From assembly GCF_003991205.1 (NCBI RefSeq), contig NZ_RXOZ01000016.1:1-35206 (forward strand): 35,206 nucleotides of DNA, given 5' to 3'. Source of the DNA: Georgenia sp. SYP-B2076 (GTDB lineage Bacteria; Actinomycetota; Actinomycetes; Actinomycetales; Actinomycetaceae). This document shows positions 1 to 35,206 of the stretch, one piece after another; position 1 is the stretch's first letter, and every line of letters begins with the position of its first letter. A program made the translations under genes and the position numbers. The notes under the pieces are model-generated. The model did no database searches. It was not told the DNA's origin and worked only from the letters and a program-made list of their open reading frames with translations.

Positions 1-290
1 TCGTCGCGCACGTCGATGCCGACGCCGAAGGCCGCGGCGACGGCGTCGGCGGTGATGTCGTCGTGGGTGGGCCCGATGCCGCCCGAGGTGAACACGTGGG
101 TGTGCGCGGAGCGGAGGGCGCCCAGGGCGTCGACGATGACGTCGTGGTCGTCGGGCACGACGCGGATCTCGCGCAGGTCGATCCCGACGCGGGTCAGCTC
201 GCCGGCGAGGTGGTAGGCGTTCGCCTCGCGGGTGCGACCGGAGAGGATCTCGTCCCCGATGACGAGGATGGCGGCGGTGGGGTTCGGCAT
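1..290 (-). CDS. CinA/MoaB-type molybdopterin-binding domain protein, N-terminal part (cut by window edge)
   Basis: The gene reads leftward from ATG at 290 and runs off the window after about 96 residues. Visible are GDEILSGRTREAN near residues 12-24 and TSGGIGPTHDDITADAV near residues 68-84, the two signatures of the MoCF/CinA-N domain found in competence/damage-inducible protein A and in MoaB/MogA. Family members bind a pterin or nucleotide-like ligand; single-domain actinobacterial versions have no firmly established role. The length cannot be judged because the C-terminus is missing. A matching C-terminal end of the same family lies at the right edge of the window (35035-35206). Family assignment is firm; function is not. 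Confidence 0.85.
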   Translation of the reverse strand, partial: MPNPTAAILVIGDEILSGRTREANAYHLAGELTRVGIDLREIRVVPDDHDVIVDALGALRSAHTHVFTSGGIGPTHDDITADAVAAAFGVGIDVRD

Positions 291-527
291 GGTCGCAGCC
301 TAGGGCGGCGCGGCACCACGGCGCTGGTCTCCCGCGCCGCCCACCCCGCCACTGAGGTCGGTCGGGGGCCGGCAAAGACACCCGAAGTGGGCCCCCGCGG
401 CGACGCCCCACGGCGAAGGTCGACCCGGAAGGAATGCGGCCATCGCCCTCGGCCAACTCGCTGACACGGCGCTCCGGCACGGGCATCCTTGGCGCTCTGG
501 GGCGTCTGCTCGGATCCGGAGCCATTC
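291..527. other. Intergenic region, no gene seen
   Basis: This stretch separates the leftward CinA-type gene from the rightward membrane protein gene, so it should hold both promoters. I do not recognise a convincing -35/-10 pair, an RNA gene or a repeat in it. Confidence 0.5.
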
Positions 528-1304
528 ATGTCGTTGATCGCAGACCCGTCCGCCGGCCGCGGCACGGACCAGGCGGCGCTGTCCTTCGCGCGCACCCTCG
601 CCGCGGGCGCGATCGGCGGCGGCCTCGTCGGTCTGCTCGTCGGCGGCGTGCTCGGCCGACTGCTCATGCGGCTCCTGGCCGTGACGTCGCCGCCGTCGGC
701 GCAGGGCCGGCTGACCGACGACATCCAGCCGGTCGGGCAGATCTCCCTGAACGGCACGTTCTCGCTCTTCGTCACCACCGTGGCCCTCGGTGCGATCGCG
801 GGGATGATCTTCCTCTGGGTGCGCCGTGTGCTGCCGCCGTCCCGGCGGGCCCGGTCGGTGCTGTTCGCGCTCTTCACCGGCAGCATCGGCGGCGCGATCC
901 TCGTCCACGACCATCCGTCGTTCGACTACTCGGTACTGCGCCCGGAGTGGCTCTCCGTCGTCTCGTTCGTCGCCATCCCGATGCTGTTCGGGCTCCTCGC
1001 CCCATCGCTCATCGAACGGCTGGAGTCGCCGGGCGGCTGGGCGCGCCGCGGGCCGGCATGGCCGGTGATCGGTGCCGGCGTGGCGGCACTGAACCTCGCC
1101 CTCGTCGTCGTCGCGCTACCCACAGCCGCCGCGTTCGGGATCTACCTGTCCCACACCGCTCGCGCGGCGTGGCGGAGCGACGCCGTCACGGTGGCCGGCC
1201 GGGGCTTGTTCGTCCTCATGGTCGCCTGGGGCCTCTACGGGCTTACCGCCGACGTCGTCTCCATCGCCACGGACACGCCGTCGACCGCGCCGCTCAGCCC
1301 CTGA
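528..1304 (+). CDS. Hypothetical multi-pass membrane protein
   Basis: 258 residues from ATG 528, chosen because a GGAG lies about 6 nt upstream; an in-frame start at 489 would add 13 unlikely residues. After a short polar N-terminus the protein is mostly hydrophobic, with about six likely membrane helices: a Gly-rich pair near residues 20-45, others near 80-100, 112-130, 145-165, 185-215, and a last one near 230-250. No catalytic motif is recognised and I cannot assign a family. It stands alone, convergent with the DUF1801 gene, and ends in a hairpin shared by both genes. The coding call rests on length, start signal and membrane pattern. Confidence 0.75.
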   Translation: MSLIADPSAGRGTDQAALSFARTLAAGAIGGGLVGLLVGGVLGRLLMRLLAVTSPPSAQGRLTDDIQPVGQISLNGTFSLFVTTVALGAIAGMIFLWVRRVLPPSRRARSVLFALFTGSIGGAILVHDHPSFDYSVLRPEWLSVVSFVAIPMLFGLLAPSLIERLESPGGWARRGPAWPVIGAGVAALNLALVVVALPTAAAFGIYLSHTARAAWRSDAVTVAGRGLFVLMVAWGLYGLTADVVSIATDTPSTAPLSP

Positions 1305-1309
1305 GCGGC

Positions 1310-1341
1310 CACCGGCCCGCGGGCTTCGCTACGGGCCGGTG
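1310..1341. terminator. Bidirectional hairpin terminator
   Basis: Arms CACCGGCCCG (1310-1319) and CGGGCCGGTG (1332-1341) form a perfect 10-bp stem with a 12-nt loop, six bases after the stop of the membrane protein gene. It overlaps the last codons of the convergent DUF1801 gene. There is no T-run, as is common for terminators in high-GC actinobacteria. Confidence 0.6.
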
Positions 1342-1676
1342 ATCTCCGCGAGCCGGGCACGGAGGAGACGTTCGACGACGTCGTCGGGGAGTGGGCGCTC
1401 GGCCGAGAAACGCACCGTGCCCTTGGACAGCGAGTAGCCCGCCAGGTCTCCGCGCACGGTGTCGATCGCGGCAGGCGAGAACGGAAAGAGGGAGAGGTGC
1501 TTCGCCGCGGCGACGACGCTGACCAAGGGCTTGCCCGCCACCTTCAGGGCCGGCATCCCGTAGCTCATGCCGTCCTCGGCGTCCGGCGCGAGACGCCGGG
1601 CGATGTCGATCACGTGCTGGAGGGCCTCGCGCGACGGCGAGGGGACCCCCGCGAGGGACTCGTCGACGGTGCTCAT
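1329..1676 (-). CDS. DUF1801 / YdhG-like small protein
   Basis: 115 residues from ATG 1676; longer in-frame starts upstream give an atypical N-terminus. Visible are the GMSYGMPAL motif near residues 36-44, a KPLVSV strand and AAAKHLSLFPFSP near residues 58-70. This pattern is typical of the DUF1801 (YdhG/YjbR/CyaY-like) superfamily, a small alpha/beta fold that includes proteins annotated as iron chaperones. The length fits the family (110-150). The biochemical role is not established. The gene's end overlaps the shared hairpin with the convergent membrane protein gene. Family assignment is good; I infer no specific function. Confidence 0.8.
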   Translation of the reverse strand: MSTVDESLAGVPSPSREALQHVIDIARRLAPDAEDGMSYGMPALKVAGKPLVSVVAAAKHLSLFPFSPAAIDTVRGDLAGYSLSKGTVRFSAERPLPDDVVERLLRARLAEITGP

Positions 1677-1868
1677 CCGTCCATCATCGTGCAGGGCGCC
1701 GACCGCACCACCGGTCGGGGTTTGTTCCGATCTGTACCTGCCGTAGTCCCTGCTCCCGGAGCCGACGACGGTCCTCGTCGACCCGCTCGCCCCTCCTGGC
1801 CATGACTCCACGGTACGTGTCACGCCTTGCTGCAGGTAGTAGGTGTGGACGGCGGGCGCATCCACGCC

Positions 1869-2789
1869 TCACGCGATGGCCGCGAGGCGGGGGAGCAGCC
1901 CGCCCACCGCCTCCATGGCCTCCTGGCGGACGACGTACCGGGTGATGCCCCACCGGCGGCGGTGCTCACGGACGGCGTCGACGATCTCGTCCTCGGTCCC
2001 GAGGAGCACGTAGGGCACGGCGAGGAGGTCCTCCGCGCGCGCCCCCGCACGCTCCGCCAGCTCCGCGGCCACCGCGCCGGCGTCGTCCGTGACGGTGACC
2101 TGCTGGACGAGCGCCTCCAGCGCCGGGGGCCGGTCGCGCCCGGCGGCGCCCTCGGCGACGAGCGAGGCCTGCGCGTCCACCTCCGCCGGCGTCCAGCGCA
2201 CCGCGTGCTGGTGCCCGTCCGGGAGCGTGCGGCCGAGGCCGCTCAGCCCGACCACGTCCGCGTGGGCGCCGGCGTACCGCAGCAGCGCCGAGTTCGAGGT
2301 GCCGATCGTCAGCGGGATCCGCTGCACCGGGCGCGGCGCGTGCAGCCGTGCGCCGTGCAGGCGCACCGGCCCGTCCGCGGTCACCTCCTCGCCGGCCAGG
2401 AGCGCCCGGACGCCCTCGACGACGGCGATGCACCGCGCCACCCGCCCGGCGACGTCCGGGCGCTCACGGCCCACGGCGCGCCACTCGGCCGGCGTGTGGC
2501 CCGCCCCGAGACCCAGCCGTGCCCGGCCGCCCGAGACGACGTCGAGCGTGGCCACGTCCGCGGCGATGTGCGCCGGCTCGCGGACCCCGCCGTTGGTGAC
2601 GTAGGAGCCGAGCCCGAGCCTGGTGGTCACGGCCGCCGCGGCGGCGAGCGCGACGAACGGCGCCGCGACCGCGCCGGGATGGTCGGGCGCGGTCAGGGCG
2701 TCGAAGCCGAGCTCCTCGGCCCGGCGGGCGGTGTCGAACCACGCCGCGGCGTCACCGGTGGGCCAGGCCTGGAGCGAGACGGTCGCCAT
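1869..2789 (-). CDS. LLM-class (luciferase-like) F420/FMN-dependent oxidoreductase
   Basis: 306 residues from ATG 2789. A luciferase-like TIM barrel is recognised from FDTARRAEELGFDALTAPDH near residues 18-37, TTRLGLGSYV, the GGRARLGLGAG loop near 87-97 that contacts the cofactor phosphate, and PLTIGTSNSALLRYA near 160-174. The sequence most resembles actinobacterial F420-dependent members, which transfer hydride between F420 and an organic substrate; FMN cannot be excluded from sequence alone. The substrate is unknown. It is transcribed divergently from the WS/DGAT gene, with 115 bp between them. Confidence 0.88.
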   Translation of the reverse strand: MATVSLQAWPTGDAAAWFDTARRAEELGFDALTAPDHPGAVAAPFVALAAAAAVTTRLGLGSYVTNGGVREPAHIAADVATLDVVSGGRARLGLGAGHTPAEWRAVGRERPDVAGRVARCIAVVEGVRALLAGEEVTADGPVRLHGARLHAPRPVQRIPLTIGTSNSALLRYAGAHADVVGLSGLGRTLPDGHQHAVRWTPAEVDAQASLVAEGAAGRDRPPALEALVQQVTVTDDAGAVAAELAERAGARAEDLLAVPYVLLGTEDEIVDAVREHRRRWGITRYVVRQEAMEAVGGLLPRLAAIA

Positions 2790-2841
2790 GGGGCCAGCCT
2801 GGTGACGCGGGCGGGCGCGCGCACGCCGGGGGCATCAGATC

Positions 2842-2855
2842 GGGACCCTGGTCCC
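2842..2855. promoter_or_regulatory. Possible operator between divergent genes
   Basis: GGGACC-CT-GGTCCC is a perfect 6+6 inverted repeat in the 115-bp gap between the LLM oxidoreductase (-) and the WS/DGAT acyltransferase (+). Position suggests a shared regulatory site, but a short GC-rich palindrome can occur by chance. Confidence 0.25.
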
Positions 2856-2904
2856 TGGTGACCCCCGGGTGCGGCGGCGCACCGTGGAGGCGAGGAAGCC
2901 TCCC

Positions 2905-4269
2905 ATGACCGCCACCATCGAACGCCTGACGCCCCACGAGCTCGTCGAGGTCTGGCCCGGCCGGCGCGGCTGGCCCCAGACCATCGGGGCGCTCGCCGTC
3001 GTGGAGGGCGCCCCGCTGCGGGGCGCCGACGGCACGATCGATCTCGAGCTGCTCCTGCCCGCCTTCGGCCGGGTGCTCGCCTGGCCGCGCTTCCGGCAGG
3101 TCCTGCGCGAGCCGGGTCTCGGGCGCGGGGGACCGGTGTGGGCGGACGACGGCGACGTCGACGTGGCGCGGCACGTCGCCGTCGTGCCCGTGCCCGCCCC
3201 CGGCGGCGACGCCGCCCTCCTGGTCACCTGCGCCCGGCTGTACGAGCAGCCCCTCGACCCGGCCCGGCCGCTGTGGCACGCCTGGGTGCTCACCGGTCTC
3301 GCCGAGGGGCGGGTGGGGCTGCTCGTCGTCGTCCACCACGCCCTGACCGACGGCGCGGGCGCCCTGGCGGCGGTCGGGTCGATGTTCGATCCTGCGCCGG
3401 GGGAGCCGGCGGGGCGCCCGGCGACGGCGGTGCCGGCTCCTCGGCCCGGCCCGTCCGGGGCCGAGCTCGCCGCCGACGCCCTGCGCCGCCGCCTCCAGGG
3501 GCTGCGGGCGGCGGTGGGCGCGCTGGCGCACCCGCGGGCCGTCGCCGCCCGGGCGGGGGAGAGCCGCGAGGCGCTGCGCGGGTACGCCCGGCACGCCCCG
3601 CGCACCAGCCTCAACCGCCGGGTGGGCCGGCGGCGGGCGCTCAACGTCGCCCGGTTCGACCTCGCCGCCGTCCGGGCCGCCGCCCACGGCCGCGGCGCCA
3701 CGGTCAACGACGTCCTCCTCGCCGCCCTCGCCGGCGGCCTCCACGACCTGCTCGGCGCCCGCGGCGAGCTCATCCCGGGCATGGTCATGCGCGCGTCCGT
3801 CCCGGTGGCCGGGGTGCCCGCACCGGGCCGCACACAGAACGCCCGCACCGGGATGCTCGTGCGGCTCCCGGTCGGGGAGGACGACGCCGAGCGGCGCCTG
3901 GCCGCCGTCGCCGCCGACACCCAGGAGCGCAAGCGCCACCCGGTCGACCTCGGCCGCTCCGGCCTGCTCAGCTCGCCGCTCGTGCTGCGCGGGGCCGTGG
4001 CCCTCGCCGCCCGGCAGCGAGTGTCGAACATCTACCTGGCCAACCTCGCCGGGCCGCCCGCGGCGGTGTGGCTCGCTGGGGCGCGGGTGCTGGAGCTGGT
4101 GCCGCTCACCAACGTCGTGGGCAACGTCGGGATCAGCGTGGCGGCGCTGTCCTACGCCGGGCGCCTGGCCGTGACGGTGACGTCCGACCCGGAGCTGCAC
4201 CCCGACGTCGGCGTCTTCGTCGGCGGGCTCGTGCGGTCGGTGGAGCGGCTGGCCGTGCCGGTCCGTTGA
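2905..4269 (+). CDS. WS/DGAT-family wax ester synthase / diacylglycerol acyltransferase
   Basis: 454 residues from ATG 2905, preceded by a purine-rich GGAGGCGAGG tract. The acyltransferase motif HHALTDG lies at residues 144-150 (HHxxxDG; the second His is the family's catalytic base), shortly after PLDPARPLWHAWVL, which is also conserved. The C-terminal half has TVNDVLLAALAGGL and the terminal pattern of a Gly/Pro loop, AGARVLELVP and VAALSYAGRLAVTVTSD. The family esterifies acyl-CoA onto diacylglycerol or fatty alcohol, making storage triacylglycerol or wax ester at the inner membrane face. Length matches the family (450-480). It stands alone; acyl acceptor preference cannot be read from sequence. 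Confidence 0.9.
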   Translation: MTATIERLTPHELVEVWPGRRGWPQTIGALAVVEGAPLRGADGTIDLELLLPAFGRVLAWPRFRQVLREPGLGRGGPVWADDGDVDVARHVAVVPVPAPGGDAALLVTCARLYEQPLDPARPLWHAWVLTGLAEGRVGLLVVVHHALTDGAGALAAVGSMFDPAPGEPAGRPATAVPAPRPGPSGAELAADALRRRLQGLRAAVGALAHPRAVAARAGESREALRGYARHAPRTSLNRRVGRRRALNVARFDLAAVRAAAHGRGATVNDVLLAALAGGLHDLLGARGELIPGMVMRASVPVAGVPAPGRTQNARTGMLVRLPVGEDDAERRLAAVAADTQERKRHPVDLGRSGLLSSPLVLRGAVALAARQRVSNIYLANLAGPPAAVWLAGARVLELVPLTNVVGNVGISVAALSYAGRLAVTVTSDPELHPDVGVFVGGLVRSVERLAVPVR

Positions 4270-4326
4270 CGGCGCGGGCGGGTTCTTGGAGGCTGGGCCG
4301 TCTACCGACACCGAGGGACGGTTTCC

Positions 4327-4869
4327 ATGGGGACGATCGCGGTTCACGAGTTCATCGCGCTCGACGGCGTGTACGAGAACCCGAGCTGGACGTTCGAGTA
4401 CGGCTTCGACCCGAAGATGGGCGAGACCCTCGGCGCGATCACGCGCGCGGCGACCGCGATCCTGCTCGGCCGGAAGACCTACGAGATGTTCGCGCCGGCG
4501 TGGTCGGGGCGGACGGTCGAGGACGACCCCGGCGCGCCGTTCTTCAACGACACCCACAAGTACGTCGTCGCCTCGACGGAGCCGAGCGTGGAGTGGGGGC
4601 CGTCGACGCGGCTGCCGTACTCCCCGGACGCGATCCTCGGGCTGAAGGCGGGCACCGACGGCACGATCTACGTCTCCGGCAGCGGCACCCTCGTCCGTGC
4701 GCTCCTGCGCGACGGGCTCGTCGACGACCTGCACCTGTTCGTCTACCCCGTCGCCCGCGGTACGGGGGCGCGGCTGTTCGAGGACGGGGGCGAGCCGACC
4801 CGGCTCGCGCTGAAGGAGCACGACGTCTACGACAACGGGGTCGTGCATCTGAACTACGGGCGGGGCTGA
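4327..4869 (+). CDS. Dihydrofolate reductase-fold family protein (RibD C-terminal type)
   Basis: 180 residues from ATG 4327. Visible are a DHFR-like first strand with EFIALDGVYE (residues 8-17), the nucleotide-binding segment ILLGRKTYEMFAPAW near 45-59, YVSGSGTLVRALLRDGLVDD near 115-134, and a final LFVYPVARGTGARLFEDG strand. These features match the stand-alone YyaP/YwjB-like branch of the DHFR superfamily, NADPH-binding proteins of unknown substrate. They are usually annotated as dihydrofolate reductase family but are not FolA. The gene is single, 57 nt after the WS/DGAT gene. Confidence 0.88.
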   Translation: MGTIAVHEFIALDGVYENPSWTFEYGFDPKMGETLGAITRAATAILLGRKTYEMFAPAWSGRTVEDDPGAPFFNDTHKYVVASTEPSVEWGPSTRLPYSPDAILGLKAGTDGTIYVSGSGTLVRALLRDGLVDDLHLFVYPVARGTGARLFEDGGEPTRLALKEHDVYDNGVVHLNYGRG

Positions 4870-4939
4870 CACGCACGACCAGGCGGAACCCTTCGGGGCC
4901 GCCGCGCCTCGCTCGTCCACCGGTACAAGCAGCCATGCT

Positions 4940-5341
4940 GTGCGGGTGGGCATCGACGACGTGCTGGCTGCGGCACGGGTGGGCGTCCAGCGGCTGGAGC
5001 CGCTGGAGGTGATGGCGGCGGTCGCTGCCGGGGCGCTGCTGGTCGACACCCGCACCGAGTCCCAGCGACGTGACCAGGGCGAGCTCCCGGGGGCGCTGGT
5101 GATCGACCGGACGGTGCTGGAGTGGCGCCTGGACCCGGCCTGCAGCTGGCGGATCCCCGAAGCGACCAGCTATGACCTGCAGGTCGTGGTGGCCTGCCGC
5201 CAGGGGTACAGCTCGAGCCTGGCAGCGGCGTCCCTGCGCGCGGTCGGTCTGCACCGGGCCACCGACATGATCGGTGGCGTGCAGGCGTGGCGGGCCGCCG
5301 GCCTGCCGACGAGCCCGGGCCCGGCTGACGTACGTCCGTGA
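4940..5341 (+). CDS. Rhodanese-like (sulfurtransferase) domain protein
   Basis: 133 residues from GTG 4940; a GTG at 4946 is an alternative. A single rhodanese domain fills the protein: GALLVDTRTESQRRDQGELP near residues 31-50, the active-site loop CRQGYSS near residue 87 following VVVA, and a final MIGGVQAWRAAGLP segment. The catalytic Cys is present, so persulfide transfer is possible. Insertions around 50-80 make it a divergent member. It is a single gene; its partner is unknown. A weak upstream ribosome site leaves the exact start uncertain. Confidence 0.85.
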   Translation: MRVGIDDVLAAARVGVQRLEPLEVMAAVAAGALLVDTRTESQRRDQGELPGALVIDRTVLEWRLDPACSWRIPEATSYDLQVVVACRQGYSSSLAAASLRAVGLHRATDMIGGVQAWRAAGLPTSPGPADVRP

Positions 5342-5532
5342 TCTGAGCGCTCGGCGATCCCTCGGGGCGTACCCGCTCGGCAACGCCTCTCATCATCGGG
5401 CGATAGCCCTACAGGTCGTCGAGGACCAACATCCACGCCTATGAGCGCGCCGATGGCACCCACCGCTACGACATGCGCTCGGCCTTCCACGCACTGTCCA
5501 ACACGGCGCCGGGTAACGATGCAATAACGGCG
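5342..5532. other. Intergenic region upstream of the operon promoter, no gene seen
   Basis: No complete gene is visible. The reading frame of the following repressor stays open from about 5406, but without a ribosome site or family resemblance, and the palindromic operators downstream lie inside it, so I treat it as non-coding. Confidence 0.45.
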
Positions 5533-5561
5533 TTGACAGTTTCGGTCGGTTCTGGGAATGT
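5533..5561 (+). promoter_or_regulatory. Candidate promoter of the LacI-regulated operon
   Basis: TTGACA at 5533-5538 is a perfect -35 hexamer. A weak -10 candidate GAATGT at 5556-5561 follows with a 17-nt spacer and overlaps the first operator palindrome. Transcription would begin near 5568, just before the second palindrome. Confidence 0.5.
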
Positions 5562-5566
5562 TCCCA
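5553..5566. promoter_or_regulatory. LacI-type operator 1
   Basis: TGGGAA-TG-TTCCCA: perfect 6-bp arms around a 2-nt centre. It overlaps the likely -10 element, where bound repressor would block RNA polymerase. Confidence 0.55.
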
Positions 5567-5573
5567 TCACGCA

Positions 5574-5591
5574 GTTGGAAACGTTTCCAAC
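5574..5591. promoter_or_regulatory. LacI-type operator 2
   Basis: GTTGGAAACGTTTCCAAC is a perfect 18-bp palindrome with the central CG typical of LacI/GalR-family operators. It ends 28 nt before the repressor ATG, so the repressor most likely controls its own gene and the whole downstream operon. Confidence 0.75.
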
Positions 5592-5619
5592 CGCACTCTT
5601 CAACGAGGAAGGGAAACCC

Positions 5620-6675
5620 ATGACGCACCCGCGGGCCACGCTGCCGCAGGTCGCCGAGCGTGCCGGCGTTTCTCTTGCCTCGGCTTCCCGGGCGCTGAAT
5701 GGCACGGGTGCGAGCAAGGCGATGGTCGAGAAGGTCCGTGCCGCGGCAGAGGAGCTGGGCTACCACCCGCAAGCCATGGGTCGCTCGCTCCGGCTTCGAC
5801 GGACGCTTCAGATTGCGTTCGCCGTCGCCGACATCGGTAACCCCGTGTACGTGGAAATGATGACGGCGATCCAGGCCGTCGTCGCCGAGCATGGCTACCG
5901 CCTCGTGGTGGCGACCACGGGAGACACCCCCGAGTCCACCATCGAGCTCGTCCGCAGTGTCAGCGCGGGTCTGGTTGACGGGCTTGTCATCAGCCCGCTG
6001 CGCGTGAACGAGGCGCTGGTGGCAGAACTTGTGAGCTCGCAGCTACCGGTGGTCGTCATCGGCCGTTCGTTGGAGGGCGACCACCTCGATTCCGTCTCGA
6101 CCGACTCCGCCGGCGGCATCGGCCAGGCGGTCGAGCACCTCCTCGCGCTCGGCCGGCACCGGATCGGCTTTGTCAACGGTCCGGTGGACACCACTCCTGG
6201 TGAGGCTCGCCAGCGGGGATTCGACGCCGCGGTCGGTCGGTTCGGCCTCGCGAGGGAGACGGTCGACACCCAGATCGCCGACGACTTCACCGTGGCCTCG
6301 GGCCTCGCGGCTGCCACGACGCTGCTCCGCCGCCATGGCGGCGGTGACGCCCAGCTTGACGCCATCGTTGCCGCCAACGACCTGCTCGCCATCGGCGCCA
6401 TCAGGGCCGCCCGCGAGCAAGGTCTGCGCGTGCCCGAGGACCTCGCAGTCACCGGCATGGACGACACGGAGATCGGTCGGGTCTTTCTGCCCAGCCTGAC
6501 CAGCGTCTCGCTGCGTTCGAGCGAGCGCGGTCGTCGCGCCGCCGAAATCATGCTCGCCCTGCTCGAGGACCCCGGTCACCACCCGCAGAACGTCCTCGTC
6601 GAGCCAGTGCTGATGGCTCGGGAATCCACAGCGGCCAGCCAATCGGCCGACCTCGCCCAGGAGGAGAACGCATGA
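5620..6675 (+). CDS. LacI/GalR-family transcriptional repressor
   Basis: 351 residues from ATG 5620, chosen for the GAGGAAGGG ribosome site and because the operators lie upstream. The helix-turn-helix spans residues 7-30 (LPQVAERAGVSLASASRALN), followed by a hinge (GYHPQAMGRSLR) and a periplasmic-binding-protein-like sensor domain with VADIGNPVYVEMMTAIQ, DGLVISPL, RIGFVNGP, IVAANDLLAIGAI and TGMDDTEIG. It is the first gene of the operon; its stop overlaps the permease start by 4 nt. By family it is a ligand-released repressor; its ligand is presumably the transported compound or a breakdown product. Confidence 0.93.
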   Translation: MTHPRATLPQVAERAGVSLASASRALNGTGASKAMVEKVRAAAEELGYHPQAMGRSLRLRRTLQIAFAVADIGNPVYVEMMTAIQAVVAEHGYRLVVATTGDTPESTIELVRSVSAGLVDGLVISPLRVNEALVAELVSSQLPVVVIGRSLEGDHLDSVSTDSAGGIGQAVEHLLALGRHRIGFVNGPVDTTPGEARQRGFDAAVGRFGLARETVDTQIADDFTVASGLAAATTLLRRHGGGDAQLDAIVAANDLLAIGAIRAAREQGLRVPEDLAVTGMDDTEIGRVFLPSLTSVSLRSSERGRRAAEIMLALLEDPGHHPQNVLVEPVLMARESTAASQSADLAQEENA

Positions 6676-7640
6676 CAGCGCCGTCACTGGCCAGTGGCAG
6701 CCGCGAGGCGGCGCCCGTGCCGCGCCCGCCGAGCCCTCGGCGCCCCGTCAAGGTGGGTGGGGTCGGGCGCGCGAAGCGCCGGGAGGCCATCGCCCTCGTA
6801 CTGCCTTCGCTGCTACCGATCCTCATCTTCTCCGTCGCGCCGCTCGTCGTGGGTGTTCTTCTGGCTTTCACCGACGCCCGCCTCGTGCGTCGCCCCGAGT
6901 ACGAGTTCGTCGGCATCGACAACTTCAGCCGCCTCGTCGACAACGGCTTCTTCTGGGAGTCGTTCCGAATCGGTCTGGTGTGGGCGGTGTCGGTCACTCT
7001 GCTGCAGCTGGTCGCCGGCATGGGCCTGGCCCTGCTGCTCAACTCTGACCTGCGGCTGCAGGGCCTGACCCGCGTGCTCGCCCTCATCCCGTGGGCCATG
7101 CCGCCGGTCGTCGTGGCGATCATGTGGCGGATGATCTACTCCCCGAACGCCGGACCCCTCAACGCGTTCCTCGGCTCGGTGGGACTCCCCGACGACATCA
7201 ACTGGCTCGCCAACTTCGACACGGCGCTGCCGGCCGTCATCGTCGTCGGCGTCTGGCTCGGGATGCCGCAGACCACGGTCACCCTCCTGGCGGGGCTGCA
7301 GCAGATCCCTACCGAGCTCTACGAGGCGGCCTCCATGGACGGGGCCGGCGCGTCGCGGCGGTTCGTGAGCGTGACACTGCCGAGCCTGCGGCCCATCGTC
7401 ACCTCGATAACGTCGCTGAACTTCATCTGGAACTTCAACTCGTTCAGCCTCGTCTACGTGCTCACCGAGGGCGGCCCTGGCGGCAAGACCATGCTTCCGA
7501 TGCTCTTCACCTACCTGGAAGCGTTCAAGAACCGCAACATCGGCTATGCCGCCGCCATGGGCGTGGTGCTCGTCGTCGTGGTGGTGCTGTTGCTCGCGGC
7601 CTACCTGTGGTCGCAGTTCCGTGAGGAGAAGGAGCGCTGA
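6672..7640 (+). CDS. ABC sugar transporter permease, MalF/UgpA type
   Basis: 322 residues from ATG 6672, overlapping the repressor stop (ATGA). After a 35-residue polar N-terminus there are six likely membrane helices. The EAA loop that docks the ATPase is EAASMDGAGASRRFVSVTLP near residues 217-236. This is binding-protein-dependent transport permease 1 for a carbohydrate. Its partner permease starts within its stop codon. No ATPase gene is in the operon, common in actinobacteria where a shared MsiK-type ATPase serves many sugar importers (inference here). Confidence 0.93.
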   Translation: MTAPSLASGSREAAPVPRPPSPRRPVKVGGVGRAKRREAIALVLPSLLPILIFSVAPLVVGVLLAFTDARLVRRPEYEFVGIDNFSRLVDNGFFWESFRIGLVWAVSVTLLQLVAGMGLALLLNSDLRLQGLTRVLALIPWAMPPVVVAIMWRMIYSPNAGPLNAFLGSVGLPDDINWLANFDTALPAVIVVGVWLGMPQTTVTLLAGLQQIPTELYEAASMDGAGASRRFVSVTLPSLRPIVTSITSLNFIWNFNSFSLVYVLTEGGPGGKTMLPMLFTYLEAFKNRNIGYAAAMGVVLVVVVVLLLAAYLWSQFREEKER

Positions 7641-8467
7641 TGCGTGCAGTCGTCAAGCCGGCGCAGTACGCCGCGCTGTTCTTCTACATCCTTTTCCTGG
7701 GCTTCCCGCTGCTCTGGCTCCTCTCGGCGTCGGTGAAGTCCTCGGGCGAGCTGAACTCCCTCACGGTCAACCTCGTCCCGCAGGAGTGGCGCTGGGACAA
7801 TTTCTCGACGGCCCTCGATCGGCAGGGGCTCGTGCGCTCGGCCGGCAACTCCGTGGTCGTGGCCCTCGTCTCCACGGCGCTCGTCATCCTCATCGCCCTG
7901 CCCGCGGCATACGCGCTCGCCCGCTTCAAGGGCTTGCTCCGCACAGTCGGGACGGGATGGATCCTGGTGAGCCAGGTGTTCCCGGTGATCCTCATCATCC
8001 TGCCGCTCTTCCTCATCCTGCGGACGATGAACCTCACCGACTCCCTGGTGGGCCTGACCCTCGTCCACACCACCTACACCTTGCCTTTCGCGCTGTGGAT
8101 GCTCCAGGGATACATCTCCGCGATCCCCAACGAGCTCGAGGAGGCCGGGGCGATGGACGGCGCCGGCCGGGTAGCAGTGCTCGCTCGGATCGTTTTCCCG
8201 CTCCTCATGCCCGGCGTCGTCGCCACGGCCATGTTCTCGTTCGTCTCGTCATGGAACGAGTTCTTCTTCGCGCTGGTGCTCCTCCAGTCCCCGGAGAACT
8301 ACACCCTGCCCATCACTCTGAAGATGTTCGTCGGAGGCGAGGGCAAGGTCGCCCTCGGTCCGCTCGCGGCCGGCTCGGTCATGGCCGCCATACCCAGCAT
8401 CGTCTTCTTCTCGATCATGCAGAAGAAACTCACCGGCGGGCTCCTGTCCGGTGCCGTCAAAGGTTGA
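7640..8467 (+). CDS. ABC sugar transporter permease, MalG/UgpE type
   Basis: 275 residues; ATG 7640 shares one base with the preceding stop (TGATG). Six likely membrane helices, beginning FFYILFLGFPLLWLL. The EAA loop is EEAGAMDGAGRVAVLARIVF near residues 168-187. It should pair with the upstream permease to form the membrane channel of a carbohydrate importer. Length is normal for the family (270-300). Confidence 0.93.
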   Translation: MRAVVKPAQYAALFFYILFLGFPLLWLLSASVKSSGELNSLTVNLVPQEWRWDNFSTALDRQGLVRSAGNSVVVALVSTALVILIALPAAYALARFKGLLRTVGTGWILVSQVFPVILIILPLFLILRTMNLTDSLVGLTLVHTTYTLPFALWMLQGYISAIPNELEEAGAMDGAGRVAVLARIVFPLLMPGVVATAMFSFVSSWNEFFFALVLLQSPENYTLPITLKMFVGGEGKVALGPLAAGSVMAAIPSIVFFSIMQKKLTGGLLSGAVKG

Positions 8468-8495
8468 TCCCCCTCTCTGCTGAAAGGCAACCGAT

Positions 8496-9797
8496 ATGAA
8501 AATGCGTGGCGCTTCCATCGCAGCAAGCCTCACGGCCGGCGTCCTCTTTCTCTCCGCCTGCGGAGGGGGAGCCGGAGGCAGTGACGAGGCCACCGACGGC
8601 GGCCCCGCGGGGGAGGGGACTCCCATCACCCTCGAGTTCCAGTCCCTCTCCGACCAGCCCGCCGCCATCGAGGCCACCGAGAGCATCGTGGCGGCCTGGA
8701 ACAAGGCCAATCCGGATGTCCAGGTGGAGATCGTCCCCGCAGGCTGGGACGGCATCTACGACAAGCTCATCACCCAGTTCAACGGTGGCGCGGCGCCGGA
8801 CATCATCCACTACGAGGCGGCCAGCATCGTGCCGTTCGCGGTAGACGGCTACCTCGCGGACCTCTCCGAGTACCTGCCGAAGGAGTTCGACGTTCCCGAG
8901 GGCATCCTCAAGGCCGTCACCGTCAACGACGAGGTCATCGCCTATCCGACCGAGCTGCAGTCCTACATGGTCTTCGCCAACAAGGCGATGCTCGACGCGG
9001 CCGGGGTGGAGATCCCCTCGGGCGAGACCATGACCTGGGACGAGCTGCGCGGGCTGGCCAAGGCCAGCACACTCGATGGCAAGTTCGGCCTCGGTTGGGG
9101 CCTGAAGAGCCCCACGGCCGCGTTCATGACCATGGGCCCGACGTTCGGCGGCACCTACTTCGGCGGCACCGGCGCCGACGCCGAGCTCACGATCGGCGAC
9201 GGCGAGCTCGCCATCCCCCAGCTTGTCAACGCGATGAACACCGAGGACAAGTCCATCCTGCCCGTCACCTTGACCCAGTCGGGCTCGGAGACCCTGGCCT
9301 CCTTCTATGCCGGTGAGATCGCGATGACGATCCAGGGCTCCTTCCAGGCGGCCAACATCGCCAAGGACGCGCCGGAGGGCTTCGAGTGGGTCGTGCTGCC
9401 GCCGCTGGAGGGGCCGGAGGGAGCCGGGCAGGCCGCCAACCCGCAGACCCTCTCGGTGAACATCGACTCGGAGCACGTCGAGCAGGCCGCCGAGTTCCTC
9501 AACTTCTTCACGCAGCCGGAGAACCTCGCAGCGCTCAACGAGGCCGACGCGCTCATCCCGGCGTCCACCTCCGCCCAGGAGCTGATGGCGAAGAACCTCG
9601 GCGACGACCCGAACTGGCAGACGGTCCTCTCGTCGGGCCAGCACATGACCGACGCGCCGTACCTGTTCGTCGACGCCTACGCCCAGTGGAAGGACACGGT
9701 GGCGACACCTGCGTTCCAGCGCTTCCTCGCCGGTGAGATCGACTCCGACGGCCTGGCGAAGGAGCTGCAGGCCGGCTGGGACGAGATCACCGCCTGA
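8496..9797 (+). CDS. ABC transporter extracellular solute-binding lipoprotein (family 1 sugar type)
   Basis: 433 residues from ATG 8496 with a GAAAGG ribosome site. The lipoprotein signal ends in the lipobox LSAC with the lipidated Cys at residue 22, followed by a Gly/Ser/Asp linker. The rest is a MalE-like fold: ITLEFQSLSDQPA, IVAAWNKANPDVQVEIVPAGW near residues 65-85, GGAAPDIIHYEAA near 97-109, YPTELQSYMVFANKAML near 150-166. It captures the substrate outside the membrane and delivers it to the two permeases. The family binds mono- or oligosaccharides and related polar solutes; ligand unknown. Confidence 0.93.
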   Translation: MKMRGASIAASLTAGVLFLSACGGGAGGSDEATDGGPAGEGTPITLEFQSLSDQPAAIEATESIVAAWNKANPDVQVEIVPAGWDGIYDKLITQFNGGAAPDIIHYEAASIVPFAVDGYLADLSEYLPKEFDVPEGILKAVTVNDEVIAYPTELQSYMVFANKAMLDAAGVEIPSGETMTWDELRGLAKASTLDGKFGLGWGLKSPTAAFMTMGPTFGGTYFGGTGADAELTIGDGELAIPQLVNAMNTEDKSILPVTLTQSGSETLASFYAGEIAMTIQGSFQAANIAKDAPEGFEWVVLPPLEGPEGAGQAANPQTLSVNIDSEHVEQAAEFLNFFTQPENLAALNEADALIPASTSAQELMAKNLGDDPNWQTVLSSGQHMTDAPYLFVDAYAQWKDTVATPAFQRFLAGEIDSDGLAKELQAGWDEITA

Positions 9798-9804
9798 CCG
9801 ACAG

Positions 9805-9824
9805 GCCGAGGAGCTCTCCTCGGC
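9805..9824 (+). terminator. Stem-loop just after the binding-protein gene
   Basis: GCCGAGGA and TCCTCGGC form an 8-bp stem with a 4-nt loop, eight bases after the binding-protein stop. No T-run follows. It could act as partial terminator or 3' end protector of the transporter mRNA. Confidence 0.4.
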
Positions 9825-9834
9825 GAGACATCAT

Positions 9835-9880
9835 CCCGGGGCCGCGCTACTAAGCCGCCGCCCGGCCACGCGGCCCCGGG
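9835..9880 (+). terminator. Strong stem-loop between transporter and enzyme genes
   Basis: CCCGGGGCCGCG (9835-9846) and CGCGGCCCCGGG (9869-9880) form a perfect 12-bp GC stem with a 22-nt loop. With the preceding hairpin it separates transporter genes from enzyme genes and may reduce, rather than abolish, read-through. Confidence 0.5.
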
Positions 9881-9965
9881 CGAATCGTGACCTGTGAGCG
9901 CGAGCATCCCTCGCCGGGCACCGACGCACGAGCCACACACGAACCAACGGACCAGGAGCAGACAC

Positions 9966-11141
9966 GTGAGCTGGTTGGAAGACCGCGCCGTCGCGGTGAT
10001 CACCGGAGCCGCGGTGGGCGACGCGCTCGGCGGGGCCACCGAGGGCTGGACCCCCGAGCAGATCGAGGAGCGCCACGGCGGCCGGGTCACCGGCATCGTC
10101 GGCCCCTGGTACCCGAACTGGAAGGATGCCCGCCCCATCGCGCCCTACCACAAGGGCGACGGACACATCACCGACGACACCCTCATGACCCAGGCCCTCG
10201 TGGAGGTCTATGCCAAGCGCCGCGACCACCTCGACGCCTATGCCGTCGCCGAGGACCTCGTGCCCCTCATGATCGGCGAGCCCCGCTGGATCCCCGAGCT
10301 CGAGACCGACGCCCTGATCCTCCAGCGCGTCTTCCTCGCCGAGAAGTGGATCGTCGCCCGCCTGCACTACGGCCACGTCGACCCCCGCGAGGCCGGCGTG
10401 GGCAACATCGTCAACTGCGGCGCCGCCATGTACATGGCCCCCGTCGGCATTGCCAACGCCGGCGACCCCGCCGGCGCGTACGCCGAGGCCATCGACATCG
10501 CGGGCGCCCACCAGTCCAGCTACGGCCGCGAGGCCGCCGGGGTCTTCGCCGCCGCCGTGGCCGCCGCGCTCACCCCCGGGGCTTCCGTCGACGGCGTCGT
10601 CGCTGCTGCCCTCGATGTCGCCCACGACGGCACCTACGATGCCCTCCGTGCGGTGGTCGACGCCGTCGCCGGCACGACGCCGCCGCGCACCGACGACGAG
10701 GAGCGCGCCCTGGCGGCCCTCATCCGCGCGGCCGTCGCGCCCTACGACTCCGTGGGCCCGGAGTACCGCAACATGTCCCGCGACGCCCGCCGTCCCTCGC
10801 GCACGAAGTCCATCGAGGAGCTTCCCGCCGCGATCGGCTTCGTGCTCGGCCACCGCGGCGACTTCCGCGGTGCCGTGCTCGGCGCCGTCAACTACGGCCG
10901 CGACGCCGACTCCATCGCCGTCATGGCCGGTGCCGTCACCGCCGCGCTGGGCGGCACCCCCGTCGTGCCCACCGAGTGGCTCGACCAGATCGAGACCGCC
11001 AGCCGCATGGACATCCGCGCAACCGGCCGGCTCATGGCAGGGGCCGCCGCGGACATCCTGCGCGCCGACGCCGAGCGTGCTGAACAGCGGCTGCACGTTC
11101 TGGGCCGGGTGGCCGAGCGGCAGGGGAGTGAGGTGGCGTGA
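9966..11141 (+). CDS. ADP-ribosylglycohydrolase (ARH/DraG) family protein 1
   Basis: 391 residues from GTG 9966, chosen for AGGAG 7 nt upstream; a GTG at 9894 would add 24 non-conserved residues. The dimetal site of the ARH fold looks intact: GAAVGDALGGATEG near residues 14-27, ITDDTLMTQ near 68-76, and NYGRDADSIAVMAGA near 307-321. Family enzymes hydrolyse the glycosidic bond of ADP-ribosylated protein or of small ribosides. Being cytoplasmic, behind an importer and before a ribokinase-like gene, this one more likely cleaves an imported ribosyl-type glycoside than a modified protein (inference). Confidence 0.88.
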   Translation: MSWLEDRAVAVITGAAVGDALGGATEGWTPEQIEERHGGRVTGIVGPWYPNWKDARPIAPYHKGDGHITDDTLMTQALVEVYAKRRDHLDAYAVAEDLVPLMIGEPRWIPELETDALILQRVFLAEKWIVARLHYGHVDPREAGVGNIVNCGAAMYMAPVGIANAGDPAGAYAEAIDIAGAHQSSYGREAAGVFAAAVAAALTPGASVDGVVAAALDVAHDGTYDALRAVVDAVAGTTPPRTDDEERALAALIRAAVAPYDSVGPEYRNMSRDARRPSRTKSIEELPAAIGFVLGHRGDFRGAVLGAVNYGRDADSIAVMAGAVTAALGGTPVVPTEWLDQIETASRMDIRATGRLMAGAAADILRADAERAEQRLHVLGRVAERQGSEVA

Positions 11142-12493
11142 GGCTCACCTGGGCCCAGCCCGAGGACCTGCTCGCGCACGAGCTGGTCCAGTCGGCCGCC
11201 GAGGGCAAGGACACCGCCGCCGTCGTAGCCCGGTGGGAGGCGGCCGGCGGCAGCACGGTCCCCGCGGTCAGCGGCGCCAGCGCCATCCCGGCCCCGCCCG
11301 AGCGGCGCGCGCTGGCCCGCGAGCTGCTGGGTGAGCTGCAGGACCTGGCGGCCGCGCCCGCCCCGGCCGAACCCGACGACTGGGAGGAGATCGCCGCCCT
11401 CCTGCCCGCCGCGCCCCGCCTGGCAGCACCGCGACCGGCCGGACTCGACCGCCGGGTGCGCGGCGGCTGGACCGGTCGTGCCGCCGGCTGCCTGCTCGGC
11501 AAGCCCGTGGAGAAGATCCCCCGGCACGGCATCGAGGAGATCCTCCGTGCCACCGGCCGGTGGCCGCTGGACCGCTACTTCACCGCCGTCGGCCTCGCTG
11601 ACCACGTCGCCGCGCGCTGGCCGTGGAACCGGCGCAGCGCCCCGACGTCCCTGGAGGAGAACATCGCCGGCATGCCCGAGGACGACGACCTCAACTACCC
11701 CCTCCTCGCGCTCGACCTCCTCGAGCGCCGCGGCACCGGCTTCACCACCGAGGACGTCGCCCAGCTCTGGCTGGACAACCTGCCCGCCGGCCGGGTGTTC
11801 ACCGCGGAGCGCGCCGCCTACCGCAACATCCTCGACGCCCGCCCGGTGCCCGAGACGGCCACGTTCCTCAACCCCTTCCGGGAGTGGATCGGCGCTCTCA
11901 TCCGCACGGACGTCTACGGCTGGGTCACGCCCGGCGACCCGCGCGCCGCGGCGCGCCTGGCCTGGACCGACGCGCGCCTGAGCCACACCCGCAACGGCAT
12001 CTACGGCGCCATGTGGGCCGCGGCGCTCTGCTCGGCCGCGATGGCCCGCGACACGGTCGACGAGGTCCTCGACGCCGCCGAGAGCGTCATCCCGCCGGGC
12101 AGCCGCCTCGCCGCGGCGGTCAGCCTCGGCCGCCAGACGGCCGCCGAGACCGAGGACGTCGCCGCCGGGCTGGACCGACTGCACGCCGCCTACGGGCACC
12201 TGCACTGGGTGCACGTGCTCAACAACGCCGCTGTCATAGCCTACGCCCTCGCCGCCGGTCGCGGCATGTTCGGGCCGAGCGTGGCGATCGCCGTCACAGC
12301 CGGGTGGGACACGGACTCGGCAGGCGCCACGGTCGGCTCGGTGCTTGGCGCCCTCCTCGGGCCCGACGGCATCGGGGAGCAGTGGACCGCGCCGATCGAC
12401 GGTCGTATCGCCACGTCCCTGCCCGGCGGGGACCAACGGCGGATCGAGGACCTCGCGCTGCGCACGCGGCGCCTGCAGGAGGGAGCCCGGTGA
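11138..12493 (+). CDS. ADP-ribosylglycohydrolase family protein 2 (GCLLGKPVE subfamily)
   Basis: 451 residues from GTG 11138, overlapping the previous stop (GTGA). An N-terminal region of about 105 residues with no recognised domain precedes the ARH fold: GGWTGRAAGCLLGKPVEKIP near 109-128, PEDDDLNYPLLALDLL near 180-195, and AGWDTDSAGATVGSVLGA near 388-405. Relative to copy 1, the first metal motif has GC in place of GD and the second has EDDD in place of TDDT, while DTDS is kept. It belongs to a distinct subfamily and is not a recent duplicate. Translational coupling suggests the two act on the same or successive substrates; activity is inferred. Confidence 0.85.
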   Translation: MRLTWAQPEDLLAHELVQSAAEGKDTAAVVARWEAAGGSTVPAVSGASAIPAPPERRALARELLGELQDLAAAPAPAEPDDWEEIAALLPAAPRLAAPRPAGLDRRVRGGWTGRAAGCLLGKPVEKIPRHGIEEILRATGRWPLDRYFTAVGLADHVAARWPWNRRSAPTSLEENIAGMPEDDDLNYPLLALDLLERRGTGFTTEDVAQLWLDNLPAGRVFTAERAAYRNILDARPVPETATFLNPFREWIGALIRTDVYGWVTPGDPRAAARLAWTDARLSHTRNGIYGAMWAAALCSAAMARDTVDEVLDAAESVIPPGSRLAAAVSLGRQTAAETEDVAAGLDRLHAAYGHLHWVHVLNNAAVIAYALAAGRGMFGPSVAIAVTAGWDTDSAGATVGSVLGALLGPDGIGEQWTAPIDGRIATSLPGGDQRRIEDLALRTRRLQEGAR

Positions 12494-13431
12494 GCGGCCA
12501 CGTCGTGGTGGTCGGCAGCGCGAACGTCGACCTGGTGGTGGACGTCCCGCGACATCCGGGCCCGGGAGAGACGATCCTCGGCGGGGAGCTGGTCCGTAGC
12601 CCCGGCGGCAAGGGCGCCAACCAGGCGGTCGCCGCAGCCCGCGCCGGCGGCGCGGACACCACCTTCCTCGGGGCGTTGGGCCGCGATGATGCTGCCGAGC
12701 TGCTGCTGGCCTCGCTCGAGCGCGCCGGGGTGCACACCGACCTGGTCGCGCGCCCCCACGCCGGCACCGGCACCGCGCTCATCAGCGTGACCGCCGACGG
12801 CGAGAACGCCATCATCGTCGCGCCGGGCGCCAACTCCCTCCTCACCGTCGACGACCGTGCCGCCGCCCGGCTCGCGCAGGCGGACGTGGTCCTCGCCCAG
12901 CTCGAAGTGCCCCTGGAAACCGTGCTCGCCGCCGCCCGCGCCCGCCGGCGCGGCGCGGTGTTCGCGCTCAACGCCGCGCCCTCCCGAGACCTGCCCGCGG
13001 ACGTGTGGGCGGAGGTGGACCTGCTCATCGTCAACGAGCACGAGGCCGCCGACCTCGCACGCACGACGGGCGGTGAGCAGTCGGCCGCCGAGGCGCCCAC
13101 GGAGCTCGCCATGGCCCTGCTCGCCCGGGTGCCCGCCGTCGTCATCACGCTCGGCGCCGCCGGCGCCCTGGTGGCCGAGCGCGGCGCCGACCCCGTCACC
13201 GTGCCCGCCCCCCGCGTCACCCCGGTGGACACCACCGGCGCGGGGGACACCTTCTGCGGCGTGCTCGCCGCGGCCCTGGCCCACGGCGAGCCGCTCGCCG
13301 TCGCCGCCCGTCGCGCCGCCGCCGCGGGCGCGCTGGCCGTCACCCGGCCCGGCGCCCAGGCCGCCGTCCCGACGGCGGATGAGACCGGGGCGCTCGCCGC
13401 CCAGACCTACGCGCCCGTGGTGGAGCCGTGA
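12490..13431 (+). CDS. Ribokinase-like PfkB-family carbohydrate kinase
   Basis: 313 residues from GTG 12490 (GTGA overlap). PfkB signature 1 is GGKGANQAVAAARAGG near residues 38-53, after NVDLVVDVPRHPGPGETI. Signature 2 is DTTGAGDTFCGVLAAALA near 247-264, with the catalytic base Asp in GAGD near residue 253. The N-terminal pattern and length are those of ribokinase, which makes ribose 5-phosphate from ribose and ATP. Following two ARH-family hydrolases, phosphorylation of a released pentose is the likely role; other furanoses or nucleosides are possible. It is not called rbsK because the substrate is unproven. Confidence 0.9.
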   Translation: MSGHVVVVGSANVDLVVDVPRHPGPGETILGGELVRSPGGKGANQAVAAARAGGADTTFLGALGRDDAAELLLASLERAGVHTDLVARPHAGTGTALISVTADGENAIIVAPGANSLLTVDDRAAARLAQADVVLAQLEVPLETVLAAARARRRGAVFALNAAPSRDLPADVWAEVDLLIVNEHEAADLARTTGGEQSAAEAPTELAMALLARVPAVVITLGAAGALVAERGADPVTVPAPRVTPVDTTGAGDTFCGVLAAALAHGEPLAVAARRAAAAGALAVTRPGAQAAVPTADETGALAAQTYAPVVEP

Positions 13432-15461
13432 CCTACACCTTCGACCCGCTCGTCCCGCGACCCATCGACCTGCCCACCCTCGTCCCGCTCGACGCGGTCG
13501 CGCGCCTGGAGGACCTGGACGAGGCGAAGATCTTCGCCGCCCCGGACGACCCGGCCGACTGGCCCGCCTGGCGCGCGCGCCTCACCGCCTGGCGGGAGGA
13601 CGCCCGCGCCCGCCACCACTACGACGGCGCCGCCTACGAGCGCCCGCAGTCCGCCTGGGCCGCCCGCTGCTTCTCGGTCGCGCAGGTGTGGCTGTGGGAC
13701 GAGCTGCTCTTCGACTTCGGCGCGCAGCGCTTCACCCCGGACCGCTTCCTCGCCGACGCCCACGAACGCCTCGGCGGCCTCGACGCCGTCGTGCTCTGGC
13801 ACGCCTACCCCGTCATCGGCATCGACGGGCGCAACCAGTGGGACCACTACCGCGACGTCCCCGGCATCGAGCGGCTCGTCGCCGACCTCCACGCCGCCGG
13901 TCTGCACGTCTTCGTCGACTACAACCCCTGGGACACCGGCACCCTGCGCGCCACCGGCGACGACGTCACCGAGCTCGCCGCCCTGGTACGCGACCTCCAG
14001 GCCGACGGCGTCTTCCTCGACACCCTCAAGAAGGCCGAGCCCGACCTGGTCGACCGGCTCGAGGCCGCCCGCCCCGGCATCGTGCTCGAGGGCGAGTCCA
14101 AGCTCGCCGTCGAGCGCATCGTGGACCACTCCGCCTCCTGGGCGCAGTTCTTCGCCGACTCCGCCGTCCCCGGCGTGCTGCGCGCCCACTGGTACGAGCG
14201 GCGCCACATGCAGCACCACATCCGCCGCTGGCACCGCGACCACTCCGAGGAGCTGCAGTCCGCCTGGGTCAACGGCGCCGGCGTCATGGTCTGGGAGGTC
14301 GTCTTCGGGGTCTGGGTCGGGTGGAACGCCCGCGACGCCGCCACGCTGCGCCGCATGGTCACCCTCCAGCGCGCCGCCGCCGACCTGCTGCTCGAGGGGG
14401 AGTGGACCCCGCTCGCGCCCCTCGCCCCGGCCGCGCACGGCGCCGGCGTCCACGCCTCCACCTTCACCCGCGACGGCGTCACGCTCTGGACGCTGGTCAA
14501 CCGCGGCAAGACCGACTACACCGGCCCCGTCCTCGACGACCCGCCGGCGGGCACGCTCCTCGACCTCACCGGCGGCCCCGCGGCGGGGCGCTCCGACGGG
14601 CACGGCGGCGCTCGCCCTGCCGTGACGGTCCCGGCCCGCTCCATCGCAGCCCTGCTGCAGGTGGAGCCGGGCACCCCCCAGCCGTCCTGGCTCCCGGGAC
14701 TGCGCGAGGACCTCGCCGGGCTCCCGCACGACGGCGACGCGTCCTTCCCGCACCGCGTCGCCCGGCGCCTCGCACCCGAGCCGCCCGCCCCGGTGCGCCG
14801 CGACCGGGTGCCGGCTGACGCCGTCGGCGTCCCCGCCGGGGACTACGTGCTCACCGTGCGCTACCGGGCGCGCGAGACCGGCATGTACCAGGGCGCGCCG
14901 TACGTGGACGAGTGGAAACCGCTCGCGCCACGGCTGCACGACGCCCGCACCCTGCAACGCACCGGCACGCTGGACCGGCCCATCGCCGTCGCCGCCACCG
15001 AGGTGACCAACGCCGAGTACGCCGAGTTCCTCGCCGCCACGGGCTACCGGCCCACGGTGACGCACCGTTTCCTGGGGAACTGGCTCGCCGGTCGCGTGCC
15101 CGCCGCAGCGGACGACGCCCCGGTGACCTACGTGGACCTCGACGACGCCCGCGCCTACTGCGCCTGGCGCGGCGGGCGGCTGCCCACCGAGGACGAGTGG
15201 CAGCTCGCCGGGCAGACCGGCCGGCTGCGCCGCGGCAGCCCCGCGGTGTGGAACTGGACCGAGAGCGAGCACAGCGACGGCCGCACCCGCTTCGCGATGC
15301 TCAAGGGTGGCGCCGACTACGCCGCCGAGGGTTCGGAGTGGTACTTCGACGGCGGCCGCCAGGCGCCGGACTTCACCGCCAAGCTGCTCGTGCCGGGGCT
15401 GGGCGTCACCCGCAGCCCGAGCATCGGCTTCCGCTGCGCCTGGACCCTGGAGGATCGATGA
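13428..15461 (+). CDS. Fusion: TIM-barrel glycosidase-like domain + FGE/SUMF1-like domain
   Basis: 677 residues from GTG 13428 (GTGA overlap). Residues about 1-400 look like a barrel hydrolase: LDAVVLWHAYPVIGIDGRNQ, LHVFVDYNPWDTGT near 158-171, GVFLDTLKKAEPDL with an Asp near 198, and GIVLEGESKL with a Glu near 221, two plausible catalytic acids; I cannot assign a GH family. A beta-rich linker follows. Residues about 465-674 are a formylglycine-generating-enzyme-like domain: ATEVTNAEYAEFL, YCAWRGGRLPTEDEWQLAG, VWNWTESE and the closing SIGFRCAW. The Cys pair of true FGE is absent, since the segment after MLKGG has no Cys. No signal peptide, so it is cytoplasmic. Its role is unknown; processing of the imported glycoside is the contextual guess. 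Confidence 0.8.
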   Translation: MTYTFDPLVPRPIDLPTLVPLDAVARLEDLDEAKIFAAPDDPADWPAWRARLTAWREDARARHHYDGAAYERPQSAWAARCFSVAQVWLWDELLFDFGAQRFTPDRFLADAHERLGGLDAVVLWHAYPVIGIDGRNQWDHYRDVPGIERLVADLHAAGLHVFVDYNPWDTGTLRATGDDVTELAALVRDLQADGVFLDTLKKAEPDLVDRLEAARPGIVLEGESKLAVERIVDHSASWAQFFADSAVPGVLRAHWYERRHMQHHIRRWHRDHSEELQSAWVNGAGVMVWEVVFGVWVGWNARDAATLRRMVTLQRAAADLLLEGEWTPLAPLAPAAHGAGVHASTFTRDGVTLWTLVNRGKTDYTGPVLDDPPAGTLLDLTGGPAAGRSDGHGGARPAVTVPARSIAALLQVEPGTPQPSWLPGLREDLAGLPHDGDASFPHRVARRLAPEPPAPVRRDRVPADAVGVPAGDYVLTVRYRARETGMYQGAPYVDEWKPLAPRLHDARTLQRTGTLDRPIAVAATEVTNAEYAEFLAATGYRPTVTHRFLGNWLAGRVPAAADDAPVTYVDLDDARAYCAWRGGRLPTEDEWQLAGQTGRLRRGSPAVWNWTESEHSDGRTRFAMLKGGADYAAEGSEWYFDGGRQAPDFTAKLLVPGLGVTRSPSIGFRCAWTLEDR

Positions 15462-16666
15462 CCGTCTCGCGCGACAGCACCGACGGCGCCCTCGCCGGCC
15501 TGAAGGTGGTGGACGCCTCCACCCTCTTCGCCGGCCCCATGGCCGCCATGCACCTCGGTGACATGGGCGCCGACGTCATCAAGGTCGAGCACCCCACCAA
15601 GCCGGACCCCTCCCGCGGGCACGGCGCCGCCAAGGACGGCGTCAACCTGTGGTGGAAGACCCTCGGCCGCAACAAGCGTGCCGTCACCGCGAACCTCGGC
15701 TCCGACGGCGGCCGGCGGGTCTTCCTCGCACTCGCCGCCGAGGCCGACGTGGTCATCGAGAACTTCCGCCCCGGCACCCTGGAGCGGTGGGGCCTCGGCT
15801 ATGACGAGCTGGCCGCCGCCAACCCCGGCCTGGTGCTCGCCCGGGTCAGCGGCTTCGGGCAGCTCGGCCCGTACCGCACCCGGCCCGGGTTCGGCACCCT
15901 CGCCGAGGCGATGAGCGGGTTCGCGGCCATGACGGGCGAGCCCTACGGGCCACCCACCCTGCCGCCGTTCGGCCTGGCCGACGGCGTCGCCTCCCTCGCC
16001 ACCGCGTTCGCCATCATGATCGCCCTGCGCTCGCGGGAGGCCACCGGCCGCGGGCAGGTGGTGGACGTGGCGATCATCGAACCGATCCTGGCCATGCTCG
16101 GCCCGCAGATCACCCGCTGGGACCAGCTCCGCACGGTCCAGCCCCGGTTCGGCAACCGGTCCGTCAACAACGCACCGCGCAACACGTACCGCACTAAGGA
16201 CGGCCAGTGGGTGGCGGTGTCCACCTCGGCGCAGTCCATCGCCGAGCGGGTGATGCGACTCGTGGGCCGGCCGGAGCTCATCGACGAGCCGTGGTTCGCC
16301 GTCGGTGCCGAGCGGGCCCGGCACGCCGACGAGCTCGATGAGGCGGTGGGCGGCTGGATCGCTCGGCACACCCGGGAGCAGGTGGTGGCCGCGTTCGAGA
16401 AGGCACAGGCTGCCGCCGCGCCGATCTACGACGCCGAGGACATCGTGGCCGATCCGCAGTTCCAGGCGTTGGGCACCATCCACGACATCGAGGACCCCGA
16501 GCTGGGGCCCATGAAGATGCAGGGCCCGCTGTTCCGGCTCTCCGGGCACGACGGCGTCATCGCCTTCACCGGCCGCCCGCACGGCGCCGACACCGACACC
16601 GTGCTGGGCGAGCTCGGCTTCTCGGCCGAGGAGATCGCCGCCCTGCGGTCGGAGGACGCGATATGA
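15458..16666 (+). CDS. Family III (CaiB/BaiF) CoA transferase
   Basis: 402 residues from ATG 15458 (ATGA overlap; GGAGG just upstream). Visible are GLKVVDASTLFAGPMAAMHL near 12-31, LGDMGADVIKVEHP near 31-44, NKRAVTANL, VIENFRPGTLERWGLGYDEL near 104-123, and FGLADGVASL with the expected catalytic Asp near residue 175. TGRGQVVDVAIIEPIL and a variable C-terminal lid follow. The family moves CoA between a thioester and a carboxylic acid through aspartyl-CoA anhydride. Coupled to a CitE-type lyase, it probably activates a hydroxy- or dicarboxylic acid such as a citramalate-like compound (inference). Confidence 0.9.
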   Translation: MTVSRDSTDGALAGLKVVDASTLFAGPMAAMHLGDMGADVIKVEHPTKPDPSRGHGAAKDGVNLWWKTLGRNKRAVTANLGSDGGRRVFLALAAEADVVIENFRPGTLERWGLGYDELAAANPGLVLARVSGFGQLGPYRTRPGFGTLAEAMSGFAAMTGEPYGPPTLPPFGLADGVASLATAFAIMIALRSREATGRGQVVDVAIIEPILAMLGPQITRWDQLRTVQPRFGNRSVNNAPRNTYRTKDGQWVAVSTSAQSIAERVMRLVGRPELIDEPWFAVGAERARHADELDEAVGGWIARHTREQVVAAFEKAQAAAAPIYDAEDIVADPQFQALGTIHDIEDPELGPMKMQGPLFRLSGHDGVIAFTGRPHGADTDTVLGELGFSAEEIAALRSEDAI

Positions 16667-17502
16667 GCGCCTCGGTGCTGACGCTGCTGTATGTGCCCGC
16701 GGACCGACCCGACCGGGTGGCCAAGGCGCTGGCCTCAGAGGCCGACGTGGTGATCGTGGACCTCGAGGACGCCGTGGCCCCGGCGCACAAGGATCTCGGG
16801 CGCGAGCAGGTGGCCCGGCTGCTCGCCGGGGTCGACCGGCCGGTGCAGGTGCGGGCGAACCACCCGGCGACGCCGTGGCACACCGCCGACGTCGAGGTGG
16901 TGGCGGCCCTGCCGCCCGTGGTCGGCGTGCGGGCACCCAAGGTCGAGTCCGCCGATGAGGTGCGCCGGCTCGCATCCCAGGTGCCCGGGCGGGCGCTGCA
17001 CCTGCTCATCGAGTCCGCCCTCGGGGTGGAACACGCCTTCGAGATCGCGACGGCCTCGGACCAGGTGGCCACGCTCGGCCTGGGGGAGGCCGACCTGCGC
17101 TCAGACCTGAGGGTCGACGACGACGCCGGGCTGGCGTGGGTGCGCTCGCGGATCGTCACCGCCGCCCGCGCGGCCCGGCTGCCCTCGCCGGCGATGTCCG
17201 CCTACCCGAACGTGAAGGACGTCGAGGGGCTCATCGCCTCCTGCCACGCCGGACGTGCCCTCGGGTTCCTCGGCCGGGCGGCCATCCACCCCGCCCAGCT
17301 CGCGCACATCCAGCAGGCATTCCGGCCCAGCGAGGTGGAGGCCGAGAAGGCCCGTGCCGTCGTCGCACGAGTGGGCGAGGCCCACACCGAGGGCGTCGGC
17401 GCGATCGCGCTGGAGGACGGAACGTTCCTCGACGTCGCGATGGTGGAGCAGGCGCGGGCGGTGCTCGCGCTGACGGAACGGACGGGCCCCACGCCCGGCT
17501 GA
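16663..17502 (+). CDS. CitE-like HpcH/HpaI-family lyase
   Basis: 279 residues from ATG 16663 (ATGA overlap). It has the citE TIM-barrel pattern: LLYVPADRPDRVAKAL near 8-23, DVVIVDLEDAVAP near 28-40 with VRANHPATPW near 65-74, APKVESADEV, the metal ligand Glu in LLIESALGVEHAF near 107-119, and the Asp of LGLGEADLRSDL near 133-144. Family members cleave beta-hydroxyacyl-CoA thioesters such as malyl- or citramalyl-CoA to acetyl-CoA and an oxoacid. Length fits stand-alone lyases. With the adjacent CoA transferase it could form a two-step acid degradation module; the exact acid is unknown. Confidence 0.88.
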   Translation: MSASVLTLLYVPADRPDRVAKALASEADVVIVDLEDAVAPAHKDLGREQVARLLAGVDRPVQVRANHPATPWHTADVEVVAALPPVVGVRAPKVESADEVRRLASQVPGRALHLLIESALGVEHAFEIATASDQVATLGLGEADLRSDLRVDDDAGLAWVRSRIVTAARAARLPSPAMSAYPNVKDVEGLIASCHAGRALGFLGRAAIHPAQLAHIQQAFRPSEVEAEKARAVVARVGEAHTEGVGAIALEDGTFLDVAMVEQARAVLALTERTGPTPG

Positions 17503-17534
17503 GGAAGCTCGGATCAATTCTCAAAGGGGAGAAG

Positions 17535-19721
17535 ATGCAGCAGCTCAAACGCAGAAGGACCGTCCGGCGCGCACTTGGCGCCCTCGCCGGCGCGGTGGTC
17601 GCCGTCGCGGGCATCACCGTCGCCCTGCCCGCGCTCGCCGCTGAGACCGGCACGCTCGTCACGGCCCAGGCGCCCTCGTCCGCGACCGGCGCCATCGACT
17701 AAACCGTCTACCTCCCGCCCGGCTACGACGACGACGCCGAACGCCGGTACCCGTCCGTCTACCTGCTGCACGGGCGGGGCGATACCCAAGCTGCCTGGCA
17801 GCGCGTGAGCGCCGACCTGGACGAGCTCATCAACGCCGGCGCCATCCAGCCGATGGTCGTGGTCATGCCCGACGCGCCGTGGAACGCGCGCGGCAGCTGG
17901 TACACCGACTCCTTGTACACCGGTGACAAGAAGACCGGCGCGGGAGCGGGCGTCCCCGTCGAGACCGCCTTCACCCGTGACCTCGTCGACCATGTCGACG
18001 CCACGTACCGCACCGTCGATGACCGCGAGGCCCGCGCCGTCGGCGGGTACTCGATGGGCGGCGCCGGGGCCTTGCGGTTCACCCTCGCGCATCAGGACAC
18101 CTTCTCGGGGGGCATCGTGCTGAGCCCCGCGGTGTACGTCCCCCAGCCGCCCGCCGACTCCTCGACCCGCGACTACGGCGCCTACGGGGCGAAGCACAAG
18201 CTCTTCGACAAGCACCGCTACACCGAGCTGAGCTACCCGACCGCCCTGGAGGCACTCGACCCGGCGTTGCCGGTGCACCTGTTCATCGCGGTCGGCGACG
18301 ACGAGTGGGCCAACCCCGACCCCGCCGACGCCAGCCACGACCTCGACTTCGAGGCCGCGCAGCTGTACAACACCGCCCGCCGGGTCGACGGCGTCACCGC
18401 CGAGCTGCGCGTTCTCGACGGCGGGCACGACTGGGACGTGTGGCAGCCGGCCTTCCGCGAGGGCATCGTCGATGTCTCCGCGCGGCTGCGCACCGCGGCC
18501 GCGGAGCCGTGGGCGGCCGAGCTGCTCGGCACCACCGGTGATGACCGCGCCGGTGGCCTCCTCGTCGACGCCGATGGCGGCACCACCGTGGCGGTGAACG
18601 CGGCGGGGTCGCTCGCCGGGCTCCCGCACGCCGGCGGCCTGGACGTCGCGCTCCTTCGGCGCTCCGCCGACGGCGCGACCACGTGGCGGCACACCCTCGC
18701 CACCGGCGCCAACGATCGCGCCTACGGACTGGTCGCCGGTGATGGCGGTGCCACCTTGGTGGCCGGCTACACCCGCGGCAACCTCGATGGTGCCCACCCG
18801 TCGGGGGCGTTCGACGACGCGTTCGTCGCGGCCGTCGACGCGGCGGGCCAGCGTCTGTGGACCACCCAGTTCGGCGACGGCGCCGCCGCGGACCGGATCT
18901 ACGCCGCCGCGCCCGACGGCGCCGGCGGTGCGTACGTCGCCGGGTACACCTCTGGCAGCGTGGCCGGGGTGAGCGCCGGAGACAAGGACGCGCTGCTCGC
19001 CCGCGTGGACGGGGCCGGGGAGCTGCTGTGGGCCCGGCAGGTCGGCGGCCCGGGCGAGGACAAGGCGCTCGCGCTCGGGCTGGGGGCCGACGGCGGCGTC
19101 TACGTCGGTGGAGTGGCCGCGCAGGCGATGCCCGGCGGCACCCACGCGGGCGCGAACGACGCCTGGCTCGCCCGGTACACCGCCGACGGCGGCCAGGAGT
19201 GGCTGCAGCAGTTCGGCACGACCGGGAACGACCAGGTCAGCGGGCTCGTGGTCCGCGCGGACGGGACCGCGGTGGCGGTCGGGCACACCCGCGGATCCCT
19301 CGCCGGCGAGTCAGCGGGCGACAACGACGTCTTCGCCCGCGCCGTCGGTGTGACTGGCGCGGAGCTCTGGACCACGCAGGCCGGCACCGCCACCGACGAC
19401 CGCGGCGTCACCGGCGTGCTCGGGCAGCACGGGTCGGTGCTGCTCGTCGGCAACACCTACGGGGCCATGGGGACCGCGGTGGGCGGCGTGGACGTGTTCA
19501 CGCTCCAGCTCGGTGCTGACGGCGCCGCCGGCGAAGCCCGGCAGGTCGGGTCCGTGGACCGCGACGGCGCCGATGACTTCGATGACCCCAACCTCTTCGC
19601 CGCCACGGGGCCGGGAGCCCTGTGGCTCAGCGGGCTGACCTACGGGGCGCCGGAGCGGGCGACGAACGCCGGAGCCGGTGACGTGTTCCTGATGAAGCTC
19701 GCAGGAGGCGTGGTTCCGTAG
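17535..19721 (+). pseudogene. Secreted esterase with seven-bladed propeller, interrupted by in-frame TAA
   Basis: From ATG 17535 (GGGGAGAAG ribosome site) one frame runs 728 codons, broken only by TAA at 17700-17702 (codon 56), where the family would have Tyr (TAC) before TVYLPPGY. Residues 1-36 are a Sec signal peptide. The esterase-D/feruloyl-esterase-like alpha/beta hydrolase follows, with YLLHGRG, nucleophile Ser near 173 in GGYSMGGAGA, Asp near 255 and His near 298 in GGHDWDVW. From about 329 to the end come seven SBBP-type blades of 50-60 residues, each with a QFG/QVG-type start and a GYTxGxLAG-type turn. The intact-looking downstream frame suggests a recent nonsense mutation or sequence error. 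A restart at GTG 17805 would lack the signal peptide. Confidence 0.75.
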
Positions 19722-19809
19722 CGGCGCGCTGACCGGCTGCGCGCCCGGGCGTCTCGCCCGACAGACGTGGGGGCACAGCGGCTTGTAGACGAGCTGCTGG
19801 TGATGCCTC

Positions 19810-19963
19810 GTAGCGGATCGGGCGTCGTGTCTGTCCACACGGACGAACCCCGGGCCACGCTGGCCGTCGCGGTCGAGGTTGACCACCTCGTGCCCGCGGC
19901 GGCCAGCTCACGGACGACGGTCCTGCCCAGCTTCCCGGAGCCCCCGGTGACGGCGATGCGCAT
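19810..19963 (-). pseudogene. Relic of NAD(P)-dependent epimerase/reductase, N-terminus only
   Basis: From ATG 19963 the frame gives MRIAVTGGSGKLGRTVVREL, a textbook Rossmann start (GxxGxxG). At about 19896 one base seems lost: the next frame continues with GHEVVNLDRDGQRGPGFVRV, exactly what such proteins have next. After about 50 residues the resemblance stops. It is a frameshifted, truncated remnant of an extended-SDR (epimerase-type) gene. Confidence 0.7.
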
Positions 19964-19979
19964 GACGGCCGTTCTTCAT

Positions 19980-20042
19980 CATGGCGGTGCCGATGGCGGT
20001 GCCGATGCGTTCGGCCGTGGGCCTCACGCCGCCGGCGGTGCC
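19980..20042 (-). pseudogene. Relic of a DHA2-type MFS transporter
   Basis: Minus-strand translation gives GTAGGVRPTAERIGTAIG, closely matching GTAGGVKSTAERIGTAIG of the intact efflux gene. By hand alignment 57 of 63 bases equal 29540-29602. Flanking sequence does not match. It is probably a leftover of a paralogous or transferred efflux gene. Confidence 0.6.
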
Positions 20043-20104
20043 GTTGCCCGTGCGGGAACCTGCCGGCTGGGCGGACGGCGCCACGAACGTCCGCCCGTTC
20101 GAGG

Positions 20105-21208
20105 TCACCGGCCTCGAACGCGGACGAGGCTCTGGTGGGGGCTCTCGCCGTAGGTGCTGCGGTAGAGCTGGGCGAACCGGCCCAGGTGGGCGAAGCCCGA
20201 GCGGTGCGCCGCCTCGGCCACGGTCTCGGGCACCTCCCCGCCCTCCCCGGTCAGGCGGCGGTGAGCCTCGGCGAGCCGGATGCCTCGCAGGAGCGTGGTC
20301 GGCGTGAGACCGAACCGCTCCATGACCACCCACTGCAGTTGACGCACCGACAGGCCCACCGCGCGTGCGACGTCCGGCACCGTGACCGCGCTCCCGTGGT
20401 TCTCCGCCAGCCAGGCGCGAGCCGTCTCTGCGTGCGCCGTGGACACCCTGGCCGGAGCGCTCGCCAGGAGGCCGGTGTGGCTGTGCGGGACGGACAGCAG
20501 CGCGGCCGAGAGCAAGGTCTGTTCGAGCGAGCGTGCGGCGGCGTCGGGCAGGTCGGCACATCGGAAGAGCGTCTCCGCGACGCTCCGGCAGGCGGTGTCG
20601 AGGTACTCGGACGGCAGGGGCGGCCGCTCTGCGGAGCCGGCGCGGAACTCCAGGTCGCCGTCGGGCGGTGCGCCGGTGAGCGCCTCGAGGTGGTCGCGCA
20701 GGCGGCCGATCTCCGTCGCGACGACGAGCGCTCCGTCCCAGGGCTGCGGCGCCATGAGGGTCCGGCGGCCGGTGTGCAGGACGAACGGGGACGAGCGGAC
20801 CTGGTTGACCGCATGCACGCCGACGCCCATCGGACCCAGCGGCAGCGTGAGGACGAAGCGACCGCCGGTGGGGCCGGCCTCGACGAGGACGTCCGCCCCG
20901 TAGCGGACGAAGACGACGTTGGTCCCGGCCGCCTCCGAGGCGCCGACCACGCCGTCGAGCTCTCCGCCTCGCAGGGTGATCTCGTGGGGCGTCGCCGCGT
21001 GCGCGACCGACTCGCGGAGCTCGTCCAGGCGGCGGGTGCGCACCTCCAGCGCGGCGCCCGCGCCGCCCGTGGACGGACGTTCCGACGCCGTCCCGGCGCG
21101 CTTGCCGGCAGGCGGGGCCTGAGGCGCAAACGGCACCAGAGGGGGCCTGACCGACGGACTGGGGATCAGAAGGATCACCGCCTTCCCAAGGATGTGATCA
21201 TCCATCAC
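20105..21208 (-). CDS. AraC-family transcriptional regulator (cupin-like sensor plus HTH)
   Basis: Up to 367 residues if started at GTG 21208 (ATG 21205 directly follows). The first 50-55 residues are low-complexity and the nominal start lies inside an inverted repeat, so the true start is probably further in (GTG 21043 is one possibility). The middle is an AraC-type ligand-sensing domain from VRTRRLDELRESV. The C-terminal double HTH has AETARAWLAENHGSAVTVPD, GLSVRQLQWVVMERFGLTP and AEAAHRSGFAHLGRFAQLYR, then YGESP. It is codirectional with the SDR-FMO pair upstream and may regulate it or the operon to its left (inference). Confidence 0.87.
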   Translation of the reverse strand: MMDDHILGKAVILLIPSPSVRPPLVPFAPQAPPAGKRAGTASERPSTGGAGAALEVRTRRLDELRESVAHAATPHEITLRGGELDGVVGASEAAGTNVVFVRYGADVLVEAGPTGGRFVLTLPLGPMGVGVHAVNQVRSSPFVLHTGRRTLMAPQPWDGALVVATEIGRLRDHLEALTGAPPDGDLEFRAGSAERPPLPSEYLDTACRSVAETLFRCADLPDAAARSLEQTLLSAALLSVPHSHTGLLASAPARVSTAHAETARAWLAENHGSAVTVPDVARAVGLSVRQLQWVVMERFGLTPTTLLRGIRLAEAHRRLTGEGGEVPETVAEAAHRSGFAHLGRFAQLYRSTYGESPHQSLVRVRGR

Positions 21209-21214
21209 ATCCTT
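21188..21214. promoter_or_regulatory. 27-bp inverted repeat at the AraC gene start
   Basis: AAGGATGTGAT (21188-21198) and ATCACATCCTT (21204-21214) are perfect 11-bp arms around a 5-nt spacer. The site covers the nominal start codons of the AraC gene, suggesting an operator and a downstream true start. Confidence 0.55.
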
Positions 21215-21265
21215 GTGGGCGTCCAGGGCTCCGGACCGACAGGTAGCCCGTTTACGCCCCAGCCG

Positions 21266-21316
21266 GGGCGCACCGCCCGCGTCCCGAGGGGGACGAGGTC
21301 GGCGGCCGGTGCGCCC
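21266..21316 (-). terminator. Hairpin after the FMO gene
   Basis: GGGCGCACCG (21266-21275) pairs with CGGTGCGCCC (21307-21316) across a 31-nt loop, just beyond the FMO stop at 21322. A long-loop terminator or processing hairpin. Confidence 0.4.
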
Positions 21317-21321
21317 GGGCG

Positions 21322-22890
21322 TCAGCTGACCACGCTCGGCTCCGTCTCCGGACGGCGCAGGCTCACCTCGCTCTCGTCGTGGCGCAGGCTTTCCTGGCTC
21401 TCAGGACGGCGTGTGCCCTCGAGCTTCTCGAGGAGCCGCTCCGTGATCGCGCGGTAGTTGCTGGGGTCGGCCGGCAACAGCCACTCCCGGATCCGCTGCG
21501 CACGCGGGATGGTGATCCCGATCTCCGCGAGTGTCTCGTCGACGTTGTGCATGGAGAACGGGATGAGGTTCGTCCCGCGGGCGTGGTGCCCCTCGGTGCG
21601 CTGCTCCATCCACCGCAACCGCTGCTGCACCTGCCGGCGGCGTTCCTCCACGGGAGGCAGCACGCTCCGGCCCATGAGGTAGTTGGCGATCCACAGCGCC
21701 GCGACCTCGGCGGACAGCGGCGAGTAGAAGGAGGAGTTGTAGCCACAGAAGGCGAGGCCAGGCACGTCGTGCGGGAGCACGTAGCGGTACAGCTCGAAGT
21801 TGCCGCGCTCGTCGGTGAGACGGTCCTGGAGTTCCGGGCCGAGGAACGGCACGCCCTGCCGCCACCCCGTCGCGGCGACGACGACGTCGGCCCGCCGCGT
21901 CGAGCCGTCGGCCAGCTCGGCCATGGGCAGGCCGTCCTGGGCGAACAGCCGCACGATCCGGCTGTCCCGGACGACGTCGATCTCGCCCGAGGCCGCCTTG
22001 GCGAAGAACCCGTCGCTCGTGAGGCTGACGGTGCTGCGCGCGATGCGCTCGAACCCACCGACCGGGACCAGGCCACTGCGGGTGAGCCGCAGCTGCCTGG
22101 TGGCCACCGCCTGCAGGCCGCCCAGCATGCCGTCGCGGACGGCCTTGCCCCTGCCGTGGAGAAACGCCTCGATGCCCTTCGTGTGCTGGTACTCGAAGAG
22201 GGCTTCGCCGAGTCGGGTGAGCATCAGGTACTTGTAGTTGAGCAGGCCCAGAATCTTCTTCGGCATCTTCCAGATGAGCTGCCGCGCAACGACGGACGTG
22301 CTGGCGGCCGATCCGCTGATCGCGGAGGCGATGTCGCACGCGGACTTCCCGTACCCCACGACGATCACGTGCCTGCCCTCGACCTCGGAGACGTCCCGGA
22401 CGTCCGACGGCGTGCACACGCGTCCGCCGGCGGCTTCGAAGTCCGGCCGACCGGGGTAGGAAGGCGTGAAGGCGTCGGAGAAGATGCCGTTCGCGACGAC
22501 GAGGAAGTCCGCTGACTCTTCGGCCTCGCCGGCCGGGCCGCGGGTGCGGATCCTCCACCGTGGACCGCTCTCGTCGAGGTCGGCCCCGATGACCTCGGTG
22601 CGCAGGCGCGTCTTGCCCATCAGCCCGAATGTCCGGGCGTAGGTCTCCAGGTACTGCTGGACCTGCGCCCCGCTGGGCCACTCGGGAAAGTGCTTCGGCA
22701 TCGGCAGGTCCGAGAGCGCGTACGTGCCCTTGTTGTTCTGGGTGGACAGGCCCGGGTAGCGACGCGTCGAGCTCCATACGCCGCCGACGTCGGGTGCCTT
22801 CTCGTAGATGATGACGTCGTGCCCGAACTGCGTGAGGACCTTCCCGGCGGCGAGGCCGGCGAAGCCGGCCCCGATGATGGCGATGCGCAT
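21322..22890 (-). CDS. Flavin-containing monooxygenase (FMO/BVMO-like)
   Basis: 522 residues from ATG 22890, one base after the SDR stop. The FAD-binding site is IIGAGFAGLAAGKVL with GAGFAG at 7-12, then YEKAPDVGGVW at 29-39. The NADPH-binding site is VVGYGKSACD at 177-186, and ATGWRQGVPFL is near 335-345. Sequences such as FPEWPSGAQVQQYLETYA near 68-85 are typical of N-hydroxylating and Baeyer-Villiger FMOs. The fingerprint between the two Rossmann motifs, normally with a His, reads GGRVCTPSDVRD here with Cys159. The C-terminal 25 residues are charged and repetitive (RRPE-like). It likely oxygenates a ketone or amine, possibly the product of the SDR. Confidence 0.9.
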   Translation of the reverse strand: MRIAIIGAGFAGLAAGKVLTQFGHDVIIYEKAPDVGGVWSSTRRYPGLSTQNNKGTYALSDLPMPKHFPEWPSGAQVQQYLETYARTFGLMGKTRLRTEVIGADLDESGPRWRIRTRGPAGEAEESADFLVVANGIFSDAFTPSYPGRPDFEAAGGRVCTPSDVRDVSEVEGRHVIVVGYGKSACDIASAISGSAASTSVVARQLIWKMPKKILGLLNYKYLMLTRLGEALFEYQHTKGIEAFLHGRGKAVRDGMLGGLQAVATRQLRLTRSGLVPVGGFERIARSTVSLTSDGFFAKAASGEIDVVRDSRIVRLFAQDGLPMAELADGSTRRADVVVAATGWRQGVPFLGPELQDRLTDERGNFELYRYVLPHDVPGLAFCGYNSSFYSPLSAEVAALWIANYLMGRSVLPPVEERRRQVQQRLRWMEQRTEGHHARGTNLIPFSMHNVDETLAEIGITIPRAQRIREWLLPADPSNYRAITERLLEKLEGTRRPESQESLRHDESEVSLRRPETEPSVVS

Positions 22891-22891
22891 C

Positions 22892-23695
22892 TCAGTGTGC
22901 TCCTTCGACGGCGAGCTGGGGGATGGCGGCGACGCCCTGCTCCGGCCCCATGGCGGAGTACCCGCCGTCGGCCGCCCAGTCGGCGCCCGTGACCACCGAG
23001 GCGGCGTCCGAAACCAGGAAGGCGACGACGCGGCCGACCTCGACCGGATCGCCCACCCGGCCGGTGAGGTGGAACGGCGCGGCCACGCGATCCGTGCGTG
23101 TGCGGTCCCCCTGCGAGAGGGTGTCCATGATCTTCGACCAGGTCCATCCGGGGCTGACGGAGTTCACCCGGATGCCGTCGGCGGCGAGGTCCATGGCCAT
23201 GGACCGGGTCACCTGGACGAGGGCCGCCTTCGTCGCCGGGTACACCCAGCGGCCGGTCTGGGCGACCTTGCTGGAGATCGACGTGAAGTTGACGACCGCT
23301 CCGTGACCGCTCGAGGCCAGGGCCGGGCGCGCCGCCCGAGTCATCATCACGGCGCTGGCGACGTTGACGTCGAAGGCCGCCAACCAGCCGGCCCGGTCGG
23401 TGTCGGCGCCGTCGTCGAGGTAGCTGCACGCGAGGTTGACCAGGACGTCGATCCCGCCGTGCACGCGGACCACGCCGGCGACCAGCTCGCCCACCCGGGC
23501 GTCGTCCGTGATGTCGGCGACGACGACCTGGATCCGGTCGCCGAGCTCGTCCGCGATGTCCTGTGCGCCGCCGGCGTCGATGTCCACGACGACGACGGTG
23601 GCGCCCTGCTCGTGGAGCGCGCGGACGACGCCGTGACCGACGAGCGTCGCTCCTCCGGTCACGACGGCGACGCGGCCGTCGAGCGATGCTGTCAT
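22892..23695 (-). CDS. Short-chain dehydrogenase/reductase (SDR)
   Basis: 267 residues from ATG 23695, with GGGAGGG 7 nt upstream. Classical SDR features: VAVVTGGATLVGHGVVRAL near 9-27 (Gly-rich NAD(P) loop), VVVVDIDAGG after it (an acidic residue ends strand 2, favouring NAD), LVNLACS in place of the usual NNAG, Ser in NFTSISSK, YPATK active-site Tyr/Lys near 162-166, and a final GADWAADGGYSAMG. It reversibly oxidises an alcohol to a ketone. It is the first gene of an SDR-FMO operon, divergent from an AraC regulator. Alcohol to ketone to ester or lactone is a plausible two-enzyme sequence (inference). Confidence 0.9.
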   Translation of the reverse strand: MTASLDGRVAVVTGGATLVGHGVVRALHEQGATVVVVDIDAGGAQDIADELGDRIQVVVADITDDARVGELVAGVVRVHGGIDVLVNLACSYLDDGADTDRAGWLAAFDVNVASAVMMTRAARPALASSGHGAVVNFTSISSKVAQTGRWVYPATKAALVQVTRSMAMDLAADGIRVNSVSPGWTWSKIMDTLSQGDRTRTDRVAAPFHLTGRVGDPVEVGRVVAFLVSDAASVVTGADWAADGGYSAMGPEQGVAAIPQLAVEGAH

Positions 23696-23893
23696 GGCGA
23701 AGCCCTCCCATTCCGGCCGCCTCGTCGCGGCCTCACCCGACGGTAGGGAGGCATCGGATGCCGGGCTATCCGCTGTGCGCGGCGGGGCTGTCCAGATCAC
23801 GCGCCCGATTTGGCCCAGAGGCGCGGGCCTCCCACGTACGATCGGCGAGGATGTCGGGCGACGGGGCGGTCTCTCAGACGGGAGGTGCATCGC

Positions 23894-24865
23894 GTGAGCG
23901 AGGCGGCCTCCGAACGACTGGAGCTCGCGACCAGGGACGTCGACGCTGCACGGGCCGGTGTGGGGGAGCTCTTCTGCCCGCACCGCCTCGAGCCGCACTC
24001 GCCCGGGCGTGGCGTGGATCTGTCCCTCCGCTCGGTTCGTCTTGGCGGCCTCGCGATCGTCGAGATCGACTACGGCGAGGCCGTCGAGATCCTGCCCCAG
24101 GAGCTGGACACGTTCTACCTCGTGCAGATCCCGCTGAGCGGCACGGCACGCATCGAGCAGGGCAGGGAAGAGATCGCCTCCGACCCCTCGACCGCGTCCG
24201 TCCTCTCACCGGTCGACCGCATCAGAATGTCTTGGCACGCCGGTAACCCCCAGCTCGTGGTCTACATCGACCGCGCGCTGCTGGAGTCGGAGCTGACCAG
24301 GTTGCTCGGCCGCCGGTCGGGCGCGCCGCTGCTCTTCGAGCTGGCGATGTCCACCGGAAGCCCGCAGGTGCGAGGCTGGCTCCGGACGGTGCGGTTCCTC
24401 TGGGAGGAGGTGACCAGCGGTAGCGCGCTCCTGGCGCAGCAGGCCACCGTCGACGCCCTGAGCCGGGCGGTGACCACGCAGCTGCTCGAGACCCAGCCGC
24501 ACACGTTCACCGACGGCATCCGGCCGGTGCGGCTCGCGCCGCCCAGCGTCGCGCGGCGAGCCGTCGACCACATCCACGCTCACCTGGGTGAGGCGCTCGT
24601 CGTCGCCCGCATCGCCAAGGAGGTGGGGACGAGCACCCGGGCGCTCCAGGAGGCGTTCCGCCGCGAGCTCGACACCACTCCCGTCGCGTTCGTGCGGGAG
24701 CTGCGGCTGACCCGGTCCCACGAGATGCTGCGGCGTGCCGACCCCGGCGCGACGACCGTCACCGAGGTGGCCATGGGCCTCGGCATCACGCATCTCGGGC
24801 GGTTCTCGGTGGACTACCACCGTCGCTACGGCGAGCCTCCCTCGGCGACCCTCCGGCGCCGCTAG
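23894..24865 (+). CDS. AraC-family transcriptional regulator
   Basis: 323 residues from GTG 23894, with GGGAGG about 9 nt upstream. The N-terminal half is an AraC-binding-like sensor domain (VRLGGLAIVEIDYGEAVEI, FYLVQIPLSGTARI). The C-terminal HTH has LAPPSVARRAVDHIHAHLGE, IAKEVGTSTRALQEAFRREL, TPVAFVRELRLTRSHEML and AMGLGITHLGRFSVDYHRRY followed by GEPPS. It faces the SDR-FMO operon across a 198-bp gap and is therefore its likely regulator. A strong double hairpin ends the gene. Confidence 0.9.
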   Translation: MSEAASERLELATRDVDAARAGVGELFCPHRLEPHSPGRGVDLSLRSVRLGGLAIVEIDYGEAVEILPQELDTFYLVQIPLSGTARIEQGREEIASDPSTASVLSPVDRIRMSWHAGNPQLVVYIDRALLESELTRLLGRRSGAPLLFELAMSTGSPQVRGWLRTVRFLWEEVTSGSALLAQQATVDALSRAVTTQLLETQPHTFTDGIRPVRLAPPSVARRAVDHIHAHLGEALVVARIAKEVGTSTRALQEAFRRELDTTPVAFVRELRLTRSHEMLRRADPGATTVTEVAMGLGITHLGRFSVDYHRRYGEPPSATLRRR

Positions 24866-24868
24866 GCC

Positions 24869-24898
24869 CCACCGCACCGGCGCGCGCCGGTGCGGTGG
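24869..24898. terminator. Perfect 30-bp palindrome, bidirectional terminator
   Basis: Arms CCACCGCACCGG and CCGGTGCGGTGG with CGCGCG at the centre, three bases after the AraC stop and between convergent genes. Confidence 0.7.
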
Positions 24899-24940
24899 AC
24901 TGGCGGCTGCCCGCAAACGACTCCGGGCGGCCGCCAGTCC
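24897..24940. terminator. Second bidirectional hairpin, 17-bp stem
   Basis: GGACTGGCGGCTGCCCG (24897-24913) pairs with CGGGCGGCCGCCAGTCC (24924-24940), with one G-T-type mismatch and a 10-nt loop. It shares two bases with the preceding palindrome and ends 17 nt before the convergent LLM stop. Confidence 0.7.
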
Positions 24941-24957
24941 CGTGCTCCAGCGTGCGC

Positions 24958-26091
24958 TCAGACGCGCATCCCGGCGGGCTCCCGGTCCCAGTCCCGCGCC
25001 TGGCGCACGCCACGGGCCTCGAGGCGGGGGAGGACCTCCTGAGCGAAGTACTCCAGCTCACCGGCGTAGTCGAAGAACGCCACCGTCATCCCGTCGAAAC
25101 CCGCCTCGTGGAAGCGCTGGATCTGGTCGGCGACGTCGTCCGGCGTCCCGATCAGCGGGCAGCTGCCGTGCCCGGCGGCGAACCGGGCGCGGAAGGTCGC
25201 GAGCATCTCAGGGGTGAACGACTGGGCGTGCAGACCCTGCAGCGCCATGAGGTTGTCGACGGCGGACCAGTCGGCCTGCTCGTCGGCGTAGTAGTGCAGG
25301 AACTCCTCGGCCTCCTCGCGGGTGGGGCGGCACACGACGTGTCCGAGGGTGAAGACCCCCGCCTCGCGGCCGTAGTCGGTGCGCGCCTGGGCCTTCATCG
25401 AGGCGACGATGTCGCGGCCGTCCTCCGGTCCGCCGACGATCGTGAACCCGAAGTCGGCGTTGCGGGCGGCAAACTCCCGGCCCTGCTTGGACGAGCCCGC
25501 GTTGAGCACGGGCAGCACGCCGTCGTACGGCTTCGGCATGCCCTCGACGTGCCGGAGGTGGAAGAACCTACCGTCGTGGTCGAAGCTGCCCGGCGTCGTC
25601 CAGATCTTCCGGATGACGTCCCACCACTCCTGGGCCAGCGCGTAGCGGTCGTCGTGGTCCTGGGGCAGCTCCACGCCGAAGGTGTCGTACTCCGGCTTGT
25701 TCCAGCCGGCCACGATATTGATCCCCGCCCGGCCCTGGCCGACCTGGTCCACGGTCGCCAGCTGCTTCGCGACGACGATCGGGTGGTTGAACGCGGTGTG
25801 GACGGTGGCGAAGACGGAGAGGTGCCTGGTGTGCGCGAGCAGCGCACCGGCCCAGACGGTGGGGTCGAGCACGCCCTCATGGAAGTTCGTCTCGCCCCCG
25901 TAGCCGATCCAGCGCGCGATCGGCAGCATGAAGTCGATGCCCACCTCGTCGGCGATCTTCGCCAGCCGGAGGTTGTCCGCCCAGCTGCCCGACCACCGGT
26001 CGGGGGCCTTGGTCACGGCGAGGCCGGATGAACAGTTGGAGCTGAAGGTCCCGAGCTTGAAGTCGGGAGCGTCGTTGATCGATCGAGCCAT
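24958..26091 (-). CDS. RutA-like LLM-class FMN-dependent monooxygenase
   Basis: 377 residues from ATG 26091, with GGAGG 5 nt upstream; longer starts are unlikely. The luciferase-like barrel shows FMLPIARWIGYGGETNFHEG near 54-73, SVFATVHTAFNHPIVVAKQL near 92-111, GQGRAGINIVAGWNKPEYDT near 117-136, PVLNAGSSKQGREFAARNAD near 190-209, and GTPDDVADQI near 318-327. This is the pattern of RutA and related monooxygenases of pyrimidines, sulfones and aminopolycarboxylates, which use reduced FMN and oxygen. The flavin reductase partner is not in the window. With the RidA protein nearby it recalls part of the Rut pathway, but other Rut enzymes are missing. Confidence 0.88.
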   Translation of the reverse strand: MARSINDAPDFKLGTFSSNCSSGLAVTKAPDRWSGSWADNLRLAKIADEVGIDFMLPIARWIGYGGETNFHEGVLDPTVWAGALLAHTRHLSVFATVHTAFNHPIVVAKQLATVDQVGQGRAGINIVAGWNKPEYDTFGVELPQDHDDRYALAQEWWDVIRKIWTTPGSFDHDGRFFHLRHVEGMPKPYDGVLPVLNAGSSKQGREFAARNADFGFTIVGGPEDGRDIVASMKAQARTDYGREAGVFTLGHVVCRPTREEAEEFLHYYADEQADWSAVDNLMALQGLHAQSFTPEMLATFRARFAAGHGSCPLIGTPDDVADQIQRFHEAGFDGMTVAFFDYAGELEYFAQEVLPRLEARGVRQARDWDREPAGMRV

Positions 26092-26100
26092 CTGAACCTC

Positions 26101-26113
26101 CGTTGGTCCAACG
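26101..26113. promoter_or_regulatory. Palindrome in the LLM leader
   Basis: CGTTGG-T-CCAACG, perfect 6-bp arms, adjoins the ribosome site of the LLM gene (start 26091). Position fits an operator for a small dimeric repressor; unproven. Confidence 0.35.
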
Positions 26114-26364
26114 TGATGTACCGGGTCCGCCGAACCTCGCGGGCACGGCGGTTCACCTGCGTGGAGACGTGGCGCGGTGGTGCTGGCCGAGAGTGGCACC
26201 CGCGCGTCCGGTGTCGTTGGTCGAGTGTGAGCCGCCGCGGATGGCGGCGTCTATCCGCTCCGCGCGGGATCCGATCCAGAACGCGCGCACTGGGTTGCCT
26301 CGACTCCAGGTGCTGTCGTACTCCGTGCTCCGCCAGGCCCGGGCGACGGGCACGCGTGGGGGGA

Positions 26365-26395
26365 CTCGGCCACGGGCGGCACGCCCGTGGCCGAG
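26365..26395 (-). terminator. Strong terminator after the cupin gene
   Basis: CTCGGCCACGGGCG (26365-26378) and CGCCCGTGGCCGAG (26382-26395) form a perfect 14-bp stem with a 3-nt loop, about 70 nt downstream of the cupin stop. No T-run. Confidence 0.65.
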
Positions 26396-26464
26396 GCCCT
26401 CGATGGTTCCGACGCCGGGGGCACGGTGTGCGCCCCGGGCGTTCCCGACCGACTCGTCGGGAGG

Positions 26465-26887
26465 TCAGGCCGAGGCGAGAATCTCCTCCTCGGCAAGACC
26501 GCACAGCATGTCGACGTCCATGAGGAATGTCGGGTTTCCGTCCTCGTCGAGGAACTGCGACGGTCCCTTCGCAAACATGATCTGAATGACCTCCTCCTCG
26601 AAGAACAGAGGACTGTGAGTCGCCCCGTCCGGCTCGAGGACGTAATCGCCGGTCTTGAAATGACCGGCCTGCTGGTGATGGCCGGCGCCCTTGATGATGT
26701 AGATCTCGGAATTGCCGATGTGCTGGTGCGGGGGAAGCACCGACCCCTTCTCGGAGCGGATCATGATCGTCCACTCCTGCGACGCGCGGTCGAGCCGGAG
26801 GACCTTGATGCCCACGCCAGGTGCCAGAGTCCGCCACTCCATGGCATCCGTGTCGATCACGAGGCCGCCGTCCTTGTCCATCTCCAT
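26465..26887 (-). CDS. Small single-domain cupin protein
   Basis: 140 residues from ATG 26887, with GGGAGG 4-5 nt upstream. Cupin motif 1 is PPHQHIGNSEIYIIKGAG near 54-71, supplying His-His-Glu metal ligands, and motif 2 includes GDYVLEPDGATHSPLF near 81-96 with the third His. The sequence resembles acetylacetone-dioxygenase-like and related iron cupins, but the small size also suits a sensor or isomerase. It is preceded by its own gap and followed by a terminator, so it may be monocistronic. Neighbouring oxygenases suggest a part in oxidative breakdown of a small molecule (inference). Confidence 0.82.
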   Translation of the reverse strand: MEMDKDGGLVIDTDAMEWRTLAPGVGIKVLRLDRASQEWTIMIRSEKGSVLPPHQHIGNSEIYIIKGAGHHQQAGHFKTGDYVLEPDGATHSPLFFEEEVIQIMFAKGPSQFLDEDGNPTFLMDVDMLCGLAEEEILASA

Positions 26888-26995
26888 GTTTCCTCCCTGT
26901 GGTGTCCGCACGGTGTGGCCGTGCCTGCCTGGTGGGTGGCAGGACGGGTTGATCGGGGCTGCGGACGTCACGCCCCCAGCTCATGTCCAGGCCAC

Positions 26996-27136
26996 TCAGG
27001 AGCCGTCTGCGCTCTGGGGTGCCCGCTCCTCGACGAAGGTCAGTTTGCCGTCCTGCAGGACGTCGGGTCCGCCGTGCCGGTGAATGCGTGTGCGCGCATC
27101 TGTCTCCTGGATGTCGTCGATGTCCGCCGGGGGCAC
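26996..27136 (-). CDS. Possible 46-residue hypothetical ORF
   Basis: From GTG 27136 to TGA 26996-26998 the minus strand encodes 46 residues ending KLTFVEERAPQSADGS. Third positions are about 83% G/C, as in real genes here, but there is no clear ribosome site and no recognised family. It sits between the RidA terminator and the cupin gene. It may be a small gene, a relic of a longer one, or chance. Confidence 0.2.
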   Translation of the reverse strand: MPPADIDDIQETDARTRIHRHGGPDVLQDGKLTFVEERAPQSADGS

Positions 27137-27147
27137 GCGCAGGCGGG

Positions 27148-27172
27148 TCGCCGGAGGTGTCGCCTCCGGCGA
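27148..27172 (-). terminator. Terminator after the RidA gene
   Basis: TCGCCGGAGG (27148-27157) and CCTCCGGCGA (27163-27172) form a perfect 10-bp stem with a 5-nt loop, 8 nt beyond the RidA stop at 27180. Confidence 0.7.
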
Positions 27173-27179
27173 TGTGGGC

Positions 27180-27581
27180 CTACCGGAGGTGGACCGTGAC
27201 CTCGATCTCGATGAGCAGGCCGTCGACGGCCAGCCCGGTGACGCCGACGATCGTCTGGGCTGGGTGTCGGTCAGAGCCCTGGACCTGCTCGATGGCGCGC
27301 GTCATGACCTCGTACTCGGTCGGCCGCAGGGTGTAGATCGTGCGACGCACGACGTCGTCCCAGGTCGCGCCGATGGCGTCGAGCGCGAGCTTGACGTTCT
27401 CCATGGCGGCGCGCGTCTGCTCGCCGAGGTCGTCGCCCCCGCGCACGCTGAAGTCCGGGGCCAGGGCGACCTGGCCGGCGATGTAGGCGATCCGGCCGGG
27501 CTCTGCTATCGAGATGTGGCTGAATCCCGGAGCTGGGTGGATGGCCGGCGGGTTGATCAGTGCACGGGTCGACGTCGACAT
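27180..27581 (-). CDS. RidA (YjgF/YER057c/UK114) family protein
   Basis: 133 residues from ATG 27581, with GGAGAAG upstream. Visible are INPPAIHPAPGFSHISIAEP near 9-28, the conserved IAYIAGQVALAP near 31-42, GDDLGEQTRAAMENVKLALD near 49-68 and the terminal GLAVDGLLIEIEVTVHLR. The usual Arg of the RidA active site (before the IY strand in VVRRTIYTL) is present, but the C-terminal EIEAVA end is altered to EIEVTVHL. It is therefore probably not the housekeeping 2-aminoacrylate deaminase but a pathway-specific Rid member, such as RutC relatives. It is expressed from its own promoter (27620-27648). Confidence 0.87.
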   Translation of the reverse strand: MSTSTRALINPPAIHPAPGFSHISIAEPGRIAYIAGQVALAPDFSVRGGDDLGEQTRAAMENVKLALDAIGATWDDVVRRTIYTLRPTEYEVMTRAIEQVQGSDRHPAQTIVGVTGLAVDGLLIEIEVTVHLR

Positions 27582-27619
27582 GCAACTTCTCCGATCGGTG
27601 GGTACCGGGATGCGCCGCA

Positions 27620-27648
27620 AGTTATTGTGATGTGTGCTTACGTGTCAA
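27620..27648 (-). promoter_or_regulatory. Promoter of the RidA gene
   Basis: On the minus strand, TTGACA (27648-27643) and ATAACT (27625-27620) are separated by 17 nt. The predicted start near 27613 gives a leader of about 32 nt. The region is clearly AT-richer than its surroundings. Confidence 0.6.
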
Positions 27649-27656
27649 GGATCACA
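27626..27656. promoter_or_regulatory. Inverted repeat overlapping the RidA promoter
   Basis: TGTGAT (27626-27631) and ATCACA (27651-27656) flank the promoter spacer and the -35 element. The half-sites equal those of the inverted repeat at 21193-21209, hinting at the same regulator type. Confidence 0.35.
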
Positions 27657-27916
27657 TTAGGCATGAGCGCGCTGGCTTTCTTGATGCTCTGAAACGGAGA
27701 CACTTGGTCTGAAACTTCCGGCTCGCCGTCCGGGGCCGCGCCATTCGAGTCGCCCGGAGATCGCCGAGGTCGCCGCGACGAGGGCCGACCTCGCCAGCCC
27801 CCGTGTCGCCGGGGAACTCGTCGCTTCGGGCCCCCGGCCGGAGGGCCACGCTCAGGGCCGTCACAGTCGCCGTGGCAGGCGCCGGCACCGCCCGTCGTAA
27901 CGGAAGGCCTCAGTCC

Positions 27917-29326
27917 ATGACCACCCCAAGTGAGCGCACAGTCCGCGGCCGTGAGGCGGTGTCCGGCCTGACCGCCGAGCCGGAGACCGAAGCTGGCGCG
28001 GAGCCGGCGGCCGATCCGGCGCACCGAGCTCGCGCGGAGCCGGCGATCGGCTCTGGCGCAGTGCCGGTGAACGGCGCTGGTGCGGAGCCGGCGGATGCCG
28101 CACGGCGGGTTCGGTCGGGCCCGGACGGTCCGCGGCTGTCGGGTGCTGCCCTGGCGCTTTTCGTGCTCAGCGTGCTGGCGGTCGCCGTGAACCTCCGTCC
28201 CGCTCTGACCAGCGTGGGGCCGCTGCTCCCGGAGATCCGCCGGGACCACGTCGGACTCGGCCTCAGCGTCACGCAGGCCGGCGTGCTCTCGACGGCGCCG
28301 TTGCTGTTCTTCGCGCTGGCCGCCCCGCTCGCTCCCCGGCTCGCCCGGAGGTTCGGCCTCGAACGGACGATCCTGGCCGTCCTGGTGGTCGTCGCGCTCT
28401 CCCTGGGCTTGCGTCCTTGGGCGGGTTTCTCGCTCCTCCTCCTGGGGACCGGTGTCGCGGCGGGCGCCATCGCCGTCGCGAACGTGCTTGTGCCGGCGCT
28501 CATCCGCCGGCACCTGCCGCGCCGCGCCATGCCGATGATGGGTGCGTACTCCGTCACGCTCGCCCTCGGCGCCACGTTGGCGGCGGGGACCACGGTGCCG
28601 ATCTCCGAGTGGCTGGGCGGCTGGCGTTGGGGCCTGGCCGCCTGGGGGCTCCTCGCCGTCGCGGCGCTCGTGCTCTGGGCCCCGCGGAGCAGGGGCGGCG
28701 CGAGGGTCGACCTCGGCACGTCCACGACCAGGCGGCTGTGGCGGCAGCCGCTGGCCTGGCAGGTCTCGGCCTACCTCGGCACGCAGTCGGTCGGCTTCTA
28801 CTGCATGGTCGCCTGGTTGCCGAGCATCGCGCGGGAGTCCGGCATGAGCGCCACGGAGGCGGGCCTGCTGCTCTCGACCTCCATCCTGGTCGGCGCCGCC
28901 TCCGGGCTCCTCGTCCCGGTGCTGAGCTCGCGGGCGCGCAACCAGCAGGTCGCGGCGGCCGGCACCGTCGTCTTCATCCTGGCGGGGCTCACCGGGCTCG
29001 CCCTCGCCCCTGCCGCGGCGCCGTGGCTGTGGGCCGTCCTGCTGGGGATCGGTCAGGGAGGGACGTTCCCCCTCGCGCTCGCGCTCATCGTCCTGCGGAG
29101 CCGGACGGCCGCGGACGTGCCGGGGCTCTCGGCGATGGCGCACACGGTCGGCTACATGATGGCCGCGGCCGGACCCTTGGTCATGGCCGCGATCCGCGAG
29201 TGGACGGGCTCCTGGGCGCCGGCGCTGATGCTCGTCGTAGGCGTCGCTCTCGTGCAGCTGGTGCTGGGGTGCTTCGCCGGCCGCTCGGGATATGTCGGCG
29301 GAGAGGGACAACCCCGCGGGACGTGA
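27917..29326 (+). CDS. CynX/NimT-type MFS transporter
   Basis: 469 residues from ATG 27917 (GGAAGG about 9 nt upstream). An unusual 70-residue Ala/Glu/Pro/Gly-rich N-terminus precedes twelve likely membrane helices. The transporter begins at VNLRPALTSVGPLLPEIRRD near residues 93-112, a hallmark of the cyanate/nitroimidazole (CynX/NimT) family, followed by GVLSTAPLLFFALAAPLAPR and a motif-A-like RFGLERT. Late segments include GIGQGGTFPLALALIVLR and AHTVGYMMAAAGPLV. The family takes up or exports small anions and heterocycles. It is divergent from the RidA gene and may import the substrate of the adjoining oxidative genes (inference). Confidence 0.9.
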   Translation: MTTPSERTVRGREAVSGLTAEPETEAGAEPAADPAHRARAEPAIGSGAVPVNGAGAEPADAARRVRSGPDGPRLSGAALALFVLSVLAVAVNLRPALTSVGPLLPEIRRDHVGLGLSVTQAGVLSTAPLLFFALAAPLAPRLARRFGLERTILAVLVVVALSLGLRPWAGFSLLLLGTGVAAGAIAVANVLVPALIRRHLPRRAMPMMGAYSVTLALGATLAAGTTVPISEWLGGWRWGLAAWGLLAVAALVLWAPRSRGGARVDLGTSTTRRLWRQPLAWQVSAYLGTQSVGFYCMVAWLPSIARESGMSATEAGLLLSTSILVGAASGLLVPVLSSRARNQQVAAAGTVVFILAGLTGLALAPAAAPWLWAVLLGIGQGGTFPLALALIVLRSRTAADVPGLSAMAHTVGYMMAAAGPLVMAAIREWTGSWAPALMLVVGVALVQLVLGCFAGRSGYVGGEGQPRGT

Positions 29327-29335
29327 GCGAGGATC

Positions 29336-29365
29336 GGCTCGACTGTCGTCGGGCGCCGTCGAGCC
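29336..29365 (+). terminator. Hairpin after the CynX-type MFS gene
   Basis: GGCTCGAC (29336-29343) and GTCGAGCC (29358-29365) form a perfect 8-bp stem with a 14-nt loop, ten bases beyond the stop. Confidence 0.5.
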
Positions 29366-29370
29366 CCGTC

Positions 29371-29407
29371 GACGGGCCTGTCAGCGGGCCGCCGCGGCGG
29401 GCCCGTC
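29371..29407. terminator. Second hairpin at the convergent MFS gene ends
   Basis: GACGGGCC (29371-29378) pairs with GGCCCGTC (29400-29407). It overlaps the last codons of the leftward efflux gene, so it probably serves that transcript. Confidence 0.4.
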
Positions 29408-30907
29408 GCCGCAGACCTTGCGGTCGCGCACGGCCACGCCGAGTGAGAGCACGAGGCACAGGCTGACCGCCGCGAACGCCGCGGCGATCCCCGCCTCCCA
29501 CGCGCCGGCGCCCACCACGGCGAAGAAGATCGCGGTGATCATCGCGTTGCCGATGGCGGTGCCGATGCGCTCGGCCGTGGACTTCACCCCGCCGGCGGTG
29601 CCGCCGTAGCTCGTGGGCACGCTCTCGAGGGAGAGGGTCTGGTTGGCCGATCCCAGGGCGCCCTGGCCGAGGCCGGCGAACATGAGCGTGAGGGCAAGCC
29701 ACCAGAAGCTGACGTCGTACTGCTCGATGAGGACCGCCACGCCCACGCTGAGCACCACCCCGACCAGGACGCAGGCCAGCGCCCCGACGATGATGGTGCG
29801 GCCCCTCGCGAGGGCGTGGCGCCCGGCCCAGATGGCGGCGAACGCCGAGACCACGGCGTTGGGCAGCCCGACCAGCCCGGTCTCGAGCGCGCTGGCACCC
29901 AGGCCGTTCTGCATGTAGAGAGCGATGATCACGAAGATCGACGTCGAGCCCAGGAAGAACGTGCCGGCGACGGCGGTGCCGTTGGAGAACGACGGGAACG
30001 CGAACAGCGCCAGGTCCACCATCGGGGCGCGCCCGCGCGCCTTGTAGCGGCGCTCCCACAGGACCCACAGCGCCACCAGCCCGAGGCCGGCGGCCAGCAG
30101 CAGCCAGACGAGCCCGCCGCGCTTCGACATGAACGGCAGCATCACGCACAGCACGGCGAGGGCGAGGACGACGGCCCCCACGGGATCGAGGTCGACCTTC
30201 TCGCGCGGCACGGCCGCCGCGGCGATGTCCTTTGACGCCCCGCTCTTGCGCGCCGCCTTCGCAGCCCGGCGCGCCGCCCGGCGACGGCGCTCCTGGGCGA
30301 AGGGGAACCAGCACAGCGCGAGTACGGAGCCGAGCAGCCCGAGGGGGAAGTTGATGAGGAAGGTGGCCCGCCAGCCGATCTCCGGCCCGAAGACCTGGAT
30401 GATCGCCCCGGCCAGGATCGGGCCGATGGCCACGGAGACGGCGACGACGGTGCCGAACATGGCGAAGGCCCGGGCGCGCTCCATGCCCCGCCAGTATTGC
30501 TGGATCATGCCCATGGTCTGGGGGTTGTAGATGCCCGCACCGACGCCCTGGACGAAGCGGGCGACGTTGAGGAACGTGGGCGTCGGTGCGAGCCCGCAGG
30601 CCAGCGAGGCAAGCGAGAACAGCAACAGGCCGATGACGAAGAGCCGGCCGCGGCCCAGCACGTCCCCGAGGCGGCCGGCGGGCACGAGGCTGATCCCGAA
30701 GGTCAGCGCGTAGCCGGAGAGCACCCACTGCAGGTCGGAGTCGGTGGCGCCGAGCGTGTGCGAGATCGTCGGCAGCGCCACGTTGATCGAGGAGACCGCG
30801 ATGAGGGCCATCGCGATGGGGATGAGGAGGACGACGAGGATCCGGCTGCGTCGGAAGACGCGGTCGGTTCCATCGACGTGGATAAGGGTGGGGTCGTCGT
30901 CGCTCAC
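29381..30907 (-). CDS. DHA2-family (EmrB/QacA-type) MFS efflux transporter
   Basis: 508 residues from GTG 30907. Fourteen membrane helices are expected. Visible are SSINVALPTISHTLGATDSD near 39-58, LQWVLSGYALTFGISLVPAG near 59-78, motif A GRLGDVLGRGRLF near 78-90, and a GPILAGAIIQ variant of antiporter motif C. An Arg/Ala/Lys-rich cytoplasmic loop lies near 207-230 and a GGTAGGVKSTAERIGTAIGN segment near 438-457. The family exports drugs and other lipophilic compounds with proton antiport. The ribosome site is weak and the message may be nearly leaderless. A fragment of a related gene lies at 19980-20042. Confidence 0.9.
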   Translation of the reverse strand: MSDDDPTLIHVDGTDRVFRRSRILVVLLIPIAMALIAVSSINVALPTISHTLGATDSDLQWVLSGYALTFGISLVPAGRLGDVLGRGRLFVIGLLLFSLASLACGLAPTPTFLNVARFVQGVGAGIYNPQTMGMIQQYWRGMERARAFAMFGTVVAVSVAIGPILAGAIIQVFGPEIGWRATFLINFPLGLLGSVLALCWFPFAQERRRRAARRAAKAARKSGASKDIAAAAVPREKVDLDPVGAVVLALAVLCVMLPFMSKRGGLVWLLLAAGLGLVALWVLWERRYKARGRAPMVDLALFAFPSFSNGTAVAGTFFLGSTSIFVIIALYMQNGLGASALETGLVGLPNAVVSAFAAIWAGRHALARGRTIIVGALACVLVGVVLSVGVAVLIEQYDVSFWWLALTLMFAGLGQGALGSANQTLSLESVPTSYGGTAGGVKSTAERIGTAIGNAMITAIFFAVVGAGAWEAGIAAAFAAVSLCLVLSLGVAVRDRKVCGDGPAAAAR

Positions 30908-31008
30908 TACCTGTTTGTATGCCCTGGAGCGGTCGCCGATCTACCGCTTCGGGATGAACACAGTCCGGATGAGACGAGACTCACCCGCTCAGGGCCGACG
31001 GCGGAGGC

Positions 31009-31773
31009 TCAGTGCGCCATCACGACGAGCTCGGTGAGCAGCGGGGCCACCACGAGCGCGGGGAGCATGTCCGCCACCGGGATCTCGCGGATGCGCAGCA
31101 GCCGCAGTGCGATGCCGACCAGCATGAGCCCGCCGGTCGCGGTCAGCGCGGCGAGGTGCGGCTCGGGGACGACCGAGCCGAGCAGCATCCCGACCACCGT
31201 CAGCGCGCCCTGGAAGACCCCGACAGAGACGGCCGAGAGCAGCACGCCCACGCCGAAGGTGGACGCGAAGGCCAGCGCCGCGAAGCCGTCGAGCACGGCC
31301 TTGAGCATGAGCTGGTCGATGCCGCGGCCCAGCCCGTCCGAGAGGCTGCCGAGCACGGCCAGGGGGCCGACGCAGAACAGCAGCGTGGCGGTGAGCCAGC
31401 CGTCGATGAACCGCTGGCGGGTGGCGTGGGACTCGAGCCGGATCGTGCCGGGCCGGTTCGTCCAGGCGTGGACGCGGCCGGCGAGCCCCTCGAGGCGGTC
31501 CGCGAGGCGCAGCCCGGACCCGATGATGCTGCCGATGAGCAGCGCGCCGAGCACGATGAGGACCGGCGCCCCGGATCCCACGGCGTCGGCGAGGGCCGCG
31601 TCGGTGACGCTCACGGTCGACTGCGCCGCGATCAGCAGCGTGACCAGCCCGAGGCAGTCGGTGACGACGTCGCGGACCCGCCCGGGCAGCCGGTGGCCGG
31701 CCGCCATGCCGAGCAGGGAGCCGACGACGATCGCCGCCACGTTGATGAGGGTGCCGAGGCCGGGATAGTTCAC
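31009..31773 (-). CDS. DUF554 (YqgA-like) membrane protein
   Basis: 254 residues from GTG 31773. About seven hydrophobic segments. Family features are GTLINVAAIVVGSLLGMAAG near 7-26, the central ATLLFCVGPLAVLGSLSDGL near 129-148 with LMLKAVLDGFAALAFASTFG near 155-174, and a final GLMLVGIALRLLRIREIPVA near 216-235. DUF554 proteins are conserved inner-membrane proteins, possibly transporters, of unknown role. It is 101 bp upstream of the efflux gene on the same strand, so cotranscription is possible. Confidence 0.9.
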   Translation of the reverse strand: MNYPGLGTLINVAAIVVGSLLGMAAGHRLPGRVRDVVTDCLGLVTLLIAAQSTVSVTDAALADAVGSGAPVLIVLGALLIGSIIGSGLRLADRLEGLAGRVHAWTNRPGTIRLESHATRQRFIDGWLTATLLFCVGPLAVLGSLSDGLGRGIDQLMLKAVLDGFAALAFASTFGVGVLLSAVSVGVFQGALTVVGMLLGSVVPEPHLAALTATGGLMLVGIALRLLRIREIPVADMLPALVVAPLLTELVVMAH

Positions 31774-31804
31774 GGTTCGCCACCGTAGTCCCCCGAGGCG
31801 CTGG

Positions 31805-32794
31805 TCAGCGTGGCGTCAGCGGGACGGCGGCCGCGATGTCCGCGGGGACGTCCGTGCCCCGGCGCGCGCGGGCGCGGTGCTGCTGCGGTGTCTCGCCCCG
31901 GACCCGCCGGAACGCGGCGCTGAGCGCGAACGGGGTGGCGTACCCGGTCTGGCGTGCGACGGCGCCGAGCGTCGAGCCCGGTTCGAGGAGGAGATCGGCG
32001 GCGAGCTCGAGGCGTCGCTGCGTGAGGAAGGCCATGGGCGGCTGGGCGACGAGCTCGGTGAACCGGCGGGCGAGCGCGGCGCGGGAGACGCCCACGGTGG
32101 CGGCCAGGGAGGCGACCGTCCACGGGTGGGCGAGGCTGTTCTCCATCAGCCGGACCGCGCGTCCCACCACCGGGTCGCCGCCGGCGCGGTACCACCCGGG
32201 CGCCTCGCCCGCCCGCCGGTCGAACCAGCGGCGCAGCCCGGCCACCAGGAGCAGGTCGAGCAGGCGGTCGAGGACCACCTCCTGGCCGGGGCGGTCGGCG
32301 GTGACCTCGCGGGCCACGAGGCCCACGAGGGGTTCGTCCCAGTCGGCGCGGCGCAGCAGGGCCAGCGGCGGCAGCGCGGCCAGCAGCTGACGGCCGACCT
32401 CGTGGGGAAGCTGGTAGGTGCCGGTTAGCATCACGGTGGACCCCGCGGGGTCGTTGCCCCAGGTGCGCACGCCCAGGCTGGAGATGCCGAGCAGCTCGGC
32501 GCCGTCGACGGTTGTGCACCGCTGGCCCGGGTGGATGACGGCCTGCGGGGCGGTGCGCGGATCGTCGGCGATCGTGTAGGCGTCGGGCCCGCGCAGGATC
32601 GCGACGTCGCCGGGGCCGAGCTCCGCGGGCACGGCATGGTCGGGCAGCACGTGCGCGCCGCCGGCGACCATCGCGACGAGCGTCAGCGGTGCCTCGTCCT
32701 GGATGCGCAGCGACCAGGGCGGGTTCATCACCGTGCGTAGCAGGAACGCGCCGCGCGCCCGGGGACCGTCCAGCATGCCCAGCACGGAGTCCAT
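31805..32794 (-). CDS. AraC-family transcriptional regulator (cupin_6 type)
   Basis: 329 residues from ATG 32794; the frame stays open upstream but lacks family features. The N-terminal sensor domain runs from MDSVLGMLDGPRARGAFLLR through PLTLVAMVAGGAHVL and LGPGDVAILRGPDAYTIADD near 65-84. The C-terminal HTH has PVVGRAVRLMENSLAHPWTV, LAATVGVSRAALARRFTELV, PPMAFLTQRRLELAADLLLE and VARQTGYATPFALSAAFRRV. These regulators commonly control a divergent gene for a small oxidoreductase or membrane protein. Here the divergent neighbour is the DUF1772 protein, its likely target (inference). Confidence 0.9.
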   Translation of the reverse strand: MDSVLGMLDGPRARGAFLLRTVMNPPWSLRIQDEAPLTLVAMVAGGAHVLPDHAVPAELGPGDVAILRGPDAYTIADDPRTAPQAVIHPGQRCTTVDGAELLGISSLGVRTWGNDPAGSTVMLTGTYQLPHEVGRQLLAALPPLALLRRADWDEPLVGLVAREVTADRPGQEVVLDRLLDLLLVAGLRRWFDRRAGEAPGWYRAGGDPVVGRAVRLMENSLAHPWTVASLAATVGVSRAALARRFTELVAQPPMAFLTQRRLELAADLLLEPGSTLGAVARQTGYATPFALSAAFRRVRGETPQQHRARARRGTDVPADIAAAVPLTPR

Positions 32795-32875
32795 GCCGCT
32801 GAGCGTAGACGAACGCGTATGCCGGCGAGCGTCCCGGCCATGGATCGTCTCACCGGTGCGGTGTTGGCTTGCGGT

Positions 32876-32932
32876 ATGAGCACTCACGGCACAGGTCAGG
32901 GACCCGGGGCGACGGCGGAGGTGGCGGCGTGA
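32876..32932 (+). CDS. Possible 18-residue leader peptide overlapping the DUF1772 start
   Basis: ATG 32876 opens an 18-codon frame (MSTHGTGQGPGATAEVAA) whose TGA at 32930-32932 overlaps the GTG start of the DUF1772 gene (GTGA). The arrangement would couple translation of the two. There is no strong ribosome site for the small frame, so it may be accidental. Confidence 0.3.
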   Translation: MSTHGTGQGPGATAEVAA

Positions 32933-33396
32933 GTGGCACGGGTGCGACCGCCCTGACGGCGCTCGCGGCGGTCGGCAGCGGGACCGTGGGCGGCGTCTTC
33001 TTCGCCTTCGACTCCTTCGTCCTGCGTGGGCTCGGCCGCCTGCCGGACGGCCTCGGGGCGGACGCCATGCGGTCCATCAACGTCACGGCGGTGCGGCCGG
33101 CGTTCATGACGGCACTGTTCGGCACGGCGGCGCTGGCGGTCGGCGTCGTCGTGCTCGGGGCCAGATCGTCGGAGACGGTCGAGCGCGTGCTCCTCGTTGG
33201 GGGAGGAGGCGCGTACCTCGTGGGCACGGTGCTGACAACGATCATGCGCAACCTGCCGCTCAACGACGCCCTCGAGGCCCGGCGGGGTGCGACGTGGACG
33301 CAGTTCCTCGCGGCGTGGAGCCGGGCCAACCGCGTGCGCACCGCCGGGTCGCTCGCGGCGTCGGCGGCGTTCACGGTCGCGCTCGCCAGGCCTTGA
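32929..33396 (+). CDS. DUF1772 (anthrone-oxygenase-like) membrane protein
   Basis: 155 residues from GTG 32929, with GGAGG 7 nt upstream. It has four likely membrane helices: near 5-25 with GGVFFAFDSFVLRGLGRLP after it, near 58-78, near 85-105, and at the C-terminus. The pattern PLNDAL with a following W..W (WTQFLAAWSRANRVRT) near 115-142 is characteristic of DUF1772. The family is related to fungal anthrone oxygenases, but bacterial members are uncharacterised. It is divergent from an AraC regulator across an 81-134 bp gap, probably its controller. Confidence 0.87.
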   Translation: MSGTGATALTALAAVGSGTVGGVFFAFDSFVLRGLGRLPDGLGADAMRSINVTAVRPAFMTALFGTAALAVGVVVLGARSSETVERVLLVGGGGAYLVGTVLTTIMRNLPLNDALEARRGATWTQFLAAWSRANRVRTAGSLAASAAFTVALARP

Positions 33397-33481
33397 CCGG
33401 CGCGCGCGTCCGGACAGCCTGAGCCCGTGCGGCACGACGACGGCGCGGCCTGAGCGCTGGCCCTACCTGCCCGTCCGCGGA

Positions 33482-34873
33482 TCAGAACGGTGGGGGGTCC
33501 TCGGGCGGTGGCGGTGCCAGTGACGGTGGGGCTCCGGGAGGCCGGTTGACCTTGCGTCGGTACGTGTGGCCGGTCGGGGCGGTCCAGATGCTGTCGCCGG
33601 TGGCGGGGTCGCGATGGGTGCGCCATGCCTTGGTGGTCTTGGCTCCGTGGTGGGAGCGGCACCTGGAGTAGAGCGTGTCGAGCCGGGTCTGGAACTCGGT
33701 CGTGGCGCGGCTGGGGTCGTACTCGGGCGTGTGGTCGAGGTCGCAGCGGCTGGCGGGGACGCGGCAGCCCATGTAGGTGCAGGTGACGTCCCGGGCGACG
33801 ACGGTGCGGGCCAGGACGGCCCCGGGACGGTAGGTCTTGGTGCCAAGGGCCACGGCCTCGCCGGTGGTGGCGTCGGTGAAGAGAGCCTGCCAGGTGGCGT
33901 CCTTCGCGATCGCGCGGGCGAGATCGGCGGGGATGGGGCCGTACCCGGCGAGCAGGCCGGGGGAGTCGTCCAGGCCGAGGAGGGTGCCGGCGCCGATGGT
34001 GACCTGCAGGTGCGGGCGGCGCCGTTGAAAGGTGGGCAGCTCGGCGCCGTCGAGGTCCAGGCCGCGGTCGAGCAGGGTGCGGAAGAGGTCGCGGAAGGCG
34101 TCGGCGCGGCGCTGGTCGGCCGTGCGGGTGTCGCCGGGTGCCTTCGCCGCGGCGCCGAGGCTGTCGAGGTAGGTGCGGGTGGCCTCGGCGTCATCGCAGC
34201 GCAGCAGGGCCGAGACCCAGGACATCCCGTCCGGGGCCGGCTCGACGGTCACCGTGCGGTCGGCGTAGGCCTTCGTGTGGCGCTTCGCGGCCTGATGAAT
34301 GTCGAGGGCGAGCGCGGCGTGGCGCATCTTCTCGCGCAGCTGTGGCCCGGTGAGCGTGGCGGCGGTGGGCAGGAGGCGGGTGTGGAGCGCGCGGAGCTCG
34401 GCGGGGGGCAGGCCGATCGTGCTGTCGAGCAGGATCTTGGCCTTGGTGGTGTCGATGCGGCCGTGGACGAGGGCGTCGGCGACCTGGGGGAAGTCGTCCA
34501 GGCTGAGGGCGAAGCCGACCTTGGCTTCGGCGCCGTAGCGGGTGATGCCCAGGCGTGCCTGGATCTCGAAGCCGGCGAGGTCCTCGGGCCTGGGGCCGGG
34601 CCTGGGGGCGGGGGTGCGGCGGGCGAGGAGCTCGGTGATCAGGCGGGCCTGGTTGGCCGCGGTCCAGGCCGCCATGCGCTCGTAGCCGGCGATCGCCTCG
34701 ACCAGTGTGGCGTCGTCAACATCGGCGGGTGACAGCGCGGCGAGGTGGCGCGCCAGAGCGGCGCCGGGGGTTGTGAGCTCGAGCTGAGCGGCGGGACCCG
34801 GGCCGAGCCCGAACCGGCTCACACCACCGCCCTCGGGGTGTGAGTGTCTGTCAGCGGGGTCGTCGTTGACCAT
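33482..34873 (-). CDS. DUF222 / HNH-endonuclease-signature protein (13E12 repeat type)
   Basis: 463 residues from ATG 34873. The N-terminal two-thirds is the DUF222 helical domain typical of actinobacteria: AIAGYERMAAWTAANQARLI near 64-83, AEAKVGFALSLDDFPQVADA near 117-136, and GRIDTTKAKILLDST near 139-153. The C-terminal HNH signature is CTYMGCRVPASRCDLDH near 372-388 with RCRSHHGAKT near 412-421, so Cys ligands and the His-rich metal site are present. The tail is Pro-rich. These proteins occur in many copies per genome and are not known to be active transposition enzymes. Real function unknown. Confidence 0.92.
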   Translation of the reverse strand: MVNDDPADRHSHPEGGGVSRFGLGPGPAAQLELTTPGAALARHLAALSPADVDDATLVEAIAGYERMAAWTAANQARLITELLARRTPAPRPGPRPEDLAGFEIQARLGITRYGAEAKVGFALSLDDFPQVADALVHGRIDTTKAKILLDSTIGLPPAELRALHTRLLPTAATLTGPQLREKMRHAALALDIHQAAKRHTKAYADRTVTVEPAPDGMSWVSALLRCDDAEATRTYLDSLGAAAKAPGDTRTADQRRADAFRDLFRTLLDRGLDLDGAELPTFQRRRPHLQVTIGAGTLLGLDDSPGLLAGYGPIPADLARAIAKDATWQALFTDATTGEAVALGTKTYRPGAVLARTVVARDVTCTYMGCRVPASRCDLDHTPEYDPSRATTEFQTRLDTLYSRCRSHHGAKTTKAWRTHRDPATGDSIWTAPTGHTYRRKVNRPPGAPPSLAPPPPEDPPPF

Positions 34874-35034
34874 GCCTTAACGCTATGCGGGAGCACTGAC
34901 ATTGCCCGCCGCGCCTCATCGTGTGCCTGTGGAGCGCAAGCCCTGGCTGGTGCCCATGGTGGTCTGCTACGCGCCGGTGCTCTCCGCCGCCCGCGCACGA
35001 AGTAGGCGTTCGACGCGTTGCGGGGTCGGGTGCC

Positions 35035-35206
35035 TCAGCAGATGTCGGCGCGGAGCGCCTCGAGCCGTGCGACGGCGTTGTCGAGGAGGGCCGGGTCGGT
35101 GCCGCGCACGACGATGTTCGTGCCCCGGACGTCGCCGTCGCGGAACGGGTAGGAGCCGACGCTGACGTGCGGCATGGTCTCGGCGAGCTCGCGCAGCGGG
35201 GTGGCG
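35035..35206 (-). CDS. CinA/MoaB-type molybdopterin-binding domain protein, C-terminal part (cut by window edge)
   Basis: The leftward frame enters from the right edge and stops at TGA 35035-35037. The 57 visible residues include PHVSVGSYPF, RGTNIVVRGTD and a final DNAVARLEALRADIC. This GSYP...RGTD pattern is the C-terminal end of the MoCF domain in competence/damage-inducible protein A relatives. The N-terminal part is outside the window. A family N-terminus lies at the opposite edge (1-290). The family call is good; whether the two pieces are one gene cannot be decided here. Confidence 0.75.
   Translation of the reverse strand, partial: ATPLRELAETMPHVSVGSYPFRDGDVRGTNIVVRGTDPALLDNAVARLEALRADIC

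Follow-up and report, generated by a model that had tools for sequence, protein, structure and literature searches.

A probable LacI-controlled operon of Georgenia that joins a sugar importer and ARH-family hydrolases to a CoA-transferase and a CitE-type lyase: a candidate pathway for glycoconjugate catabolism

The window analyzed here, a stretch of 35,206 nucleotides from Georgenia sp. SYP-B2076 (contig NZ_RXOZ01000016.1), carries ten genes on the forward strand, from lacI (start 5620) to a gene encoding a CitE-type lyase (end 17502), which very probably form one catabolic operon. The simplest reading of this gene set is a combination of sugar uptake, glycoside cleavage, and CoA-dependent cleavage of an acid. 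We lean slightly toward a fuller explanation, in which the operon is a LacI-controlled unit for the catabolism of one soluble glycoconjugate, with reactions, ligand, and acid that we infer. No description of this gene combination was found in the literature searched.

Seven of the nine junctions between the ten intact genes are overlaps (six of 4 nt and one of 1 nt); at the remaining two, the genes lie 28 and 168 nt apart. An eleventh frame, encoding an esterase, lies downstream on the same strand and contains an in-frame stop. The sequence-only reading had counted eleven codirectional genes, most of them overlapping by 1 to 4 nt, a description that holds if lacI and the esterase are included, except that the esterase gene is not intact.

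The array is conserved in other genomes. Among the best 80 relatives kept, 71 loci had full flanks and were treated as complete, and the order of the genes present is the same in all 71. The flanks are not shared, as the most widespread other ORF cluster occurs in 9 of the 80 loci. Given the kept order and the unshared flanks, we conclude that the array is not a chance arrangement; a lack of conservation, which the sequence-only reading had named as grounds for its own rejection, was not observed. ARH2, the two permeases, and the binding protein are present in all 71 complete loci, ARH1 in 70, and the CoA-transferase and the lyase in 69 each.

The earlier reading missed a second branch of related loci, which lack the glycosidase-like fusion gene of the Georgenia operon and carry two further ARH genes (ARH3 and ARH4), as well as an importer-less version of that branch. 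Of 43 loci in the class with ARH1 and without a linked fusion, 29 were fetched. Within the stretches fetched, ARH3 and ARH4 are present in 29/29 and the transferase and lyase in 25/29; in one of the loci (L217), ARH1 and ARH2 are truncated. One family of 14 second-branch loci adjoins gltB, which lies near the cluster in every one of them, and also has no LacI or importer nearby. Since 14 of the 29 loci have no importer nearby, import need not belong to the function there. Together, the second branch and its importer-less version point to ARH1, the CoA-transferase, and the lyase as the stable core of the system.

Across 121 loci (119 distinct, L026/L093 and L027/L108 each being one place taken twice), 79 have the fusion but not ARH3-ARH4, 29 have ARH3-ARH4 but not the fusion, 13 have both, and none has neither, although this last count is partly a matter of selection because the fusion itself served to find 92 of the 121. 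On the ARH1 tree, the "fusion only" state requires only 4 changes, and independent exchanges between the fusion and ARH3-ARH4 are therefore few.

The first gene of the operon (5620 to 6675) encodes a LacI-family repressor (Pfam LacI, 45.6 bits, cut-off 27; Peripla_BP_3, 115 bits). The claim that this repressor has operators of its own is borne out by an 18-nt perfect palindrome of the LacI operator type, GTTGGAAACGTTTCCAAC (5574 to 5591), and an imperfect second palindrome, TTCTGGGAATGTTCCCATCA (5550 to 5569), which, judging from paired sites in relatives, may be a weaker operator. The predicted operator is found in the Georgenia genome at the operon only, with no second occurrence of its 16-mer core at up to 2 mismatches. 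Among relatives, 68 have lacI together with 200 nt of upstream sequence; 62 of these 68 carry the 16-mer with up to 3 mismatches, and in 47 of these 62 at least two sites precede lacI. In 28 genomes that we picked for a search with the exact 14-mer, it occurs at the operon in 27, and only 2 have an additional copy elsewhere.

Two permeases of the CUT1 type (6672 to 7640 and 7640 to 8467; BPD_transp_1, 84.7 and 64.2 bits) and a solute-binding protein (8496 to 9797; SBP_bac_1, 128.8 bits), together with a MalK-type ATPase in the genome, identify a CUT1 sugar importer. The sugar ABC importer proposed earlier is supported in its permeases and binding protein, but the array has no ATPase gene; two MalK-type ATPases are encoded elsewhere in the genome. 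Directly 3′ of the binding-protein gene, a 20-nt perfect inverted repeat, GCCGAGGAGCTCTCCTCGGC (9805 to 9824, forward strand), was read in the sequence and may form a hairpin in the mRNA. Known CUT1 carbohydrate ABC operons with LacI share with this one the repressor, the two permeases, the binding protein, and an ATPase encoded elsewhere, and differ from it in their enzymes. The solved sequences nearest to the binding protein are 5f7v (Lmo0181) and YesO, both distant, which we take to be oligosaccharide binders.

One gene of the operon (13428 to 15461) encodes a fusion of a TIM-barrel glycosidase-like domain and an FGE/EgtB-fold domain, as judged from the FGE-sulfatase profile, alignments, models, and Foldseek. 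Pfam backs the family assignments throughout the gene set except in the first 400 residues of this protein, which have no Pfam match at E ≤ 1. Two residues of the TIM-barrel domain, D198 and E223, are invariant in the alignments. In the Foldseek comparison, the fold of this N-terminal domain is only similar to that of GH13. We place it outside the GH13 alpha-amylase family because no profile matches and because residues 196 to 198 are Phe-Leu-Asp, whereas the rule in GH13 is an Arg two residues before the nucleophile. The remainder of the protein matches the FGE-sulfatase domain profile (76.7 bits, cut-off 23.3) and is without the conserved cysteine pair, C670 being the only nearly invariant cysteine in the alignment. 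Formylglycine-generating enzymes need an active-site cysteine pair, and sulfatase maturation was ruled out on its absence.

The fold of the fusion, the relatives of the binding protein, and the presence of a CUT1 importer and a LacI regulator would all suit an ordinary oligosaccharide as the ligand, with the fusion acting as an alpha-glycosidase whose fold is GH13-like and with rare furanosyl branches taken off by the ARH proteins. We regard this as very improbable, as it explains neither the transferase and lyase found in 69/71 loci nor the branch without an importer.

The two ARH/DraG-family hydrolases, ARH1 (9966 to 11141) and the divergent ARH2 (11138 to 12493), match PF03747 with 155.8 and 153 bits (cut-off 26.2), and a whole-genome search with this profile found two places only, both in the operon. 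ARH1 starts with GTG, with alternative in-frame starts back to 9894, and ARH2 has about 108 residues N-terminal to the domain. Both acidic motifs, which presumably bind metal, are preserved in at least 95% of the rows in each case: TDDT and DxDS for ARH1 (117 rows), and PEDDD and DTDS for ARH2 (115 rows). Of the additional proteins in relatives, ARH3 keeps its metal motifs (TDDT and DADT), and ARH4 has lost the second acidic motif. PF03747 and these motifs are what the operon's proteins share with DraG, ARH1, ARH3, and Tri1 of the DraG/ARH family; they differ in their metabolic gene context and in low scores to characterized members. ARH1 scores 57.4 against the DraG equivalog of NCBIfam (cut-off 337.05) and 54.5 against that of Tri1 (cut-off 490), and ARH2 has no NCBIfam family match; a sequence search for a solved relative of ARH2 also gave none. 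An arginine-specific DraG function was ruled out by the low equivalog scores. Judged by the operon context, some ARH-family enzymes may have a plain role in metabolism, and those of this operon are probably small-molecule glycosidases. Ribose-scavenging rus loci of Bacteroides reportedly combine ribokinases with enzymes that cleave glycosides or nucleosides, and some of these loci include ADP-ribosylglycohydrolases; in this gene content they resemble the operon, and they are said to use a different uptake system and to have no transferase/CitE pair.

By position, the importer-less family appears to match SCO2028-SCO2031 of Streptomyces coelicolor, with ARH3, ARH4, ARH1, and ARH2 followed by the transferase and the lyase; SCO2028 would then be ARH3 and SCO2030 would be ARH1. 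In this species, gltB is SCO2026 (PMC9282665). These 14 loci differ from the Georgenia operon in that LacI, the importer, and the fusion are all absent from their vicinity. In the available portions of the literature, the SCO2028-2031 proteins are treated only as candidate ADP-ribosyl hydrolases: the cluster is counted among DraG/ARH homologues (PMC9411070; three of the four in PMC5087735), of which S. coelicolor is credited with eight uncharacterized ones (PMC9411070). A salvage system for ADP-ribose or ADP-ribosylated fragments, with true ADP-ribosyl hydrolases that pass ribose to the kinase, would agree with that classification, with the PF03747 membership and metal motifs, and with the ribokinase-like partner gene. 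Moreover, the ARH-like SCO5809 of S. coelicolor is described as acting on phosphate-linked RNA ADP-ribose (PMC11833690), so true ADP-ribosyl hydrolases do occur within the ARH family at large. We nevertheless consider such a system quite unlikely here. ARH1 lies far under the DraG and Tri1 cut-offs and ARH2 has no equivalog score, Pfam finds no ADP-ribosyltransferase, macrodomain, or Nudix protein among the ten genes, and the transferase and lyase would have no role. In addition, SCO2028 and SCO2030 had no detectable activity on uracil-alpha-ADP-ribose, the one substrate considered here (PMC13036486).

The PfkB kinase (12490 to 13431; PfkB, 210.8 bits) is nearest to ribokinase, but its score against the ribokinase model TIGR02152 (271.2 bits) is under the cut-off (299.65), and the gene is present in 62 of the 71 complete loci and missing in 9. 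Given both observations, the riboside or pentose of the earlier reading is only a candidate, and ribose is a possible but doubtful choice among the candidates, which also include apiose and arabinofuranose.

The CoA-transferase (15458 to 16666) belongs to family III (CaiB/Frc), with 394.1 bits to PF02515, above its cut-off, and an Asp aligned with that of 10uh, which we take to be catalytic. Its nearest solved sequences are 10uh (formyl-CoA transferase), 4ed9, and 9br6 (succinate-hydroxymethylglutarate CoA-transferase). The CitE-family acyl-CoA lyase (16663 to 17502; PF03328, 96.9 bits, cut-off 25) is nearest to 8khl, followed by malyl-CoA lyases and citrate lyase beta-like proteins, and its Arg, Glu, and Asp, presumably the Mg site, align with those of 8khl and of malyl-CoA lyase 5ugr. 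Such a pairing is known from succinyl-CoA:malate CoA-transferase with malyl/citramalyl-CoA lyase and from the itaconate pathway (Ict-Ich-Ccl/RipC). Unlike the latter, the operon has no hydratase among its ten genes by Pfam, and its scores are low for RipC (145, cut-off 375) and mesaconate transferase (193.2, cut-off 700); itaconate degradation was ruled out on these scores and the absence of an itaconyl-CoA hydratase from the cluster. The scores of both enzymes fall far short of all named equivalogs, so that the acid can only be guessed at, with malate, citramalate, HMG, and citrate as candidates. Its cleavage via a CoA ester is nonetheless fairly likely.

CitE-type lyases run in both directions in known pathways. 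The operon could accordingly serve two tasks, with sugar import and cleavage on one side and, on the other, a transferase and lyase that act in two-carbon metabolism (e.g., in the synthesis of malyl-CoA out of glyoxylate that the pathway releases) instead of degrading the aglycone. Four loci indeed lack the pair and retain much of the remainder, namely 2 of the 71 complete loci (L056 and L116) and 2 of the 27 untruncated second-branch loci (L203 and L205). However, it is retained with the ARH genes in 14/14 loci without importer and fusion, an association that favors a direct link in metabolism, and we judge two separate tasks to be unlikely.

In the single-glycoconjugate pathway that we propose, a secreted esterase would trim or release an ester-bearing compound outside the cell, and the glycoconjugate would enter through the CUT1 importer, for which a shared MalK-type ATPase would supply the energy. 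ARH1 and ARH2, as metal-dependent small-molecule glycosidases, would hydrolyze glycosidic bonds. For a further bond, one branch would use the TIM-barrel glycosidase of the fusion and the other branch ARH3-ARH4. The PfkB kinase would phosphorylate the sugar. The acid part may be a 3-hydroxy-dicarboxylate (e.g., malate, citramalate, or 3-hydroxy-3-methylglutarate), which the family III transferase would convert to its CoA ester and the CitE-type lyase would split into acetyl-CoA (or a homologue) and an oxo-acid.

More tentatively, and with somewhat less than even confidence, we suggest that Actinomycetota have a catabolic pathway not described before, whose ARH-fold enzymes, two to four per set, act as ordinary glycosidases on a conjugate of sugar and acid. 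Many annotated ADP-ribosylglycohydrolases, including SCO2028-2031, would then not be ADP-ribosylation enzymes, and the TIM-barrel part of the fusion would represent a new family of glycosidases, able to replace two ARH proteins. The operon context provides a testable alternative for the four adjacent S. coelicolor homologues, as metabolic glycosidases beside a CoA-transferase and a lyase. It likewise draws attention to a glycosidase-like domain without a family and to a compound common enough to have a dedicated operon across many actinobacterial genera.

The esterase frame (17535 to 19721, forward strand; PF00756) has weak beta-propeller repeats and is interrupted by TAA at codon 56 (17700 to 17702), a site at which none of the 17 covering matches in relatives has a stop. 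A linked esterase match occurs in 17 of the 71 complete loci. The secreted esterase of the earlier reading is consistent with the signal-like N-terminus, but the window's copy is broken by the TAA. Its place in the regulon has independent support from Microbacterium mitrae, one of the two genomes with an additional operator copy; there, this copy sits 31 nt upstream of the first ATG in an esterase orthologue that is not linked to the operon. An extra operator in Promicromonospora sp. AC04 is located at the start of another lacI-like gene, which is followed by a PfkB gene and faces an Ig-like-repeat protein.

Ten intact genes on the plus strand span positions 5620-17502 of the window, in the order LacI repressor, two permeases, binding protein, the ARH/DraG-family hydrolases ARH1 (9966-11141) and ARH2 (11138-12493), PfkB kinase, a 677-residue fusion protein (13428-15461), family III CoA-transferase (15458-16666) and CitE-type lyase (16663-17502). 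Adjacent genes share 4 nt at six junctions and 1 nt at one; at the other two they are 28 and 168 nt apart. Pfam matches support the family assignments of the operon genes, the first part of the fusion excepted.

The fusion is present in 21 of 394 class genomes, including that of the strain itself. Among named genomes it aligned in 304 stretches. The best 80 were retained, and 71 of these 80 extend at least 8 kb before and at least 2.3 kb after the fusion and are treated as complete loci. The genes present retain the window's order in all 71. Scored as tblastn matches that cover a quarter or more of the query, lacI and ARH1 occur in 70 complete loci each, the permeases, binding protein and ARH2 in 71, the kinase in 62, and the transferase and lyase in 69. 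In Nocardiopsis coralli (L056), lacI, ARH1 and the kinase are missing together with the transferase and lyase; Amycolatopsis taiwanensis (L116) is without the last two. The conserved block has sharp boundaries, because the most widespread cluster among the 568 other predicted ORFs reaches only 9 of the 80 loci. The block was also seen in 18 of 20 loci of class genomes (two of them on contigs beginning at ARH1) and not in L043 and L045; L026 and L093 are the same place, as are L027 and L108. Bearers among the best 80 of 304 stretches include Georgenia, Oerskovia, Cellulosimicrobium, Promicromonospora, Cellulomonas, Microbacterium, Amycolatopsis, Kribbella and Glycomyces. ARH1 is the same in Cellulosimicrobium funkei JCM 14302 and in a genome labelled Sphaerisporangium cinnabarinum ATCC 31213 (L079 and L085), and the record of the latter may be mislabelled. 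Five Kribbella loci (L115, L120, L121, L123, L125) carry opposite-strand genes between ARH1 and ARH2: in all five a protein with a signal-like start, and in three also a gene that we take to be PhoD-phosphatase-like.

The operator TTGGAAACGTTTCCAA lies 5′ of lacI in the window and is single in this genome, even with two mismatches allowed. With up to three mismatches, it occurs in 62 of the 68 named loci that have lacI with 200 nt or more of preceding sequence, and 47 of the 68 have two or more such places, mostly 31-35 nt apart; the exact inner 14-mer is found in 40. The 14-mer stands at the operon in 27 of 28 searched genomes (all except Georgenia satyanarayanai P7, which has no copy), which is unsurprising, as the 27 genomes besides the strain's own were chosen mainly for already showing the motif; the reversed 14-mer gave no match in any of the 28. 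Only two genomes have a copy away from the operon. In Promicromonospora sp. AC04 (L153, 6088-6101), it is found at a different lacI-like gene, which a PfkB gene follows. In Microbacterium mitrae, it is on another contig, where 31 nt separate it from the first ATG of a gene for a PF00756 esterase that has beta-propeller repeats and is orthologous to the product of a broken esterase gene in the window. Because an operator precedes this unlinked orthologue, the esterase is independently evidenced as a member of the regulon. The window's esterase frame starts at 17535, 32 bases 3′ of the lyase, with an N-terminus resembling a signal peptide, and is broken by a TAA at 17700, with the PF00756 domain and weak beta-propeller repeats encoded 3′ of the stop. 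Relatives have 17 matching places that span this position, none with a stop there. A linked esterase match (tblastn, same coverage threshold as for the other genes) occurs in 17 of the 71 complete loci.

ARH1 is present in 62 of 394 class genomes and 10 of 396 phylum genomes, and 43 of the 62 lack a linked fusion. All 29 loci sampled from these 43 have two further ARH genes, ARH3 and ARH4, and 25 of the 29 have the transferase and lyase; L199 and L200 are cut by contig ends, and L203 and L205 show no transferase or lyase within the following 7.4 kb. ARH1 and ARH2 are truncated in L217. Among 121 pooled loci with ARH1 or ARH2 (119 distinct), 79 have the fusion only, 29 ARH3-ARH4 only, 13 both and none neither, counts that are biased because 92 of the 121 were found via the fusion and that include two contig-truncated loci of unsure class (L028 and L033). 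This distribution looks like functional replacement. Independent replacement events would be few, since the "fusion only" label takes just four changes on the ARH1 tree. Fourteen of the 29 loci, all of one family, show no match to LacI or the importer; gltB and lgt lie nearby in all 14 and trpA-trpB in 13. ARH4 of relatives (e.g., L029, 5488-6585) keeps the first acidic ARH motif and has lost the second acidic pair (39 rows), and may have changed function. One genome (G217) has a fusion homologue, 44-46% identical, apart from its operon (L043, 7832-9694) and beside genes presumed to be GH3- and GH16-like; its operon, L215, has no fusion.

Both acidic motifs are retained in ARH1 and ARH2. ARH1 scores far under the equivalogs for DraG and Tri1; no NCBIfam family matched ARH2. 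The first 400 residues of the fusion had no Pfam match at E ≤ 1. A model of residues 1-431 built from 39 sequences (mean pLDDT 86, pTM 0.88) has as nearest folds, among 50 matches listed, glycosidases with a TIM barrel, chiefly of GH13 type, at TMq 0.42-0.54 and 10-14% identity. Two residues are invariant in both fusion alignments: D198 at the end of strand 194-197 and E223 directly following strand 219-222. E221 does not vary in the 39-row alignment and is Gly in L044 of the 13-row alignment. Fold and residues are compatible with a predicted retaining glycosidase of an undescribed family. The barrel lacks the Arg that we take to be the GH13 signature. The remainder of the fusion has an FGE/EgtB fold, with no conserved cysteine pair in the alignment. 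The nearest relatives of the transferase and lyase act on formyl, succinyl/HMG, malyl and citrate-lyase-like CoA esters and, judged by sequence, are too distant to name a substrate.

Because a dedicated repressor and an importer for a glycosidic ligand accompany at least two sugar-bond hydrolases, a sugar kinase and a CoA-transferase/lyase pair, the operon is most economically read as catabolizing one glycoconjugate. Its breakdown would yield a sugar phosphate plus a hydroxy-acid, and the latter would be cut via the transferase and lyase to acetyl-CoA and an oxo-acid. The gene layout, its conservation and the regulon are observed, and every reaction is a prediction. The best argument that this pair processes the product of the ARH enzymes comes from the importer-less loci, since transferase and lyase stay beside the ARH genes in 14 of 14 loci that have neither importer nor fusion. 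The case for a pentose, the sugar proposed in the sequence-only reading, is weak, because 9 of 71 complete loci do without the kinase and its score falls just short of the ribokinase cut-off. LacI/CUT1 catabolic operons are a known type; no description of this combination of genes was found in the largely open-access literature searched, in which the enzyme set is undescribed.

In the loci near gltB, the gene order is gltB, one gene, ARH3, ARH4, ARH1, ARH2. In Streptomyces coelicolor, SCO2026 is gltB (PMC9282665), and SCO2028-SCO2031 belong to eight uncharacterized DraG/ARH homologues (PMC9411070), with three of these four named also in PMC5087735. Counting from gltB, by gene order only, we infer that SCO2028 is ARH3 and SCO2030 is ARH1. 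For both purified proteins, PMC13036486 reports no detectable activity on uracil-alpha-ADP-ribose, a negative result for one substrate, and others may still be cleaved; the ARH-like SCO5809 is described in PMC11833690 as stripping phosphate-linked ADP-ribose from RNA. No mention of SCO2032-SCO2034 was found in the literature searched.

Elsewhere in the window, a wax ester synthase/diacylglycerol acyltransferase gene (PF03007, PF06974) lies upstream of the operon at 2869-4269. The minus strand at 20105-27620 encodes an AraC-type regulator, an FMO-like and a luciferase-like monooxygenase, a ChrR-type cupin and an ORF that we take to be RidA-like, and may be a second catabolic cluster.
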